A stretch of 57,635 bases of DNA from contig CALVSO010000009.1 in NCBI GenBank assembly GCA_944359055.1, forward strand, positions 1-57,635, read 5' to 3'. The position numbers and the translations under genes are program-made. This document shows, piece by piece, positions 1 through 57,635 of the stretch. The notes under the pieces were generated by a model. The model was not told the DNA's origin, searched no databases, and worked only from the letters and a program-made list of their open reading frames with translations. The stretch's first letter is position 1. Each line of letters starts with the position of its first letter. Origin of the DNA: an uncultured Bacilli bacterium. Lineage in GTDB: Bacteria; Bacillota_I; Bacilli_A; RF39; UBA660.

Positions 1-363
1 CTTGTCTTTATAATTATTTTTTATATAATTTGTTCGATAACTATTTTTACTATACTTATCTTTATATTTTGGATAATTTTTTGTTCTATAAAAATTTTTA
101 AATGCATTTTCTAAATCAAATATAGTATTTGCAAGAGCCATACTATCTACTTCCATTAACCATGGATATGTTTGTTTTAGAAATGGTAATTCTTTTATAC
201 ATTCTTTTTTCGATTTAGTTATTTTATTTTCTTTATATAGTTTTTCTTTTTCATATAACATTGTGTTATAAACAAATCTAGTACACCCTAAAGTTTTATT
301 TATTAATTCTTGTTGTTCTTTATTTGGATATATTCTAAATTTATATGCCTTATATATCTTCAC
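1..363 (-). CDS. tnpB: TnpB/OrfB of IS200/IS605 type, N-terminal part only
   Basis: First 121 codons of an IS200/IS605-family TnpB, the RNA-guided endonuclease of these elements; the gene runs off the left edge. The N-terminus shows the family's helix-turn-helix opening (KAYKFRIYPNKEQQELIN, then LGCTRFVYN). The RuvC catalytic residues and zinc finger lie outside the window, so activity cannot be judged. The start is a GTG at 363 with AAGGTGGTG just upstream; no ATG is available nearby. No tnpA is visible on this side, so it may be a solo tnpB element. The roughly 90 bp up to the yutD terminator probably hold the element's left end, which I could not define. Confidence 0.85.
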   Translation of the reverse strand, partial: MKIYKAYKFRIYPNKEQQELINKTLGCTRFVYNTMLYEKEKLYKENKITKSKKECIKELPFLKQTYPWLMEVDSMALANTIFDLENAFKNFYRTKNYPKYKDKYSKNSYRTNYIKNNYKDK

Positions 364-451
364 TATATCACCACCTTGGTGTAATTTTATCACACAAACA
401 TATGTATGTCAATATTTTTATTTAAATTTTTGCAAAGCACTTTCCTAGTAT

Positions 452-480
452 ATAAAAAAGTTTAATTTCTTAAACTTTTA
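452..480 (-). terminator. Rho-independent terminator after yutD
   Basis: On the minus strand AAAGTTTAA pairs with TTAAACTTT across a GAAA tetraloop, followed by a T-run. It lies just downstream of the yutD stop and ends the glycosidase-yutD transcript. Confidence 0.75.
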
Positions 481-485
481 ATTTT

Positions 486-764
486 TTAATGTTTCTTCTT
501 TATTATAAAATATTTACAGTCATATGCACAATTATCTTTAATATATTTATCTATATTACTATAATCATTAATTTCATTAAATAATTCATTTTCTTTATTA
601 CAAAAACCTTTTAATCTTAACTTATTATAAGCCCAATCACCTAATATATAATCATAATCTTTAAAATAATCAGTATATCTATTAGTTAATTCAGTTAAAT
701 CAAAACCATTTTTATATTCTTTTTCCAGTACATATTCTGTTTCATCTAAAATAATTTTTTTCAT
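486..764 (-). CDS. yutD: YutD family protein (DUF1027)
   Basis: A 92-residue protein of the Bacilli-wide YutD family, whose function is unknown. It shows the family pattern EKEYKNGFD near the N-terminus, then YDYILGDWAYNKLRLKGF, and a C-terminal NCAYDCKYFIIKK. I chose the ATG at 764, preceded by AAAGGA at good spacing; an upstream start at 788 would overlap the previous gene and has no Shine-Dalgarno. It follows the glycosidase-like gene by one base and is co-transcribed with it. In B. subtilis yutD lies close to yunB, which is also nearby here (6.3-7.0 kb), so the neighbourhood is partly conserved. Confidence 0.9.
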   Translation of the reverse strand: MKKIILDETEYVLEKEYKNGFDLTELTNRYTDYFKDYDYILGDWAYNKLRLKGFCNKENELFNEINDYSNIDKYIKDNCAYDCKYFIIKKKH

Positions 765-765
765 G

Positions 766-2454
766 TTAGTATTCCTTTCCAAAAGCACTAGAAATTTCTT
801 TATATTTAGTTAAACTTGAACTACCATTCCAAGTAATAAATCCACCGGTTAAGCCAGCATCATATAAACCTTGGATTTCTTTAGAAACCATATCAGCATC
901 GTAAGTAACATAAGGTGATTTGATTGCATCATAAGCTTGTATCCAAGTTCTAACTATAGCAGGAGTAGGAATTTCACTTTGTCTATTCATAACAAATTCA
1001 TTACTCCATAAATATAATAAATCATAAGGAATTGTCCAAACAGGTTCTTTAAAGCCATATTCATATTTACCAAAGTGATCTGGATATGGCATACCACTTA
1101 TAACATCAGCTACATTACTTATAGCAGGCCAATATTGACCATAAGGAGTTACATAAGTATGCGCTGATTCACCAAATACATCAATTGAAACATAAGCACC
1201 ATATTTATGAATTTCATCACAAGCATACATAACAAATCTTTGAATAGCTTGAGCTTTTGTTTCATCATAAACATTATTATAATCTATTTTACCTGCTTCT
1301 TCTAAAGATTGTACACGATCAGGAAATCTTACATAATCAAATTGAATTTCATTAAATCCCATTTCTTTTACTGATTCAATAGCTAAACTAACATTAAATT
1401 CCCATACATCTCGATTAAACGCACTTGGCCAATAAGATCCATCATGATTATATGATTTACCAGTAGCAGTATCTAATATTGTATCTTCAGGATGATCTTT
1501 AGAATAATAACTATCTTTAAATACTGTTATTCTTCCTATAACATATAATCCAGCATCTTTTATTTTTTTTATTGCATTTTTATAATCTTCATAACTATTT
1601 ATTGCCTTTTCATAATTAGTGATAGAATATTCTTTCATCGCATTAGCAGGATATCCGGGAGAAGTATTATCCTTAATATCAACTACAATAGCATTAATAC
1701 CTGATTCTTTAGCTAATTTAATATATTCATCAACATTAGATACAACACCTGCATTCATATATAAACTTCTTACTTCACTAGGCATAACATTATCTTCAAA
1801 TTTAGGTTTTTCATAAGGATAATAATCTAAACTACCAGCATCTCCACCTCCCCATGAATCACCTCTTTTTTTATGAATTTGATAACTATCTTCTTCATCA
1901 TAATTCTTTATAGAATCTTCATGATTATTAACTAAATACTTACCATAAACATAACCTTCTTGATCATTATATTTTACTTTATATACATCAACACTTCCAT
2001 CACTATTTAATTCATCATAACCCAATACTTCTACTTTTTCACCTTTTTCAACTAATCCTTTTATTTTTATACTATTTATATCTTCATATAAAGTTAAAGA
2101 ACTTCTTACATACATTTCTTTTTCTTTTACAATATCTTTTTCTTCTTTAACTAAATCATCTACTGAAATATAATATTCATTATTACTATATTTAATTTTA
2201 TAATATTCTTGTTCATTGTTAGTTATTTTATCGGATACTATCAATTCAGTTCCTCTTGTTATCTTATCAACTTCATTAAAATTCATATCATATAAAGGTA
2301 CAGTCAAATTAGAAGATGCCACAAACATCTTATCACTAGTTATTAAATTACCAACACCTTTAAATAGATTAATAACTAAAGTAAAACACGCAAAAGAAAC
2401 TAAAATAGCAGCAACTAAAAAAATTAATACTCTACCTATTCTTATTTTTCTCAT
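766..2454 (-). CDS. Membrane-anchored SH3-like and DUF4015 glycoside hydrolase-like protein
   Basis: A 562-residue exported protein. Residues about 8-30 form one transmembrane or signal-anchor segment. Next come two SH3b-like stretches (about 40-100 and 110-175; the second has VEKGEKVEVLGYDELNSDG and EGYVYGKYLV), then an acidic linker. Residues about 225-560 match the putative glycoside hydrolase family DUF4015/PF13200 (MNAGVVSNVDEYIKLAKESG, NAIVVDIKDN, GRITVFKD, FNEIQFDYVRFP, TWIQAYDA), a TIM-barrel family. The likely substrate is a cell-wall or capsular glycan, but nothing in the sequence proves it. The start at 2454 follows AGGATGTGATGG. It is co-transcribed with yutD. Confidence 0.85.
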   Translation of the reverse strand: MRKIRIGRVLIFLVAAILVSFACFTLVINLFKGVGNLITSDKMFVASSNLTVPLYDMNFNEVDKITRGTELIVSDKITNNEQEYYKIKYSNNEYYISVDDLVKEEKDIVKEKEMYVRSSLTLYEDINSIKIKGLVEKGEKVEVLGYDELNSDGSVDVYKVKYNDQEGYVYGKYLVNNHEDSIKNYDEEDSYQIHKKRGDSWGGGDAGSLDYYPYEKPKFEDNVMPSEVRSLYMNAGVVSNVDEYIKLAKESGINAIVVDIKDNTSPGYPANAMKEYSITNYEKAINSYEDYKNAIKKIKDAGLYVIGRITVFKDSYYSKDHPEDTILDTATGKSYNHDGSYWPSAFNRDVWEFNVSLAIESVKEMGFNEIQFDYVRFPDRVQSLEEAGKIDYNNVYDETKAQAIQRFVMYACDEIHKYGAYVSIDVFGESAHTYVTPYGQYWPAISNVADVISGMPYPDHFGKYEYGFKEPVWTIPYDLLYLWSNEFVMNRQSEIPTPAIVRTWIQAYDAIKSPYVTYDADMVSKEIQGLYDAGLTGGFITWNGSSSLTKYKEISSAFGKEY

Positions 2455-2516
2455 ACCATCACATCCTATAAAATATTATACCATATTTTTAATATAATAA
2501 ACTAAATTTTAAAACA

Positions 2517-2540
2517 AAGAGTCAATCAATGTTGACTCTT
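2517..2540 (-). terminator. Terminator of the prepilin-like operon
   Basis: AAGAGTCAA and TTGACTCTT form a 9-bp stem with a 6-base loop, followed on the minus strand by TTGTTTT. It lies between the stop of the 577-residue prepilin-like gene and the start of the glycosidase-like gene. Confidence 0.75.
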
Positions 2541-2562
2541 ATTTATCATATATAAATTTAAA

Positions 2563-4296
2563 TCATCCAATAATAAATGGATCACTAGCAGTTCCGGTGC
2601 CACTAACTATCATAACATCAGATGTTAAATAAAAAACTGGGCGATATGAATTGGAATTATAATTACCACCATTACCACTGACAGCACCATTTGTTCCTAC
2701 AAGCCAAGAAAGATAATAGCCACCAATATATCCAAGACGTGCCATAGTCCACTCTGCACCTCCAGGAGCTCCACTGTCATTGTTTGATAAATATATCCAG
2801 CTTGTTTTACATGTATTTCCATTAGAACAACAATTATTTCCTCCAGATAAACCATAATAATAATCATGCATATACATTAAGCCAATTTTAGCAGATACTG
2901 TATTTCCCCATCCATTTTCTGCAGAATAAACTGATGCCGCGGATGTATGACATGTATTTGTATCTCCGTATTTCCAGCTCATTGTTGCTATTTTGTTACT
3001 CCAACCACTCGGCATATATGTTGAATTATTTAAGAAACCACTGCCATTTATAATATTATATACTGCTGAACCAGGCCAAGATGTATTTGACTTATAATTA
3101 TTACTCCAAGGAGATACACTATTTAATGCTTCTTTTTTTATAAGTTTTGCTTGCTTGTTAGAATTTATACCTATAATACGGTACATATATCTATCTGTAT
3201 TTCCAATACAAGTATCTTTATCAGTTGTTCCAAAACAAATATAATTATTAACATTAGTACCTTGAAAACGATATAATCCTCCTTCCATTTTCGTATTTAA
3301 ACCAGTTGGAGGATTAGAAATTAGATAATCTCCTATTGTCATTGAAGCTTTTGTAGAAAATGACTTTTCTGTAATTTGTGATACATTACCTGCTTTATCA
3401 ATAACATAAACTTTTATTGTATAATCGGTGCCTTTAGATAACCCAGTAAATGTGTGTGTGTTTTCTTCTTTTATCACATACTGATTATCATTTATACTAT
3501 AATAATAATTTTGTATTCCATTTGTATCGCTTGCTGTCACTTGTATAGTAATACTTGTTTCTTCATCACTCGTCTTTTCTACATTACTGACTACTGGTGC
3601 AGTTTTATCTAAATTAAAACTTTCACAAGCTTTTTCGCTACTACCAATACTATTAGTTGTCAATGCACATATATAATTTATTCCCTCATTAGTTATAAAT
3701 TTAGTATAATTATTTTGTGTTATAGCTATATTAGGTTCACACTCAGAATCACTTATACAATAACTTACCGTTCCATTTCCTATCAATGTTACAGGTATAT
3801 TTTCTTTTGATAAGCCATTTGAATTTATCAAATCCTTATTGTAAGCTAAAGTTATAGTCGGTTCTTCATCCTCTGAGCCTCCAGTGCCACCTTCTATACC
3901 AGAACAATCTTCAGCATATTTAAACTCATATTGTTTATTATTCTCATCCCAACGGTACAAAACGCAACCTTGTAATTCTTTGTTTGTAACCGGATTAATA
4001 TATTCTTTATTAGTTAAAAAACCTTTATTAATTAATTCAGATAATGGCAACGCTTTTTGTTCTGTAGAATATCCTAAATCATATTCAACACTGTAACTAT
4101 ATGCGGTCCTCTCTATATTAGTTATTGTCTGTTCTAATGATTTTTCTTTGCTTTTTTGAATTGATTTATCTATAATTGGATATGTTATTAATGCCACTAT
4201 TCCTAAAATTGTTATTACAGCTAATAATTCAATCAATGTGAAAGCAAATGTTGTTAATTTAAGTTTTTCTTTATTTTTTTTTAATGTATTTCTCAT
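2563..4296 (-). CDS. Prepilin-like surface protein with Fn3-like and C-type-lectin-like domains
   Basis: A 577-residue protein with a type IV prepilin leader (AFTLIELLAVITILGIVALI, residues about 18-37) after a lysine-rich start. The methylatable Phe follows Ala rather than the usual Gly. Residues about 225-320 look fibronectin type III-like (DKTAPVVSNVEKTSDEET, YTIKVYVIDKAGN). The C-terminal third ends in WTMARLGYIGG, SYRPVFYL and GTASDPFI, resembling the lectin-like end of the 551-residue prepilin protein at 16.8-18.4 kb. The first 130 residues are almost identical to the next gene upstream, so the pair arose by duplication. No pilus assembly genes are in the window. A probable surface fibre or adhesin; ligand unknown. 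Confidence 0.8.
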   Translation of the reverse strand: MRNTLKKNKEKLKLTTFAFTLIELLAVITILGIVALITYPIIDKSIQKSKEKSLEQTITNIERTAYSYSVEYDLGYSTEQKALPLSELINKGFLTNKEYINPVTNKELQGCVLYRWDENNKQYEFKYAEDCSGIEGGTGGSEDEEPTITLAYNKDLINSNGLSKENIPVTLIGNGTVSYCISDSECEPNIAITQNNYTKFITNEGINYICALTTNSIGSSEKACESFNLDKTAPVVSNVEKTSDEETSITIQVTASDTNGIQNYYYSINDNQYVIKEENTHTFTGLSKGTDYTIKVYVIDKAGNVSQITEKSFSTKASMTIGDYLISNPPTGLNTKMEGGLYRFQGTNVNNYICFGTTDKDTCIGNTDRYMYRIIGINSNKQAKLIKKEALNSVSPWSNNYKSNTSWPGSAVYNIINGSGFLNNSTYMPSGWSNKIATMSWKYGDTNTCHTSAASVYSAENGWGNTVSAKIGLMYMHDYYYGLSGGNNCCSNGNTCKTSWIYLSNNDSGAPGGAEWTMARLGYIGGYYLSWLVGTNGAVSGNGGNYNSNSYRPVFYLTSDVMIVSGTGTASDPFIIG

Positions 4297-4319
4297 ATAA
4301 TCCTCCTAGTCATTTTTAA

Positions 4320-6239
4320 TCACTGGCTAATGTATGTTATTGTTGCATATCCATTGCCTATTTTTGCGTACTGACTTATTGGGCTGCTAGAAACATTAGT
4401 AGTTGAATAAGTAAGTGTAGAAGCCTCAGTTGAAGTTGTACAATTATAACAATACATCGATTTATTAGTTAATAAAGAATTACCTATATAACTTGAACCT
4501 CCAGCACATGGGGAATTATTTCCTGCTGGTATTCCACCGCCATAATAACCTGCGCCACCACCACAATAAATTCCACCACTTGCACTACCACCATATCCAA
4601 ATCCAGCATTTGAGCCACCTGAAGTTTGACTTCCTCCTACAGATACTCTTTGATTAGTTACATTTTTTGCAACATATCCTCCTGCAGCACCTCCACTTCC
4701 AGATCTGCTCATAGTACCACTATCATAGTTAGCTCCTCCGCCGCCACCAGAGACAATTAAAATATCAGTTTTGTTATTTGATAATGTTGAAAGTTTACCG
4801 CTGATTGTTGCAATATGAGTTGCTCCGCCACCGGCTCCACACATAAAATATCCCTTATCCCAACGAGATGAAAAGGCATTTCCACCACCATTGTATCCGC
4901 CAGTTACACTTGTTACACTACTACCATTAGTAGAAGATCCTTGACCACCAACATTAATATATAAAACAGTATTTTTTTCTAAATATACTTCACCAGAAGA
5001 ATAACCACCATATCCACCTGAATAGGAACCTGTACTTCCACCCTGTGCACCCCATGTTTCTAATTTATAATAACCAGAATATGGTACAACATAAGTTTGC
5101 TCTTTACCGGTATAATCAAAATTAACTGGCTGTGGATTATTTGGCTCAACAATTATTTCTTTTTCAGCGGTCATTGTTTTTCCATTACCACCAGTAATGG
5201 TACAACTAACAACATTTTTCCCAACTTCCAATTCATTTGTATTTGTTGGACTACAATTAACACTGCCACCACTTATACTATAAGATTCATTAAAATAATT
5301 TTTTATTGGATTGTTATATCCTAACACAATAGATATCGTTCCTTCTTTAGCATTTATAGTTGGACTATTTTTATCTACTTTTATATTTATTGCTTCAGTA
5401 GAACTATTACCAGCCAAATCAGTTGTAACAATATAAATCATTGTTCCTAATGTGTTTTGCGTTATACTATTTACACTACTAGTAGTGCTTCTATGCCCAC
5501 TTAATGAATCACTTCCATCTCTTAATATTATTGATACATCTGATATATACCAGTCATTTAGACCTAAAGTTCCAATAAATGTGGCTGTACCTGCAGTTGG
5601 AGGTGTTTTATCTAATTTTAATTGTTCAGTGCAAACAGTTTCGCTTTCACCTGAATTATTAGCTGCCTTTGCACACAAAACATTTGTACCTTCTGCAATT
5701 ATTATTTGAGTACCATTTGGTTTATTTTCTTCTATATTTGGCTCACATTCTGAATCACTTATACAATAATAGTATTTTCGACCTGTTCCGTTGATACTTA
5801 TCATTAAATTTTCATTTAACCAACCATTTTCATTTATTTGTTTTTCGTCATAAGTTAAAGTTATCGATGGTTTTTCTCCTTGAATTTCACATGGTTCGGA
5901 ATATTTAAATTCATATTGTGTTTTATTTTCATCCCAGCGATACAAAACACAGCCTTGTAATTCTTCACCTGTAACAGGATTAATATGCTCTTTATTAGTT
6001 ATAAATCCGGTGCTACTTAACTCATACAATTGTAATGCTTTTTGTTCTGTAGAATATCCTAAATCATATTCAACACTGTAACTATAAGCTGCTCTTTCAA
6101 TATTACTTATTGTTTGCTCTAATGCTTTTTCTTTACTTTTTTGAATTGATTTGTCTATAATTGGATATGTTATTAAAGCCACAATTCCTAAAATTGTTAT
6201 TACAGCTAATAATTCTATTAAAGTAAAAGCTCTTTTCAT
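4320..6239 (-). CDS. Prepilin-like surface protein with glycine-rich domain
   Basis: A 639-residue paralogue of the downstream gene, with leader AFTLIELLAVITILGIVALI directly after MKR. After the shared N-terminal domain come two Ig/Fn3-like repeats with KLDKTPPTAGTATF and DKNSPTINAKEG. Residues about 370-635 are a glycine-rich domain of the ALK/Gly_rich type (YYKLETWGAQGG, YINVGGQG, GGGGGANY, GGGAGYYGGG). The C-terminus ATITYISQ is typical of this domain. In this lineage such proteins look like large surface pseudopilins or adhesins. It precedes the second paralogue by 23 bp and is probably co-transcribed. Ligand and assembly system are not visible here. Confidence 0.8.
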   Translation of the reverse strand: MKRAFTLIELLAVITILGIVALITYPIIDKSIQKSKEKALEQTISNIERAAYSYSVEYDLGYSTEQKALQLYELSSTGFITNKEHINPVTGEELQGCVLYRWDENKTQYEFKYSEPCEIQGEKPSITLTYDEKQINENGWLNENLMISINGTGRKYYYCISDSECEPNIEENKPNGTQIIIAEGTNVLCAKAANNSGESETVCTEQLKLDKTPPTAGTATFIGTLGLNDWYISDVSIILRDGSDSLSGHRSTTSSVNSITQNTLGTMIYIVTTDLAGNSSTEAINIKVDKNSPTINAKEGTISIVLGYNNPIKNYFNESYSISGGSVNCSPTNTNELEVGKNVVSCTITGGNGKTMTAEKEIIVEPNNPQPVNFDYTGKEQTYVVPYSGYYKLETWGAQGGSTGSYSGGYGGYSSGEVYLEKNTVLYINVGGQGSSTNGSSVTSVTGGYNGGGNAFSSRWDKGYFMCGAGGGATHIATISGKLSTLSNNKTDILIVSGGGGGANYDSGTMSRSGSGGAAGGYVAKNVTNQRVSVGGSQTSGGSNAGFGYGGSASGGIYCGGGAGYYGGGIPAGNNSPCAGGSSYIGNSLLTNKSMYCYNCTTSTEASTLTYSTTNVSSSPISQYAKIGNGYATITYISQ

Positions 6240-6290
6240 ATAGCACCATCCTATTCTTTAACAAATTTATACTATATATTTGGCTTAAAT

Positions 6291-7028
6291 TCAATAGATA
6301 GGAAGGGAAATAGATGGTGAATTTTGTAAACCATTTAAATAATAATTCGGAACACTACCTTGAATTAATTTTAAAGCTACTGGAATAGATGTCTCAATAT
6401 CAATTTTATCTGTCACAAAAGGTAATATTACCTGTATAGATAAATCTAATACTACATTTACTTCAATTAAGGCATTATTTATTCCATAATCTGTAACATT
6501 AGTATTTACATAACTTACAATATCACCAACAATACTAAATCTAACCGGTATTTTAGGTCCAATATTAGCTAAAAAAGAATTGCCAAATATTACACCAGAA
6601 GGAATTTCATAAATAATACCTTGTCTTAATTTATCAGTATTATAATCAATTAATGCATCTGTATTTAAATTTAGTAATTCTATTTTACCTTGTTCTAAAT
6701 ATTTTAAATTTGTTTGAATTAAGGTAGTAGTACTAGTTAAAACTTGATTAACTATTATAGGATTAAAATCTATTGATTTAATCTCTTCATTATCTTTAGT
6801 TATTATAAATAAATCATCAACATTTATACTTTCAAAGTTTTTACTAACCGCATCATTAATGATAATGCTAGATAGTTTTCTTGCTTCCATATTCGCATAA
6901 TCTAATAAAATAGGATTGACTTTTAAATTAATAAATTTAAATGATAAAAATAAAGAAATAATTAGTAATGAAATTATTAATATACTATTTTTTATTTTAA
7001 ATTTTCTTTTTAACCTAATTCTTTTCAT
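6291..7028 (-). CDS. yunB: Sporulation protein YunB
   Basis: A 245-residue YunB family protein. In Bacillus yunB is sigma-E controlled and needed for normal spore formation; its biochemical role is unknown. One N-terminal membrane segment (about residues 14-33) is followed by the family's conserved stretch (NPILLDYANMEARKLSSIII) and the central GIIYEIPSGVIFGNSFLANI and GPKIPVRFSIVGD. The ATG at 7028 has GGTGG at good spacing; the in-frame TTG at 7040 lies upstream of that site and is not the start. The gene is intact and transcribed toward the prepilin-like genes. Confidence 0.9.
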   Translation of the reverse strand: MKRIRLKRKFKIKNSILIISLLIISLFLSFKFINLKVNPILLDYANMEARKLSSIIINDAVSKNFESINVDDLFIITKDNEEIKSIDFNPIIVNQVLTSTTTLIQTNLKYLEQGKIELLNLNTDALIDYNTDKLRQGIIYEIPSGVIFGNSFLANIGPKIPVRFSIVGDIVSYVNTNVTDYGINNALIEVNVVLDLSIQVILPFVTDKIDIETSIPVALKLIQGSVPNYYLNGLQNSPSISLPIY

Positions 7029-7077
7029 AGTATCCACCAATATATTTTATTTTTATAATAATATTTTTATACAAATT

Positions 7078-7106
7078 TAAAAAAATACCAGAAATCAATC
7101 TGATAT
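7078..7106 (-). terminator. Terminator after nrdG
   Basis: On the minus strand AAATATCAGA pairs with TCTGGTATTT (one G-U pair), followed by a T-run. It starts two bases beyond the nrdG stop and closes the nrdD operon. Confidence 0.75.
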
Positions 7107-7107
7107 T

Positions 7108-7653
7108 TTAAATATAAACACTAGTTTTTTTCTTTATATTATATTCTTTTTTGTCAATATATTTTGAAACTAAAACTATTTTTTCTTCTTTTAAACTATT
7201 TGGTACATCGATAACTCTTTGATTTTCTGAACCTTTAAATTTTAAATCTAAACTTCTTTGTGATAGTATAAATGGCCCATCTACTAAAACATCAATATAT
7301 TTTAACAATTCTAAATATTTATCATCTTTTAATAATTCTTCAAATAAGAATCCTGTATAACACCAAACATTTAAATTTCTTTCTTTACAATGTTTAGCAA
7401 TTTCTAAACAAGCATCTACTTGATATAAAGGATCTCCACCTGATAATGTTATTCCATCTTGACCTGATATATTATCTATCTCTTCAATTATATATTTAAC
7501 ATCAACTAAATAACCATCTTCAAATGACCATGTTTCAGGATTGTGGCATCCTTTACAATGATGCCCACATCCTTGTGTCCAAATAACTGTTCTAATGCCT
7601 TCTCCATCAACTATACTATCTGATTGCAAAGGAGCTGCTAATCTAATTTTCAT
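7108..7653 (-). CDS. nrdG: Anaerobic ribonucleotide reductase activating protein
   Basis: A 181-residue radical-SAM activase that installs the glycyl radical in class III ribonucleotide reductase. The 4Fe-4S cysteines are C29, C33 and C36 (CGHHCKGC, the CX3CX2C spacing typical of NrdG), followed by the SAM-binding GGDPLYQ. The length is normal, with a slightly longer C-terminal tail (DKKEYNIKKK). Its ATG overlaps the stop of the small glycyl-radical ORF (TAATG), so it is translationally coupled to it. Its substrate would be the glycine of that separate 53-residue protein rather than of the main NrdD chain. Confidence 0.95.
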   Translation of the reverse strand: MKIRLAAPLQSDSIVDGEGIRTVIWTQGCGHHCKGCHNPETWSFEDGYLVDVKYIIEEIDNISGQDGITLSGGDPLYQVDACLEIAKHCKERNLNVWCYTGFLFEELLKDDKYLELLKYIDVLVDGPFILSQRSLDLKFKGSENQRVIDVPNSLKEEKIVLVSKYIDKKEYNIKKKTSVYI

Positions 7654-7814
7654 TATAAAGCTTTATCTAAATCTTTTGTACCATGTTTAACACGATCACG
7701 TTCTTCGGCTCTTTTACCATCGTTAAATCTATCTACAGTTCCTACTAAATAACCTGTAATTCTTCTGATTCTTTCGAATTTAACGCCTTCGCCAACTTTT
7801 TTTTCTTCTTTCAT
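7653..7814 (-). CDS. Stand-alone NrdD glycyl-radical domain
   Basis: A 53-residue ORF with a strong AGGAGG ribosome binding site overlapping the nrdD stop. Residues 11-44 match the extreme C-terminus of class III NrdD (VKFERIRRITGYLVG, then DRFNDGKRAEERDRVKHG). RRITGYLVG corresponds to RVCGYLG of E. coli NrdD, so Gly21 is the predicted radical glycine. The main NrdD chain upstream lacks this motif. The ORF is in frame with nrdD across one TAG and four codons, but its own start and ribosome binding site argue for a separate subunit. The closest functional analogy I know is YfiD/GrcA, a stand-alone glycyl-radical domain for pyruvate formate-lyase. Confidence 0.85.
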   Translation of the reverse strand: MKEEKKVGEGVKFERIRRITGYLVGTVDRFNDGKRAEERDRVKHGTKDLDKAL

Positions 7815-7826
7815 TTCTAAATCCTC

Positions 7827-10139
7827 CTATCTTCCATAATTTGTTAATGAAACATTTTTAATTGTTTCTACACTAACACCTTCACAGTCATGTCTACCAC
7901 AACCCGGACAAACATCACCAATAACACCTGTATATCCACATACTGGGTCTCTATCTACAGGGTGATTAATAGCTCCATAACCAATACCCTCTTTATGCAT
8001 TATACGAACTATTTTTTCAAATGCTTCTAAGTTATTTGTTGTATCTCCATCTAATTCAACATATGTTATATGTCCTGCATTAGTTAAAGCATGATATGGT
8101 GCTTCAATATGTATTTTTTCTGCAGCTGTAATTTTATAATAAACTGGTACATGGAATGAATTAGTATAGTATTCTCTATCAGTAACACCTTTAATTTTTC
8201 CATATATAGCCCTATCAATATTAGTAAATCTACCAGACAATCCTTCAGCAGGAGTAGCTAATAAAGTAAAGTTTAAATTATATTTACTAGCATATTCATC
8301 ACATTTTTTACGCATAAATGATATAATTTCATAACCTAATTTACGAGCTTCTTCATCTTCCCCATGATGTTTACCAATTAAAGCTTTTAAGCATTCTGCT
8401 AAACCAATAAATCCAATTGATAAAGTACCATGTTTATAAATTTTTCTTAATCTATCATCTGGTTTTAATTTTTCAGAGTCTAACCATACTCCACTACCTA
8501 GCAAGAATGGGAAATTATATGGCTTTTTAGTACATTGGAAATCAAATCTTTCTAATAATTGATCCTTAACTAAATCCATTTTTTCTTCTAATTCTTTATA
8601 AAATTCTTTTATATCAGTTTTTTCATTTGTAACAATACCATGTTTAATACCTAAACGAGGTAAATTAATTGTTGTAAATGATAAATTACCACGACCTGGC
8701 GTAACTGCTTTATCAGGATCTACAACATTACCCATAACTCTCGTACGACATCCCATATAACCAACTTCAGTTTCATAAGTTCCTTTATAATATTGTTTAT
8801 TGTATGGCGCATCCATAAATGAGAAATTAGGGAATAATCTTTTAGCAGATACTTTACAAGCTAATTTAAATAAATCATAGTTTGGATCGCCAGGATTAAA
8901 ATTAGTTCCTTCTCTTACTTTAAATATAGAGATTGGGAATATTGGAGTTTCTCCTTTTCCTAATCCAGCATCTGTTGCTAATAAATAATTTTCAATAACC
9001 ATTCTTCCTTCAGCAGATGTATCTGTACCAAAGTTAATAGATGAAAATGGTACTTGAGCACCAGCTCTTGAATGCATTGTATTTAAATTATGAATAAATG
9101 CTTCCATAGCTTGATAAGTAATTCTATCTGTTTTAGCTAAAGCTTTATCATATGCCATACTTAATAATCTTTCAACTTCAGTTGATTCTTTAGCAAAATG
9201 ATAAAAATCTTTTATATCAAATGAAATACTATCTAATTTATCAATTTCTTTAGCAATACTATTCATATTAACAAATTTACCAAAATCACTAAAATCTAAT
9301 AAATCAGCAATAGTTTGTTTAAATTGTTTTTTAAATGTATTAATAACTCCTGGTGCCATATAATAATCAAATGCTGGAATACTTTGACCACCGTGTTGAT
9401 CATTTTGATTTGATTGAATAGCAATAGCAGCTAAAGCACTATAAGACATAATATCTTTTGGAGCTCTTAAATGACCATGTCCTGTTGAAAAACCATTTTT
9501 AAATAATTTATGTAAATCTATTTGCATACATGTAGTAGTTCCCATTGGATAAAAATCCATATCATGAACATGAATATCACCACTATCATGAGCTTCACTA
9601 AATTTATATTTCATTAAATAAGCTTTACAAAATTCTTTTGATACTGTACTACCATATTGTAACATTGTACCCATAGCAGTATCACCATCAACATTGGCAT
9701 TTTCTCTTTTTGCATTTTCTTCAGTAGCAGACTTTAAACCTAATCCTTCAATAGCTTTTAAAAACTTATGTAATTGTTTTTCATCAGAAAACATTTTACG
9801 TGATATATTTCTTCTTTCTCTATATTCTGAAAAACTTTCAAATACATCTTGATAACCTTTTTTTTGAAGCTCATCTTCAATCATATCTTGGATAACTTCA
9901 ATTTTTATTTTTTCTTCATCCTTATATTCTTTTTCAATTCTTTTTAAAACACCTTCATATACTTTATTAACATCTTTAGTTGTATATTTAAGTTCTTCTC
10001 CAGTTTCTTCATCATATTCATTAACACTATCAAAACCTTTTTTAATAGCTAAAGCAACTTTAGATCCATTAAAATCAACCTTTTTACCATTTCTTTTAAC
10101 AACTTGCAAAGTTGCTAATTTTTCTTCAACATCTAACAT
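7827..10139 (-). CDS. nrdD: Anaerobic ribonucleoside-triphosphate reductase, main chain without glycyl-radical loop
   Basis: A 770-residue class III reductase that makes dNTPs without oxygen. The N-terminal ATP-cone (VVKRNGKKVDFNGSKVALAI, about residues 10-100) gives allosteric control. The catalytic barrel shows MGCRTRVMGN, whose Cys is the predicted thiyl residue. The C-terminal zinc site is unusual: DPVCGYTG with Asp at the first Cys position, then CPGCGRHDC. The chain ends ETIKNVSLTNYGR, where homologues read RRITGYLVG, so the radical glycine is missing and is supplied by the next ORF. The start at 10139 follows AGAGGT; an upstream start at 10193 lies within the promoter. Confidence 0.93.
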   Translation of the reverse strand: MLDVEEKLATLQVVKRNGKKVDFNGSKVALAIKKGFDSVNEYDEETGEELKYTTKDVNKVYEGVLKRIEKEYKDEEKIKIEVIQDMIEDELQKKGYQDVFESFSEYRERRNISRKMFSDEKQLHKFLKAIEGLGLKSATEENAKRENANVDGDTAMGTMLQYGSTVSKEFCKAYLMKYKFSEAHDSGDIHVHDMDFYPMGTTTCMQIDLHKLFKNGFSTGHGHLRAPKDIMSYSALAAIAIQSNQNDQHGGQSIPAFDYYMAPGVINTFKKQFKQTIADLLDFSDFGKFVNMNSIAKEIDKLDSISFDIKDFYHFAKESTEVERLLSMAYDKALAKTDRITYQAMEAFIHNLNTMHSRAGAQVPFSSINFGTDTSAEGRMVIENYLLATDAGLGKGETPIFPISIFKVREGTNFNPGDPNYDLFKLACKVSAKRLFPNFSFMDAPYNKQYYKGTYETEVGYMGCRTRVMGNVVDPDKAVTPGRGNLSFTTINLPRLGIKHGIVTNEKTDIKEFYKELEEKMDLVKDQLLERFDFQCTKKPYNFPFLLGSGVWLDSEKLKPDDRLRKIYKHGTLSIGFIGLAECLKALIGKHHGEDEEARKLGYEIISFMRKKCDEYASKYNLNFTLLATPAEGLSGRFTNIDRAIYGKIKGVTDREYYTNSFHVPVYYKITAAEKIHIEAPYHALTNAGHITYVELDGDTTNNLEAFEKIVRIMHKEGIGYGAINHPVDRDPVCGYTGVIGDVCPGCGRHDCEGVSVETIKNVSLTNYGR

Positions 10140-10164
10140 ATTTTGACCTCTACTTTCTAAAACA

Positions 10165-10193
10165 ATTATAATTAAACGGACAACAAAAGTCAA
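10165..10193 (-). promoter_or_regulatory. Sigma-A promoter of the nrdD operon
   Basis: TTGACT (-35, 10188-10193) and TATAAT (-10, 10165-10170) are separated by 17 bp and point at nrdD, giving a leader of about 20 nt. I found no convincing NrdR-type box beside it. Confidence 0.75.
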
Positions 10194-10496
10194 TAAAAAA
10201 CAGCAAATTTATAAAAATAAAAATTACTAAAAATTTACTTTTTAAAAAATCCTTTTATTTTAAATGTTTAAAAAAACAAATTAATTTTTAGATAATAAAT
10301 TTGTTATATTTTATATTTTTTCTTTTATTTACAATGCCATAGCAAATAAATTAATTTATTATTAATTTTATGTTTTTACAAAAAATTGTCGTTTTTTAAA
10401 AAATACAAAATTTCTAATTTTGATTTTTTTGTAATTTTTATCAATCATAATCATACTATTTTTACTAAGTTATAAATAATTATAATATAATATATT
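10194..10496. other. AT-rich intergenic region
   Basis: About 300 bp between the nrdD promoter and the next plus-strand gene, dominated by runs of A and T. I see no ORF, strong hairpin or recognisable regulatory motif, apart from a TATAAT at 10481-10486 that may serve the next gene. Confidence 0.6.
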
Positions 10497-10865
10497 ATGA
10501 AAGAACAAATAAAAATCATAGATGCACAATTTATTGTTTCATTCGGATTAATTTTAACTACTATAATTTCAATCATAATTAATTATGATGTTAAACAAAA
10601 AATATTAAATAAAGAAAGAATATTTAATGATAATCAAAAAAGATATGTTAATTTAATAAATAGAATTGTTTTTGCTTTAGTAGTAATATATAGTTTATAT
10701 ATAAGCTATCGTCAATACATAATAAAAAAAGAATCAAATCCTGATCCTTATATTCATCAAATATATGCCAACTTATTAAATGTTATATCTGCCTTAATTT
10801 TCTTATATATAATTTATGAAAATTGGAATGAAGAAGGTTTAAATAACACTCAAAATCTTATCTAA
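10497..10865 (+). CDS. Small membrane protein of unknown function
   Basis: A 122-residue protein with three predicted membrane helices (about residues 10-30, 55-75 and 88-106) and short charged loops; I do not recognise a family. There is no Shine-Dalgarno before the ATG. A TATAAT lies only 11 bp upstream of it, so the mRNA may be nearly leaderless. Its 3' end overlaps the convergent membrane-protein gene by 8 bp. Codon usage matches the neighbours. It could be a spurious ORF, but the hydrophobic pattern and convergent packing favour a real gene. Confidence 0.6.
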   Translation: MKEQIKIIDAQFIVSFGLILTTIISIIINYDVKQKILNKERIFNDNQKRYVNLINRIVFALVVIYSLYISYRQYIIKKESNPDPYIHQIYANLLNVISALIFLYIIYENWNEEGLNNTQNLI

Positions 10866-11730
10866 TTTTATGACTATTGATAATTATTCTATTTATAATA
10901 ATATAAAATAAAATTAAAAATACTCCTGAAAAGCTTATTAATACTCCTAGTTTAAACCAAATTGTTAACAATATTGTTATAAGTGGCGAAATTAAAATTT
11001 TCATATTGGTTATTTGTGAAACAATAATATCATTAATTACATTATTCATACATCCTAATATAACAAAAATCACACCACTAATAAAAAAACAAATTCCTAA
11101 ATATTTTATTGGCTTATAAAACGAAAAAGTTAAAACATTTAATAATAATATACAGCTAAAAGCTAATAAATACAATATCCAAATATCGAAATTTAAAAAT
11201 TTTTGAACATAAGATATTGGTAAATTACCTATCATTTCCTGTCTATCAGGAATAATATTAGTTAATTTATGACAATATTCTAATACGTATTTTTCTAGTT
11301 CATTATCTTCCATCATAATATTTAAATGTTCATCTAAAGAAATCATTGATATTTGAACCATTTTATTAATAGTATCATCTGATAATTGTGGTTTATAACC
11401 TCCATTTACTAAATAATAAATAGTTTTATTAAAGAAATCACCTAAAACAATATTTATTTCTTCACTTTTTAAAATATCAAGAATAATTTTTTCTGGAATA
11501 TTACATTCAACAGCCAAATTATATATTTTTTCTTTTAAAGTAATACCACTTTCATCTAAATTAAATATAACATTAGAATCCATATTTAATATATCAGCAT
11601 TCTCAGTATAATTAGATAAATTTTCACGATTTATCAAACTTCTTCCTGAATGAAATAAAATTATCAAAACAATTAATACAAATAAAATTAATATACAAAA
11701 ATAAGTTATAAACTTATTAATTAATTTCAT
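10858..11730 (-). CDS. Multi-pass membrane protein, unknown
   Basis: A 290-residue protein. One N-terminal membrane helix (about residues 8-30) precedes an extracytoplasmic domain of about 150 residues with no motif I can name. Four hydrophobic segments follow in the C-terminal 110 residues (FDIWILYLLAFSCILLLNVL, then YLGICFFISGVIFVILG and later ones). The ATG at 11730 has AGGTGG at good spacing; an upstream start lacks one. It directly follows spo0A on the same strand by about 60 bp, with no terminator between, so it may be co-transcribed. A link to sporulation or signalling is only inference from that position. Confidence 0.75.
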   Translation of the reverse strand: MKLINKFITYFCILILFVLIVLIILFHSGRSLINRENLSNYTENADILNMDSNVIFNLDESGITLKEKIYNLAVECNIPEKIILDILKSEEINIVLGDFFNKTIYYLVNGGYKPQLSDDTINKMVQISMISLDEHLNIMMEDNELEKYVLEYCHKLTNIIPDRQEMIGNLPISYVQKFLNFDIWILYLLAFSCILLLNVLTFSFYKPIKYLGICFFISGVIFVILGCMNNVINDIIVSQITNMKILISPLITILLTIWFKLGVLISFSGVFLILFYIIINRIIINSHKIR

Positions 11731-11789
11731 AATACCACCTATTATAAATATATCACATATATTTTTTTTAAGCAACTTAAAAAGTTGAC

Positions 11790-12548
11790 TTATGCGCCAA
11801 CTTTATGAAAATCTAATCTTAATTTATCTGCTATTGTTACTATAAACTCAGAATTAGTAGGTTTTGCTCTATCAATATCAACACTATGACCAAATATCTT
11901 TTCCATCAAATCTATATCTCCTCTATTCCAACTAACTTCAACAGCATGTCTAATTGATCTTTCTACTCTTGAAACAGTAGTATTATATTTATTAGCTAAT
12001 TCAGGATATAATTCTTTAGTAATACCGCCAATCATATTTGGATCTTCAAATAACATATTTATTGCATCCCTTAAAAATTGATATCCTTTAATATGTGAAG
12101 GAATACCTAAATCATGTAATAACTTACTAATAGAAACTTGTAAATTACTATTGTAAAAGTCAATACTTTTATCACTTTTCTTTTTAAATGCATCATATAT
12201 TTTCTTTTCTAAATCTTCTAAATCAAAAGGTTTCAAAATAAAATAATTAACATCATATTCCGCAACTTCTCTTATTGCTTCACTAGCATTATAACTAGTT
12301 TCAACTATAACTTTTTTATCAATATTATTATTTTTCATTTCTTCTAAAACATATAATCCATCTTTTTTAGGCATAATTAAATCTAACAAAATTATATCAA
12401 ATTCATCAGTTTTATTCTTAATTATTTCCATACCTTCTAAGCCATTATAAGCTTCTAAAACCACTTTTACTTCTTCATTATTTTTAAAATATTCTTTTAC
12501 AGCATCAATCAATTTAACGTTATCGTCAATCATTAATATTTTTATCAT
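11790..12548 (-). CDS. spo0A: Sporulation master regulator Spo0A
   Basis: A 252-residue Spo0A. The receiver domain (residues 1-120) has the acidic pocket DD at 8-9, phospho-acceptor Asp56 (DIILLDLIMP), the Thr/Ser switch (VETSYN) and Lys in FILKPFD. The C-terminal DNA-binding domain (about 140-252) has LLHDLGIPSHIKGYQFLRDA, the recognition-helix region YNTTVSRVERSIRHAVEVSW and the end KPTNSEFIVTIADKL. Length and residues are complete, so sporulation control is probably functional. The ribosome binding site is AAGGAG. A 0A box lies 84 bp upstream, suggesting autoregulation. No kinase or phosphorelay gene is in the window. Confidence 0.97.
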   Translation of the reverse strand: MIKILMIDDNVKLIDAVKEYFKNNEEVKVVLEAYNGLEGMEIIKNKTDEFDIILLDLIMPKKDGLYVLEEMKNNNIDKKVIVETSYNASEAIREVAEYDVNYFILKPFDLEDLEKKIYDAFKKKSDKSIDFYNSNLQVSISKLLHDLGIPSHIKGYQFLRDAINMLFEDPNMIGGITKELYPELANKYNTTVSRVERSIRHAVEVSWNRGDIDLMEKIFGHSVDIDRAKPTNSEFIVTIADKLRLDFHKVGA

Positions 12549-12582
12549 ATTTCTTCTCCTTCTAAAGTACTGCTGTATTTAT

Positions 12583-12638
12583 ATTATATACTAGTGGTTA
12601 AAATATTTCTAGAGTAAAAATTAGCTAATTTTGTCGAA
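12583..12638 (-). promoter_or_regulatory. spo0A control region: candidate -10 and 0A box
   Basis: TGTCGAA (12632-12638, within TTTTGTCGAAAA) matches the Spo0A binding box. On the minus strand TATAAT (12583-12588) is a candidate -10 for spo0A, 35 bp from its ATG. No clear TTGACA -35 lies at the right distance, as expected if activation needs Spo0A~P or another sigma factor. The box is also close to the end of tpiA. Confidence 0.55.
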
Positions 12639-12644
12639 AAAAAA

Positions 12645-13319
12645 TCATCGAAGACTATCGACGATTTCCTTTAGATGATTACAATCCGTAGAAGCCTTAC
12701 CAATTAAAAATCCTGCTACATTACCTATTTGTTTTAATGTATTGATATTATTTTTATCAACACTGCCACCGTATAATATTTTAACATTTCCTTTAAAATT
12801 AGTTTGGATAATCGTTTGAATAAAGTTAATTGTGTCCTCTATTTGTGAATTAGTAGGTGTAACACCTGTACCAATACACCAAATAGGTTCATAAGCTATT
12901 ATAATATTATCTAAATTTGAAATACCTTTTAAATCATTTAATAATTGATATTGTAATTTACTTTTTAAATCTTCATCTTTATTTTCACCAACACATAAAA
13001 TAACTTTTAAATTATTTTCTAAAGCTTTTAATATTTTTTTATTTATTTCTTCATCAGTTTCTTTATTTCTTCTTTCACTATGACCTATTAAAACATATTT
13101 AATGCCTAATTCTTTTGCTTGTAAAGCACATATATCTCCTGTATGAGATCCCAAATCATAACAAGAAATATCTTGTATTCCTATTTCATATTTATGATTT
13201 AAAAAATAAGGGATATACAAAGAAGTAGGACAAACAATAACATTATCTGGAATATTATCTTTATATTCTATAATATCTTTATAAGTCATATAAGTTTTTA
13301 AATTACCTACTACTATCAT
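12645..13319 (-). CDS. tpiA: Triosephosphate isomerase
   Basis: A 224-residue glycolytic enzyme interconverting dihydroxyacetone phosphate and glyceraldehyde 3-phosphate. It keeps the catalytic Lys in GNLKT (usually GNWKM), the His in IGHSERR, the catalytic Glu in AYEPIWCIGTG with loop 6, and the phosphate-binding LYGGSV. It is about 25 residues shorter than the usual 250, mostly in surface helices. The ATG at 13319 has AGGTG at good spacing; a GTG at 13328 overlaps that site. It overlaps the end of the glycosyltransferase gene by 17 bp and is the last gene of the pgk-flippase-glycosyltransferase-tpiA operon. Confidence 0.95.
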   Translation of the reverse strand: MIVVGNLKTYMTYKDIIEYKDNIPDNVIVCPTSLYIPYFLNHKYEIGIQDISCYDLGSHTGDICALQAKELGIKYVLIGHSERRNKETDEEINKKILKALENNLKVILCVGENKDEDLKSKLQYQLLNDLKGISNLDNIIIAYEPIWCIGTGVTPTNSQIEDTINFIQTIIQTNFKGNVKILYGGSVDKNNINTLKQIGNVAGFLIGKASTDCNHLKEIVDSLR

Positions 13320-14502
13320 TTTTATCACCTTTAAATAATCTTTTAAATAAATGTTTCCTTCCTTTTTTTATAGCTATTTTATATATTTTTAATACATTAG
13401 AAGCAAAAACTTTATTTGAAAATTTTAAACTGCTTTCATATGCATTAATTGATAACCTAGCTAATTTGTTTTTATCATCAAGCAAACTATTTATATAATT
13501 TATATATTCTTTTTTATCATTAAATAAATAGCCATTATAATCATTTTTTATAGGTTCAACAAAACTTTCATCGTTAATTGCAACAACAGGAAGTGATGCT
13601 GCTAATGCCTCAATAACAGTTAATCCTTGTGTTTCTGTTTTTGACGCTGTTACAAATATATCACCTAATTTATAATATAAGCCTATATCTTTTAAAGCAA
13701 CTTTACCTGTAAAAATTACTTTATCATTTAATTTTAATTTCTTAACTAATTTTTCCAAATTAGTTCTTTCTGGTCCATCACCTATAATTAATAATTTAGC
13801 ATTTATCTTTTTATGATTTTCAATTAAAAAATCAACACTTTTTTCCAAACCTAATCTTCCTACAAATATTAATACTTTTTCATCATTAATCTTTAATGAT
13901 TTTTTCAATTTATTAATTTTATCTAAACTATAATTCTTACTATACTTTTCTATTTCTATTCCTGTTGGTATTATGTGAACATTTCTTTTTACTTTATATT
14001 TTTCTTTAAACAAATCATATGTTTTTTTGGTAGGAACAATTAATTCAGTTGCCGTAGAATCACAATAAAACAAAGTTAAATATTCAACTAATTTTTTACT
14101 TGTTTTCTTAAAATATCCTTTAGTTATATAATGAATATAATCTTCATACATTGTATGATAAGTATGAACTAGAGGAATATTTAATTGTTTGGAAATAATT
14201 CTAGCAAAAGTACCAATACCAAATTCTGTTTGACTGTGGATAATGTCTAAATTCCAACTTTTAATTGTTTTAATAGCAAAAGCTGGATAAACACTAGTTA
14301 ATCTATAATCAAATATCCCAATAGGGACACCTGGTATCCTTAGAACATTTTCATCATATTTATATTTTAATCCTCTAGGATTAACTGTGACAATATAAAC
14401 CTTATGGCCATTTTTTTCTAGACCTTTTCTTAACATTTCAATACTAGTTGATACCCCATTTATTTGTGGTATATAAGTATCCGAAAAAATTCCAATTCGC
14501 AT
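13303..14502 (-). CDS. GT4 glycosyltransferase, probable diacylglycerol glucosyltransferase
   Basis: A 399-residue GT-B fold enzyme. The N-terminus MRIGIFSDTYIPQINGVSTS is characteristic of glycosyltransferases that act on diacylglycerol. The C-terminal half has the nucleotide-sugar site (IFVGRLGLEKSVDFLI, LLIIGDGPER) and the EX7E-type motif (ETQGLTVIEALAASLPVVA). It probably makes mono- or diglucosyl-diacylglycerol at the cytoplasmic membrane face, for membrane lipid or a lipoteichoic anchor. It overlaps the upstream flippase-like gene by one base and tpiA by 17 bp. The exact acceptor is inferred. Confidence 0.85.
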   Translation of the reverse strand: MRIGIFSDTYIPQINGVSTSIEMLRKGLEKNGHKVYIVTVNPRGLKYKYDENVLRIPGVPIGIFDYRLTSVYPAFAIKTIKSWNLDIIHSQTEFGIGTFARIISKQLNIPLVHTYHTMYEDYIHYITKGYFKKTSKKLVEYLTLFYCDSTATELIVPTKKTYDLFKEKYKVKRNVHIIPTGIEIEKYSKNYSLDKINKLKKSLKINDEKVLIFVGRLGLEKSVDFLIENHKKINAKLLIIGDGPERTNLEKLVKKLKLNDKVIFTGKVALKDIGLYYKLGDIFVTASKTETQGLTVIEALAASLPVVAINDESFVEPIKNDYNGYLFNDKKEYINYINSLLDDKNKLARLSINAYESSLKFSNKVFASNVLKIYKIAIKKGRKHLFKRLFKGDKNDSSR

Positions 14503-15500
14503 TATTTCACCTTATTCTTAATATTAAATATTACAGCACCAACTATCATTGGTAAATAATATGTAATAAATCTCCACATTATCATTAAAGAACTTAATAA
14601 AGGTTGATTAACATAAACACCAAACATCAAAATAAATAAATATTCTTGCCCTCCAATTCCTCCTGGTAAAGGAACATAAGAACTTATAATTGATATAAAA
14701 GATACTAAAACAATTGCAATCATTCCGTCAAAACTAACATAATTATTAAAACTAAATAAAATCGTTAAAGGAACTATATATAAACATAATAAAGCTAAGC
14801 AATTTATTAAAATTAATTTAATAAATCTTTTTTTATCTTTTAATAAAATTTTAGAATTGTAATTAAAATTATCAATAGTATTATGCAATTTATTTAATAT
14901 TTCTTTATTTTTAATTATTCTTAAAAAAGTCAATATTTTAACAATATATTTAGTTATTAATTTATCAATTTTATTACTATGAGATATTAAAAATAAAAGA
15001 AAAATCACCAATATATTTAAACCAAATCCTAATATTAAAAATGTCTCAATTATTCCTTCAAACTTATATATGCCAAATATTTCATTAATTATAATTGCTA
15101 AAAATCCAACTACAATTAAAGCAATTTGATGAATAATAGATTCTTGAACAATAACGTTAGTTCCATCACTTAAAGATAATTTATTCTTTTTCAAAGTATA
15201 AACTTGAAATGGTTGCCCACCAGTTGAAAAAGGTGTAATTGCATTAAAGAAAAAAGTCATAAGTTGCAAATCAAAAGTTTTTTTCATATCAAACTTTTTA
15301 AATTTATTAATAATGTCATTAGTTACAACTGATTTTAAAAACGTGTAACTTAAAACAAATAAGTAACCTATAAACAACCATCTAATATCAGAATTTAATA
15401 ATAGTTCAATTATTTCATCATAATTATCTTTTAAAGAAAAATACAAAACTATTAAAGTAAATACAATTATTAATACAATATTTATAAATTTCTTTTTCAT
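14502..15500 (-). CDS. Flippase-like membrane protein (LPG synthase TM-domain/UPF0104 family)
   Basis: A 332-residue integral membrane protein with about eight helices. It has the family signatures NAITPFSTGGQPFQVYTLKK (residues about 90-110) and YVPLPGGIGGQEYLFI near the C-terminus, as in the transmembrane half of MprF and in YbhN-like proteins. The soluble lysyl-transferase half of MprF is absent. The family is linked to translocation or regulation of lipids. Next to the diacylglycerol-type glycosyltransferase, a role in glycolipid handling is likely but unproven. Its ATG overlaps the pgk stop (ATGA), so translation is coupled to pgk. Confidence 0.85.
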   Translation of the reverse strand: MKKKFINIVLIIVFTLIVLYFSLKDNYDEIIELLLNSDIRWLFIGYLFVLSYTFLKSVVTNDIINKFKKFDMKKTFDLQLMTFFFNAITPFSTGGQPFQVYTLKKNKLSLSDGTNVIVQESIIHQIALIVVGFLAIIINEIFGIYKFEGIIETFLILGFGLNILVIFLLFLISHSNKIDKLITKYIVKILTFLRIIKNKEILNKLHNTIDNFNYNSKILLKDKKRFIKLILINCLALLCLYIVPLTILFSFNNYVSFDGMIAIVLVSFISIISSYVPLPGGIGGQEYLFILMFGVYVNQPLLSSLMIMWRFITYYLPMIVGAVIFNIKNKVK

Positions 15501-16648
15501 TTGATTACATCAATACCAGGTAAAACTTTCCCTTCCAATAATTCTAAACTAGCTCCTCCACCTGTTGAAATATGAGTAAATGCATCTTCATAACCAAAGT
15601 TTTTAACAGCACTAGCAGTATCTCCACCACCAGCTATCTTAATAGCATCAATATTTTTTAATATTTCACAAATACCTTTAGTACCATTACTATATTTTTC
15701 TTCTTCAAACATACCAACTGGTCCATTCCAAATAATAGTTTTACTATTATCCAAATATTGTTTAAATAATTTTACTGTTTTACTTCCAATATCTAATCCT
15801 CTTTCTTCCATAGTAATATCAGTTATAAAGCATTCTTTTTGATCTGTTACAACATCAATAGGTAAAATTATTTTATTTTCATTTTCTTTCAATATTTTTT
15901 TACAAAAATCAATACTTTCACTATCTAATAATGAACTTCCTATTTCAATTCCTTCAGCCTTTAAGAAAGTAAAAGCCATTCCACCACCAATTAAAATATA
16001 ATCAGCTTTTTTTACAATATTTTCAATAACACCTATTTTATCACTTACCTTAGCACCACCTAATATAACTGTAAATGGTCTACTAGGATTATTTATAGCA
16101 GGTAATAAATTATCTAATTCTTTTTGAATTAAAAATCCTATACCACTAGGTAAATTACTTGCAATACCCACATTTGAAGCATGTGCTCTATGGGCAGTAC
16201 CAAATGCATCATTAATATATATATCACCTAAAGAAGCCCAATATTTACCTAATTCTTCATTATTTTTACTTTCTTTTTTATCTTCTAAATCTTCAAATCT
16301 CGTATTTTCCATTAACAATACATCACCAGATTGTAAATTATTAATAGCTTCTTCTAGTTCGCTGCCTCTAGTATTAGGCACAAATGTAACTTCTTTATTT
16401 AATAATTTACTTAATCTAACACTAACAGGTTTTAAAGTATTTTTTAATTTATCACTTTCTTCTTTAATTCTTCCTAAGTGACTCATTAAAATAACTTTAG
16501 CATTATTATCAATAGCATATTTAATTGTTTTTAAACTTTCTTTAATTCTTGTATCATCTGTTATAATACCATCTTTAATTGGCACATTAAAATCTACTCT
16601 TATTATTACTTTCTTATTATTTAAATCAAAATCTTTTATTGTTTTCAT
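15497..16648 (-). CDS. pgk: Phosphoglycerate kinase
   Basis: A 383-residue glycolytic kinase making ATP from 1,3-bisphosphoglycerate. It has the substrate-binding IIRVDFNVPIKDG, MSHLGR, the ENTRF segment, INDAFGTAHRAHAS and FTVILGGAKVSDKIGV, and the nucleotide site IIWNGPVGMFE with IAGGGDTASAV and STGGGASLELLEG near the end. The length is typical. The ATG at 16648 is preceded by AAAGGAAAG. A start at 16687 is rejected because it lies in a leader hairpin and has no spaced ribosome binding site. It heads the operon continuing with the flippase-like gene, glycosyltransferase and tpiA. Confidence 0.96.
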   Translation of the reverse strand: MKTIKDFDLNNKKVIIRVDFNVPIKDGIITDDTRIKESLKTIKYAIDNNAKVILMSHLGRIKEESDKLKNTLKPVSVRLSKLLNKEVTFVPNTRGSELEEAINNLQSGDVLLMENTRFEDLEDKKESKNNEELGKYWASLGDIYINDAFGTAHRAHASNVGIASNLPSGIGFLIQKELDNLLPAINNPSRPFTVILGGAKVSDKIGVIENIVKKADYILIGGGMAFTFLKAEGIEIGSSLLDSESIDFCKKILKENENKIILPIDVVTDQKECFITDITMEERGLDIGSKTVKLFKQYLDNSKTIIWNGPVGMFEEEKYSNGTKGICEILKNIDAIKIAGGGDTASAVKNFGYEDAFTHISTGGGASLELLEGKVLPGIDVIK

Positions 16649-16684
16649 ATTTTCTTTCCTTTCTTTTATATTGTGGATAACCAT

Positions 16685-16711
16685 CACCTTGCCCTTTTCA
16701 TCGGCAAGGTG
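16685..16711 (-). promoter_or_regulatory. GC-rich hairpin in the pgk leader
   Basis: CACCTTGCC and GGCAAGGTG form a perfect 9-bp stem with a 9-base loop, unusually GC-rich here. There is no T-run on the minus strand, so it is not an ordinary terminator. It lies 37 bp upstream of the pgk ATG and could be an mRNA-stability or processing stem at the start of the glycolytic operon. Confidence 0.5.
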
Positions 16712-16757
16712 TGTCTTTACTTCGTTTATACATTATTGTTATTTATACTAAGTTTGC

Positions 16758-18413
16758 TTATTGTAGTACATATGGTGAATTTGGAGTACCTTCTCCAGTG
16801 GAAAAGGTTATTGTTGAAGTTCCTGACTTCAGATATATAACTGCACGAATGCCGTGACTGAGCGGCGGATTACTGTAGCTGAGGGTGCCATTGCTGTAGA
16901 CATCGCGAACGTAAGACGAACTATATCTATTCATTGTCCAATAATAAGCAGATACAAATGGATTTTCTATTGTATTTACATCTACAAATATTTTTGAGCC
17001 GGTTGTCACTTCTATATCATTTCCACTAAACATCTCTCCTACTGTTGGTAATCCGATACTTGCTGTTATTGTTGTACTTTGTGGTACTGCATAACTATTT
17101 CCACTTTCATACATTCCTACTCCATATGTTCCCATTGTTATATATTTACTATCTATATTTTCAATAAATCCATTTAAGACATTTGTATATATTAAATCAT
17201 TTGTTGTTATATTATAATTTGCATTATCTGCCCATTGACTTGTTGTTGGAAGTAATCCATTTAGTGCCACTTTAATACTATCGTTATCTTTACTTACTAC
17301 TCTAAATGTACACATATTATCATCTCCACAAGCATTATCACTTCCACTATATGGTACGTTGATATATTCTCCTACTTGGACATTATTTGTATTTGTTGCT
17401 TTATTGGCAATACGATAACTACTTGCAATGGTACCATCACTATCTTCGATAATTGTTATATCAGAAATTTTTATAACTGCACGAACGCCGTAACTACCCG
17501 ACGGACCACTGCCGTTGAGGTTGCCAATGTGGTTGACGTGGCGAACGTAAGACGAACTATGTCTATTTCCTAACCAAAAATAATCTTTTATATCTAAGAA
17601 AGAATCAGCCTCACCGGCTCTTTTATATTGGTCTTCATCTAATAATCCTACTTTTTGAGTTGTCGTAATTTCATCTACATCTGTATATATTCCTATATTA
17701 AATGTACTAGCTAATATATTATTTTGAATACTACTATTTAAACTATTCCAAAAATAGTCATTTAACCAAGTTTTTATATAACTTGATTCATATTCTTCTT
17801 TTGTTGTCCAAATAGAACTTGCCGGTTGTATTGCTGTTAATGGTTGTTGGGTAATTAAAGTTAATGTTTTAGCTTCTGTATCAAATTCTAATATCCTCCA
17901 TTGATGTCCTCCATACCATAAGAAATTGTTTGCTACTTCTTCATTTGTACCAGTATAATAATATAAATTAGGATTTGTTTCATCTTTTACTAATCCAACT
18001 TCATTTCCTTCTTGATATTGTTCTAATAATGTTGATATTAAATTCTTAATATAATCCAGTTCAAATTTAAAAGTTCCATTTTCTTGTTTAGTCACTTTAA
18101 CTACATCTTTACTATTAAAAACTGAATCATTATTAGGATTAACTGTATCAATACTTAAATATCCATTATTTATTAAATCCATAATATAAACATATTCAGT
18201 TGAGCCAATATTATCTAAACTAGAATATTCATCATAATTAGCCATAACATAATTTTCGGCTGCCATATATATACTATTTAAAGATTCTTGTTTTTTAGCT
18301 TCTTCACTATTTTTTATTGTATTATTTATAGATGGTAATATTATTAATAACATAGATGCCATAATAACTATAATAGCTAATAATTCTACCAAAGTAAATG
18401 CATTCTTCTTCAT
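16758..18413 (-). CDS. Prepilin-like protein with two variable lectin-type repeats
   Basis: A 551-residue protein with prepilin leader AFTLVELLAIIVIMASMLLI. Two homologous modules follow. The first ends DYFWLGNRHSSSYVRHV...GVRAVIKI, the second YYWTMNRYSSSYVRDV...GIRAVIYL. They resemble C-type-lectin folds whose last strand is the target of diversity-generating retroelements (DUF6273-like). The 96-bp cores (17472-17567 and 16836-16931) are about 80% identical with no gaps and are strikingly GC-rich, with NNC codons unlike the rest of the gene. Differences cluster in the middle, between identical flanks. The C-terminus GTPNSPYVL resembles the 577-residue prepilin paralogue. Probably a surface ligand-binding protein. 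No reverse transcriptase is in the window. Confidence 0.8.
   Translation of the reverse strand: MKKNAFTLVELLAIIVIMASMLLIILPSINNTIKNSEEAKKQESLNSIYMAAENYVMANYDEYSSLDNIGSTEYVYIMDLINNGYLSIDTVNPNNDSVFNSKDVVKVTKQENGTFKFELDYIKNLISTLLEQYQEGNEVGLVKDETNPNLYYYTGTNEEVANNFLWYGGHQWRILEFDTEAKTLTLITQQPLTAIQPASSIWTTKEEYESSYIKTWLNDYFWNSLNSSIQNNILASTFNIGIYTDVDEITTTQKVGLLDEDQYKRAGEADSFLDIKDYFWLGNRHSSSYVRHVNHIGNLNGSGPSGSYGVRAVIKISDITIIEDSDGTIASSYRIANKATNTNNVQVGEYINVPYSGSDNACGDDNMCTFRVVSKDNDSIKVALNGLLPTTSQWADNANYNITTNDLIYTNVLNGFIENIDSKYITMGTYGVGMYESGNSYAVPQSTTITASIGLPTVGEMFSGNDIEVTTGSKIFVDVNTIENPFVSAYYWTMNRYSSSYVRDVYSNGTLSYSNPPLSHGIRAVIYLKSGTSTITFSTGEGTPNSPYVLQ
16836..16931 (-). repeat. Variable repeat copy B
   Basis: The C-terminal 96-bp GC-rich repeat in the 551-residue prepilin-like gene. 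It is identical to copy A over its first 14 and most of its last 27 plus-strand bases, and differs at 19 scattered positions, no gaps. On the coding strand the differences sit mainly in AAC/TAC/CAC/AGC/GGC-type codons. Confidence 0.8.
17472..17567 (-). repeat. Variable repeat copy A
   Basis: The N-terminal-side 96-bp repeat, paired with the copy at 16836-16931 (77 of 96 positions identical). It encodes SSSYVRHV through GVRAVI. C-ending codons dominate, against the A/T-ending bias of the surrounding gene. Confidence 0.8.
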
Positions 18414-18500
18414 ATTATCACCACTTTAATTATAAAATATTTTATAAATTTAAGCAATATAATAATGTAAACAATTACAAAATTGTAACATTATTATTAT

Positions 18501-18528
18501 AAACAAAAAAAGTCAAATTATTGACTTA
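18501..18528 (-). terminator. Terminator at the end of the gap remnant
   Basis: AAGTCAA and TTGACTT form a 7-bp stem with a 4-base loop, followed on the minus strand by TTTTTTTGTTT. As in the intact gap gene, the stop codon lies inside the hairpin, but the stem sequence is different. Confidence 0.7.
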
Positions 18529-18685
18529 ATCCATTTAAATACTTAGCTGTTCTAACCATTTGATTAGAATATCCAATTTCATTATCATATCAAGCAACTA
18601 CTTTTACTAATTGTTTGCCGTCTACTTCTAACACATCAGTTAATAATCCATCAACTAACGCTCTACATGAAGAACCAATTATAAA
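18518..18685 (-). pseudogene. Duplicated 3' end of gap
   Basis: This segment repeats the last ~50 codons of the intact gap gene (20051-21055) at about 95% nucleotide identity over ~145 bp. In frame it would read SSCRALVDGLLTDVLEVDG and end KYLNGLSQ instead of KYLDSLK. The conserved Trp of VVAWYDNEMG has become TGA (18590-18592) and a conserved Gly is Arg. There is no start or catalytic part. Copy and original flank the DUF4143 ATPase gene as direct repeats. It may be the displaced original gap end left after an insertion. Confidence 0.88.
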
Positions 18686-18746
18686 ACTGGATTATTGCAA
18701 AATGTTAAAACCGCTAATTAAAACATATCAATTTAAATTATTATGA

Positions 18747-19934
18747 TTAAAATTCTTCTTTATTCAAAAAATCAATTAAATTTAAATGTATTATTCCATT
18801 TTTACTATAATCTAATTTGTCTAAAGTAATTAAATATTTAGGATAATTATCTTTTATTTCATCAAAAGCAGATAATTCTCTTTCATATGTATTTTCATCA
18901 GAAACAGTCAGTGATACTTGAATATATTTTATTTCATTTGCTCTCATTGCAACAAAATCTATTTCACCTTTTTTTGTTTTACCGATACAAACATCATAAC
19001 CAAATGTTAACAATTGATTATATACTATATTTTCAATAGCATAAGACTTGTTAATAAAAGATTTGTTATTTTTTATTTGAGCTAAACCTAAATCAGTTAA
19101 ATAATATTTGTTTAATGTTTTTAAAATTGCTTTACCATGAACATCATAGCGATAAATCTTTTGAATTAAAAAGCATTTACATAAGGCATCTAAATAAGAA
19201 TATAAAGTAGAATTTGATATTTCTCTTCCTTCATTTTTTAAGTATTTAATTATATTAGTACTCGAAAATTCTCTTCCTATAGTGTCTATTATATATTGCA
19301 AAATCAAATTAAACAAGTTAATATCTTGTAATTTCAATCTTTCAACAATGTCCCTTAATATAATTGAATCATAAACATTATACAAATAATTTTTAATACT
19401 TTCTTCATCATTAAATTCGAATCGGTTAGGTAATCCTCCCCATTTTAAATAATCTTCTAACACTTCCTCATTAATATTTAATAGTTGAGTTACTTCTTTA
19501 TAACACAACGGTTTTATTTTAAAAGTTACATATCTTCCTGATAATACTGTTGATAATTCACTAGCTAATAATTTACTATTAGATCCAGTTATAAATATGC
19601 TAACATTAGAAGAAGCACGTAAAGAGTTAATAACCTTTTCAAATTGAGGTACGTTTTGAATTTCGTCAAAAAATAAGTAATAAGTTTTATCATCTTTTAT
19701 TTTATCCTTTATAAATTTATTTAATTTTTTATAATCCAACAATTCTTCATATTCAATATATTCAAAATTTATATATATAATATGATCTTTAGAAATATTT
19801 GAGCTTTTTAATTCTTCAATAATTTGTTTTAATAAAACAGACTTACCACATCTCCTTATACCAACTAGAATTTTTATTAAATTACTATTATAAAAAGGCC
19901 TTATTTTTCTTAAATATATTTCTCTTTTCAACAT
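18747..19934 (-). CDS. AAA ATPase with C-terminal DUF4143 nuclease-like domain
   Basis: A 395-residue protein. The N-terminal ATPase has Walker A GIRRCGKSVLLKQ, Walker B YYLFFDEIQNV and sensor FITGSNSKLL. A winged-helix-like middle (FSSTNIIKYLKNEGREISNS) precedes the C-terminal DUF4143 part with the restriction-endonuclease-like core GEIDFVAMRANEIKYIQV. Members are common in gut anaerobes, often horizontally acquired; their function is unclear. The ATG at 19934 follows AAGGTGATG. It is flanked by direct repeats of the gap 3' end, and its upstream region has two palindromes, suggesting an acquired, possibly self-regulated cassette. Confidence 0.85.
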   Translation of the reverse strand: MLKREIYLRKIRPFYNSNLIKILVGIRRCGKSVLLKQIIEELKSSNISKDHIIYINFEYIEYEELLDYKKLNKFIKDKIKDDKTYYLFFDEIQNVPQFEKVINSLRASSNVSIFITGSNSKLLASELSTVLSGRYVTFKIKPLCYKEVTQLLNINEEVLEDYLKWGGLPNRFEFNDEESIKNYLYNVYDSIILRDIVERLKLQDINLFNLILQYIIDTIGREFSSTNIIKYLKNEGREISNSTLYSYLDALCKCFLIQKIYRYDVHGKAILKTLNKYYLTDLGLAQIKNNKSFINKSYAIENIVYNQLLTFGYDVCIGKTKKGEIDFVAMRANEIKYIQVSLTVSDENTYERELSAFDEIKDNYPKYLITLDKLDYSKNGIIHLNLIDFLNKEEF

Positions 19935-19980
19935 TTTTTCATCACCTTTTTTATTGTACATTAATTTGTAATTCTTGTCA

Positions 19981-20006
19981 AATTATTACGTTTAAACGTA
20001 ATAATT
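19981..20006. promoter_or_regulatory. 26-bp perfect palindrome upstream of the DUF4143 ATPase
   Basis: A perfect inverted repeat centred on ACGTTTAAACGT, 46 bp upstream of the ATPase start. Its core, TTACRTTTAAAYGTAA, recurs at 20026-20041. Likely operators, but a recombination site is possible because this is the edge of the suspected insertion. Confidence 0.65.
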
Positions 20007-20025
20007 ATTAAATCTCATACTATTA

Positions 20026-20041
20026 TTACATTTAAATGTAA
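20026..20041. promoter_or_regulatory. 16-bp palindrome, second operator-like copy
   Basis: TTACATTTAAATGTAA is perfectly palindromic and matches the core of the 26-bp palindrome at 19981-20006 with one symmetric change per arm. Centre-to-centre spacing is 40 bp, about four helical turns. It abuts the gap terminator. Confidence 0.6.
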
Positions 20042-20065
20042 AAAAGATAGTTATTTTAAACTATC
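20041..20065 (-). terminator. Terminator overlapping the gap stop codon
   Basis: On the minus strand GATAGTT and AACTATC form the stem, followed by TTTTT. The last gap codons and the TAA lie inside the hairpin. Confidence 0.75.
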
Positions 20066-21055
20066 TAAATACTTAGCTGTTCTAACCATTTGATTAGAAT
20101 ATCCCATTTCATTATCATACCAAGCAACAACTTTTACTAATTGTTTGCCGTCTACTTCTAATACATCAGTTAATAATCCATCAACTAACGCTCCACATGA
20201 AGAACCAATTATATCACTTGATACTACTGGATCGAATGTAAATGTTAAAGTTTCATTACAATTATTCATTAAAGCATTATTAATTTCTTCAACTGTTACA
20301 TTTTTACTTAATTCTAAAGTTAAATCAACTACAGAACCAGTTGGAGTAGGTACACGTAAAGCACTACCATCTAATTTACCTTTTAAAGCAGGTATTACTA
20401 AGCCTAAAGCAGAAGCTGCTCCAGTACTAGATGGAATAATATTCATAGCACCTGCTCTACCACGACGTGCTTTAATACCTTTTTTATGAGCCACATCTAA
20501 TATAACTTGATCATTAGTATAAGCATGCACTGTTGTCATATAACCTTTAACAATACCAAATTTATTATTAATAACATTAGCTACTGGAGCCAAGCAGTTA
20601 GTTGTACAAGAAGCAGCTGAAATAACTTTTTCAGTTCCATCTAATGTTTCATGGTTTACATTATAAACTATTGTCTTCATATCACCTTTACCAGGAGCTG
20701 AAATTATTACATGTTTAGCACCTGCTTCAATATGTTTATAGGCATCTTCATATTTAACAAATTTACCAGTACATTCAAATACTTGATCGATTCCTAATTC
20801 ACCCCATGGTAAATTAGTAGGATCTGTTTCTTTAAATATTTTAATTTTTCTTCCAGAAACAATAATATTATTTTCATCAAAATCTATTTCATCTAATTTA
20901 TAATTTCTATGATTACTGTCATATTTCAATAAATAAGCAAGTTGTTCAGCATCAGTTAAATCATTGATTGCTACAACTTCAATATTAGGATCTTCCTCCA
21001 TAATTCTAAATACTAATCTTCCAATTCTTCCAAAACCATTAATTGCTACTTTCAT
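20051..21055 (-). CDS. gap: Glyceraldehyde-3-phosphate dehydrogenase
   Basis: A 334-residue glycolytic dehydrogenase. It has the Rossmann motif NGFGRIGRLVFR, INDLTDAEQLAYLLKYDS, the catalytic Cys in SAASCTTNCLAP, and the C-terminal KVVAWYDNEMGYSNQMV. The length is normal. The ATG at 21055 follows AAGGGTG. It starts 16 bp after the nucleoside-kinase gene with no terminator, so the two form an operon. Its 3' end has a near-identical degenerate copy 1.5 kb downstream (18518-18685), so this 3' end may itself have come in with the inserted DNA. Confidence 0.96.
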   Translation of the reverse strand: MKVAINGFGRIGRLVFRIMEEDPNIEVVAINDLTDAEQLAYLLKYDSNHRNYKLDEIDFDENNIIVSGRKIKIFKETDPTNLPWGELGIDQVFECTGKFVKYEDAYKHIEAGAKHVIISAPGKGDMKTIVYNVNHETLDGTEKVISAASCTTNCLAPVANVINNKFGIVKGYMTTVHAYTNDQVILDVAHKKGIKARRGRAGAMNIIPSSTGAASALGLVIPALKGKLDGSALRVPTPTGSVVDLTLELSKNVTVEEINNALMNNCNETLTFTFDPVVSSDIIGSSCGALVDGLLTDVLEVDGKQLVKVVAWYDNEMGYSNQMVRTAKYLDSLK

Positions 21056-21071
21056 TATTATCACCCTTTCT

Positions 21072-22733
21072 TTAATGGAAACAACTTCCACCAATAAATT
21101 CTCTTAATACTGATTCTTTTGGAACATCATCCGAAGGAATTGGTAAAAAATTCCTTAAAAAATTAATTAATCTTATTGCTTCTGGATAAACTTCATCATC
21201 CTCATTAACCGAAAATAATAAAGGCTCTGCATAAGTTTTTAAAACACCCAACTCATATATTAAAGCAGAATTAATAATCATATCCGCTTGATTTTGATAT
21301 GGAAAAACATATTGTTCTTCTCCTTCTAATATATTTTTCCAATTTCTTAAAGTATCAGCAGCATTCCATCCACGATACTTATTATCTCTTATAATTCTTC
21401 TTAACCTTCTTGTATCAGATGTATGAATTCGATTATGATTATCAATATTTAATTGTGTTAATGGACTAATATAAATTTTAAATTTATTTGAATCATCTAT
21501 TGCTAAAGTAAGTTCAGGATTTAACGCATGTAATCCTTCAATAATAACAATATCATTTTCTCCTAATTGTAAAGTTCTTCCTTTATATTCTCTTTCTCCT
21601 AAAACAAAATTATATTCAGGCATTAAAACCTTTTCACCTGCTAATAATTTTAATAAATGCTTATTAAATAAATCGGTATCTACAGCTCTTAATGACTCAA
21701 AATCATAATCCCCATTAGCTTTTTTAGGTGTATCAACTCGATTTAAGAAATAATCATCCGTTGAAATACTATGAGTTTTAAATCCTCTTGCTTTTAAATA
21801 AACTTCTAATTTTCTAGCTGTTGTTGTTTTACCACTTGAAGAAGGACCAGCTAATAAAACGATTTTAACTTTATTTTTCTTATTATAAATAATATCAGCA
21901 GTTTTAGCTAATTGACTATTATAATTAGCTTCCGCTAATTGAATAACATCATTATATTTACCTAAAGATACAATTTTATTTAAATCAGCAGCATTAGATA
22001 TACCTACTGTTTTACCCATATTAGTATAATCTAAAAATGCATCAAATAACATTTTATGATGAGAATAATCATCTGTGTATTTTGGATTATTAACCGTTGG
22101 ATAACTTAAAACGAATCCATTATCTTTAATATAAGTTAATTTAAATTCATCTAACACTCTTGTACTATAAGGCATTTCACTAAAAAAATAATCATAATAT
22201 TCATCTAATCGATACAAATTAATATAAGTATTACTTATATATTTGAACACATCAACTTTGTCAAATTGTTTTTTCTTTTTAAAGAAATTCATAGCATCTT
22301 TTCTAGAAACACTTAACTTAATAAAATTATAATCTTGTTTAACTAATTCTTCCATCTTAGATTCAATTTGTTTAATTATATCTTTATTAATTTCTTTATT
22401 AACCATTTCACAATAAACACCTTTATCGATAGAATGTTGAATAATAACTTCCGCATCATTACCTAATACTTTTTTTATAGCTACAATCATTAAAAAATGG
22501 ACACCATGAGAATATACAGTATGACCGAAAGTAGAACTTCGATCATAAAAATCAATTGAACATTTTTTAGTTATATTATAAGCTAATTCTTCAATAACAT
22601 TATCAACCTTAGCTATCAAAATAGGATAATTATATCTACTTTGAAAACTATGCGCTATTTCTGATAATGGAGTATTTTCAGGATATTCTTTAATTAATCC
22701 CTCTTTATACTCTACTCTAACCATTTTATCCAT
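21072..22733 (-). CDS. Uridine kinase-like nucleoside kinase with TGS/tRNA-synthetase-type N-terminus
   Basis: A 553-residue protein of the 'nucleoside kinase' family. Residues 1-60 look like a TGS domain. Residues 60-220 resemble the threonyl-tRNA synthetase editing region (FGHTVYSHGVHFLMIVAIKK). From about 280 there is a uridine-kinase fold with P-loop LLAGPSSSGKTTTARKLEVY, FLNRVDTPKKANGDYDFESL and the Arg-rich TRRLRRIIRD. The likely reaction is phosphorylation of a nucleoside, but the substrate is unproven. The start at 22733 has AAAGGA. It shares the upstream region with divergent clpP and precedes gap. Confidence 0.9.
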   Translation of the reverse strand: MDKMVRVEYKEGLIKEYPENTPLSEIAHSFQSRYNYPILIAKVDNVIEELAYNITKKCSIDFYDRSSTFGHTVYSHGVHFLMIVAIKKVLGNDAEVIIQHSIDKGVYCEMVNKEINKDIIKQIESKMEELVKQDYNFIKLSVSRKDAMNFFKKKKQFDKVDVFKYISNTYINLYRLDEYYDYFFSEMPYSTRVLDEFKLTYIKDNGFVLSYPTVNNPKYTDDYSHHKMLFDAFLDYTNMGKTVGISNAADLNKIVSLGKYNDVIQLAEANYNSQLAKTADIIYNKKNKVKIVLLAGPSSSGKTTTARKLEVYLKARGFKTHSISTDDYFLNRVDTPKKANGDYDFESLRAVDTDLFNKHLLKLLAGEKVLMPEYNFVLGEREYKGRTLQLGENDIVIIEGLHALNPELTLAIDDSNKFKIYISPLTQLNIDNHNRIHTSDTRRLRRIIRDNKYRGWNAADTLRNWKNILEGEEQYVFPYQNQADMIINSALIYELGVLKTYAEPLLFSVNEDDEVYPEAIRLINFLRNFLPIPSDDVPKESVLREFIGGSCFH

Positions 22734-22845
22734 AATATCATTCCTTTATTCTTATTAATTATATCAAAAAAAAAATATTTTGTCATTTTTTTTATTGAAT
22801 AAATTTTGACTTTACAAACTATTATATTAAATAGGAGATGATTTT

Positions 22846-23412
22846 ATGCTTATACCAACAATTATTGAAAAAAGTAGTAACGGAGAAAAAGTTTACGATA
22901 TTTATTCTAGATTATTAAAAGATAGAATAATTATTTTAACTGGAGAAATTGATGATAATACTGCCAATGTTGTAGTTGCTCAATTATTATATTTAGATAG
23001 CATAAACAATAATGATATTAGTTTATACATAAATAGCCCAGGGGGAAGCATTACCGCTGGGATGGCTATTTATGACACTATGAATTTTATAAAAAGTGAT
23101 GTATCAACTATTTGTTTAGGAATGGCTGCTTCAATGGGAGCATTCTTGTTATCGAGTGGAACTAAAGGAAAAAGATATTGTTTGCCTAATAGCGAAGTCA
23201 TGATACATCAACCCTTAGGAGGAGCAAGTGGGCAAGCAACCGAAATTAAAATAGCAGCAGAACACATTTTAAAAATAAAAGATAAATTAAACAAAATTTT
23301 AGCTTCTAACACTAATAAAGATATCAAAACTATCGAAATTGACACAGAAAGAGATAACTATTTATCTAGTGAAGAAGCATTACAATATGGTCTAATTGAC
23401 CAAATATTATAG
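22846..23412 (+). CDS. clpP: ATP-dependent Clp protease proteolytic subunit
   Basis: A 188-residue serine protease that degrades unfolded or tagged proteins with Clp ATPases. The catalytic triad is Ser96 (GMAASMGAF), His121 (MIHQPLGG) and Asp170 (DTERDNYL). The oxyanion loop SPGGS is present. The ribosome binding site is AGGAGATG. A TTGACT at 22806-22811 may be part of its promoter, but I could not fix a -10 with confidence or recognise a full CtsR operator. It ends against a SASP gene with a shared terminator. A partner AAA+ (ClpX/ClpC) is not in the window. Confidence 0.95.
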
Positions 23413-23436
23413 AGAAGATTATCCTTCTCTATTTGT
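23410..23436 (+). terminator. Terminator between convergent clpP and SASP gene
   Basis: TAGAGAAG and CTTCTCTA form an 8-bp stem with a 6-base loop and a T-rich tail on the plus strand. The clpP stop is in the stem and the SASP stop overlaps the loop. Confidence 0.65.
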
Positions 23437-23610
23437 TTTACAATAATATTGTTCACCTAATTCGACTAACCTTTTAGTCATTTCTCCACCAACAGTGCCG
23501 TTTAATCTAGAAGTTTGATCAGCACCTAAAGTAATACCTAACTCTCTAGCAATTTCATATTTTAAATTTTCTAGAGATTTTTTACTACCTGAAACTACTA
23601 ATTTATTCAT
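23419..23610 (-). CDS. Alpha/beta-type small acid-soluble spore protein
   Basis: A 63-residue SASP, which coats spore DNA and protects it from UV and heat until germination. It has the GPR-cleavage-region pattern NLKYEIARELGI and the DNA-binding motif TSRLNGTVGGEMTKRLVELGE. The C-terminal tail YYCKTNREG is atypical, and its Cys is unusual. AAGGTGGTG precedes the ATG. The upstream region contains CATAATA, compatible with a sigma-G -10, but no clear -35. It is one of two SASP genes bracketing an unknown plus-strand gene. Confidence 0.95.
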   Translation of the reverse strand: MNKLVVSGSKKSLENLKYEIARELGITLGADQTSRLNGTVGGEMTKRLVELGEQYYCKTNREG

Positions 23611-23681
23611 TTTATCACCACCTTACATTATTATTATGGATAGTATATTTAATAAAATAAGTGGATAATTATACCTTTAAC

Positions 23682-23710
23682 TTGACAATATTAAGTATTC
23701 GTTATATTAT
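23682..23710 (+). promoter_or_regulatory. Sigma-A-like promoter of the gene between the SASPs
   Basis: TTGACA (23682-23687) and TATTAT (23705-23710) with a 17-bp spacer, 16 bp before the ATG at 23726, with GGTGATAG as ribosome binding site. It implies vegetative rather than forespore transcription. Confidence 0.65.
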
Positions 23711-23725
23711 TTTTTTGGTGATAGT

Positions 23726-24412
23726 ATGAATTTTTTTAAAAAAACTAAAGAAATTTCAAAAATCAAAGAAATTTTAAAAAAATTTAAAACACTAGAAAAT
23801 GACAATTATTTTGATTTATTAAAAACTAATTATATAAAATTATTAATAAATCAAACAGTAGAAAAAAGTATTAATGAAGGTAATTCTTTTTATATTCAAA
23901 ACTTATTTAATATTATTGAAAGCTGGAATTCAATAAGACCAATTCCTATAGAAACAGGAAAGTGGTTTGAAAGTTTAATTGGAAATAATGATTCATATAT
24001 TGGAATTCATAAAACTGGCGGATGCGGTAAAATAAGCACTAATAATAATACATTTTTACAAAATATTTTTAATATTGGTTTATATATAACAGGTGATTTA
24101 TTAAGTGGAATAGCTAAAGATAAAGAATATATTCCACTCACAAAAAATATTACTCCAATAATTAATATTTTAGATTTAATTATATATATAAAATCTTCTT
24201 ATAAAAATTCAACAGGCTCTATAATAACTTCAATACCAAATAAATATGTTGATTCAAATTATAGAGTAATTCCAGGCTGTGAAGAAAAAATATATACATA
24301 CATTAATGGACAACTAGCATTAAAACCTGAATATATTGTGGGATTTATAACATATGATAATAATTTATGTGAAACAATTTTAAAAGAAGATTTTTTATAC
24401 AAAAACAGATAG
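23726..24412 (+). CDS. Unknown protein between two SASP genes, possible ADP-ribosyltransferase fold
   Basis: A 228-residue soluble protein that I cannot assign to a family with confidence. The first 35 residues are Lys-rich and helical. YIGIHKTGGCGK, then GSIITSIPNKYVDSN and LALKPEYIVGFITY, are spaced like the core strands of small ADP-ribosyltransferase-type toxins, where a His motif is followed by 'IP..Y.d' and 'pPeyI.G.I'. This is a weak resemblance, not a proven catalytic site. It has its own vegetative-type promoter and is convergent with a SASP gene at its 3' end. There is no signal peptide or membrane segment. Confidence 0.7.
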   Translation: MNFFKKTKEISKIKEILKKFKTLENDNYFDLLKTNYIKLLINQTVEKSINEGNSFYIQNLFNIIESWNSIRPIPIETGKWFESLIGNNDSYIGIHKTGGCGKISTNNNTFLQNIFNIGLYITGDLLSGIAKDKEYIPLTKNITPIINILDLIIYIKSSYKNSTGSIITSIPNKYVDSNYRVIPGCEEKIYTYINGQLALKPEYIVGFITYDNNLCETILKEDFLYKNR

Positions 24413-24432
24413 CTTATGCTATCTATTTTAAT
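24407..24432 (+). terminator. Shared terminator between convergent genes
   Basis: AGATAGC and GCTATCT pair across a 4-base loop, followed by ATTTTAATT. It spans the stop of the 228-residue gene and abuts the stop of the second SASP gene. Confidence 0.6.
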
Positions 24433-24635
24433 TATTTAGCTTGGTAACCACCTAAGTTTTGTTGTCCCATTTGAACTAATCTCTTAGTGATTTCTCCACC
24501 TACTGTACCATTAGCACGGCTTGTAGCATCTGGTCCTAAGTTAACACCAAATTCGCTAGCTATTTCATATTTCATTTTATCGATAGCTTGTTTAGCTCCT
24601 GGTACTACTAATTTACCTGTAGATTTGTTATTCAT
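24432..24635 (-). CDS. Alpha/beta-type small acid-soluble spore protein
   Basis: A 67-residue SASP with the full family pattern: [20 protein letters not shown] (including the germination-protease site) and [20 protein letters not shown]. It binds and protects spore DNA. The ATG at 24635 has a very strong GGAGGTGA; an upstream start would mask it. CATGATA upstream fits a sigma-G -10, with only a poor -35. It lies next to thiI, as sspA does in B. subtilis. Confidence 0.96.
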
Positions 24636-24700
24636 TATTCTCACCTCCGTACATTAATATCATGCACGGAATATTTCAAAATATTACTGGAAAAAAATGG

Positions 24701-25843
24701 TTATAATAAGTCTTTAAAATCTTTATTAAAATTAGTTATAACTTCTATATTATTTATACATTCATCAATTAATTCTTGATAATTAAAATTTTCATATTCT
24801 AAACATTTATCTAGTTTAGGATTAATGACAGGATGTTTAGGAACAAATATTGTACAACAATCTTCAAAAGGTAAAATACTCGTTTCGTATGTTCCTATTT
24901 TTTTTGCAATTTCGATTATTTCCAATTTATCTAAACATGCAACAGGTCTAATTACTGGAAAATTGGTTACACTATTAATAACATTAATGCTAGTTAATGT
25001 TTGACTTGCAACTTGACCAATACTTTCACCATTTATTAATACTTTATATTTATTAGAAATATTAGTAGCAATTCGATACATCATTCTTCTTAAAATGGTA
25101 ATATTATATTCACTAGGAACATTTTTATATATTGCTTCTTGTAATTTAGTAAATGGCACTACTAATAATTTAATATTACCAGAATATTGATTTAAAATAT
25201 TAGCTAATTCAATAACTTTATTTTTTGCTTCAATACTAGTATGTGGTGGAGAATCAAAATATAAACAATCAATATCAATTCCTCTTTTTAAAGCTAAATA
25301 TCCTGCTACTGGAGAATCAATACCTCCAGATAACATTAATATACCTTTACCTTGAATACCAACAGGATATCCACCACTACCTTTTATTTCATTAGTATAA
25401 ATATATGTGTCTTCTCTTATTTCAATGTGAACTATTATATCAGGATTATGAACGTCAACTTTACAATCAAAATTTTTCAAAACTAAGCCACCAATTACAT
25501 TATTAAAATCCATTGATTTAATTTCAAAATTTTTATTAGCTCGTTTAGTTTCAACTTTGAATGTTTTAAAATTTTCGTTTTTTAAAACTTCTAAAACTCC
25601 ATTTTTGATATCTTCAATATTAGTATTTACTTTATAAGCAACTACTATTCCTTGTAAACCAAATACTTTTTTTAATTTATCAATCGTTTCATCAAAATTA
25701 TTAGGAATTATATACATACGATCTCTTTTTTTAATAATTTTTCCATCAACTTTTATATTTTCGCTCAATTTATTAATAAATTGATTTCTGTTTCCTTTTT
25801 TTGTTGTTAATTCACCATACTTAATTAATATTAACTTTTCCAT
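24701..25843 (-). CDS. thiI: tRNA 4-thiouridine synthase ThiI
   Basis: A 380-residue ATP-dependent sulfurtransferase that thiolates U8 of tRNA and can supply sulfur for thiamine. It has an N-terminal ferredoxin-like and THUMP region (IKYGELTTKKGNRNQF), then the PP-loop LMLSGGIDSPVAGYLALKRG. Like the Bacillus enzyme it has no C-terminal rhodanese domain. Cys residues in FEDCCTIFVP are present. The ATG at 25843 follows GGTGATTTTG. Its usual partner, a cysteine desulfurase beside it in Bacillus, is absent here. Confidence 0.94.
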   Translation of the reverse strand: MEKLILIKYGELTTKKGNRNQFINKLSENIKVDGKIIKKRDRMYIIPNNFDETIDKLKKVFGLQGIVVAYKVNTNIEDIKNGVLEVLKNENFKTFKVETKRANKNFEIKSMDFNNVIGGLVLKNFDCKVDVHNPDIIVHIEIREDTYIYTNEIKGSGGYPVGIQGKGILMLSGGIDSPVAGYLALKRGIDIDCLYFDSPPHTSIEAKNKVIELANILNQYSGNIKLLVVPFTKLQEAIYKNVPSEYNITILRRMMYRIATNISNKYKVLINGESIGQVASQTLTSINVINSVTNFPVIRPVACLDKLEIIEIAKKIGTYETSILPFEDCCTIFVPKHPVINPKLDKCLEYENFNYQELIDECINNIEVITNFNKDFKDLL

Positions 25844-25888
25844 CAAAATCACCAGTTATATTATATATTATTAATTTTTTTAAAGCAA

Positions 25889-25914
25889 GAAAAAAGACTA
25901 TTTTCTATAGTCTA
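25889..25914 (-). terminator. Terminator overlapping the end of the 201-residue gene
   Basis: On the minus strand AGACTATA and ATAGTCT pair around a short loop, followed by TTTTTTTC. The stop codon of the upstream gene lies in the hairpin. Confidence 0.7.
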
Positions 25915-26503
25915 AAATCATTATTTTATTTTTTTTAATTGTTTTTTCCTTAACATCAACTTGGTCAATATTAACAATTAAGTTTAAAAATTTTTTTAAA
26001 TTTCGATAATATTCAATTACTCTTTTTGTATATAATGAATCTTTATCTCCACAATATCCAATAGTAAAACTACCGACTGAAACATTTTTAACTAAATATA
26101 TCAACTGATTATCATAAATACCATTTATTATCAAATGACCTTCTAAAGATCCATTAAAAGGTTTAGCAAAGCATCCTTCACCTGCTTGTGCTAATATTAT
26201 TTTTTTATTAACCTTTAAATTTTTTATACTACTAACACTTTCTGATTCTGATAATTCAATTAATTTTTCATCTGGTAATAAATAGCCATTGCTAATTAAA
26301 AATTCACCGAAAAAATTTCTTAAGTTCTTATAACCATCTAACCATTTTTTAAATTCGTTTTCATCAAAATTAAATTGGCCAGAATTAATTTTTTCTAACA
26401 AATCATTTTGAAAAAATATTTCTCTAAAATTAACAGAATTATCATATTGACCGCTTTCATAAGATTTTTCCAACAAATACCTTTTTATTAAATTTTCTGT
26501 CAT
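25898..26503 (-). CDS. Unknown soluble protein
   Basis: A 201-residue protein I do not recognise. The N-terminal half is acidic and helical (FDENEFKKWLDGYKNLRNFF). The C-terminal half looks beta-rich (KKIILAQAGEGCFAKPFNGS, LVKNVSVGSFTIGYCGDKDS) and could be a small binding domain. There is no signal peptide, membrane helix or recognisable catalytic motif. The ATG at 26503 is chosen for its GGAGGAG; an upstream start at 26572 has none. It lies between ezrA and thiI, where B. subtilis carries other genes. Confidence 0.75.
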   Translation of the reverse strand: MTENLIKRYLLEKSYESGQYDNSVNFREIFFQNDLLEKINSGQFNFDENEFKKWLDGYKNLRNFFGEFLISNGYLLPDEKLIELSESESVSSIKNLKVNKKIILAQAGEGCFAKPFNGSLEGHLIINGIYDNQLIYLVKNVSVGSFTIGYCGDKDSLYTKRVIEYYRNLKKFLNLIVNIDQVDVKEKTIKKNKIMILDYRK

Positions 26504-26582
26504 GTCTCCTCCATAAGAACATACAACTAAATACGTAAGTAAAATTTTACCACTTATTATATAATATGTCAAATAAACAAAA

Positions 26583-26602
26583 GAATAGACAAAAGTCTAT
26601 TC
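26583..26602 (-). terminator. Terminator at the ezrA stop
   Basis: GAATAGAC and GTCTATTC form an 8-bp stem with a 4-base loop, followed on the minus strand by TTTTGTTT. The ezrA stop codon is inside the stem. Confidence 0.7.
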
Positions 26603-28300
26603 ATAAAATTTTAACAATTTATTATATATTCCTGGTTCAATTTTATTTAAAGAATTAATTGTCATTTCTAACGATTTCTGATATTCTCCTTTATAAAATA
26701 ATAACTCAGAATACATTAAATTTTTATTTATTTCATCGGTAACTCTATATCTATTACCATAAACAATAGCATTTTCAGCAAAAACAGCTATTTTCAACAA
26801 TTCTTTAGTTCCAGTGTATAATTTTAAAACCAAATCTCTTGCTGTATCAACTCTAGTATTTAATACACTAATTGTAATAGGTTTCTTTTCTAATTCTTTG
26901 ACTATTTCTTTAATTGCAAGTGAAGCTTCATCTAATTGTGTATAATAATATTGTGGTATAACTGGAAAATTAAATTCTTTAATTTTATTTTTTGATTCTC
27001 TTAAAATTTGTTTAATTTCTTCTAATTGTTGTCTAGCTCTTAATTCATCTTCTTTCATACTACCTAAAGCATCTAATGAATTATCTAATTTATCTTCAAT
27101 ATTATTTAATCTTAAAGATAAAGTTTCTATTTCCTTTATTAATTTTGAATATGCAAAAGTGTGATTTCCTGTATGCGTTTTTAAAACATCATAATCATTA
27201 TTTAAAACATTTAGTTCTTCTTTCACTTGATTTAATAAATTTAAATCTTCTTCTGATAAATTATAAACATTTTTTATATCATTAATCTGACTAAAAATAT
27301 CATCTACTAAACTATTTATTTTAGAAATTTTAGAAACAAATGTATCAACTAATTCATCATAAATATGCCTATCATTTTTTTCTTTTTCAAAATCATTAAA
27401 TAATGAATCAAAATATTCTACTAAAACTTTTAATTCGAATAAGCTGTCTTCTAGATTTAATACTCTTGTTCTATCCATAATATCATTTAATTTCTTATTT
27501 GCTTCAGTTATATTATAATCAACATTTAAATAATCTAAAGGATAGCCTTCTTTAACCATGTCTTGATATATTTGAGATATCTCTGTGATTTTTTTAGGAA
27601 TTACACTAGTTGCCATTAAAACAATAGATGGTACTTCATCAATAACAATTTGCATATGTTTTAACATTTCATCAATAGACTTTATTATCTTAGTGACTTC
27701 ATTATAATCATTATTTTCCATACTTTGTTCAAAAGCTTCAAAACGCTTTGATATATTTTCAAATTGTAATAATACCGAATTAGCTATTTCACCAAATTCT
27801 GATTTTGTACCATTAAACTTATCATATAACTCACGATAAGTAGATTTAAATTTTATAATTATTGCTCTATTTCTTTCTTCACTTGAAGTTATTTCCTTTA
27901 TTTCATCTAATAACATTTCTGTATTAGTTCTTACTTTGTATATTTCCATCTCTAATTTAGCAATTTTAAATACTGTTGTTTTATAATCTTGTTGCTTTAA
28001 AGAATAATCTGCTTCTAAAATCATATCTGTAATTTTAGGTATCTGCATATTTCTAATATCTTTAAATCTATTTTCCCAATCATTTAAATTATTATCTAAT
28101 TTATCGTTTTTTAAAAATGTTTTAATTTTAGATATTTCTGAATTAATAGGTGTACTATCGATAACATTTTTTTCTACTTCTAATTTATCTAAAATATTTT
28201 TATATTTTTTATTTCTATTATTTTGAAGTAAATTTAAAACTATTACTACAATAATAACAGTAACAACATAAATACTAACCGCAATTAATGTTACACTCAT
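26597..28300 (-). CDS. ezrA: Septation ring formation regulator EzrA
   Basis: A 567-residue EzrA, a membrane-anchored negative regulator of FtsZ ring assembly and a divisome component of Firmicutes. One N-terminal transmembrane helix (about residues 4-24) is followed by Lys-rich linkers and about 530 residues of spectrin-like coiled coil. Family features include NDWENRFKDIRN and the C-terminal YGNRYRVTDEINKNLMYSELLFYKGEYQKSLE. The length is close to the Bacillus protein (562). The start at 28300 follows AGGTGGTAGG. Together with rpsD, thiI and a SASP gene it preserves a Bacillus-like gene neighbourhood. Confidence 0.94.
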   Translation of the reverse strand: MSVTLIAVSIYVVTVIIVVIVLNLLQNNRNKKYKNILDKLEVEKNVIDSTPINSEISKIKTFLKNDKLDNNLNDWENRFKDIRNMQIPKITDMILEADYSLKQQDYKTTVFKIAKLEMEIYKVRTNTEMLLDEIKEITSSEERNRAIIIKFKSTYRELYDKFNGTKSEFGEIANSVLLQFENISKRFEAFEQSMENNDYNEVTKIIKSIDEMLKHMQIVIDEVPSIVLMATSVIPKKITEISQIYQDMVKEGYPLDYLNVDYNITEANKKLNDIMDRTRVLNLEDSLFELKVLVEYFDSLFNDFEKEKNDRHIYDELVDTFVSKISKINSLVDDIFSQINDIKNVYNLSEEDLNLLNQVKEELNVLNNDYDVLKTHTGNHTFAYSKLIKEIETLSLRLNNIEDKLDNSLDALGSMKEDELRARQQLEEIKQILRESKNKIKEFNFPVIPQYYYTQLDEASLAIKEIVKELEKKPITISVLNTRVDTARDLVLKLYTGTKELLKIAVFAENAIVYGNRYRVTDEINKNLMYSELLFYKGEYQKSLEMTINSLNKIEPGIYNKLLKFYE

Positions 28301-28343
28301 CCTACCACCTCTCTATTATAATTTTATCACATTTTTTTACAAA

Positions 28344-29594
28344 TTACGACATAATCATTAAAATTAATATAATTAAATACATACCTGATACTAATCCAAC
28401 AACAAAACTTAATAAAAGAGTATCAACAAAAGCGGCTTTTGATTGATTATTTAAAGTTAATATCTTTACTTTAGGTTTTTCTTTTTGCTTAGTTTGTTCC
28501 ATTTCTTTCATAAATTGGTCTTTTCGTTCATTCAAAAGCACAACTAACTCTTCATCTAAGCTAAAGTTATTTAATATAAAATTTATTTGATTCAACGTAA
28601 AATAATTTAAATAGTGTCTTACAAATTTATCAATTTTATTATTTTTATTAGTATACAAATATTCAGCAACTACTTCTTCATCATATGGTGGATATTCAAT
28701 ACTTTTATCTTCATCTAAAATTGTTTCTCCATATTCATTTATACTTGATGTAGTAGCTTCATTTACTTCACTAACCACCACTTTAGAGCCCTCTTGTTTT
28801 GCCGTTAAAACTTTATCATCTTTTTCATCATAATATACACTAGACTCTACATTTCCAACAATACGTTTATCTAGTTCATCATTATATTTTTGCATAGTTA
28901 TCGTTGGTAAAACTTGAGATCTTGGAGCTTCCTTTATTTCACCAACTTCACTTAAATCAACAGAAGTTTTTTGATATTTATTCATATCTTCTGCTATGTT
29001 CAAAGCACTTTCATTTCCATCTTCTAGATTAAAATACTTTGATTCATTTTGTTTTGATTTAAACTGTTCTATAAAATTTCTATTATCAACATTATCATCC
29101 ATTATTTTTATATGTCCATCACGATCCCTATATTTTATAAAGTCTTTACCATCAACTTTAAAACTAGTTATTCCATCAAAATTAAGCGGAGTGTCTTTTA
29201 TAGTTTCATCAAAATAACTTAATAAAGATGTAATTATCTTATTAACAACATCATCTTTAAAATCTAATTGCTTCATATTAGATAAAAATTCAGCATGCGT
29301 ATTAATATATTTATTTAAATCAACTATATCTCTTTTCAAATCATTTTTACTTTGATATTTACCATTTCTAATATCATTTTTTATTGCTTCTACTATATAA
29401 TCCATTAAAACAATTTCTACTTTAGTAGGATCTTTTATTTCAAAATTTAAATCTAAATTTAATTTTAATTTATTTAAATCCAAATATATTGTATCTTCAT
29501 CGTTTTGTAAAATTAAAAATGATCCATTATTTAATTTTATAAAACCTATCGTTTCAAATTCCTTACCTTTATATATTACTTTATTTGGTAGCAT
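28344..29594 (-). CDS. Tail-anchored protein of unknown function with 0A box upstream
   Basis: A 416-residue protein with a soluble, charged body and one C-terminal membrane helix (about residues 386-414, FVDTLLLSFVVGLVSGMYLI). The first 70 residues look like a small beta domain (VIYKGKEFETIGFIKLNNGS). The middle is acidic and probably disordered (TSSINEYGETILDEDKSIE). I do not recognise a family. The ATG at 29594 has GGGTGATAG. A direct repeat with an embedded Spo0A box lies directly upstream, so it may be controlled during the transition to sporulation. It is the only gene between ezrA and the divergent ATP-grasp gene. Confidence 0.75.
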   Translation of the reverse strand: MLPNKVIYKGKEFETIGFIKLNNGSFLILQNDEDTIYLDLNKLKLNLDLNFEIKDPTKVEIVLMDYIVEAIKNDIRNGKYQSKNDLKRDIVDLNKYINTHAEFLSNMKQLDFKDDVVNKIITSLLSYFDETIKDTPLNFDGITSFKVDGKDFIKYRDRDGHIKIMDDNVDNRNFIEQFKSKQNESKYFNLEDGNESALNIAEDMNKYQKTSVDLSEVGEIKEAPRSQVLPTITMQKYNDELDKRIVGNVESSVYYDEKDDKVLTAKQEGSKVVVSEVNEATTSSINEYGETILDEDKSIEYPPYDEEVVAEYLYTNKNNKIDKFVRHYLNYFTLNQINFILNNFSLDEELVVLLNERKDQFMKEMEQTKQKEKPKVKILTLNNQSKAAFVDTLLLSFVVGLVSGMYLIILILMIMS

Positions 29595-29613
29595 ACTATC
29601 ACCCAATCTTATT

Positions 29614-29647
29614 GTAACACATTTTTCGACAAAGTAACACATTTTTC
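29614..29647 (-). promoter_or_regulatory. Direct repeat with Spo0A box before the tail-anchored gene
   Basis: GTAACACATTTTTC occurs twice (29614-29627 and 29634-29647), starting exactly 20 bp apart. The junction of copy one and the spacer forms TTCGACA (29625-29631), the complement of the 0A box TGTCGAA. It lies 20-50 bp upstream of the 29594 start. Confidence 0.55.
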
Positions 29648-29695
29648 TTATTGATTTATGTAAACTAAAGTGATATTATTTAATTAGGTGAGAAA

Positions 29696-30670
29696 ATGAG
29701 AAAAATAAAATTTTTAATTAAATCCTTTAAATTATCTACTATCAAGACATTATTCAATGTTGCAAGAAAGGTTAAAAAACAAAGCAAAAAAAAATTTGTT
29801 ATATTTGACATTTTATATTGTTCAATTAAATATCAGACAGCTTTTTATGACTACTTAGAATTTGAATTTTATTCTTTAAACAAAGAACAAAGAAAAACAT
29901 ATCTAACCAATGGGAAAAATAATCAAATTGTAAGAATGTTTAATGATAAATCTTATTGGCATATATTAGACAATAAAAATGAATTTAATGATTATTTTAA
30001 AAAATATTTAAAAAGAGATTATTTAAATCCTAATTTTACCAAAGAAGATTTAAATAGATTTTTAAAAGATAAAAGTAATATTATCGTAAAACCAGTTGAC
30101 GGTGTTGGCGGAGAAGGTATAAAAATAATAAATAGTAAAGAAAAAGATATTTATGAGAAATATCACAATTATTTACTAGAAGAAGTAATTATTCAACATA
30201 AAAAATTAAATGAATTGTATAGTAAGTCTGTTAATTCATTAAGAATATTTACTTTTTATGATGGTAAAGATTCTTACTTTCTTCAAGCAATCTTAAAAGT
30301 TGGAAACAATGGTGTTATAGACAATTTCTCTAGTGGTGGTATGTATGCCTTTATAGATGATAAAGGAGTTGTCATTACTCCAGCAATCGATAAAGATGAT
30401 AATATATTTGGTATTCATCCTATAAGTAAAAAACAAATATTAGGTTTTAAAGTTCCTTTATTTGATGAAGCGATAAAATTAGTTTTGGAAGCTGCTAAAG
30501 AATTACCACAAATCAAATATATTGGTTGGGATGTCACTATCAGTGAAAATGGTCCTTGTATAATAGAAGGTAATAGTTATCCAGGAGTATTCCAAATCAA
30601 ACCTCGTTTTAGTAAAGACAAAACCGGTATATTACCAAAATACGAAAAAATAATGAAAATAAAACTATAA
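29696..30670 (+). CDS. Sugar-transfer associated ATP-grasp family protein
   Basis: A 324-residue protein of the sugar-transfer-associated ATP-grasp family (PF14397-like). The ATP-grasp core shows IIVKPVDGVGGEGIKII, the hinge YLLEEVIIQH, SVNSLRIFTFYDG, and the metal-binding end IGWDVTISENGPCIIEGNSY. It probably ligates or modifies an amino-acid or sugar substrate in cell-envelope biosynthesis; the substrate is unknown. The N-terminus is Lys-rich and not a signal peptide. GGTGAGAAA precedes the ATG. It stands alone between the tail-anchored gene (divergent) and the rpsD promoter. Confidence 0.82.
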   Translation: MRKIKFLIKSFKLSTIKTLFNVARKVKKQSKKKFVIFDILYCSIKYQTAFYDYLEFEFYSLNKEQRKTYLTNGKNNQIVRMFNDKSYWHILDNKNEFNDYFKKYLKRDYLNPNFTKEDLNRFLKDKSNIIVKPVDGVGGEGIKIINSKEKDIYEKYHNYLLEEVIIQHKKLNELYSKSVNSLRIFTFYDGKDSYFLQAILKVGNNGVIDNFSSGGMYAFIDDKGVVITPAIDKDDNIFGIHPISKKQILGFKVPLFDEAIKLVLEAAKELPQIKYIGWDVTISENGPCIIEGNSYPGVFQIKPRFSKDKTGILPKYEKIMKIKL

Positions 30671-30674
30671 GGTA

Positions 30675-30703
30675 TTGACTTAATATATAAATCATAATAT
30701 AAT
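30675..30703 (+). promoter_or_regulatory. Sigma-A promoter of rpsD
   Basis: TTGACT (30675-30680), 17-bp spacer, perfect TATAAT (30698-30703). Initiation around 30710 gives a leader of about 150 nt. Confidence 0.85.
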
Positions 30704-30710
30704 ACTAGTG

Positions 30711-30861
30711 CATCTAAGCAGCGTTAGTATGAAATTTTTAATGTGTTTATTACCTTTAGGGGTAATTATTGTGAAAGCTGCGTAACAATAATTAATTGAA
30801 TTAAACACCCTATTAAATTGGCATATTAACCTTTTAGAGAAAAGAAAGGAGTGAATTTTAG
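30711..30861 (+). promoter_or_regulatory. Ribosomal protein S4 autoregulatory leader
   Basis: A structured leader like the Firmicutes rpsD leader. AGCAGC pairs at long range with GCTGC. A local hairpin forms between ATTACC and GGTAAT. GTGTTTA (about 30739) can pair with TAAACAC downstream as a pseudoknot. S4 is known to bind such leaders and repress its own translation. The ribosome binding site AAAGGAG ends 8 nt before the ATG. Confidence 0.75.
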
Positions 30862-31464
30862 ATGGCAAGATATACAGGAAGTACAAATCGCGTTTCAAGA
30901 CGTTTAGGTTTTTCAACATTAGAAAACGGCAAAGAATTAGCTAAAAAACCTTACGCACCAGGTCAACATGGAAGTAAAAAATCTAAAAAATTATCTAACT
31001 ATGGTGTTCAATTACAAGAAAAACAAAAACTTAGATTTATGTATGGATTAAGTGAAAAACAATTCAAAGCTACTTTCGTTAAAGCTGGTAAAATGAGTGG
31101 TGTTCATGGTCATAACTTATTTAAATTGTTAGAAAGTCGTTTAGACAATTTAGTTTATCGTTTAGGTTTTTCTACTACTAGACGTGGCGCTAGACAATTA
31201 GTTAATCATGGACATATTACTGTTAATGGTAAAAAAGTTGATATCCCTTCATACACTTGCAAACCAGGTGATGTTATAGCTGTTAAAGATAATGCTAAAG
31301 ATATGAGTATTATTAAATCTTCATTAGAAGCATTATTAAAAAGAGTTGAATTCGTTACTTATGATGAAAACAAAATGGCTGGAACTTACGTAAGATATCC
31401 AGAAAGAAACGAATTAAATGCTGATATTAATGAATCATTAATTATTGAATATTACAACAGATAG
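30862..31464 (+). CDS. rpsD: 30S ribosomal protein S4
   Basis: A 200-residue primary 16S rRNA-binding protein of the small subunit. It starts MARYTGSTNRVSRRLGFS and has the YAPGQHG motif and a C-terminal S4 RNA-binding domain (LESRLDNLVYRLGF, ARQLVNHGHITVNGKK). The N-terminal zinc-binding Cys cluster of some S4 proteins is absent, as in the zinc-independent form. It has its own promoter, leader and terminator. It lies close to ezrA, as in Bacillus. Confidence 0.98.
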   Translation: MARYTGSTNRVSRRLGFSTLENGKELAKKPYAPGQHGSKKSKKLSNYGVQLQEKQKLRFMYGLSEKQFKATFVKAGKMSGVHGHNLFKLLESRLDNLVYRLGFSTTRRGARQLVNHGHITVNGKKVDIPSYTCKPGDVIAVKDNAKDMSIIKSSLEALLKRVEFVTYDENKMAGTYVRYPERNELNADINESLIIEYYNR

Positions 31465-31482
31465 TAACCTATCTGTTTTTTT
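31457..31482 (+). terminator. rpsD terminator
   Basis: ACAGATAG and CTATCTGT pair across a 4-base loop, followed by a run of T. The rpsD stop codon is in the hairpin. Confidence 0.85.
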
Positions 31483-31503
31483 ATAAAAAAAATAACCATT
31501 TGG

Positions 31504-32244
31504 TTATTTTGTAAAATGATATACTAAAAATAATACCCCAGTAATAATTATTACTAATAAAATAAATAATAATATTTTAGTTAAAAGATTGTTCTTCTTT
31601 ATATTCTCTTTAATTTCTTTTAAATCTTCAAAATCTTCACTAGAAAAATCCATGCTTGATGTAAAAAAAGATTTATCTAAATTTTCTTGAATTAATTTAG
31701 TATTTTGTAATTGAGTATCCTCGTTATTAATTTCTTCTTTTACTTGATTTTTTAAATTAGGATCACAAATTGATTTTAAATCATCTAATAAATCAGAAGT
31801 ATAATCATTTTTACTATTATTAGATATTGCTTCAATCATACTTTTTAATTGCTCTTCATTAACATTATCTGGAACTTTAGTGTCTGAATTTAAATCAATA
31901 TTTTTTAATACATTATATTGTATATTTGAATACCTACTATCTCTATCAGTTCTTTCACTTTTAGCTTTATCTAAAACATCTCTAATATCATAATTCTTTT
32001 GCTCTTCTATTTCTTCTACTAAAGGTTTTATTTCTTCTTTTTTATATTCTTTAGGTTTATTTACATTATTAGTTCCATTTATTAATTCTTTTATTTTTTC
32101 TATATCTATTTTTTCATTCTTTTCAATTACTGAAATTCCCTCAACATTTGTATATTCAGCCTCATCATATATAGTACGGTATAATTCTTTATTTTTAACT
32201 GTTCTACTTTTCATTTCATAGTATTTTTCCATTCTACTTGGCAT
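31504..32244 (-). CDS. Tail-anchored acidic protein, unknown
   Basis: A 246-residue protein with a long, highly charged and probably disordered or coiled soluble part and one C-terminal membrane helix (about residues 221-243, KILLFILLVIIITGVLFLVY). The N-terminus MPSRMEKYYEMKSRTVKNKE is conserved-looking and basic, but I cannot name a family. Its architecture parallels the 416-residue tail-anchored protein nearby. The ATG at 32244 follows ACGGTGATG. It is convergent with rpsD and divergent from the ferredoxin gene, so it is monocistronic. Confidence 0.75.
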   Translation of the reverse strand: MPSRMEKYYEMKSRTVKNKELYRTIYDEAEYTNVEGISVIEKNEKIDIEKIKELINGTNNVNKPKEYKKEEIKPLVEEIEEQKNYDIRDVLDKAKSERTDRDSRYSNIQYNVLKNIDLNSDTKVPDNVNEEQLKSMIEAISNNSKNDYTSDLLDDLKSICDPNLKNQVKEEINNEDTQLQNTKLIQENLDKSFFTSSMDFSSEDFEDLKEIKENIKKNNLLTKILLFILLVIIITGVLFLVYHFTK

Positions 32245-32351
32245 ATCATCACCGTACCTTTCTAATAATATAATAACATATTTAAAAAAATAATGAAATA
32301 GGTACTTGAATTTTTTTAATTATTTTTTTATAATTGTAAAGGAGGGATATA

Positions 32352-32543
32352 ATGAAAGTAACAATTATTGAAGAAAATTGTATTGGTTGTGGGCAATGTG
32401 AAGCAACATGTAGTGATGTATTTAGAATTGAAGATGATGGTATCGCTCATGTAGTTGGAGAAGTTAAAGAAGATGTTAAAGAAGATGTAGAAATGGCTGC
32501 TGATGGTTGTCCTACAAGTGCTATAAATGTTGAAAACGCTTAA
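32352..32543 (+). CDS. fer: Single-cluster 4Fe-4S ferredoxin
   Basis: A 63-residue ferredoxin. Cys10, Cys13 and Cys16 (CIGCGQC) with Cys53 in DGCPTSAI would bind one 4Fe-4S cluster; an additional Cys20 sits in the first loop. The middle is acidic (VGEVKEDVKEDVE), typical of electron carriers. Redox partners are not evident here; pyruvate:ferredoxin or hydrogenase systems are plausible in an anaerobe. AAAGGAGG precedes the ATG. It shares a bidirectional terminator with convergent rluB. Confidence 0.93.
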   Translation: MKVTIIEENCIGCGQCEATCSDVFRIEDDGIAHVVGEVKEDVKEDVEMAADGCPTSAINVENA

Positions 32544-32559
32544 TTTTTAAGCGTTTTTT
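32534..32559. terminator. Bidirectional terminator, ferredoxin/rluB
   Basis: AAACGCTTAA and TTAAGCGTTT form a perfect 10-bp stem with a 3-base loop and T or A tracts on both sides. Both convergent genes' stop codons (32541-32543 and 32547-32549) lie within it. Confidence 0.8.
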
Positions 32560-33257
32560 AATGCGTATAATTTTTTTACTTCTTTTACTGTTAAATAACG
32601 ATATTCTCCAGGTTTTAATCCCTTTAAATCCAAAAATGCTATTCTTTCTCTTTTTAATTTTACTACCTCATGATTAACAGCTTGAAACATTTTTTTAACT
32701 TGATGATTTCTTCCTTCATGAATAGTTATTTGAACAAAAGAATGCTCTTTATCTTTTTTTCTTACTTTTATTTTGCAAGGAGCAGTTTTAACACCTTCTA
32801 TTAAAACACCTTTTTCTAATTGATTAATTTCTAAACCGGTTAAAACACCTTTTATTTTAGCAACATATACTTTATCAATATTATTTTTAGGATGAATTAA
32901 TAAATTAGTTAATTCGCCATCATTAGTTAATAATAATATCCCTGTTGTATCATAATCTAATCTACCTATTGGATAAATTCTTTTAGTAGTTTCAATTAAA
33001 TCTAAAACTGTTTTTCTATTTTTATCATCATTAGTAGTTGTTACAACACCTCTAGGTTTATATAATAATATATACTCTTTATTTTCTTTTGTAATTATTT
33101 TATTATCAACCATTATTTCATCGTTTTCATTTACTTTAGTACCTAATTCATAAACTAATCTACCATTTACTTTAACCTTACCATTTATAATTAATTCTTC
33201 AGCTTTTCTTCTTGAACAATATCCACTATTAGCTATAACTTTTTGTAATCTTTCCAT
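32547..33257 (-). CDS. rluB: RluB/RsuA-type rRNA pseudouridine synthase
   Basis: A 236-residue enzyme that isomerises a uridine in rRNA (23S for RluB). An N-terminal S4 domain (LQKVIANSGYCSRRKAEELI) is followed by the catalytic domain with PRGVVTT and the catalytic Asp in YPIGRLDYDTTGILLLTNDG, and EGRNHQVKKMFQ. The ATG at 33257 has GGTGATTTTG. It follows spmB, reproducing the B. subtilis order dacB-spmA-spmB-rluB, which strengthens the identification of the interrupted gene upstream as dacB. Confidence 0.93.
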   Translation of the reverse strand: MERLQKVIANSGYCSRRKAEELIINGKVKVNGRLVYELGTKVNENDEIMVDNKIITKENKEYILLYKPRGVVTTTNDDKNRKTVLDLIETTKRIYPIGRLDYDTTGILLLTNDGELTNLLIHPKNNIDKVYVAKIKGVLTGLEINQLEKGVLIEGVKTAPCKIKVRKKDKEHSFVQITIHEGRNHQVKKMFQAVNHEVVKLKRERIAFLDLKGLKPGEYRYLTVKEVKKLYALKNA

Positions 33258-33298
33258 CAAAATCACCAATTAAATTATATACTATAAAAGTAATAAAA

Positions 33299-33787
33299 TC
33301 AAGAAATAAAATTAATAAATAAAATACTAATCATTATACTTATTAAATCTGCTAATAGGCCAACCCATAAAGCATATTTTATTTTTTTAATACCAATACT
33401 ACCAAAATATAACGTTAAAATATAAAAAGTTGTATCAGTAGTTCCCTGAATATAAGAAGCAAGTGTTCCTAACATACTATCAGGACCAAACAATTCATAA
33501 ATATTAGTTAAAATAGCTAAAGAAGATGTCCCAGATATTGGCCGCATTATTATCATTGGTATTATTTGATTAGGAATAAACGATATAAATTTAAATAAAT
33601 CAATTATGTTACTATTTAAAAATATATTCACAGATAAAATCATAGCTAGTAAACATGGAAATAACTTAAATACTAAATCAAAACTTTCTTTAGCACCTTC
33701 AATAAATGTATCATATATCGCAACTTTTTTAATAATACCATAAATAATTACAAATAAAACAATTAATGGCATTACATAATTAGACAT
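33299..33787 (-). CDS. spmB: Spore maturation protein B
   Basis: A 162-residue membrane protein of the nucleoside-recognition/SpmB family, needed in Bacillus for spore-core dehydration and heat resistance. Four or five hydrophobic segments; signatures include FIEGAKESFDLVFKLFPCLL, MRPISGTSSLAIL and YIQGTTDTTFYILTLYFGSI. The ATG at 33787 overlaps the end of spmA and follows GAGGT; the earlier start at 33811 lies deeper in spmA without one. It is the last gene of the dacB-spmA-spmB operon. Confidence 0.95.
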   Translation of the reverse strand: MSNYVMPLIVLFVIIYGIIKKVAIYDTFIEGAKESFDLVFKLFPCLLAMILSVNIFLNSNIIDLFKFISFIPNQIIPMIIMRPISGTSSLAILTNIYELFGPDSMLGTLASYIQGTTDTTFYILTLYFGSIGIKKIKYALWVGLLADLISIMISILFINFIS

Positions 33788-34358
33788 ATAACCTCGCAAA
33801 TATCCTATCAATTATTAAACCCGATAAAGTACTTAAAAAAGTTATTATTATACATGGTAAAACAATACCTGTTGGATTAGAACTTCCATACATCATTCTT
33901 AAAGAAATAATTGTAGTAGGTATTATTGTTACTCCACTAGTATTTAAAACTAAAAAAGTAATCATAGATCTACTAGCAGTATCTTTTTTTTTATTTAATT
34001 GTTGTAGTGATTGCATTGCTTTTAAACCAAAAGGAGTAGCAGCATTACCTAATCCAAACATATTAGCAATTATATTTGAACTTATATAACTCAATGATTC
34101 ATGATTGGTTGGTATTTCTGGAAAAATATGTTTTAATACGATTGATAATTTAGTAGATAGTTTTTTTAGTAATCCTGATACCTCAGCTATTTTAGCTATG
34201 CCTAACCATAAAGCCATAACCGGAAATATTTTTATAATCATATCAAAAGAAGTCTTAGTACTATTTAATATAGATTCATTTACTACTTCAACATTATTAT
34301 TTAATAGACAATATAATACACCAATTATGATAAAATAACCCCATATTTTATTTACCAT
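33780..34358 (-). CDS. spmA: Spore maturation protein A
   Basis: A 192-residue membrane protein of the SpmA family, partner of SpmB in spore-core dehydration. Family signatures are MVNKIWGYFIIIGVLY, MALWLGIAKIAEVSGLL, NMFGLGNAATPFGLKAMQ and FLVLNTSGVTIIPTTII. It overlaps the stop of the dacB 3' segment by 7 bp and spmB by 8 bp, so the three are translationally coupled. With the intervening element in place it is separated from the likely dacB promoter. It may then be expressed only from element transcripts or not at all. Confidence 0.95.
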   Translation of the reverse strand: MVNKIWGYFIIIGVLYCLLNNNVEVVNESILNSTKTSFDMIIKIFPVMALWLGIAKIAEVSGLLKKLSTKLSIVLKHIFPEIPTNHESLSYISSNIIANMFGLGNAATPFGLKAMQSLQQLNKKKDTASRSMITFLVLNTSGVTIIPTTIISLRMMYGSSNPTGIVLPCIIITFLSTLSGLIIDRIFARLYV

Positions 34359-35266
34359 AAATTACTAATCCACTCCTTTAATTTTTGAAAAAAACTTTTT
34401 TCTTCTTTTTTAGTAACATATATATCTTCTTCGTGAACTTTTTTATCATTTACTAATACTTCAACTACTCCTACTTTATCATTATCAGAATAATTTTGTT
34501 TTTTTTCTAATTTAAAATTTAATAAAACATTGTTCTTTTCATTATTATTTAAAGTATAATTAAAATTATTTTTTATATATAAGCTATCTAAGTAATATTT
34601 TTCATCGATAATTTCTATTTCACCTTCTTTTAAAATATTGTAATTAGTATAATTATCAAATGCTTCTTCAAATAAATTTATATGATCTACAAAATCATTA
34701 CCATCATTTAATGTAACAACTACCAAATTAACATTATCTTTAGAAGCTGTTGTTACTAATGTTCGCTTAGCTACATCAGTAAATCCAGTTTTACCACCTG
34801 TAATATAATCATGACTATGTAATAATTTATTTTTATTTATCCATGAATAATAATTCATATTGGTTCTTAAAGTATACTTTTTTGTACTTACTATTTTTTT
34901 ATACGTTTCATTTTTCATAGCATAACTAGTTAATAATGCCATATCGTATGCTGTGGATAAGTTGCCACCATTTTCATCTAAACCATGCGGATTGTTAAAT
35001 TTACTGTTTTTCATCCCGATTTCCACAGCTTTTTTGTTCATTAATTCAACAAAACTTTCAACATCTCCACCAACATAATTTGCAATAGCTAAAGCAGCAT
35101 CATTACCACTTCTTAACATTAAACCATATAATAATGATTCTAAAGTTATTTCTTCTCCTTGTTTAATATATATACCTGAGCCATAAGCCTTAGTTATTTC
35201 ATCACCAATCGTTACAACATCATTTATGTCTTTATTTTCAATTGCTACTATAGCTGTCATTATTTT
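34352..35266 (-). CDS. dacB: DacB-type D,D-carboxypeptidase, 3' segment (interrupted gene)
   Basis: The C-terminal 304 residues of a penicillin-binding D-alanyl-D-alanine carboxypeptidase. It begins inside the SxxK motif at the Lys codon and continues KIMTAIVAIENKD. The second motif SGN (LRSGNDAAL) and third motif KTG (GGKTGFTD) are intact, as is the C-terminal beta domain ending in an amphipathic helix (FFQKLKEWISNLW). It lacks the signal peptide and catalytic Ser, which are at 39802-39972 beyond a 4.55-kb element. Joining at AA (35265-35266 with 39818-39819) gives a 355-residue protein with S49-I-S-K52. In Bacillus DacB trims cortex peptidoglycan in the mother cell. As it stands this segment cannot be active. 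Confidence 0.93.
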   Translation of the reverse strand, partial: KIMTAIVAIENKDINDVVTIGDEITKAYGSGIYIKQGEEITLESLLYGLMLRSGNDAALAIANYVGGDVESFVELMNKKAVEIGMKNSKFNNPHGLDENGGNLSTAYDMALLTSYAMKNETYKKIVSTKKYTLRTNMNYYSWINKNKLLHSHDYITGGKTGFTDVAKRTLVTTASKDNVNLVVVTLNDGNDFVDHINLFEEAFDNYTNYNILKEGEIEIIDEKYYLDSLYIKNNFNYTLNNNEKNNVLLNFKLEKKQNYSDNDKVGVVEVLVNDKKVHEEDIYVTKKEEKSFFQKLKEWISNLW

Positions 35267-36872
35267 CATTATGACTACATAACTGCTTATTATAGGTAAA
35301 ATTATTGTAGTCCCATATATACTTAATATTTAAAATATTTATGTATATATCAAGAACTACTTTTTTTTCATTACATGGAATATTTTCTACTACAATTTTA
35401 TTAATTAATAATTTAGATAATTTATCAAAATTATCATTTATAAAATCATTAACATTTATTTTTTTAATTCCAGATATTACAGCAAAAATATCATTGTTTT
35501 CTAATTTCTTTGCTTCATTAGTTAAATATAATATTTCATTATTATATTTCTTATTTCTATTTTCAAATTCATCTTTAGTAATTATTTTATCAATGTATAA
35601 TTCTAGTAAACTTTCTTTTTTTAAATCTAAATTATTTATTTCTTTTTTTAATCTTTTTATTTCATTATCTGTACTACAATTAATATTTTTATAGACATTA
35701 AACAGATTGTTCATTATATCATCAAAATTGTTAATTAAATCATTGTATATATACTTAAAAATTTTATCTAATTCACTTTCATATAATCTAATACTTTTAC
35801 ATTCTTTTAATCCATGAGTTACATATTCATTACATATCCAATAACTTTTTCCATTATTAGCAATTCTTTTATATTTCTTATTATGATGTTTACAATAAAT
35901 AATTCCACTGTAAGAATATTTTTTCATAAACACTCGTGTTTCTTCAATATTTTTCAAATAATTAGTTTTTTTTGATTTTAATATTTCATTTGCTTTATCC
36001 CAAAGTTCTTCTGATACTATAGCAGGTATTTCACCATTACTTTCCTTTATAATCCACTCTTCCATAGGAAGTCTTATTTGCTTTTTATTTTTATAATCTT
36101 TAGTCATTACCGTATTAGTACAATAAAAACCTTTATATTTTGGATTAGTTATTATTCTTCTTAAAGTAGTTATGTGAATAAAATCACCTTTTTTAGTTTT
36201 GTAGCCTTCATTGTAAAGTTTTTTTGATATTTTTGCTAATCCATATTCTCCTGATGCATACATTGAATATATTTTTCTAATTAATATAGCTTCTTTTTCA
36301 TTTATTTCTAATTTACCTTTATTCTTCGTATAACCTGTAATTGTATTATTTCCAAGAACAACTCCTTTTTCTTTTGATCTTTTCATTCCAAATCTTACTC
36401 TTTCAGATAATTTTCTTACTTCCTCTTGAGCAATAGATGACATGATAGTAAGCCTAAGTTCAGAATCAGGTAATATAGTATTAATGTTATCTGATAAAAA
36501 TAATACACCAACATCATTCTCTAATAATTCTTGCGTATATTTTATACTATCTACTGTATTTCTAGAAAATCTTGATATTTCTTTTGTCAATATTAAATCA
36601 AAATAACCATCTTTAGCATCCTTTATCATTTTTAAAAAATTTGTTCTATTTTTTACACTAGTCCCACTAATGCCTTCATCTACATAGCCATTAACATAAG
36701 TCCAATTTCTATTATCTTTAATAAAATTTTCAAAATAAAGAATTTGGTTATCTAAAGAATTAAGTTGAACATCTTTATCTGTAGATACGCGTGCATAAAA
36801 AGTAACTCTAAGTGGTATATTGTAAATACTTTCACCTTTAGATATTTCATTTCTTATTTTACATAAATCCAT
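35238..36872 (-). CDS. Large serine recombinase of the dacB intervening element
   Basis: A 544-residue large serine recombinase. The catalytic domain has Ser30 in VTFYARVSTDKD, SGTSVKNRTNFLKMI and the Arg-rich ITKEISRFSRNTVDSI. The 'recombinase' domain (about residues 185-290) has GYTKNKGKLEINEKEAILIR and YKGFYCTNTVMTKDYKNKK. A zinc ribbon follows (IIYCKHHNKKYKRI, WICNEYV) and a coiled coil about 400-470. It probably excises the 4.55-kb element. Its last nine codons lie beyond the crossover point, within dacB, read in another frame. It follows a tiny coupled ORF and ends the cargo operon. Confidence 0.93.
   Translation of the reverse strand: MDLCKIRNEISKGESIYNIPLRVTFYARVSTDKDVQLNSLDNQILYFENFIKDNRNWTYVNGYVDEGISGTSVKNRTNFLKMIKDAKDGYFDLILTKEISRFSRNTVDSIKYTQELLENDVGVLFLSDNINTILPDSELRLTIMSSIAQEEVRKLSERVRFGMKRSKEKGVVLGNNTITGYTKNKGKLEINEKEAILIRKIYSMYASGEYGLAKISKKLYNEGYKTKKGDFIHITTLRRIITNPKYKGFYCTNTVMTKDYKNKKQIRLPMEEWIIKESNGEIPAIVSEELWDKANEILKSKKTNYLKNIEETRVFMKKYSYSGIIYCKHHNKKYKRIANNGKSYWICNEYVTHGLKECKSIRLYESELDKIFKYIYNDLINNFDDIMNNLFNVYKNINCSTDNEIKRLKKEINNLDLKKESLLELYIDKIITKDEFENRNKKYNNEILYLTNEAKKLENNDIFAVISGIKKINVNDFINDNFDKLSKLLINKIVVENIPCNEKKVVLDIYINILNIKYIWDYNNFTYNKQLCSHNENNDSYSSN
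35245..35286 (-). other. attR-like site at the dacB 3' junction
   Basis: The minus-strand order is element arm TATGTAGTCATAAT, then G, core AA (35265-35266), then the dacB arm beginning AATAATGACAGC. The element arm is the exact inverse of the arm at the other junction. The dacB arm carries AGCTATA, mirrored by TATAGCT at the same distance in the 5' segment. Confidence 0.85.
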
Positions 36873-36982
36873 TAATTATCAACTCCTAATTTTTTTAATG
36901 TTTCATTATAAATCTGAAAATTAATATAATTATTTTCATATAAATATTCATTTAAAATAATACTAAGTTCATTAATTAACAA
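36872..36982 (-). CDS. Tiny ORF coupled to the recombinase
   Basis: A 36-codon ORF starting at TTG 36982 (or GTG 36991), with GGTGA five bases before the TTG. It ends LKKLGVDN, and its TAA overlaps the recombinase ATG (TAATG). The peptide is helical (LLINELSIILNEYLYENNYI). It could be a leader for translational coupling or a small directionality or regulatory factor. There is no homology I recognise and no ATG start, so confidence is modest. Confidence 0.45.
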   Translation of the reverse strand: MLINELSIILNEYLYENNYINFQIYNETLKKLGVDN

Positions 36983-37007
36983 TTGTATCACCAATTAAAT
37001 TTATTAA

Positions 37008-37044
37008 ACAAAAAAAGAAATAATTACTAATCAATCATTTCTTT
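37008..37044 (-). terminator. Weak terminator after the nuclease-helicase gene
   Basis: On the minus strand AAAGAAAT pairs with ATTTCTTT across a 15-base loop, followed by T's. It overlaps the stop of the nuclease-helicase gene and may limit read-through into the recombinase. Confidence 0.45.
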
Positions 37045-38891
37045 TTAATACAATTTATTTGTTCCTTAAAATAATTATTTAATTCTTCATTTACACAATA
37101 TATATAACACCCTTTAATTCCTCTAGTCAATAATACTCTATACGTGTTTTTAATTATTGTATCAGATATTTCTCTTGCCATTATCTCATTTTCTTTATAC
37201 ATTTTTTTTATACCTTTAAAAGATGAATCAGAGGAAGCATGATTTTGAAAATCTGTACATACTTTCCCATCTTTAAAATACAAGTCTTCTCCAATAATTA
37301 CTCCAACGTAATCAAATTCTAATCCTTGTACTGAATGTACACATCCTGCTTCATTTATAGAATCATCTATAGCAAAAGTTTGTTTTGCACCTAAATTCCA
37401 ACTTATACCATAATCTCCTATTTGAATATCGTGATAATCAGTATTATTAATTTCATCTTTATTCCAATTCCAGCAATAACCTGCTACAATTCTTGATTTA
37501 TTATTTTCAGCATTTTTAATTTTTATTAATTCCTCTAATTCTTGTGGTGTATCACATACTGCTATATCATAATTTATTTTACCAACATAATTGTTGGTAT
37601 TTCCTAATATATAATCAATGAATTTTAGATAATTATCTGAGCCTTTACATCTAAACTGAGATTCTAGTTTGAATTCTATTATATTAGCATTTAAATTTGC
37701 TGCCCATCTTTTTATTTCATTTTTTGTACCGATATCATTTAAATGAACTTTTTGTTTTTCATCTATAAAAAATATAGAACATTTTGCTGAATTAATTATC
37801 TCTTTTATTTGATTTTCACCATAATTATTAAACAATCCAGATTTTTCTGTTAGACAATGTGCTTCGTCTACTATTAAAACATCAAATATATCTTTATCTG
37901 TTTCTGTATATGCTCCAGATGTTTTGAACAAATTATCTATACTTGTCTTATTTAATGTTCCTTTTAATTTAGTTCCATAAATTACTCTTGGTGCTGTATT
38001 TCTAGAAACATATTGACATAGTTTTCCTTGATTTGTTAATGTTGCTAATAAGTTTACTGCAATTACAGATTTTCCAGTACCGGGTCCACCTTCTACAATG
38101 ATTACATTTTTTTCTTCTCTTTTTATTGCTGATAATATTTCATCATAGATTATCATTTGATTATCTATTAATTTAAATTCTTTATTTCCTTTTAAGAGTT
38201 TATCTATATTTTCTTGCAAACTTTTAGATGGTAATAATTTACTACTATCAATTTCTTGAATTATAGATAAGTTATCTCCATAACTGAATTTTTTATTTAT
38301 AAATTCTATTATTTTTTCTTCATCATTTTGAAAAAATATTGGTACTTCTTTAATTAGTTCTGTAAATTTATTATCTAGGATTGGATCATCGTTGTTTGGT
38401 ATATAGTTATGTAAAATTGAACATGCTTCTACGACGATATTATTTTCTTGTATATTTTGGTTAAAATCTTTCAACAACATCTTATATGTCCAAGCTTGAT
38501 ATGATGGATGAACTACTTTTTTTAATCCATTTCCAACATATGTTTCTAATAATATATCACTATCTTCTATTCTGTTTACTTTTGACCATTGTTTTAATTC
38601 AATAATAAGAACATTTTTTTTATTTTCTATATCATATCCACATAACATAAAATCTATTCTGCTTGATGTCATTGGAAGATTATATTCTAGTGATACAGTA
38701 CAATCTTTTGGAATATTACTTTGATTCAATATTTCACTCATATATTTTAACGAATTTTCCCAAGATTGTTTCTCTGATATTGTTGTTCCTTCATACAGTT
38801 CTTTTTGTTTCATATTTTCTAAAATATATGTGATTTTATTATTATTTATATCCTCAATAAAATCACTAACTCTTGAACTGTATAAAATCAT
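37035..38891 (-). CDS. Nuclease-helicase: PD-(D/E)XK-like domain fused to DUF2075 helicase
   Basis: A 618-residue protein. Residues about 60-130 resemble a restriction-endonuclease fold (SSRIDFMLCGYD, then NVLIIELKQWS). From about 240 there is a DUF2075/Schlafen-like superfamily-1 helicase: Walker A IVEGGPGTGKSVIAVNLLA, Walker B DVLIVDEAHCL, motif III-like IFFIDEKQKVH, the SQFR motif (LESQFRCKGSDNYL), VHSVQGLEFDYVGVIIG and the terminal NTYRVLLTRGIKGCYIYC. Such proteins occur in mobile elements and defence islands. Here it is cargo of the dacB element, and a role in defence or element maintenance is inference. AAGGAGGAAG precedes the ATG. Confidence 0.88.
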   Translation of the reverse strand: MILYSSRVSDFIEDINNNKITYILENMKQKELYEGTTISEKQSWENSLKYMSEILNQSNIPKDCTVSLEYNLPMTSSRIDFMLCGYDIENKKNVLIIELKQWSKVNRIEDSDILLETYVGNGLKKVVHPSYQAWTYKMLLKDFNQNIQENNIVVEACSILHNYIPNNDDPILDNKFTELIKEVPIFFQNDEEKIIEFINKKFSYGDNLSIIQEIDSSKLLPSKSLQENIDKLLKGNKEFKLIDNQMIIYDEILSAIKREEKNVIIVEGGPGTGKSVIAVNLLATLTNQGKLCQYVSRNTAPRVIYGTKLKGTLNKTSIDNLFKTSGAYTETDKDIFDVLIVDEAHCLTEKSGLFNNYGENQIKEIINSAKCSIFFIDEKQKVHLNDIGTKNEIKRWAANLNANIIEFKLESQFRCKGSDNYLKFIDYILGNTNNYVGKINYDIAVCDTPQELEELIKIKNAENNKSRIVAGYCWNWNKDEINNTDYHDIQIGDYGISWNLGAKQTFAIDDSINEAGCVHSVQGLEFDYVGVIIGEDLYFKDGKVCTDFQNHASSDSSFKGIKKMYKENEIMAREISDTIIKNTYRVLLTRGIKGCYIYCVNEELNNYFKEQINCIKKK

Positions 38892-38951
38892 ACTACTTCC
38901 TCCTTAATTTTCTTTGAAGATTTTCACAATTATATGTCAAATATTCACCTG

Positions 38952-39149
38952 TTATAACATTTCTTCTGCATTTACCTTTTGTAAAAATATTTCTTTGTCA
39001 TAAAAATAATAATCGAAACCATCTTTCTCTCCTTCACGTGGTTTCCTTGTTGTACATGTTGTAAATTTTTTAAAGTTATTATCTTTCAAGAACATTTCTG
39101 TTAATGTTCCCTTCCCAGCACCGCTAGGTCCACTAAAAACTATATTCAT
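38952..39149 (-). pseudogene. Guanylate-kinase-like fragment
   Basis: 65 codons matching the N-terminal third of guanylate kinase: P-loop [17 protein letters not shown], then [20 protein letters not shown], ending at NAEEML followed by TAA. The next frame continues with GEYLTYNC, which resembles the following stretch of the family, so a frameshift plus truncation is likely. The GMP-binding and lid regions are missing. A strong GGGGGAG precedes the ATG at 39149. The P-loop is intact, so a truncated nucleotide-binding protein is possible, but decay is more likely. Confidence 0.8.
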
Positions 39150-39226
39150 AAATATATCTCCCCCCTTGAATTGCCTTGTATTATAGCATAAATTCCGTTT
39201 TTTTCCAAACAAAAAACAACTATTTG

Positions 39227-39634
39227 TTAGTTGCTTTTCAAATCTATTTTAATTTCTTCGATAATATGTCCTATATTTCCTTCTCCTGCATATCTGTTCA
39301 TATCAAAGAAATTATCGTTAACACTTATCCATTCTAGTTTATTTACTTCTTCGATTAGTTCTACTTCATTTTTTAATATTCCATAATAAACTTCTAATTC
39401 TTTATTCCATTTAGTATAAGTAAGATTCATAAAATGAATTAAATCTATATCCTTCTTCTTAATATTAGTTTCTTCTTCTAATTCTCTATATGCTTCATTT
39501 AATCCATCATTTTCTTTTTCTATTTTTCCACCTACTAAATTATACATTCCCATATATGGTTCTTTTGTTCTTTTACACATTAATGTATTTTCTAGTTTAT
39601 TATCAAATACTACAATAACATTCATTTTTTTCAT
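39227..39634 (-). CDS. Nudix hydrolase
   Basis: A 135-residue Nudix enzyme, probably hydrolysing a (d)NTP derivative. The Nudix box [20 protein letters not shown] followed by ETNI fits GX5EX7REUXEEXGU with minor spacing variation. Upstream, [19 protein letters not shown] is the usual substrate-entry strand. The C-terminal part has no distinctive specificity motif. It is the first gene of the element's operon, with a good sigma-A promoter and GGGGGAAG ribosome binding site. Next to a guanylate-kinase remnant and a nuclease-helicase it may belong to a nucleotide-based defence module, which is speculative. Confidence 0.9.
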
Positions 39635-39652
39635 TGTACTTCCCCCATAGTA

Positions 39653-39681
39653 ATTATATCATTTTACGATAGATGCTTCAA
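39653..39681 (-). promoter_or_regulatory. Sigma-A promoter of the element's cargo operon
   Basis: TTGAAG (39676-39681) and TATAAT (39653-39658) with a 17-bp spacer, 18 bp before the Nudix ATG. It reads through cargo and recombinase toward dacB, spmA and spmB. Confidence 0.7.
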
Positions 39682-39796
39682 CAAACTCATTGTTAAAATT
39701 TAACTATATTTTTGTTATTATATGAACTACAATTTCATAATACATTTTATAGTTTATTTGAAATAAATTATTAGTATTTCTTATATATTTTGAATT

Positions 39797-39838
39797 CATT
39801 ACTATGTAGTCATAATATTAGATATTGAAGCTATACTT
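39797..39838 (-). other. attL-like site at the dacB 5' junction
   Basis: The minus-strand order is the dacB arm (TATAGCTTCAATATCT), core AA (39818-39819), T, then the element arm ATTATGACTACATA. The element arm is the exact reverse complement of the one at 35268-35281. Confidence 0.85.
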
Positions 39839-39972
39839 CTAATCTCATTCATATTATTAGAGTATATAACATTTAAGCTATCCATATCCATTAAAACTGT
39901 ACTAGTGGCACTACTAGAATAAGCTTTAATATTTATTGGTATTAATAATAATAAAATCAACAATTTTTTCAC
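39802..39972 (-). CDS. dacB: DacB-type D,D-carboxypeptidase, 5' segment (interrupted gene)
   Basis: 57 codons from a GTG at 39972 (AGGTGATTTT upstream) to a TAG just inside the element. It has a signal peptide (KKLLILLLLIPINIKA) and then the standard start of the carboxypeptidase domain: STVLMDMDSLNVIYSNNM, then IASIS. The following N-I-M-T-T is element-encoded and replaces K-I-M-T-A. Only the catalytic Ser49 of SxxK is present; the Lys is on the 3' segment. Read up to the AA core, it joins in frame to the segment ending at 34352. By itself it would make a non-functional exported peptide. Confidence 0.9.
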   Translation of the reverse strand: MKKLLILLLLIPINIKAYSSSATSTVLMDMDSLNVIYSNNMNEIRSIASISNIMTT

Positions 39973-39987
39973 AAAATCACCTATAAA

Positions 39988-40015
39988 ATAGTATGAAAAA
40001 AAGTCTAATTATAGA
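39988..40015 (-). promoter_or_regulatory. Candidate sigma-E promoter of dacB
   Basis: CATACTAT (39988-39995) resembles the sigma-E -10 (CATACAMT) and TCTATAA (40009-40015) is a plausible -35 with a 13-bp spacer. The implied start lies just before the ribosome binding site. It overlaps the terminator of the upstream gene. Mother-cell expression of dacB is known in Bacillus; here it is inferred. Confidence 0.45.
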
Positions 40016-40018
40016 CTT
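39994..40018 (-). terminator. Terminator after the superoxide reductase gene
   Basis: AAGTCTA and TAGACTT pair across a 4-base loop, followed on the minus strand by TTTTTTTC. It separates this gene from the dacB 5' segment. Confidence 0.75.
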
Positions 40019-40343
40019 AAATTTCTTTTTTCCACAATCCATGTTTATTACAATAAGCATAAATTGTACTATTTTCTTCATAATCAAATACTGCTTTTGG
40101 TTCATCATTTGGTTTTAATAAATATTTAACAATTTTATTACCTTTAACCATTGCTATCCATTCTATATAATGATTTTCTTCCATTGGATGAACTACTTCT
40201 CCTACAGTAACATATACCTTATTATCTTTTACTTCACAAAAAGGTACATGTTTTTCAACACTAGCATCCACACTATTTACTTTTATTAAATCTCCTACCT
40301 CATTTAAAGATTCTAAAATACCTAAGCCTTTATAAAAATTCAT
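40017..40343 (-). CDS. Superoxide reductase (neelaredoxin/desulfoferrodoxin family)
   Basis: A 108-residue non-haem iron enzyme reducing superoxide to peroxide, an oxygen-defence protein of anaerobes. The iron ligands are recognisable as KHVPF, VVHPMEENHYIEW (two His) and YCNKHGLWK (Cys and His). The N-terminal rubredoxin-like domain of desulfoferrodoxin is absent, so this is the one-iron type. The electron donor could be a rubredoxin or ferredoxin elsewhere. It is 4 bp downstream of the CmpB-like gene, probably co-transcribed, and has its own terminator before dacB. Confidence 0.92.
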   Translation of the reverse strand: MNFYKGLGILESLNEVGDLIKVNSVDASVEKHVPFCEVKDNKVYVTVGEVVHPMEENHYIEWIAMVKGNKIVKYLLKPNDEPKAVFDYEENSTIYAYCNKHGLWKKEI

Positions 40344-40346
40344 AAA

Positions 40347-41105
40347 TTACCTCCTTAATTTTTTATTAGCTTTTCTTTCTTTTCTTAATTCTTTTTTAGT
40401 TTGTTTTAATTCTTTTTTTGTTTGTTTTAATTCAAATTTCATTCTTATTAAATCAATATTGTTAGTAATAACCGCTTTAGCTTTAGGAAATGATTCAATT
40501 AAACGTTTTGTCCAAACAGATTTAGAAATTAATATTTCTTTAACTTTTTTAGTTATTTCTTCAGTATTATCTTTCTTCAAAAATTTAACAGCTGTATCTT
40601 TAAAACTATTAATTATTTTTAATGAAACTGTAAAATCAATAATAAATATTATAAATATTACTAGAGCTATTATTCTTAAAACAACTATGTTAGTCATATT
40701 AAATATTGAAAATATTATTGGATTAACTACATAAATAGCAAAACAGCCTAATAAACCAAAAGGTATTAATGTTTCTAAACAAATACGACCATTAATATTA
40801 AAACGATAATCTGTATAATCCCACCATCTTGCTTTAAATAATTTTTCCATCAAATAACTAGTAAAATATTCTAATAAAGCAAATAAAAACATCGACATAA
40901 CAAACAATACTATTATACTTTCTTTATATTTTGTCAAAAATATGGTTGCTATTAATCCACCTACACCATAAATTGGACAATATGGACCAATCAAAAAACC
41001 TCTATTAACAAATTTTTTAAAGACAACTACATTGTTAATAATTTCAACAATCCAACCCAAAAAAGCATATATAATAAACAATAAAAACATTTCCGTTAAT
41101 CTCAT
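40347..41105 (-). CDS. CmpB-like membrane protein (putative ABC transporter permease family)
   Basis: A 252-residue membrane protein. About five helices cover residues 1-165, with the family signature FLGWIVEIINN, RGFLIGPYCPIYGVGG and ARWWDYTDYRFNINGRICLE (PF06541-like). The C-terminus is a highly charged repeat (ELKQTKKELKQTKKELRKER) likely to form a cytoplasmic helix. Database names call it a putative ABC permease, but no ATPase partner is adjacent and the transport role is doubtful. The ATG at 41105 follows GCGAGGTAA. Confidence 0.85.
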   Translation of the reverse strand: MRLTEMFLLFIIYAFLGWIVEIINNVVVFKKFVNRGFLIGPYCPIYGVGGLIATIFLTKYKESIIVLFVMSMFLFALLEYFTSYLMEKLFKARWWDYTDYRFNINGRICLETLIPFGLLGCFAIYVVNPIIFSIFNMTNIVVLRIIALVIFIIFIIDFTVSLKIINSFKDTAVKFLKKDNTEEITKKVKEILISKSVWTKRLIESFPKAKAVITNNIDLIRMKFELKQTKKELKQTKKELRKERKANKKLRR

Positions 41106-41155
41106 AAAATTACCTCGCTTTATGATTATAGCATAAAATAAATTTTTTAACAACT

Positions 41156-41182
41156 TTAGCACTCACTATTGACAAGTGCTAA
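41156..41182. promoter_or_regulatory. CIRCE element (HrcA operator)
   Basis: TTAGCACTC-N9-AAGTGCTAA matches the CIRCE consensus TTAGCACTC-N9-GAGTGCTAA with one mismatch. It overlaps the -35 of the clpB promoter, the classic HrcA repression geometry. Confidence 0.92.
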
Positions 41183-41197
41183 AATAAGTGATATACT
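41169..41197 (+). promoter_or_regulatory. Sigma-A promoter of clpB
   Basis: TTGACA (41169-41174), 17-bp spacer, TATACT (41192-41197). The -35 lies within the CIRCE repeat. Confidence 0.88.
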
Positions 41198-41243
41198 TTT
41201 ATCGTTGATTAAAATAATCAACATTAAAAAGGAGGGATAAAAT

Positions 41244-43352
41244 ATGAATCCATACCAAGAAAATCTTGAAAATGTTTTAGAAAAATATGGACGAGATATC
41301 ACCCAAGCCGTGAAAGATAATAAAATTGATCCTGTTATTGGTCGTGATGATGAAATAAGAAGTATAACTAGAATTTTATCTAGAAAAACTAAAAATAATC
41401 CTGTTTTAATAGGTGAACCTGGTGTTGGTAAAACTGCTATTGTCGAAGGATTAGCTACTCGTATTGTTAAAGGAGATGTTCCTAATAGTTTAAAAAATAA
41501 AACAATTTGGGAACTAGATATGGGAGCTTTAATAGCAGGTGCTAAATACCGTGGTGAATTTGAGGAAAGACTAAAAGCTGTATTAAAAGAAGTAAAAGAT
41601 TCTAACGGTGATATCATTATGTTTATCGATGAAATTCATATGATAGTAGGAGCTGGTGCTTTAGAGGGAGCAATGGACGCTGGTAATATGTTAAAACCAA
41701 TGTTAGCTCGTGGAGAAATTCATTGTATTGGAGCAACTACTTTAAATGAATATCGTAAATATATCGAAAAAGATGGTGCATTAGAAAGAAGATTTCAAAA
41801 AATTTTAGTTAATCCACCTACTGTTTTAGATACTATAACTATTTTAAGAGGATTAAAACCAAAATTAGAAGTATATCATGGAGTTAACATCAAAGATAAA
41901 GCATTAATTGCTGCTGCTTCTTTATCAGATAGATATATAACCGATCGTTTCTTACCTGATAAAGCAATTGATTTAATTGATGAAGCTTGTGCTACTATTA
42001 AAGTACAAATGGAATCAGTACCAACTGAATTAGATACTTTAACAAGACATATAATGCAACTACAAATTGAAAAAGAAGCATTAAAAAAAGAAAAAGATGA
42101 TTTATCAAAACATCGTAAAGAAGAAATTGATAAAGAAATTGAATCTTTAAAAGAAAAAGAATCTAAATTAAGAAAAAGTTGGGAAGAAGAAAAAGAAATT
42201 AATAATTTAATCAATAAGAAAAAAGAAGAAATTGATAGTACTAAACATAAATTAGAAAAAGCTGAAAATGAATATGATTTAGAAACTGCTGCTAAATTAA
42301 GACATGGTGTATTACCTCAATTAGAAAAAGAATTAGCTGAATTAAATAGTAAAAATAAATCTGATATTTTAAGTGATACAGTTGATGACAATGATATTGC
42401 TAAAATAATATCTAAATGGACTAATATTCCTATTAACAAATTAGTTGATAGTGAAAAAGATAAATTACTTAAATTAAATGAAAATATGAAAAAAAGAGTA
42501 AAAGGACAAGATGAAGCTATTAAATTAGTTAGTGATGCTATTATAAGAGCTAGAGCAGGTATCAAAGATCCTAATAAACCAATTGGCTCATTCATCTTCT
42601 TAGGTCCTACTGGGGTTGGTAAAACAGAAGTTGCTAGAACTTTAGCTTATGAATTATTTGATGATGAAAGACACATGATTAGAATTGACATGAGTGAATA
42701 TATGGAAAGTCATTCTGTAGCTAGATTAATTGGATCTCCTCCAGGATACGTTGGATATGATGATGGTGGTCAATTAACCGAAGCAGTTAGAAGAAATCCT
42801 TATAGTATTGTTTTATTTGATGAAATAGAAAAAGCTCATAAAGATGTATTTAATATCTTATTACAAATATTAGATGATGGTCGAATTACTGATTCACAAG
42901 GTAGAACAGTTGATTTTAAAAATACTATTATTATTATGACATCTAATTTAGGTAGTGAATACATTCTAGAAAATGTAGAAAATTCTCATGAATTAGTTAT
43001 GAATGAATTAAGACAAACATTTAAGCCAGAATTTATTAACCGTATCGATGAAATAATAGTATTTAAATCATTAGATAAAAATGTTATTTATGAAATCTTA
43101 GATAAAATTATTAAAGATATTGAAAAGAGATTAAGTGATAAACAATTAAAAATAGTTTTAACTGATAAAGCTAAAAATTATATTGTGGAAAACTCTTATG
43201 ATTCTAGATATGGGGCTCGTCCAATTAAACGATTTGTAACTAAAACTGTGGAAAATTTAATTGCTAATGAAATTATCAACAATGAAGTAAAATATAATTC
43301 AACAATTACAATTGATGTTGATAAAGATTTATACATACAAAAAATAGACTAA
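41244..43352 (+). CDS. clpB: ClpB-type disaggregase lacking the N-domain
   Basis: A 702-residue Hsp100 ATPase. The first AAA+ domain has Walker A GEPGVGKT (residues 57-64) and Walker [13 protein letters not shown] long coiled-coil middle domain (about 255-380, [20 protein letters not shown]) follows, as in ClpB. The second AAA+ domain has [20 protein letters not shown], the pore loop GYVGYDDGG and [14 protein letters not shown]. Full-length ClpB is about 860 residues; here the substrate-collecting N-domain is absent, with a proper promoter and ribosome binding site (AAGGAGG) at this start. Heat-shock control by HrcA is shown by CIRCE. No ClpP-binding loop is evident, fitting disaggregase activity. 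Confidence 0.93.
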
Positions 43353-43367
43353 TGTCTATTTTTTTAT
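43341..43367. terminator. Shared terminator between clpB and the convergent lyase gene
   Basis: AAAATAGAC and GTCTATTTT pair across TAAT, with a T-run on the plus strand and an A-run on the other side. Both stop codons lie within the hairpin. Confidence 0.8.
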
Positions 43368-44564
43368 ATATTCTAATGCTTTCATAATTGCTAATTTACC
43401 ATAAGGATACATTAAAGATCCTTGTAAATAAGCTATATATGGTTCTCTCATTGGACCATCACATGATAATTCAATTGAAGATCCTTGAGTAAATGTCCCT
43501 GCTGCCATTATAACTTCATCTTGATAACCTGGCATAGCCCAAGGTATTGGTTCAACATATGAATCAATAGGTGAACCAGCTTGAATACCTTGACAAAATT
43601 TAATTAATTTGTCTTTATCATGAAAAATAATATTTTGAACAATATCTGCTCTTTCTTCATTATATTTAGGTTCTACTTCATAGCCTAAACTTTCAAATAC
43701 TTTACTAGCTAAAATAGCTGTTTTCAAACTACTAGCCACTACACTAGGAGCAAAAAATAATCCTTGTAATATATATTTATTAACACCTAAACTAGGGCCT
43801 ACTTCTTTACCTTCTCCTGGTAAAGTTAAACGTTCACCAACTAATTTAATTAAATCTTTTCTACCAACTACATAAGCACCATTAGGAGCAATTCCTCCAC
43901 CTAAATTTTTAATTAAAGATCCCACTACAATATCCGCACCTACTTCAATTGGTTCTTTAGTTGACACAAATTCACAATAACAATTATCTATCATAATTAT
44001 TACTTCTTTATCAATGTTTTTAATAAATTTTATAACTTTTTCTAACTTATCAATTGTAATGCTTTTTCTAGTAGAATATCCTTTTGATCTTTGAATTTCA
44101 ATAACTTTTATTTTTTTATTTTTTAATACTTCTTCTATTTTTTTATAATCAAAATCATTATCAATTAAATCAATTTGTTCATAATTAACATTAAATGATT
44201 TTAAAGAACTAGGGTTATTTACAATACCTATTACTTCATCCAAAGTATCATATGGTTTACCAGTAATACTAAGTAAAACATCATTAGGCCTAAGAAGTGC
44301 AAATAACGTAACAGTTAAAGCATGACTTCCTGATATAAATTGATTTCTAACAATAGCATCTTCTGCTTTAAATATATTAGCATAAATACTTTCAATAGTG
44401 TCTCTACCACTATCATTATAACCGTAACCAGTAGTTGAATTAAAATGCGTTTCTGATACACTATTTTCTTGAAAAGCTTTTAAAACTTTTTCACTATTAT
44501 AAAAACATACATCATCAATTAATTTAAATTGTTCTAGACATTTTTTTTCAAATTCATCAATCAT
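43356..44564 (-). CDS. Methionine gamma-lyase family PLP enzyme
   Basis: A 402-residue PLP-dependent protein of the Met_gamma_lyase family (PF06838; 'aluminium resistance' or YnbB-like). It has HFNSTTGYGYNDSGRDTIE, the substrate loop RNQFISGSHALTVTLFALL, VIMIDNCYCEFV and the PLP Lys in GSLIKNLGGGIAPNGAYVVG. The likely reaction is alpha,gamma-elimination on a sulfur amino acid, but the substrate is not proven in this family. The ATG at 44564 follows GGTGGTG and overlaps the SDR gene end by 8 bp. It is the last gene of a run starting with the NERD protein. Confidence 0.9.
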   Translation of the reverse strand: MIDEFEKKCLEQFKLIDDVCFYNSEKVLKAFQENSVSETHFNSTTGYGYNDSGRDTIESIYANIFKAEDAIVRNQFISGSHALTVTLFALLRPNDVLLSITGKPYDTLDEVIGIVNNPSSLKSFNVNYEQIDLIDNDFDYKKIEEVLKNKKIKVIEIQRSKGYSTRKSITIDKLEKVIKFIKNIDKEVIIMIDNCYCEFVSTKEPIEVGADIVVGSLIKNLGGGIAPNGAYVVGRKDLIKLVGERLTLPGEGKEVGPSLGVNKYILQGLFFAPSVVASSLKTAILASKVFESLGYEVEPKYNEERADIVQNIIFHDKDKLIKFCQGIQAGSPIDSYVEPIPWAMPGYQDEVIMAAGTFTQGSSIELSCDGPMREPYIAYLQGSLMYPYGKLAIMKALEYIKK

Positions 44565-45279
44565 TTTTAACACCACCATCAACTCTTATTATTGTACTAT
44601 TAATATAAGTATCATTTATTAAATAATTTACTACATTAGCTACTTCTTCTGGATTAGCAAATCTATTTAATAATATTTTATTTAATTGTTTATTTTTAAA
44701 TTCAATATCCATATCTTTATTCATATCAGTATCAACCCAACCACATGCTATAGCATTAACAGTTACATATGGTGCATATATATTAGCGAAATTATGAGTA
44801 ATTGAATTTAATCCCGCTTTAGATGCATCATAATCCAAACTTTCCTTATAATATGTATCAATACCATTAGTAGAAGAAATATTAATTATTTTCCCTTTTT
44901 TATTTTTAAACATATATTCACCAATATATTTGCTAGTTAAAAAAGGACCTATTAAATTAACATCTAATATTCTTTTAAAATTATCCACAGTTTTATCTTC
45001 TAAAATAGTATCAATAGCTATTCCTGCATTATTAATTAACACATCAATTGAATCAAATTTAGAAATTGTATTATCTAGTAATTTTATTACCTCTTCTTCT
45101 TTTGATACATCACTTTTTAAAACTAATACATTAGTATATTTTTCTAATTCTTCCTTAGTTTGTAAAGCAGTAGTATCATCATTTACATAAGTTAAAACTA
45201 AATTATGTTTAGCTTTAGCTAAGAATAAAGCAATAGCCTTTCCTATTCCTCTAGTTCCTCCTGTTATAACTATAGTCAT
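44557..45279 (-). CDS. Short-chain dehydrogenase/reductase
   Basis: A 240-residue SDR. NAD(P)-binding TGGTRGIGKAIALFLA, DVLINNAGIA, catalytic Ser in IINISSTNG, and Tyr/Lys in DYDASKAG (the usual YxxxK). The C-terminus VDGGVKND fits the FabG-like family. It could be a 3-oxoacyl-ACP reductase or an unassigned reductase of the YmfI type; no fatty-acid genes are adjacent. It overlaps the NERD gene by 4 bp (ATGA) and the lyase gene by 8 bp, so it is co-translated with both. Confidence 0.9.
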   Translation of the reverse strand: MTIVITGGTRGIGKAIALFLAKAKHNLVLTYVNDDTTALQTKEELEKYTNVLVLKSDVSKEEEVIKLLDNTISKFDSIDVLINNAGIAIDTILEDKTVDNFKRILDVNLIGPFLTSKYIGEYMFKNKKGKIINISSTNGIDTYYKESLDYDASKAGLNSITHNFANIYAPYVTVNAIACGWVDTDMNKDMDIEFKNKQLNKILLNRFANPEEVANVVNYLINDTYINSTIIRVDGGVKND

Positions 45280-46310
45280 CCATCCACCTCATTTTTTATA
45301 ATATTAACTATTTCGTTTCCATATTTATTAACCTTATATTCTCCAAATCCACTTATTAATTTTAATTCTTCTAAAGATTGAGGTATTTTTTTTATCAAAT
45401 CATCTAATGTTTGATCATTGAATATCATATAAGGTTGAATTTGTTCATAATTAGATTTTTCTTTTCGATATTGTTTTAATCTTATTTTTAATTGTTCTAC
45501 ATCAAATGAATATTTTTCATATTTTAATAATGTATCACATATTTTTTTTATTTTTTCTTCATCACGTATTATATGTTTTTTCTTTTCTTTATTCAATAAT
45601 ACTTCTACTATTTTATCATTTCTAATTATTAAATTTTTATAATCTTTATCACTTTTTTTAAAATTTAAGTATGTGTTATCATTAGTTAATACTACCAATG
45701 ATTCATATTTCAATTTCATTTTCTCTTTTTTTAATATTTCATTAAGTATATTTTCATGTTCAGCATTTTGAGTTAAAGGATTTTTAATTCCTTTTTTATA
45801 CATTCCCATTCTTCTAGTAAATGTTCCATCTTTTTCAATATCAACATTACCATTTAAATTTTTTGACTCTAATATATACATATTTCTTTTAGTAACTAAT
45901 ATAAAATCGATTTGCGCAGTTTTATTGTCACAAGTAAGCATTAAATCATGCAATATATACATAGGAATTCTTGAATTAATTAAATTATAATTTAATCTTT
46001 CTTCGCCAATCATTCCTTTTTGTAAACAATTTATTTTATATCCATTAGTAACTTCATCTAATTTTAGATTATCTAAATTATTATCATTACTCTTACCCTT
46101 ATAATATAAAATTGGTTTTTTAAATTTAGAAAACAAATCTAAATCAATAATATATATAATTAAAAAATATAATAATACAATGGATAAAATTATTAATATG
46201 ATTAGCCAATATTTTGTTATAAAAGAATAAATTAGTCCAAAAACAAACAATACTATTAAACCTGCAAAAAAATCTTCATCATTATTTCTATAATATTTTT
46301 TTCTCGCCAT
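45276..46310 (-). CDS. Membrane-anchored NERD-domain protein with C-terminal HRDC
   Basis: A 344-residue protein. Two membrane helices lie at residues about 15-55 (FFAGLIVLFVFGLIYSF, YWLIILIILSIVLLYFL). The NERD nuclease-related domain is about 95-220, with QKGMIGEERL, the acidic and ELK-like core AQIDFILVTKRNMYILESKN, and the NPLTQNAEH motif. A C-terminal HRDC-like helical domain (about 275-344) has FNDQTLDDLIKKIPQSLEEL and LISGFGEYKVNKYG. Function is uncertain; NERD proteins may cleave or bind nucleic acid. It heads the operon with the SDR and lyase. Confidence 0.88.
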   Translation of the reverse strand: MARKKYYRNNDEDFFAGLIVLFVFGLIYSFITKYWLIILIILSIVLLYFLIIYIIDLDLFSKFKKPILYYKGKSNDNNLDNLKLDEVTNGYKINCLQKGMIGEERLNYNLINSRIPMYILHDLMLTCDNKTAQIDFILVTKRNMYILESKNLNGNVDIEKDGTFTRRMGMYKKGIKNPLTQNAEHENILNEILKKEKMKLKYESLVVLTNDNTYLNFKKSDKDYKNLIIRNDKIVEVLLNKEKKKHIIRDEEKIKKICDTLLKYEKYSFDVEQLKIRLKQYRKEKSNYEQIQPYMIFNDQTLDDLIKKIPQSLEELKLISGFGEYKVNKYGNEIVNIIKNEVDG

Positions 46311-46361
46311 AAGTAACTCCTTTTATTAATTATATCACAAAAAAATAATTGCGAATTACAA

Positions 46362-46922
46362 TTATTTTTCTTTTATTTCGTCAATATATTTATTAACTTT
46401 ACTAGCCCAACTTTTATCAGCAGCATATTTAGAATTCATTTCTTCAGCTGTTGTTAAACCTTTTTGTACATAATTTTTAGCAATATTATCAATAAATCCT
46501 TTAATTCCTTCATCTAAAGTGTCATATTTCATATAAGATCCACCATTACATGATGGGCCACCAACTTGACCACCAACATTATTACATTTCTTAACTAACG
46601 TACTACAATTCCATTTACATCCTGTTTCATGCATTGAAATTGCTACCGCTAAATAAGGATCGACACCTTTTTCTAAAGAATATGTAACATATAGTTCCCC
46701 TTTGTTTTCTAAATCAGAATTTAAGAATCTATTAATTTTATCAATCAATTGTTGTTCTGTTAATCCATCATATACTATTTCTTCTACTTCTTCAGTAACT
46801 TGAACAGTAGATTCCGCTAATAAATTTTGTTTAGGCTCTATTATAGTTGGCTTTTCTACAGTTACATTCATAAAATTACTTACTACAAATAACCCAAGAA
46901 AAACGCACAGCTTTGTTTTCAA
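46362..46922 (-). CDS. Secreted glucosaminidase/lysozyme-like cell-wall hydrolase
   Basis: A 186-residue exported protein with a signal peptide (about residues 1-20) and a linker. Residues about 70-186 form a small lysozyme-like domain: GVDPYLAVAISMHETGCKWN (the Glu of HETG is the likely catalytic acid), CNNVGGQVGGPSCNGGSYMK and KYAADKSWASKVNKYIDEI. Four Cys may form disulfides. It resembles the glucosaminidase family and short autolysins. AGGTG precedes the ATG. It is monocistronic, and its role is probably peptidoglycan turnover. Confidence 0.82.
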   Translation of the reverse strand: MKTKLCVFLGLFVVSNFMNVTVEKPTIIEPKQNLLAESTVQVTEEVEEIVYDGLTEQQLIDKINRFLNSDLENKGELYVTYSLEKGVDPYLAVAISMHETGCKWNCSTLVKKCNNVGGQVGGPSCNGGSYMKYDTLDEGIKGFIDNIAKNYVQKGLTTAEEMNSKYAADKSWASKVNKYIDEIKEK

Positions 46923-46999
46923 AATTTTTTCACCTCTTCATAAAAATTTGGGAAAACGTCTTCAATTTTACCATATTTTTATGATTTAGTCAAATTGAG

Positions 47000-47674
47000 T
47001 TACTCAATTACAAATTGTAAATTTTTGGAAGAATTTGTTCCTTCCTTTAAAACATCATAATTTTCATAAACTTTTTTCACATTTAACCCTACTTTTGTAC
47101 ATATATTTTTAACCTCATCTATACTAAAAATTCTAAATATATGCTCATCATTATACACTTTATTATCAACTTCAAAAATAATTTTACTTTTTTCAATCTT
47201 CAAATCTTTATCATAATTCCAAATCATTGTTCTTTTAATATTATCGCAACAATCAACTTTTTCTCCTGAAGACTGTGGATTATGTAAATCTAATATAATT
47301 TTCCCATTAGGCTTTAATATTTGCTTTAAATTTTTTAAACATAATTCTAATTCATCAATATTTCTCAAGTGATTAATTACAGCAAACATTGATATTATTA
47401 TGTTATATTTTTTATCAATTTTTATATCTAACATATTTTGGTGATATAAACTACCATTTATTCTTGTTTTAGCTATTTCTAACATTTCTTCATTTAAATC
47501 CAATCCGTCTATATTATAATCATTTAATAAAGAAGCATGAATTCCCGTTCCACATCCAATATCAATTATTCTATCATTTTTATCAATAAAATTTTTTAAA
47601 AAATCTACTTCTTTTTTATAATTTTTTTTACTATAAAATTTATCATAGTATTTAGCAAATTCTTTATATTCCAT
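47000..47674 (-). CDS. Class I SAM-dependent methyltransferase
   Basis: A 224-residue methyltransferase. Motif I is IIDIGCGTGIHASLL, motif II NIDGLDLNEEMLEIAK, and the post-I region YNIIISMFAVINHLRN with LKPNGKIILDLHNPQSSG. A C-terminal beta domain completes the fold. The substrate is unknown; neighbours give no clue. AAGGTGG precedes the ATG. It lies just outside the second mobile element and the frameshifted spore-surface gene. Confidence 0.88.
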   Translation of the reverse strand: MEYKEFAKYYDKFYSKKNYKKEVDFLKNFIDKNDRIIDIGCGTGIHASLLNDYNIDGLDLNEEMLEIAKTRINGSLYHQNMLDIKIDKKYNIIISMFAVINHLRNIDELELCLKNLKQILKPNGKIILDLHNPQSSGEKVDCCDNIKRTMIWNYDKDLKIEKSKIIFEVDNKVYNDEHIFRIFSIDEVKNICTKVGLNVKKVYENYDVLKEGTNSSKNLQFVIE

Positions 47675-47752
47675 AAAACCACCTTAATTTTATTTTTATT
47701 ATATATTTTTATAAAAAAAAATACAAGTTAATTTTGTATTTTATTAACATTT

Positions 47753-48568
47753 TTATCTTTGATCACTTATTGTTGCAGAACTATTACTAGCTTCTAAAGC
47801 TGAAAGTGGATCATATGGTGCTCCAGTTGTAGTTCCTGCAAGTAATGCAATATCTACTGCATTTTCTGGTATACCCCACGAATTTCCAGAAAATATAAAT
47901 ACAGCACGATCAACAACATATCCACGAGTATTATACACAACATTATCCATAATAGTTCCCATAGAATTTGGATTTAAATAAGCTGGTTGTCTTAAAGTGT
48001 GAAATATATTATTTCTTACTAATAAATTTGTAATATTAAGCTGTGCTACAAATCCTCTATTTACTACCCAAGTTGAAGAATCTCCTGCCTGATTTGGACC
48101 ATAAATCTGACAATTTAAAATTTGATTTCCATTTCCTCCAATTTGGATAAATTCAACTGGATATGGTTGATCACTAGTCATTGTAAGTCCATCAATCGTA
48201 ATATTATCATTATTGCATAAAAATGGCACAATTGGGGCTTGAAGTAAAATTAATGATCCTGCTCTACCTTTTATTGTTAATCCAGGTATATTCAAAGGAA
48301 TTTGTTGTGTTATTGGATAAATTTCCTTGTAAAACGTTTATAATTCCATTAGGTTCAGCCACAGCTAAAGCTTCATCTATTGCTTGAAAAGGTCTAGCTT
48401 GACTTCCATCACCATCTGGGGCAGCAGTAGATTGAACAAATAAATTATATGGATTAGGTTCTACAATTCCTGTTGGTCCGGTTGGACCATGTGATCCCGG
48501 AACATTATATATACGCAACACGTCATGCTATTTATTTTGTTACATTCATTTCTTCTATTATAATTCAT
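47753..48568 (-). pseudogene. Collagen-like, beta-helix spore-surface-type protein, frameshifted
   Basis: One protein in three pieces. It starts at ATG 48568 after GGAGG (MNYNRRNECNKINSMTCCVY). A 2-bp excess in a TA repeat near 48500 shifts the frame into VPGSHGPTGPTG, a short collagen-like stretch followed by FVQSTAAPDGDGSQARPFQA. One extra T near 48317 breaks it again before NIPGLTIKGRAGS. The rest is a right-handed beta-helix (NITIDGLTMTSD, ILNCQIYGPN, LLVRNNIFHT). Collagen-GXT plus a beta-structured C-domain is typical of exosporium filament proteins. Either a recent pseudogene or a phase-variable gene; both indels are in short repeats. Confidence 0.82.
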
Positions 48569-48665
48569 ATAATATAAACCTCCATTATATATCTTTTATA
48601 TTATATGATAATAAAAATTTATTAGTTCATTAAAAATATGAAAGTTTTTATTAATTTTAAACAAA

Positions 48666-48694
48666 AAAAATTCATAATTTCTTATGAATTTACA
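48666..48694 (-). terminator. Terminator downstream of the AAA+ module
   Basis: On the minus strand AAATTCATAA and TTATGAATTT pair across GAAA, followed by a T-run. It lies about 110 bp beyond the 179-residue gene. The 48569-48804 gap otherwise holds only a hydrophobic reading frame (about 48685-48804) without a usable start. Confidence 0.75.
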
Positions 48695-48804
48695 ATACAA
48701 ACTGGGGCGATAACAAAGGTTATCTGAAACCCTAAAGTAAAAGTTGATAAACAACTAATCACTAAAATAATAATACCATATTTTTTCGATAAATGAAATA
48801 CTTT

Positions 48805-49344
48805 TTAAGCTATTGGTTCCTCGATTAATTTATCTAACACAGCTATTGCCTCAAATTTAAAATTATAGTTATTATTATTTAATATTATTTCTAATTCTTC
48901 CAATATAGATTTTAATTCATTAATGTTAATTTTTCCACCAATATAATATACCCCATTAATAATTAATGGCCTTATTATAGATTGATTATAATCTTTATTA
49001 ATAAATTTATTTTGCTTATTACCTCTCTGCTTATAATAATCAACCTCATGTTCTGATACATCTCTTAACAACTTAATATCATATAATGACTTAAGTTTTT
49101 TTAATATATCTTCAAATTCTTCTACATATTTATCAAATTCAACTAACCATTCATATAATTTTTTAAGTGCTATTTTCAAAAAATGATCGTCTGCCATTCT
49201 TTGTACTTGTTTTTCATATTCAAGTGAATTCATATTTTGTTCTACACGATTTATTTGTGTAGTTAGCGCCAATAACCACCATTGAGACTTAACCATTATC
49301 AAAGTTAGTGGAATTATAGTATTTTCATTATTCTCTTTGCTCAT
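48805..49344 (-). CDS. Unknown protein, third gene of the AAA+ module
   Basis: A 179-residue protein, mostly helical (EYEKQVQRMADDHFLKIALK, VEEFEDILKKLKSLYDIKLL). It has a C-terminal segment PLIINGVYYIGGKININELK and no membrane helix or motif I recognise. The start at 49344 follows GAGGTAAAA. It comes 42 bp after the AAA+ gene on the same strand and shares its terminator, so it probably acts with that ATPase as adaptor or effector. No homologue comes to mind. Confidence 0.7.
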   Translation of the reverse strand: MSKENNENTIIPLTLIMVKSQWWLLALTTQINRVEQNMNSLEYEKQVQRMADDHFLKIALKKLYEWLVEFDKYVEEFEDILKKLKSLYDIKLLRDVSEHEVDYYKQRGNKQNKFINKDYNQSIIRPLIINGVYYIGGKININELKSILEELEIILNNNNYNFKFEAIAVLDKLIEEPIA

Positions 49345-49386
49345 TTTTTACCTCACATAAAAGTCGTAGCCATACTAACTAATTTA

Positions 49387-50532
49387 TTAATTTATATTTT
49401 CAATATATGATATTAAAGTGTTTTGAACAATTTGATTTAAATATCTTATATTTTTAATTGTTTTTATAGTGTCTTTATCAATGTTTTTTAAAACATCTTT
49501 AAAATTAATACTTTTATCATATTTTTCATTATATATATTTACTAACTTTTTACATTTTTCTTGTACATATTTATTTTTTGTTGCATAATCTAATGGTTCA
49601 AATAATACTTTCATGGTAAATCTTGATAATAATGGAGCAGGAATTATATTTTTATAATTCTTTTCATTCAAATTAGAAGTAAAAATAATTAAATAGCCAT
49701 TTAAATCAAATTCGTTTTCATTTAAATCAGTAAATTTTCCATCTTCCAACAGTTCATAAAAGAAATTAAATATATCTGTATCGGCTTTTTCAAATTCATC
49801 TATTAAAATAACTCTAGAATCGCTATTTTGAATTTTATTAGAAAGTTCTCCGCCTCTTTCACTTCCAAAATATCCTTTTGGTGACCCAATTAAACTATTG
49901 AGAGCTCCCTGCGTTTTATAATTACCTAAGTTAATCTTTATCATTTTACTATCTTTATAAAAAGTATTATGAATAATTTTAGCCAATTCTGTTTTTCCAA
50001 TTCCAGAATCACCACATATCAATATAGACATTATTTTTAATTCTCCAAGATTATATAAAATAGAATAATTTTTTATCTGCTTTATCAATTCCTCTTTAAA
50101 CTTTTTATGACCATATAAATTATTATTTAGATTATTTTTTAATAGTTGAATACTATCATCACTTAAATTACTAATATCTATCTTTACTTCATTTTTACTT
50201 TTATATATATTATTTATCGGAATTATGGTCTCAATAAATTGGCCAAAATCACTTTTAAAGCGAGTTAATAAATTAAAATTAATAATAATATGTAAATTTT
50301 CTTTTTTTCTTACTATATTAATTATTTGTTCAACACCTATAGGATTATCTTGTGCACTTTTGTAATAATTAGTAATATCAACATAAATGTTTTTGTCATC
50401 TGTTAATTCTTCTAAGCCATCTTTTTCCAGTATGTTTAAGGCTGTTACTATTATATCATTATCTTTTTTCTCATTCTTGAATTCTTTTAATCTATCAGGT
50501 GTATATGAATATATTATAAGAGGGTTATTCAT
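49387..50532 (-). CDS. Stand-alone Clp D2-like AAA+ ATPase
   Basis: A 381-residue protein with an unknown N-terminal domain of about 135 residues and one AAA+ module of the ClpA/ClpB second-domain type. It has LYGHKKFKEELIKQI, Walker A GDSGIGKTELAKIIHNTFY (174-181), pore-loop region GSPKGYFGSERGGELSNKI, Walker B VILIDEFEKADTDIFNFFYE and sensor 1 LIIFTSNLNE. There is no second ATPase domain or protease-binding loop. It overlaps the upstream membrane-protein gene by 8 bp. A single Clp-like module with a membrane partner in a mobile element suggests an unfoldase in a defence or regulatory system, which is inference. Confidence 0.85.
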   Translation of the reverse strand: MNNPLIIYSYTPDRLKEFKNEKKDNDIIVTALNILEKDGLEELTDDKNIYVDITNYYKSAQDNPIGVEQIINIVRKKENLHIIINFNLLTRFKSDFGQFIETIIPINNIYKSKNEVKIDISNLSDDSIQLLKNNLNNNLYGHKKFKEELIKQIKNYSILYNLGELKIMSILICGDSGIGKTELAKIIHNTFYKDSKMIKINLGNYKTQGALNSLIGSPKGYFGSERGGELSNKIQNSDSRVILIDEFEKADTDIFNFFYELLEDGKFTDLNENEFDLNGYLIIFTSNLNEKNYKNIIPAPLLSRFTMKVLFEPLDYATKNKYVQEKCKKLVNIYNEKYDKSINFKDVLKNIDKDTIKTIKNIRYLNQIVQNTLISYIENIN

Positions 50533-51574
50533 TTACATTCCCTCCTTTAATATTCAAATCTTGAACTATAGCAATTAAATCCACATATGTATAGTATCCT
50601 TCTTTTTTAGATAAATCTTTATCATTTTTTTCAATAGTTGTGTTGGATTTAAATAATTCATCTCCCATAATATTTGTCGGAATATCTTCACTTCCAAGTT
50701 TTTGTAAATAATTAAAAGTACTTGTATCATCGTATTTATATTTATCAGTTCTATAAATTCCAATTATATTTACTTCTCCAATCTCCAAATCATAAATAGA
50801 ATAATCATTTTCAAATTCTTTTTCTGCTTTAACAGGAATACTTATATAAAAGTTTTTAAGATTATCAGTTGTTCCTTTTAAATTGTATTTATAGTCTTTT
50901 AAAAGTATATTAGAAATCGCATTTATATCAATATTAAATATTTGACCATCTGAATCAGTTGTAATCTTATTGCCATTAAATACACCCGCTAACATAGAGT
51001 TTATTTGTGCGATTTCAGTTTTATTAATAATTTTAAGTTTAACATTATCAATTTTTACTAAATCACCATTTTTTAAATCTTTATTATCTAGGTCTTTACA
51101 AACATTAATTATTTCATTTAAATATGTCGAATTGGTATTTTTTATCTCCTGTAATTCTTTATATTCATATGTTTTCGTATTAGAATTTTCTCTTGAAACT
51201 GATGGTAATATATTACCCATTTTTTTATTTATTGAAACATTGGCTCCAATAGTGTATCCATTTGAATACTCATCTCTATATGTTAATTCTTCTTTATCAA
51301 CTCGTTCGTTATTAATTAACATGCATATTTCAAAAACTTTTTGATAATTAATATAATAAATATTAAATAACTTGATAGTTTTTTGCTGTCTTTTTTTAAA
51401 AATAACTACAATATTATTTAAATGTAATAAAATTATAATAAGCAATGCAATTATATAGTATAGTATTACCACTTTTGAAATTACTGGAAAAAAAATTTTT
51501 GCAACATAAAATATCAGTATTGATAATGCATATTGAAAAATAATTCTCATTATTATTGTTACTTTATTATCCAT
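50525..51574 (-). CDS. Membrane protein with DUF6414-like domain, partner of the AAA+ ATPase
   Basis: A 349-residue protein. Two N-terminal membrane helices (about residues 8-55: IIFQYALSILIFYVAKIFFP and VVILYYIIALLIIILLHL) precede a large cytoplasmic domain. It includes YEYKELQEIKNTNSTYLNEI and KDLKNGDLVKIDNVKLKIIN, resembling DUF6414-type proteins of mobile elements; the match is from memory and moderate. The ATG at 51574 follows GGAGAAG; a longer version has no ribosome binding site. Coupled by overlap to the AAA+ gene, it may be the membrane sensor or anchor of that module. Confidence 0.75.
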   Translation of the reverse strand: MDNKVTIIMRIIFQYALSILIFYVAKIFFPVISKVVILYYIIALLIIILLHLNNIVVIFKKRQQKTIKLFNIYYINYQKVFEICMLINNERVDKEELTYRDEYSNGYTIGANVSINKKMGNILPSVSRENSNTKTYEYKELQEIKNTNSTYLNEIINVCKDLDNKDLKNGDLVKIDNVKLKIINKTEIAQINSMLAGVFNGNKITTDSDGQIFNIDINAISNILLKDYKYNLKGTTDNLKNFYISIPVKAEKEFENDYSIYDLEIGEVNIIGIYRTDKYKYDDTSTFNYLQKLGSEDIPTNIMGDELFKSNTTIEKNDKDLSKKEGYYTYVDLIAIVQDLNIKGGNVNE

Positions 51575-51720
51575 ATATCTTCTCCAATCAGTTAATTTTT
51601 GTTTATTATTATAGCACGTTTTCATTAATAAATCTCTAAACAAATTAAAAAATACCATTATTTATAAACAATAGTATTTTTATAAAATATTGAGTATTAA
51701 TACAGTTTAATTTATAAATT

Positions 51721-51960
51721 TTAATTTGAATCATCAAATAATTGTCTTATATCTATTTCTAAAGCATCTGCAAATTTTCCTATTGTTTCTAACAATGGTG
51801 TCTTATCTATTGATAAACATTCTAAATCTCTAACATAGCCATGAGTAAGACCTGTTAGATCAGCAAGTTCTTGAAGTGTGTACTTTCTCATTAAGCGATA
51901 TTTCTTTATATTTTTTCTAACAATTAATGATAATTGTTCTTTAGAATATCTACTAGTCAA
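51721..51960 (-). CDS. XRE-family helix-turn-helix regulator
   Basis: A 79-residue DNA-binding protein consisting of a single HTH_3 domain: KYRLMRKYTLQELADLTGLT, GYVRDLECLSIDKTPLLETI, KFADALEIDIRQLF. It probably represses the element's own promoters between 51.96 and 52.07 kb, where it is divergent from the zinc-ribbon gene. It lies 146 bp upstream of the membrane/AAA+ module on the same strand, so it may control that module too. Confidence 0.92.
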   Translation of the reverse strand: MTSRYSKEQLSLIVRKNIKKYRLMRKYTLQELADLTGLTHGYVRDLECLSIDKTPLLETIGKFADALEIDIRQLFDDSN

Positions 51961-52069
51961 AGTACCTTACTTCCTTTCTAACAAAATTATTTCACATAAA
52001 GAATGAAAAATATGTCGTCTGCATGAAGTTTTTATGCTATAATTAGAAATGAAAGGAGATAAGGTTTGT

Positions 52070-52687
52070 ATGAAGACAAAAAAATGTAAACATTGCCAAG
52101 AAGAAATTGCAAAAAGCGCAAAAAGATGTCCTAAATGTGGTGGAAAATTAGGAATGCCAGGATGGGCTAAAGCATTAATTATTGTAATAATTATATTTGG
52201 TTGTATTGCAGGATGTGTTAATGGATGTTCAAATGCTGTAAATGATGCCGTTGAAGATACTAAAAATTCTTACCAAGATATAAACGGAAAAACTTCATTT
52301 AAAGTAAATGAGACATTCCAAAATAAATATGAAAAAATCACAATGACTGAAGTAAATACAAATTTTACAGACTATAACGAATATTTAGGACCTAAAGATG
52401 GCAATAAAGTTATTATGTTAAAATTCGAAGTTGAAAACATTAATAATGAAAATGATGAATTATATGTTAGTAGCATGAGCTTTAACGCATATGCAGATGG
52501 CACAGCAGTCGATTCATTCTATGGTGGAAGTGATAAATACAATGACTTATCAGCTACTGTTGGAAAAGGAAAAAAAGCTGTTGGCTATATATTCTATGAA
52601 GTTCCTGAAAATGCACAAAAAATAACTGTTGAATATAATGCAGATTTTTGGACTGACGGGAATACTATTGAATTTATCATTCAATAA
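52070..52687 (+). CDS. Zinc-ribbon membrane protein with DUF4352-type domain
   Basis: A 205-residue protein. The N-terminal zinc ribbon (CKHCQEEIAKSAKRCPKCGG) is followed by one membrane helix (about residues 34-54, ALIIVIIIFGCIAGCVNGCS) and an extracytoplasmic Ig-like DUF4352 domain (about 75-205: FKVNETFQNKYEKITMTEV, KVIMLKFEVENINNENDELY, GYIFYEVPENAQKI). Such proteins are common in mobile elements and are surface lipoprotein-like factors of unknown role. The ATG at 52070 has AAGG at 5 bp and AAAGGAG further upstream; the ATG at 52049 has neither. Confidence 0.85.
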   Translation: MKTKKCKHCQEEIAKSAKRCPKCGGKLGMPGWAKALIIVIIIFGCIAGCVNGCSNAVNDAVEDTKNSYQDINGKTSFKVNETFQNKYEKITMTEVNTNFTDYNEYLGPKDGNKVIMLKFEVENINNENDELYVSSMSFNAYADGTAVDSFYGGSDKYNDLSATVGKGKKAVGYIFYEVPENAQKITVEYNADFWTDGNTIEFIIQ

Positions 52688-52690
52688 AAG

Positions 52691-52774
52691 AAAAAAACTG
52701 GCTAATTTATATAGTCAGTTTTATAAAATTATCAAATTATACAAAGCAAAAGGAAGAGATAAACTCTTCCTTTT
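52691..52774 (+). terminator. Two terminator hairpins after the zinc-ribbon gene
   Basis: First, AACTGGCTA pairs with TAGTCAGTT (52697-52721), followed by TTAT. Second, AAAAGGAAGAG pairs perfectly with CTCTTCCTTTT across ATAAA (52748-52774). The remaining bases to 52846 hold no gene. Confidence 0.7.
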
Positions 52775-52846
52775 GAAATACAACTACCAAGTGTATAAAT
52801 ACACCTGCAACAATCTAAAGTACTTTAATTATACCATTATTGTTTA

Positions 52847-53665
52847 CTAAGTCAACACTTTTTCACGATTTTCTTTAGATTTATTATAATTAGTATTTTG
52901 TTTTCTAGCAGTTCTATTTGTTTCTTTTATTTCTTCAAAAGCATAATATTTCTTTATTATTTTTAAGATAACATCATTATCTTTTTTTGAAATAGTTGCA
53001 ATTTTATTATTAAGATAATATGGTTCTCTAATTCTATTACAACTAATATTAATTAAATTTTCTATCCTAGCAGTTCCTAATTTTTCATCTAATAAATCAT
53101 AATGAAAATAGTAATTATCATCTTTATGTTTTGAAGTAAGTGGTATAGCAGTCCACATTTTTTTATTTGATGAACTTCTCCACAATATTGCTGGTCTTAA
53201 CTTTCTTAATTCACTACCAATATTATAACCCAAATCCACCCAATATATTGCTCCAATTTTTAGACTAGTAGTATCATCAGAATTTCTATTTAGAAGTTTT
53301 AATTTATCTTTACACCATTTATTATATGATATTCCATCTGGATTATTATTTGTATTATCTTTAACATAATTTAAAAAACTAATTTTAGCTTTTAATAAAA
53401 TATCATCAAATTCTTTATTAGTTATTTTTACAGGTTTTCCTTTAATATAAATACATCTTTTAATATTAGAACGATTATAATCAGTTATTTCATCTAATGC
53501 TACATACTTGTTAATAGATTTTAAATAAATGGTATTTTCTTTTTCTTCATTATAAATAGGCACTCCAACATAGTGATTTTGCGATATATCATATAAAATT
53601 AAAATCCATTGCTTGTTATCATTTAAATTAAATTCATATATTTGTTTCCAATTTATTGTAAGCAT
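52847..53665 (-). CDS. PemK/MazF-like protein with duplicated fold
   Basis: A 272-residue protein. The C-terminal half (about 140-250) is PemK/MazF-like: GAIYWVDLGYNIGSELRKLR with PAILW, then WTAIPLTSKHKDDNYYFHYD and ENLINISCNRI. The N-terminal half (WKQIYEFNLNDNKQWILILY, YVGVPIYNEEKENTIYLKS) may be a second, degenerate copy of the same barrel. Usual MazF is about 115 residues. No antitoxin gene is adjacent, so it may not be a classic toxin. The ATG at 53665 follows GGTGATAAAT. It lies 28 bp after the relaxase gene on the same transcript. Confidence 0.78.
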   Translation of the reverse strand: MLTINWKQIYEFNLNDNKQWILILYDISQNHYVGVPIYNEEKENTIYLKSINKYVALDEITDYNRSNIKRCIYIKGKPVKITNKEFDDILLKAKISFLNYVKDNTNNNPDGISYNKWCKDKLKLLNRNSDDTTSLKIGAIYWVDLGYNIGSELRKLRPAILWRSSSNKKMWTAIPLTSKHKDDNYYFHYDLLDEKLGTARIENLINISCNRIREPYYLNNKIATISKKDNDVILKIIKKYYAFEEIKETNRTARKQNTNYNKSKENREKVLT

Positions 53666-53693
53666 ATTTATCACCAACTTTCTTAATTTTTTA

Positions 53694-55016
53694 TTATAAA
53701 GATAAATCGTCATCTTTTTCATTCTTAGTACTATAAAATTTTTCAGCACTTTCTTCCATTTCAGCATTAATATGTTTAATAGATTTTTCTATTTCTTTTT
53801 TATCAAACAAATTTAATCCTTTGAATATTTTTTCTTCCTTCTTCTTAACTTCTGGATCATATTGCTGTTTAAAAAACTTTATATCAATATTATTGTAATT
53901 AAATAACCTATCAATTATATTTTGTATAAATTTTGGAAGTTTTTTTATTATTTTGTTTAAATGATAAATAAGATAATCTGTTTTTTCTTTTAAATCATTA
54001 TATTTAGTTTCATATTGATAGTTCATAGTTTTTAAATGATTATTTTCTTCTTTTAATTTTTTATTTTCATCCATCAATTGATTTTTAGATTTTAACACTA
54101 TTTTATTATTAATCTTTTTCTTTTTATCTATTTCATCAGTTATATCATTTTTATCTTTGCTAAGTCTAGTTAATTCTTTATTTATTATGTTCTTATTATC
54201 TTCTAAACCTGATACTTCGTTACGAAGATTAGATAATTCTTTCTTTAATTCGTTGGCTTTTTCATTAAATTTTAATCTTTCATATGGAGAATAATCTCTA
54301 TTTTTGCCTTTTTGTTTTTCTTTTAGTTTATTATCTAATTGATAAATTTGATTAAATTCATTGATACATCTTTCTCTCATTTTGTCTTGAATAACAACTA
54401 AAGATTCCTTTGTAAAAATAGACGTTTTACCAACTTGTCTTGATAAACCAGTTTTACAATTTTCTTTTACAGGAACACCAATTATATGCAAATGTGGGGA
54501 GTGTTCATCAAAATGACAAGTAGCATTTGCTATATAAAAATCTGGAACAATTTCTTTTAAATCATCTAATTGCATTTTAAACACCTTAATCATCTCGTAT
54601 TTATATTCTAAACTTTTATCTTCCCAGTAAGCCATATCCCCAAGTTCAATAATTATTTCACAAGCAAGATCATGTTTATTATCACTACTTATCTTATTAA
54701 AGTAATTATCTATTTTTCTATCTTCTCTTATTTGCTTATTATTATATTCCAATCTTGCTTCTTCAAATAAATCAAAATACAATTTTTTAACATCTTTAGT
54801 AATATCATTTGAACCTTTAATGATTTGGATTAATTCTTGATTATTATTATATTGTCTTAAATTATGATGATTAATTTTTCCGAGTTGTTTAACATTTTGA
54901 ATTGCATTATTACTTTTGTTAGTTGTTCCCGATAAAGTATTTTTTGCTTCTTGTCTTGCTTTAATAGTTTTATTGCTATCATTACCTAAATGAAATGAAT
55001 AAGATAATTCCATCAT
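53694..55016 (-). CDS. mob: Plasmid mobilization relaxase (Mob/Pre, MobV type)
   Basis: A 440-residue relaxase that nicks oriT for conjugal mobilization. The N-terminus MMELSYSFHLGND is followed by the relaxase core ATCHFDEHSPHLHIIGVPV, with the metal-binding His triad region. The C-terminal 200 residues are a long coiled coil (KELSNLRNEVSGLEDNKNII). It starts at 55016 with GGAGGT. It depends on a conjugation machinery elsewhere, as none is in the window. A hairpin-rich region 65-125 bp upstream is the likely oriT. Confidence 0.93.
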   Translation of the reverse strand: MMELSYSFHLGNDSNKTIKARQEAKNTLSGTTNKSNNAIQNVKQLGKINHHNLRQYNNNQELIQIIKGSNDITKDVKKLYFDLFEEARLEYNNKQIREDRKIDNYFNKISSDNKHDLACEIIIELGDMAYWEDKSLEYKYEMIKVFKMQLDDLKEIVPDFYIANATCHFDEHSPHLHIIGVPVKENCKTGLSRQVGKTSIFTKESLVVIQDKMRERCINEFNQIYQLDNKLKEKQKGKNRDYSPYERLKFNEKANELKKELSNLRNEVSGLEDNKNIINKELTRLSKDKNDITDEIDKKKKINNKIVLKSKNQLMDENKKLKEENNHLKTMNYQYETKYNDLKEKTDYLIYHLNKIIKKLPKFIQNIIDRLFNYNNIDIKFFKQQYDPEVKKKEEKIFKGLNLFDKKEIEKSIKHINAEMEESAEKFYSTKNEKDDDLSL

Positions 55017-55080
55017 ATATTTACCTCCTCTAAATTGAATATTGTAATAGTACAAAAGTAGTATTGTCATTATTCATAAC

Positions 55081-55134
55081 TTCCTATATATCTTGTCAAA
55101 AACAAGATATGGAAGCTAAGGTTTACCACCTTAG
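55081..55134. other. Candidate oriT hairpins
   Basis: Between relaxase and recombinase, two strong inverted repeats lie side by side. The first is ATATCTTGT-N5-ACAAGATAT, extended by TTCC/GGAA around one bulged T (55081-55114). The second is CTAAGGT-N5-ACCTTAG (55116-55134). Neither is followed by a T-run. Position upstream of mob and double-hairpin form fit an oriT; the nic site is not identified. The rest of 55017-55256 shows nothing else. Confidence 0.5.
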
Positions 55135-55256
55135 GAACCGTTTACTTTATTGCGTAATAACCCAAAAATTTGTATTGGTTAAAACTTCATAAAGTATTAG
55201 TTTTAAATTGCTATCACCACTTTCATTTACTTTGTAAACAAAACGTGCCACGCATT

Positions 55257-57125
<1,869 letters not shown>

Positions 57126-57130
57126 TTACT

Positions 57131-57178
57131 AAAAAAGGAGACAATAGTATTTAATAAAGTCTAAATACTACTGACTCC
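57131..57178 (-). terminator. Attenuator-type terminator before the recombinase
   Basis: GGAG..AGTAGTATTTA pairs with TAAATACTATT..CTCC on the minus strand (8-base loop, one or two G-U pairs), followed by TTTTTT. It lies between the recombinase promoter and its gene. The end of the leader peptide is encoded in its 5' arm and loop. Confidence 0.8.
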
Positions 57179-57228
57179 TCTAATATTTCAATATTATAAA
57201 TTTTAAATATATTGTGTTTATATTTCAT
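57151..57228 (-). CDS. Leader peptide of the recombinase transcript
   Basis: A 25-codon ORF with GGGGAG six bases before its ATG (57228). It begins MKYKHNIFKIYNIEILEE and ends ESVVFRLY, with the stop in the loop of the downstream terminator. A ribosome finishing this ORF would cover the 5' arm and block terminator formation. This is the arrangement of attenuators in front of ribosome-targeting antibiotic-resistance genes. No resistance gene follows here. Confidence 0.75.
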   Translation of the reverse strand: MKYKHNIFKIYNIEILEESVVFRLY

Positions 57229-57275
57229 ATATGTCTCCCCATTTCTAGAGAAGATACCTCTTTCATTGGTCATTT

Positions 57276-57303
57276 ATAATATCATTTTTTTAAGATTTGT
57301 CAA
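57276..57303 (-). promoter_or_regulatory. Promoter of the recombinase leader
   Basis: TTGACA (57298-57303), 16-bp spacer, TATTAT (57276-57281). Transcription would start near 57268, about 40 nt before the leader peptide. Confidence 0.7.
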
Positions 57304-57317
57304 ATCACTGATAATAT

Positions 57318-57590
57318 TTAGATAGTTTTTAAATACTCTTCTAGTTCTGATAATTTTATTTTATTAGATAAATTTTCAATAAATATTTCATTAGAATAAT
57401 TAAAAGCAAGAAATGTTATATTTTTGATAATTATTCTATGTGGCTCAATATATATTAAATTTGTTTTGTCTATTTTTCTAATACTACCGCTAATAATAGT
57501 TGGTTTAGTATTAGTAAATTCACATATAAAATTAATTTTCTTCTTTAAAGATTCTTCTAATGAAATTTCTTCTTTAATAATATTTACCAT
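57318..57590 (-). CDS. Small protein of unknown function
   Basis: A 90-residue soluble protein with alternating beta-like segments (NFICEFTNTKPTIISGSIRK, LIYIEPHRIIIKNITFLAFN) and a C-terminal helix (NKIKLSELEEYLKTI). I do not recognise a family. AAAGGA precedes the ATG. It is upstream of the recombinase leader on the same strand, with the recombinase promoter between them. It may be an element-encoded accessory protein or the first gene outside the element. Confidence 0.65.
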   Translation of the reverse strand: MVNIIKEEISLEESLKKKINFICEFTNTKPTIISGSIRKIDKTNLIYIEPHRIIIKNITFLAFNYSNEIFIENLSNKIKLSELEEYLKTI

Positions 57591-57635
57591 TGTTTCAATC
57601 CTTTCTTTTTAAAGTAGGATAGTTTTTAACAACAA

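What the first reader, a model, noticed from the sequence alone, without database searches (positions are those of the whole stretch)
34352..39972. A 4.55-kb recombinase element splits a DacB-type sporulation gene inside its active-site motif
The 5' segment (39802-39972) has a signal peptide and runs to IASIS; the 3' segment (34352-35266) begins with KIMTAIVAIE and has intact SGN and KTG motifs. Joining them at AA gives a 355-residue carboxypeptidase with S49-I-S-K52. The gene is followed by overlapping spmA and spmB, then rluB, the Bacillus dacB order. Both halves are undamaged, which argues for a reversible interruption. In Bacillus, sigK (skin), spsM and gerE are rebuilt this way in the mother cell, where the change is not inherited. 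I cannot verify whether a dacB interruption has been reported.
Basis: partly seen in the sequence, partly recalled or inferred. Interest (0 to 1): 0.95.

Follow-up and report, generated by a model that had tools for sequence, protein, structure and literature searches.

The report
Spore-gene switch: recombinase splits dacB
In the genome of an uncultured, likely gut-dwelling bacterium a 4.6-kb mobile DNA element splits the spore-wall gene dacB inside its catalytic motif; its own recombinase is predicted to cut it out again, likely in the mother cell during spore formation, and relatives of that recombinase lie against pieces of other spore genes in many other bacteria.

Summary
A 4,553-bp element splits a DacB-type gene at an AA inside the S-I-S-K codons. 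AA is the only dinucleotide shared by both gene arms and both element arms, and the rebuilt attP is a palindrome centred on it, as for large serine recombinases. The joined protein's best solved match is DacB, E 1e-84. Of 18 genus genomes, 12 have unbroken dacB with the same junction, 5 are split, 1 shows none. Of 100 related recombinase loci collected by recombinase similarity alone, 85 lie against a sporulation gene (spoVD 41, dacB 21, sigK 17, spoIVA 6) and 3 against an unassigned S11 gene. The same genome's spoVD lies in three pieces. This fits developmentally excised, skin-type elements. Excision was not observed; 'undamaged halves' is weak evidence, because the element moved recently between species. 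My searches found no report of dacB, spoVD or spoIVA as such a switch. Real; a new variant of a known kind; timing inferred.

The parts
39818..39972 (-). dacB 5' half (signal peptide through S-I-S and the first two bases of the K codon)
   Evidence: N-terminal HMM E 1.3e-27
39981..39995 (-). Conserved box CATACTATTTTATAG just upstream of dacB; presumed promoter -10 region (resembles sporulation sigma -10 boxes as recalled)
   Evidence: exact in 13 of the 18 dacB upstream regions printed, changed in 5
39793..39844 (-). attL, core AA at 39819-39818
39227..39634 (-). cargo: NUDIX hydrolase
   Evidence: PF00293, E 3e-10
38952..39212 (-). cargo: truncated guanylate kinase; G009 has a longer reading frame here (365 aa, cut by the contig), so a shortened gene
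37035..38891 (-). cargo: Schlafen group 3 DNA/RNA helicase-domain protein, possible defence gene
   Evidence: PF09848, E 2.9e-96; PADLOC PDC-S41 E 2e-20, Nhi E 1e-12
36872..36982 (-). 36-aa small ORF directly before the recombinase; candidate recombination directionality factor
   Evidence: homologue in 19 of 19 eligible dacB-element loci
35238..36872 (-). large serine recombinase, 544 aa (Resolvase, Recombinase and zinc-ribbon domains); its last codons run into attR and dacB
   Evidence: PHROG 95 integrase, E 5e-109
35240..35291 (-). attR, core AA at 35266-35265
34352..35266 (-). dacB 3' half (from K52; SGN and KTG motifs)
   Evidence: (PF00768, E 5e-52)
33780..34358 (-). SpmA-like gene, overlaps dacB by 7 bp
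   Evidence: PF07670
33299..33811 (-). SpmB-position gene (name by position only)
   Evidence: no hit

Best explanation
This 4,553-bp segment is a mobile element of the large-serine-recombinase type inserted at the AA of dacB's S-I-S-K codons, and its precise excision would restore dacB, likely in the sporulating mother cell. Shown by sequence: the recombinase, the att sites, the 2-bp core, the open halves, and relatives with the unbroken gene. Inferred: the recombinase, helped by the 36-aa protein encoded just before it, recombines attL with attR, frees a circle with the palindromic attP, and rejoins dacB and with it spmA-spmB to the dacB promoter. Inferred: this happens in the mother cell, which dies, so the split copy is what the spore inherits; an element that chooses mother-cell genes therefore costs its host little and spreads. 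The recombinase belongs to a lineage that favours such genes, so one cell may have to remove several elements: in this genome one from dacB and at least two interruptions from spoVD.
For: Site: only AA is common to both gene arms and both element arms, and attP is an inverted repeat centred on it. Target choice: 115 recombinase loci collected by recombinase similarity alone, 100 after removing duplicates. Of the 100, 85 lie against a sporulation gene: spoVD 41, dacB 21 (20 at SxxK, of which G006/L144 is a repaired gene beside a truncated recombinase; 1 at SGN, L159), sigK 17, spoIVA 6; 3 lie against an S11 gene that I could not assign, 8 against something else or unidentified, 4 end with the contig. 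Of the 86 loci labelled by BLAST, those three included, 83 matches begin within 80 bp of the recombinase stop; two more labels (L074, L094) were read by eye. Target labels cluster on the recombinase tree (17 changes against 62.6 in shuffles, 0 of 200 as low; quick tree, near-copies included); NCBIfam names the spoVD, sigK and spoIVA representatives (partial proteins, below the curated cut-offs). dacB-spmAB, spoVD and spoIVA are listed together as sigma-E-controlled cortex genes of B. subtilis (PMC517825, passages). Host: Spo0A C-terminal domain in 18 of 18 and SpoIVA in 17 of 18 genus genomes, while spoVD is full length in 4 of 18; of the other 14, 11 show two or three pieces with shared break points and 3 show one piece. 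If those splits were permanent, most of the genus would be expected to lack the cortex enzyme yet keep the rest. Repair: in the four genus genomes with element cargo beside dacB but no complete recombinase (G001, G006, G008, G016) dacB is whole; in G006, G008 and G016 the new 5' end is preceded by the tail of the desulfoferrodoxin gene, so it was regained from another allele; the three split loci whose contigs reach the recombinase (G000, G014, G012) have it complete. The small ORF before the recombinase has a homologue in 69 of 96 eligible loci, 19 of 19 for dacB and 38 of 38 for spoVD, against 1 of 470 control peptides. Recombinase dN/dS is roughly 0.06-0.4 in the printed pairs with synonymous divergence above 0.3 (40 of 91 pairs printed). 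Same architecture as C. difficile skin, whose recombinase lies immediately before the sigK 3' half (PMC5025042, passages).
Against: No joined dacB in this genome and no attP of this element was found: 0 matches with up to 3 mismatches in 386 family genomes (own included, but only 5 of the 18 genus genomes) and 0 exact matches in IMG/VR; an assembly shows only the majority state. Recent transfer makes intact halves uninformative; two near-identical recombinase pairs have dN/dS above 1 on very few changes. One split dacB (G042/L060) has a frameshift in the 3' half. Two spoVD pieces in the genus contain a stop (G015:C30, G007:C57), and I saw recombinases beside spoVD pieces only in G000, G001 and G013. 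Most target genes outside dacB and the genus's spoVD were seen on one side only. No sporulation-type promoter could be assigned to the recombinase or small ORF. In 2 of 13 genomes (G191, G249) no 5' half was found, and some 5' halves lie on another contig. The small ORF is seldom matched in the sigK group (1 of 17) and in 3 of 6 spoIVA loci; its model was iterated on the same pool, and Pfam gives only sub-threshold SHOCT hits for two of seven. Sporulation of this lineage has not been seen.
Confidence: 0.73

Rival explanations
1. An ordinary mobile element that uses conserved active-site DNA of dacB as its landing site, with no developmental control: carriers would be impaired in sporulation until the element is lost or the gene repaired.
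For: Recent horizontal spread; repaired alleles next to cargo remnants; only 5 of 18 genus genomes have dacB split; variable, shortened cargo; stops in two spoVD pieces.
Against: Targets are sporulation genes in 85 of 100 loci rather than conserved genes at large; spoVD is not full length in 14 of 18 genomes that all keep Spo0A; a conserved partner ORF.
Confidence: 0.19
2. A reversible and heritable switch: excision and reinsertion in growing cells give mixed populations of fast and slow spore formers (bet-hedging).
For: For the yabG element of C. botulinum integrated and excised subpopulations were reported in a pure culture (PMC10747680, passages including part of the abstract). An attP-type junction of a spoVD-type element stands unbroken on contig C20 of this genome.
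Against: The assigned targets dacB, spoVD, spoIVA and sigK are mother-cell genes in B. subtilis, where heritability does not matter; C20 may instead be the inner junction of a tandem array; no free attP of the dacB element.
Confidence: 0.06
3. An assembly or binning artefact.
For: The genome is a 48-contig assembly of 92% completeness.
Against: The same junctions are assembled in other genomes (G014, G009, G005, G012 and named contigs) with different flanks.
Confidence: 0.01

Closest known systems
skin elements in sigK (B. subtilis SpoIVCA; C. difficile CD1231/CD1234)
   Same: A serine recombinase inside the element next to one half of a sporulation gene; a small partner protein in C. difficile; precise in-frame rejoining expected (passages of PMC5025042, and PMC4191935).
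   Different: Target is dacB, not a sigma factor; 4.6 kb with no phage structural gene found; the candidate partner ORF sits directly before the recombinase; excision not shown here.
gin in gerE (B. cereus ATCC10987; GirC/GirX)
   Same: A gene-intervening element without phage genes, excised by a serine recombinase with a directionality factor (PMC5595907, passages including the abstract).
   Different: gin is 28.6 kb with three recombinases; here one recombinase, 4.6 kb, and a different target.
SPbeta in spsM, vfbin in spoVFB, vrin in spoVR, yin in yabG
   Same: Natural interruption of a sporulation gene by a recombinase element (PMC4191935 passages; PMC10747680 passages).
   Different: Prophages or phage-like; other genes. 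The passages seen do not name dacB, spoVD or spoIVA as targets.
fdxN element of heterocyst-forming cyanobacteria (XisF)
   Same: Developmental gene rejoining by a serine recombinase (recalled); NCBIfam XisF model matches at 94.7 bits.
   Different: Far below the model's cut-off of 375 bits; different development and target.

Membership tests
Large serine recombinase element | Resolvase catalytic domain plus Recombinase and zinc-ribbon domains | tested here: met
   all three above Pfam cut-offs
Large serine recombinase element | 2-bp core shared by attB, attP, attL, attR; palindromic attP | tested here: met
Sporulation gene-intervening (skin-type) element | Sits inside the coding region of a sporulation gene, both halves open, unbroken gene in relatives | tested here: met
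Sporulation gene-intervening (skin-type) element | Host able to sporulate | tested here: inconclusive
   Spo0A 18 of 18, SpoIVA 17 of 18 genus genomes; no phenotype
Sporulation gene-intervening (skin-type) element | Directionality factor encoded in the element | tested here: inconclusive
   conserved small ORF, function untested
Sporulation gene-intervening (skin-type) element | Excision timed to sporulation in the mother cell | not testable with these tools
   needs reads or culture
Sporulation gene-intervening (skin-type) element | Prophage-like gene content (usual, but absent from gin) | tested here: not met
   only an integrase and helicase or nucleotide-metabolism families in PHROGs
DacB orthologue | S11 carboxypeptidase with SxxK, SGN, KTG and the dacB-spmA gene order | tested here: met
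   spmB by position only

The most novel reading that the evidence does not exclude
A lineage of mobile serine-recombinase elements in small-genome Bacilli has specialised on the mother cell's cortex and coat genes (dacB, spoVD at three or more sites, spoIVA) at conserved or catalytic motifs, moves between genera, and makes sporulation depend on several programmed deletions in one cell, so that spore genes look lost when they are only cut up.
Probability: 0.54. Interest if true: 0.87.

Novelty: new variant of a known kind. Interest (0 to 1): 0.77.

Why it matters
It extends programmed gene rejoining from a few transcription-factor, coat and maturation genes to the enzymes that build the spore cortex, in uncultured bacteria, and suggests that one genome can carry several such interruptions. 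It gives a reason why selfish elements would choose mother-cell genes: that genome is never inherited. It also warns annotators: a 2024 survey (PMC10868615, passages) reports reduced presence or absence of spoVD and spmB in the order RF39; if the family studied here belongs to it (my recollection, not a call), some 'losses' may be split genes. The sites are short and defined, so the idea can be tested by mapping reads to two junctions.

Tried and rejected
attP search for a free circle: none. tRNA landing site: no tRNA in the window. Sporulation-sigma promoter for the recombinase: only about 40 bp lie between a terminator-like repeat and the small ORF, and I could not assign a promoter type; the box before dacB is conserved but fits more than one recalled sporulation sigma consensus. 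Age of the insertion from the halves: abandoned, because the recombinase moves faster than its host gene. C20 of this genome as an excised circle: left open; no terminal overlap, flanking gene found in no other of 18 genus genomes. A site scan with short patterns was too noisy and was replaced. The script labelled L060 as an SGN insertion; searches show it is the dacB SxxK site with a frameshift, and I count it there. L159, also labelled SGN, is counted as dacB: 47% identity to the window's dacB and rluB follows, although no spmA match was found. L152, L158 and L160 (28-36%) stay unassigned; a piece of L160 matches several S11 enzymes, DacB 3mfd best. The two weakest sigK labels are L134 (E 3e-4) and L139 (E 1e-5). 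Rows dropped: 15 duplicate loci of 115 before the count of 100; 3 short recombinases left out of the tree (97 rows); six dacB-site loci (L059, L060, L094, L144, L167, L168) left out of the pairwise comparison (14 used). PMC5553647 (C. tetani) came up and was not read.
Full report
What is there. On the minus strand a 5' dacB half (39972-39818), a 4,553-bp segment and a 3' half (35266-34352) follow one another. The segment carries a NUDIX gene, a truncated guanylate kinase, a Schlafen-group-3 helicase-domain protein, a 36-aa ORF and a 544-aa large serine recombinase whose last codons run into attR and the dacB 3' half. PHROGs and PADLOC name an integrase, nucleotide-metabolism families and possible defence families, no phage structural gene.

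The junction. Aligning attL, attR and the unbroken gene of relatives leaves AA as the only shared dinucleotide. The rebuilt attP has two perfect 14-bp arms around it: 14 of 18 pairs, reached by 0 of 9,964 centres of the 10-kb region. attB alone is not remarkable, 279 of 9,964. The join gives 355 aa with S49-I-S-K52; its best solved match is DacB 3mfd at E 1.1e-84, the next 3.4e-30.

The genus. Of 18 genomes, 12 have a full-length dacB with S-I-S-K at the junction (11, G017), 5 are split (G000, G014, G012 with complete recombinase; G009 and G005 with contig breaks), and none was found in G010. Four of the 12 carry element cargo beside the whole gene without a complete recombinase: G006 has residues 1-275 of it, G001, G008 and G016 show none. 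In G006, G008 and G016, and again in the older of two tandem elements of G012, the tail of the upstream desulfoferrodoxin gene precedes the new 5' half; in G012 and G016 the whole original copy of that gene is seen as well. So the gene was made whole by capture of an intact allele, and G012 was then entered again. Spo0A is present in 18 of 18 and SpoIVA in 17 of 18.

Mobility. G000 and G014 elements are 99-100% identical in 250-bp bins over their length, while the dacB 3' half is 93-95% and the flanks 80-98% identical; the 5' half is 99%. L096 has a 99% identical recombinase in a dacB of 52% identity. The element therefore moves between species and probably genera and keeps its target.

The recombinase family. 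With the recombinase as query, 90 of 291 family genomes match at E 1e-80 or better (loci were made for the best 30). In named genome contigs 149 stretches encode a relative, of which 79 distinct loci were kept, and in IMG/VR 6. After removal of 15 duplicates of 115, 100 loci remain. What lies against the recombinase's end is spoVD in 41 (three sites), dacB in 21 (20 at SxxK, one of them the repaired G006; one at SGN), sigK in 17 (11 of them in the opposite orientation), spoIVA in 6, an unassigned S11 gene in 3; 8 are other or unidentified and 4 end with the contig. Of 86 BLAST-labelled loci 83 matches begin within 80 bp of the recombinase stop; the exceptions are L060, L144 and L165. NCBIfam names the spoVD, sigK and spoIVA representatives. 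Target labels cluster on the tree. Each recombinase of at least 74% identity to the window's whose flank was held lies against dacB, split or, in G006, repaired.

Integrity of split copies. In 19 loci looked at, the 3' half is open in one frame over nearly its whole length in 15, frameshifted in 1 (G042), cut by the contig in 2 and broken by a second element in 1 (VR_L168). Of 13 genomes outside the genus that carry the element, 11 have an open 5' half in a frame of 60-87 aa, some on another contig than the recombinase; G191 and G249 show only paralogues.

A second split gene in the same genome. spoVD lies in pieces on C3, C34 and C5: TIGR02214 positions 4-348, 343-413, 410-636. Recombinases stand directly before the second and third pieces. 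Against the unbroken G014 gene the first junction shares AA and the second three bases (read by eye). In the genus spoVD is full length in 4 of 18; 11 of the other 14 show two or three pieces with common break points, 3 show one piece; two pieces contain a stop. A recombinase beside the piece was seen in G000, G001 and G013 only; the others were not looked at.

Candidate directionality factor. A small ORF with a shared pattern stands directly before the recombinase in 19 of 19 eligible dacB loci, 38 of 38 spoVD loci, 3 of 6 spoIVA loci, 1 of 17 sigK loci and 69 of 96 overall; 1 of 470 control peptides matched. The model was iterated on the same pool, so this shows conservation, not function. 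Pfam gives sub-threshold SHOCT hits for two of seven.

Reading. B. subtilis dacB-spmAB, spoVD and spoIVA are listed together as sigma-E-controlled cortex genes (PMC517825, passages). Elements that land in genes used only by the mother cell can be removed there without loss of inheritance. I therefore take this as a skin-type element with a new target. That excision occurs, that the small ORF controls it, and that it is confined to the mother cell are inferences. Rejoining would also put spmA-spmB back behind the conserved dacB box, again an inference.

Literature. Searches of the held open library returned elements in sigK, spsM, gerE and yabG (listings), and passages name spoVFB and spoVR too (PMC4191935, PMC5595907, PMC5025042 and PMC10747680). 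I saw no natural reversible interruption of dacB, spoVD or spoIVA in these listings and passages. spoVD is known as a secondary ICEBs1 site from which excision was undetectable (PMC3715440, passages). Most subscription papers and all preprints are outside the library.

Noticed in passing
G000 contigs C3:218-1237, C34:2897-3109, C5:64127-64795 (L227, L201, L200): spoVD of the same genome is in three pieces, with related serine recombinases directly before the second and third.
   Followed up: yes
L199 (G000:C20:1-9000), about 1.5 kb from the contig start: An unbroken attP-like junction of a spoVD-type element on a 22-kb contig with what look like glycan-synthesis genes: an excised circle or the inner junction of a tandem array.
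   Followed up: partly
L168 (IMG/VR), 1807-7745: dacB interrupted twice: at SxxK beside a recombinase, and again near the SGN motif downstream of a second, partial recombinase match.
   Followed up: partly
L035 (G012:C8), two 5' halves and one 3' half: Two tandem insertion events: an older element without recombinase followed by a regained 5' half, which a second element with different cargo then split.
   Followed up: yes
L102, L103, L104, L145, L147, L154: spoIVA lies against a related recombinase, including two named Ruminiclostridium strains (L104, L147).
   Followed up: partly
G017:C4:42915-44786 with C2:27840-28859 and C4:50959-51168: A full-length spoVD together with leftover spoVD pieces (one with a stop), resembling the repaired dacB cases.
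   Followed up: no
G150:C48:24728-24902 and 27906-28079: Two dacB 5' halves about 3 kb apart, the first broken between two frames; possibly a tandem insertion as in G012.
   Followed up: no
window 53694-57119: A second serine recombinase (620 aa) beside what looks like a relaxase gene at the window's end; target and ends not determined.
   Followed up: no
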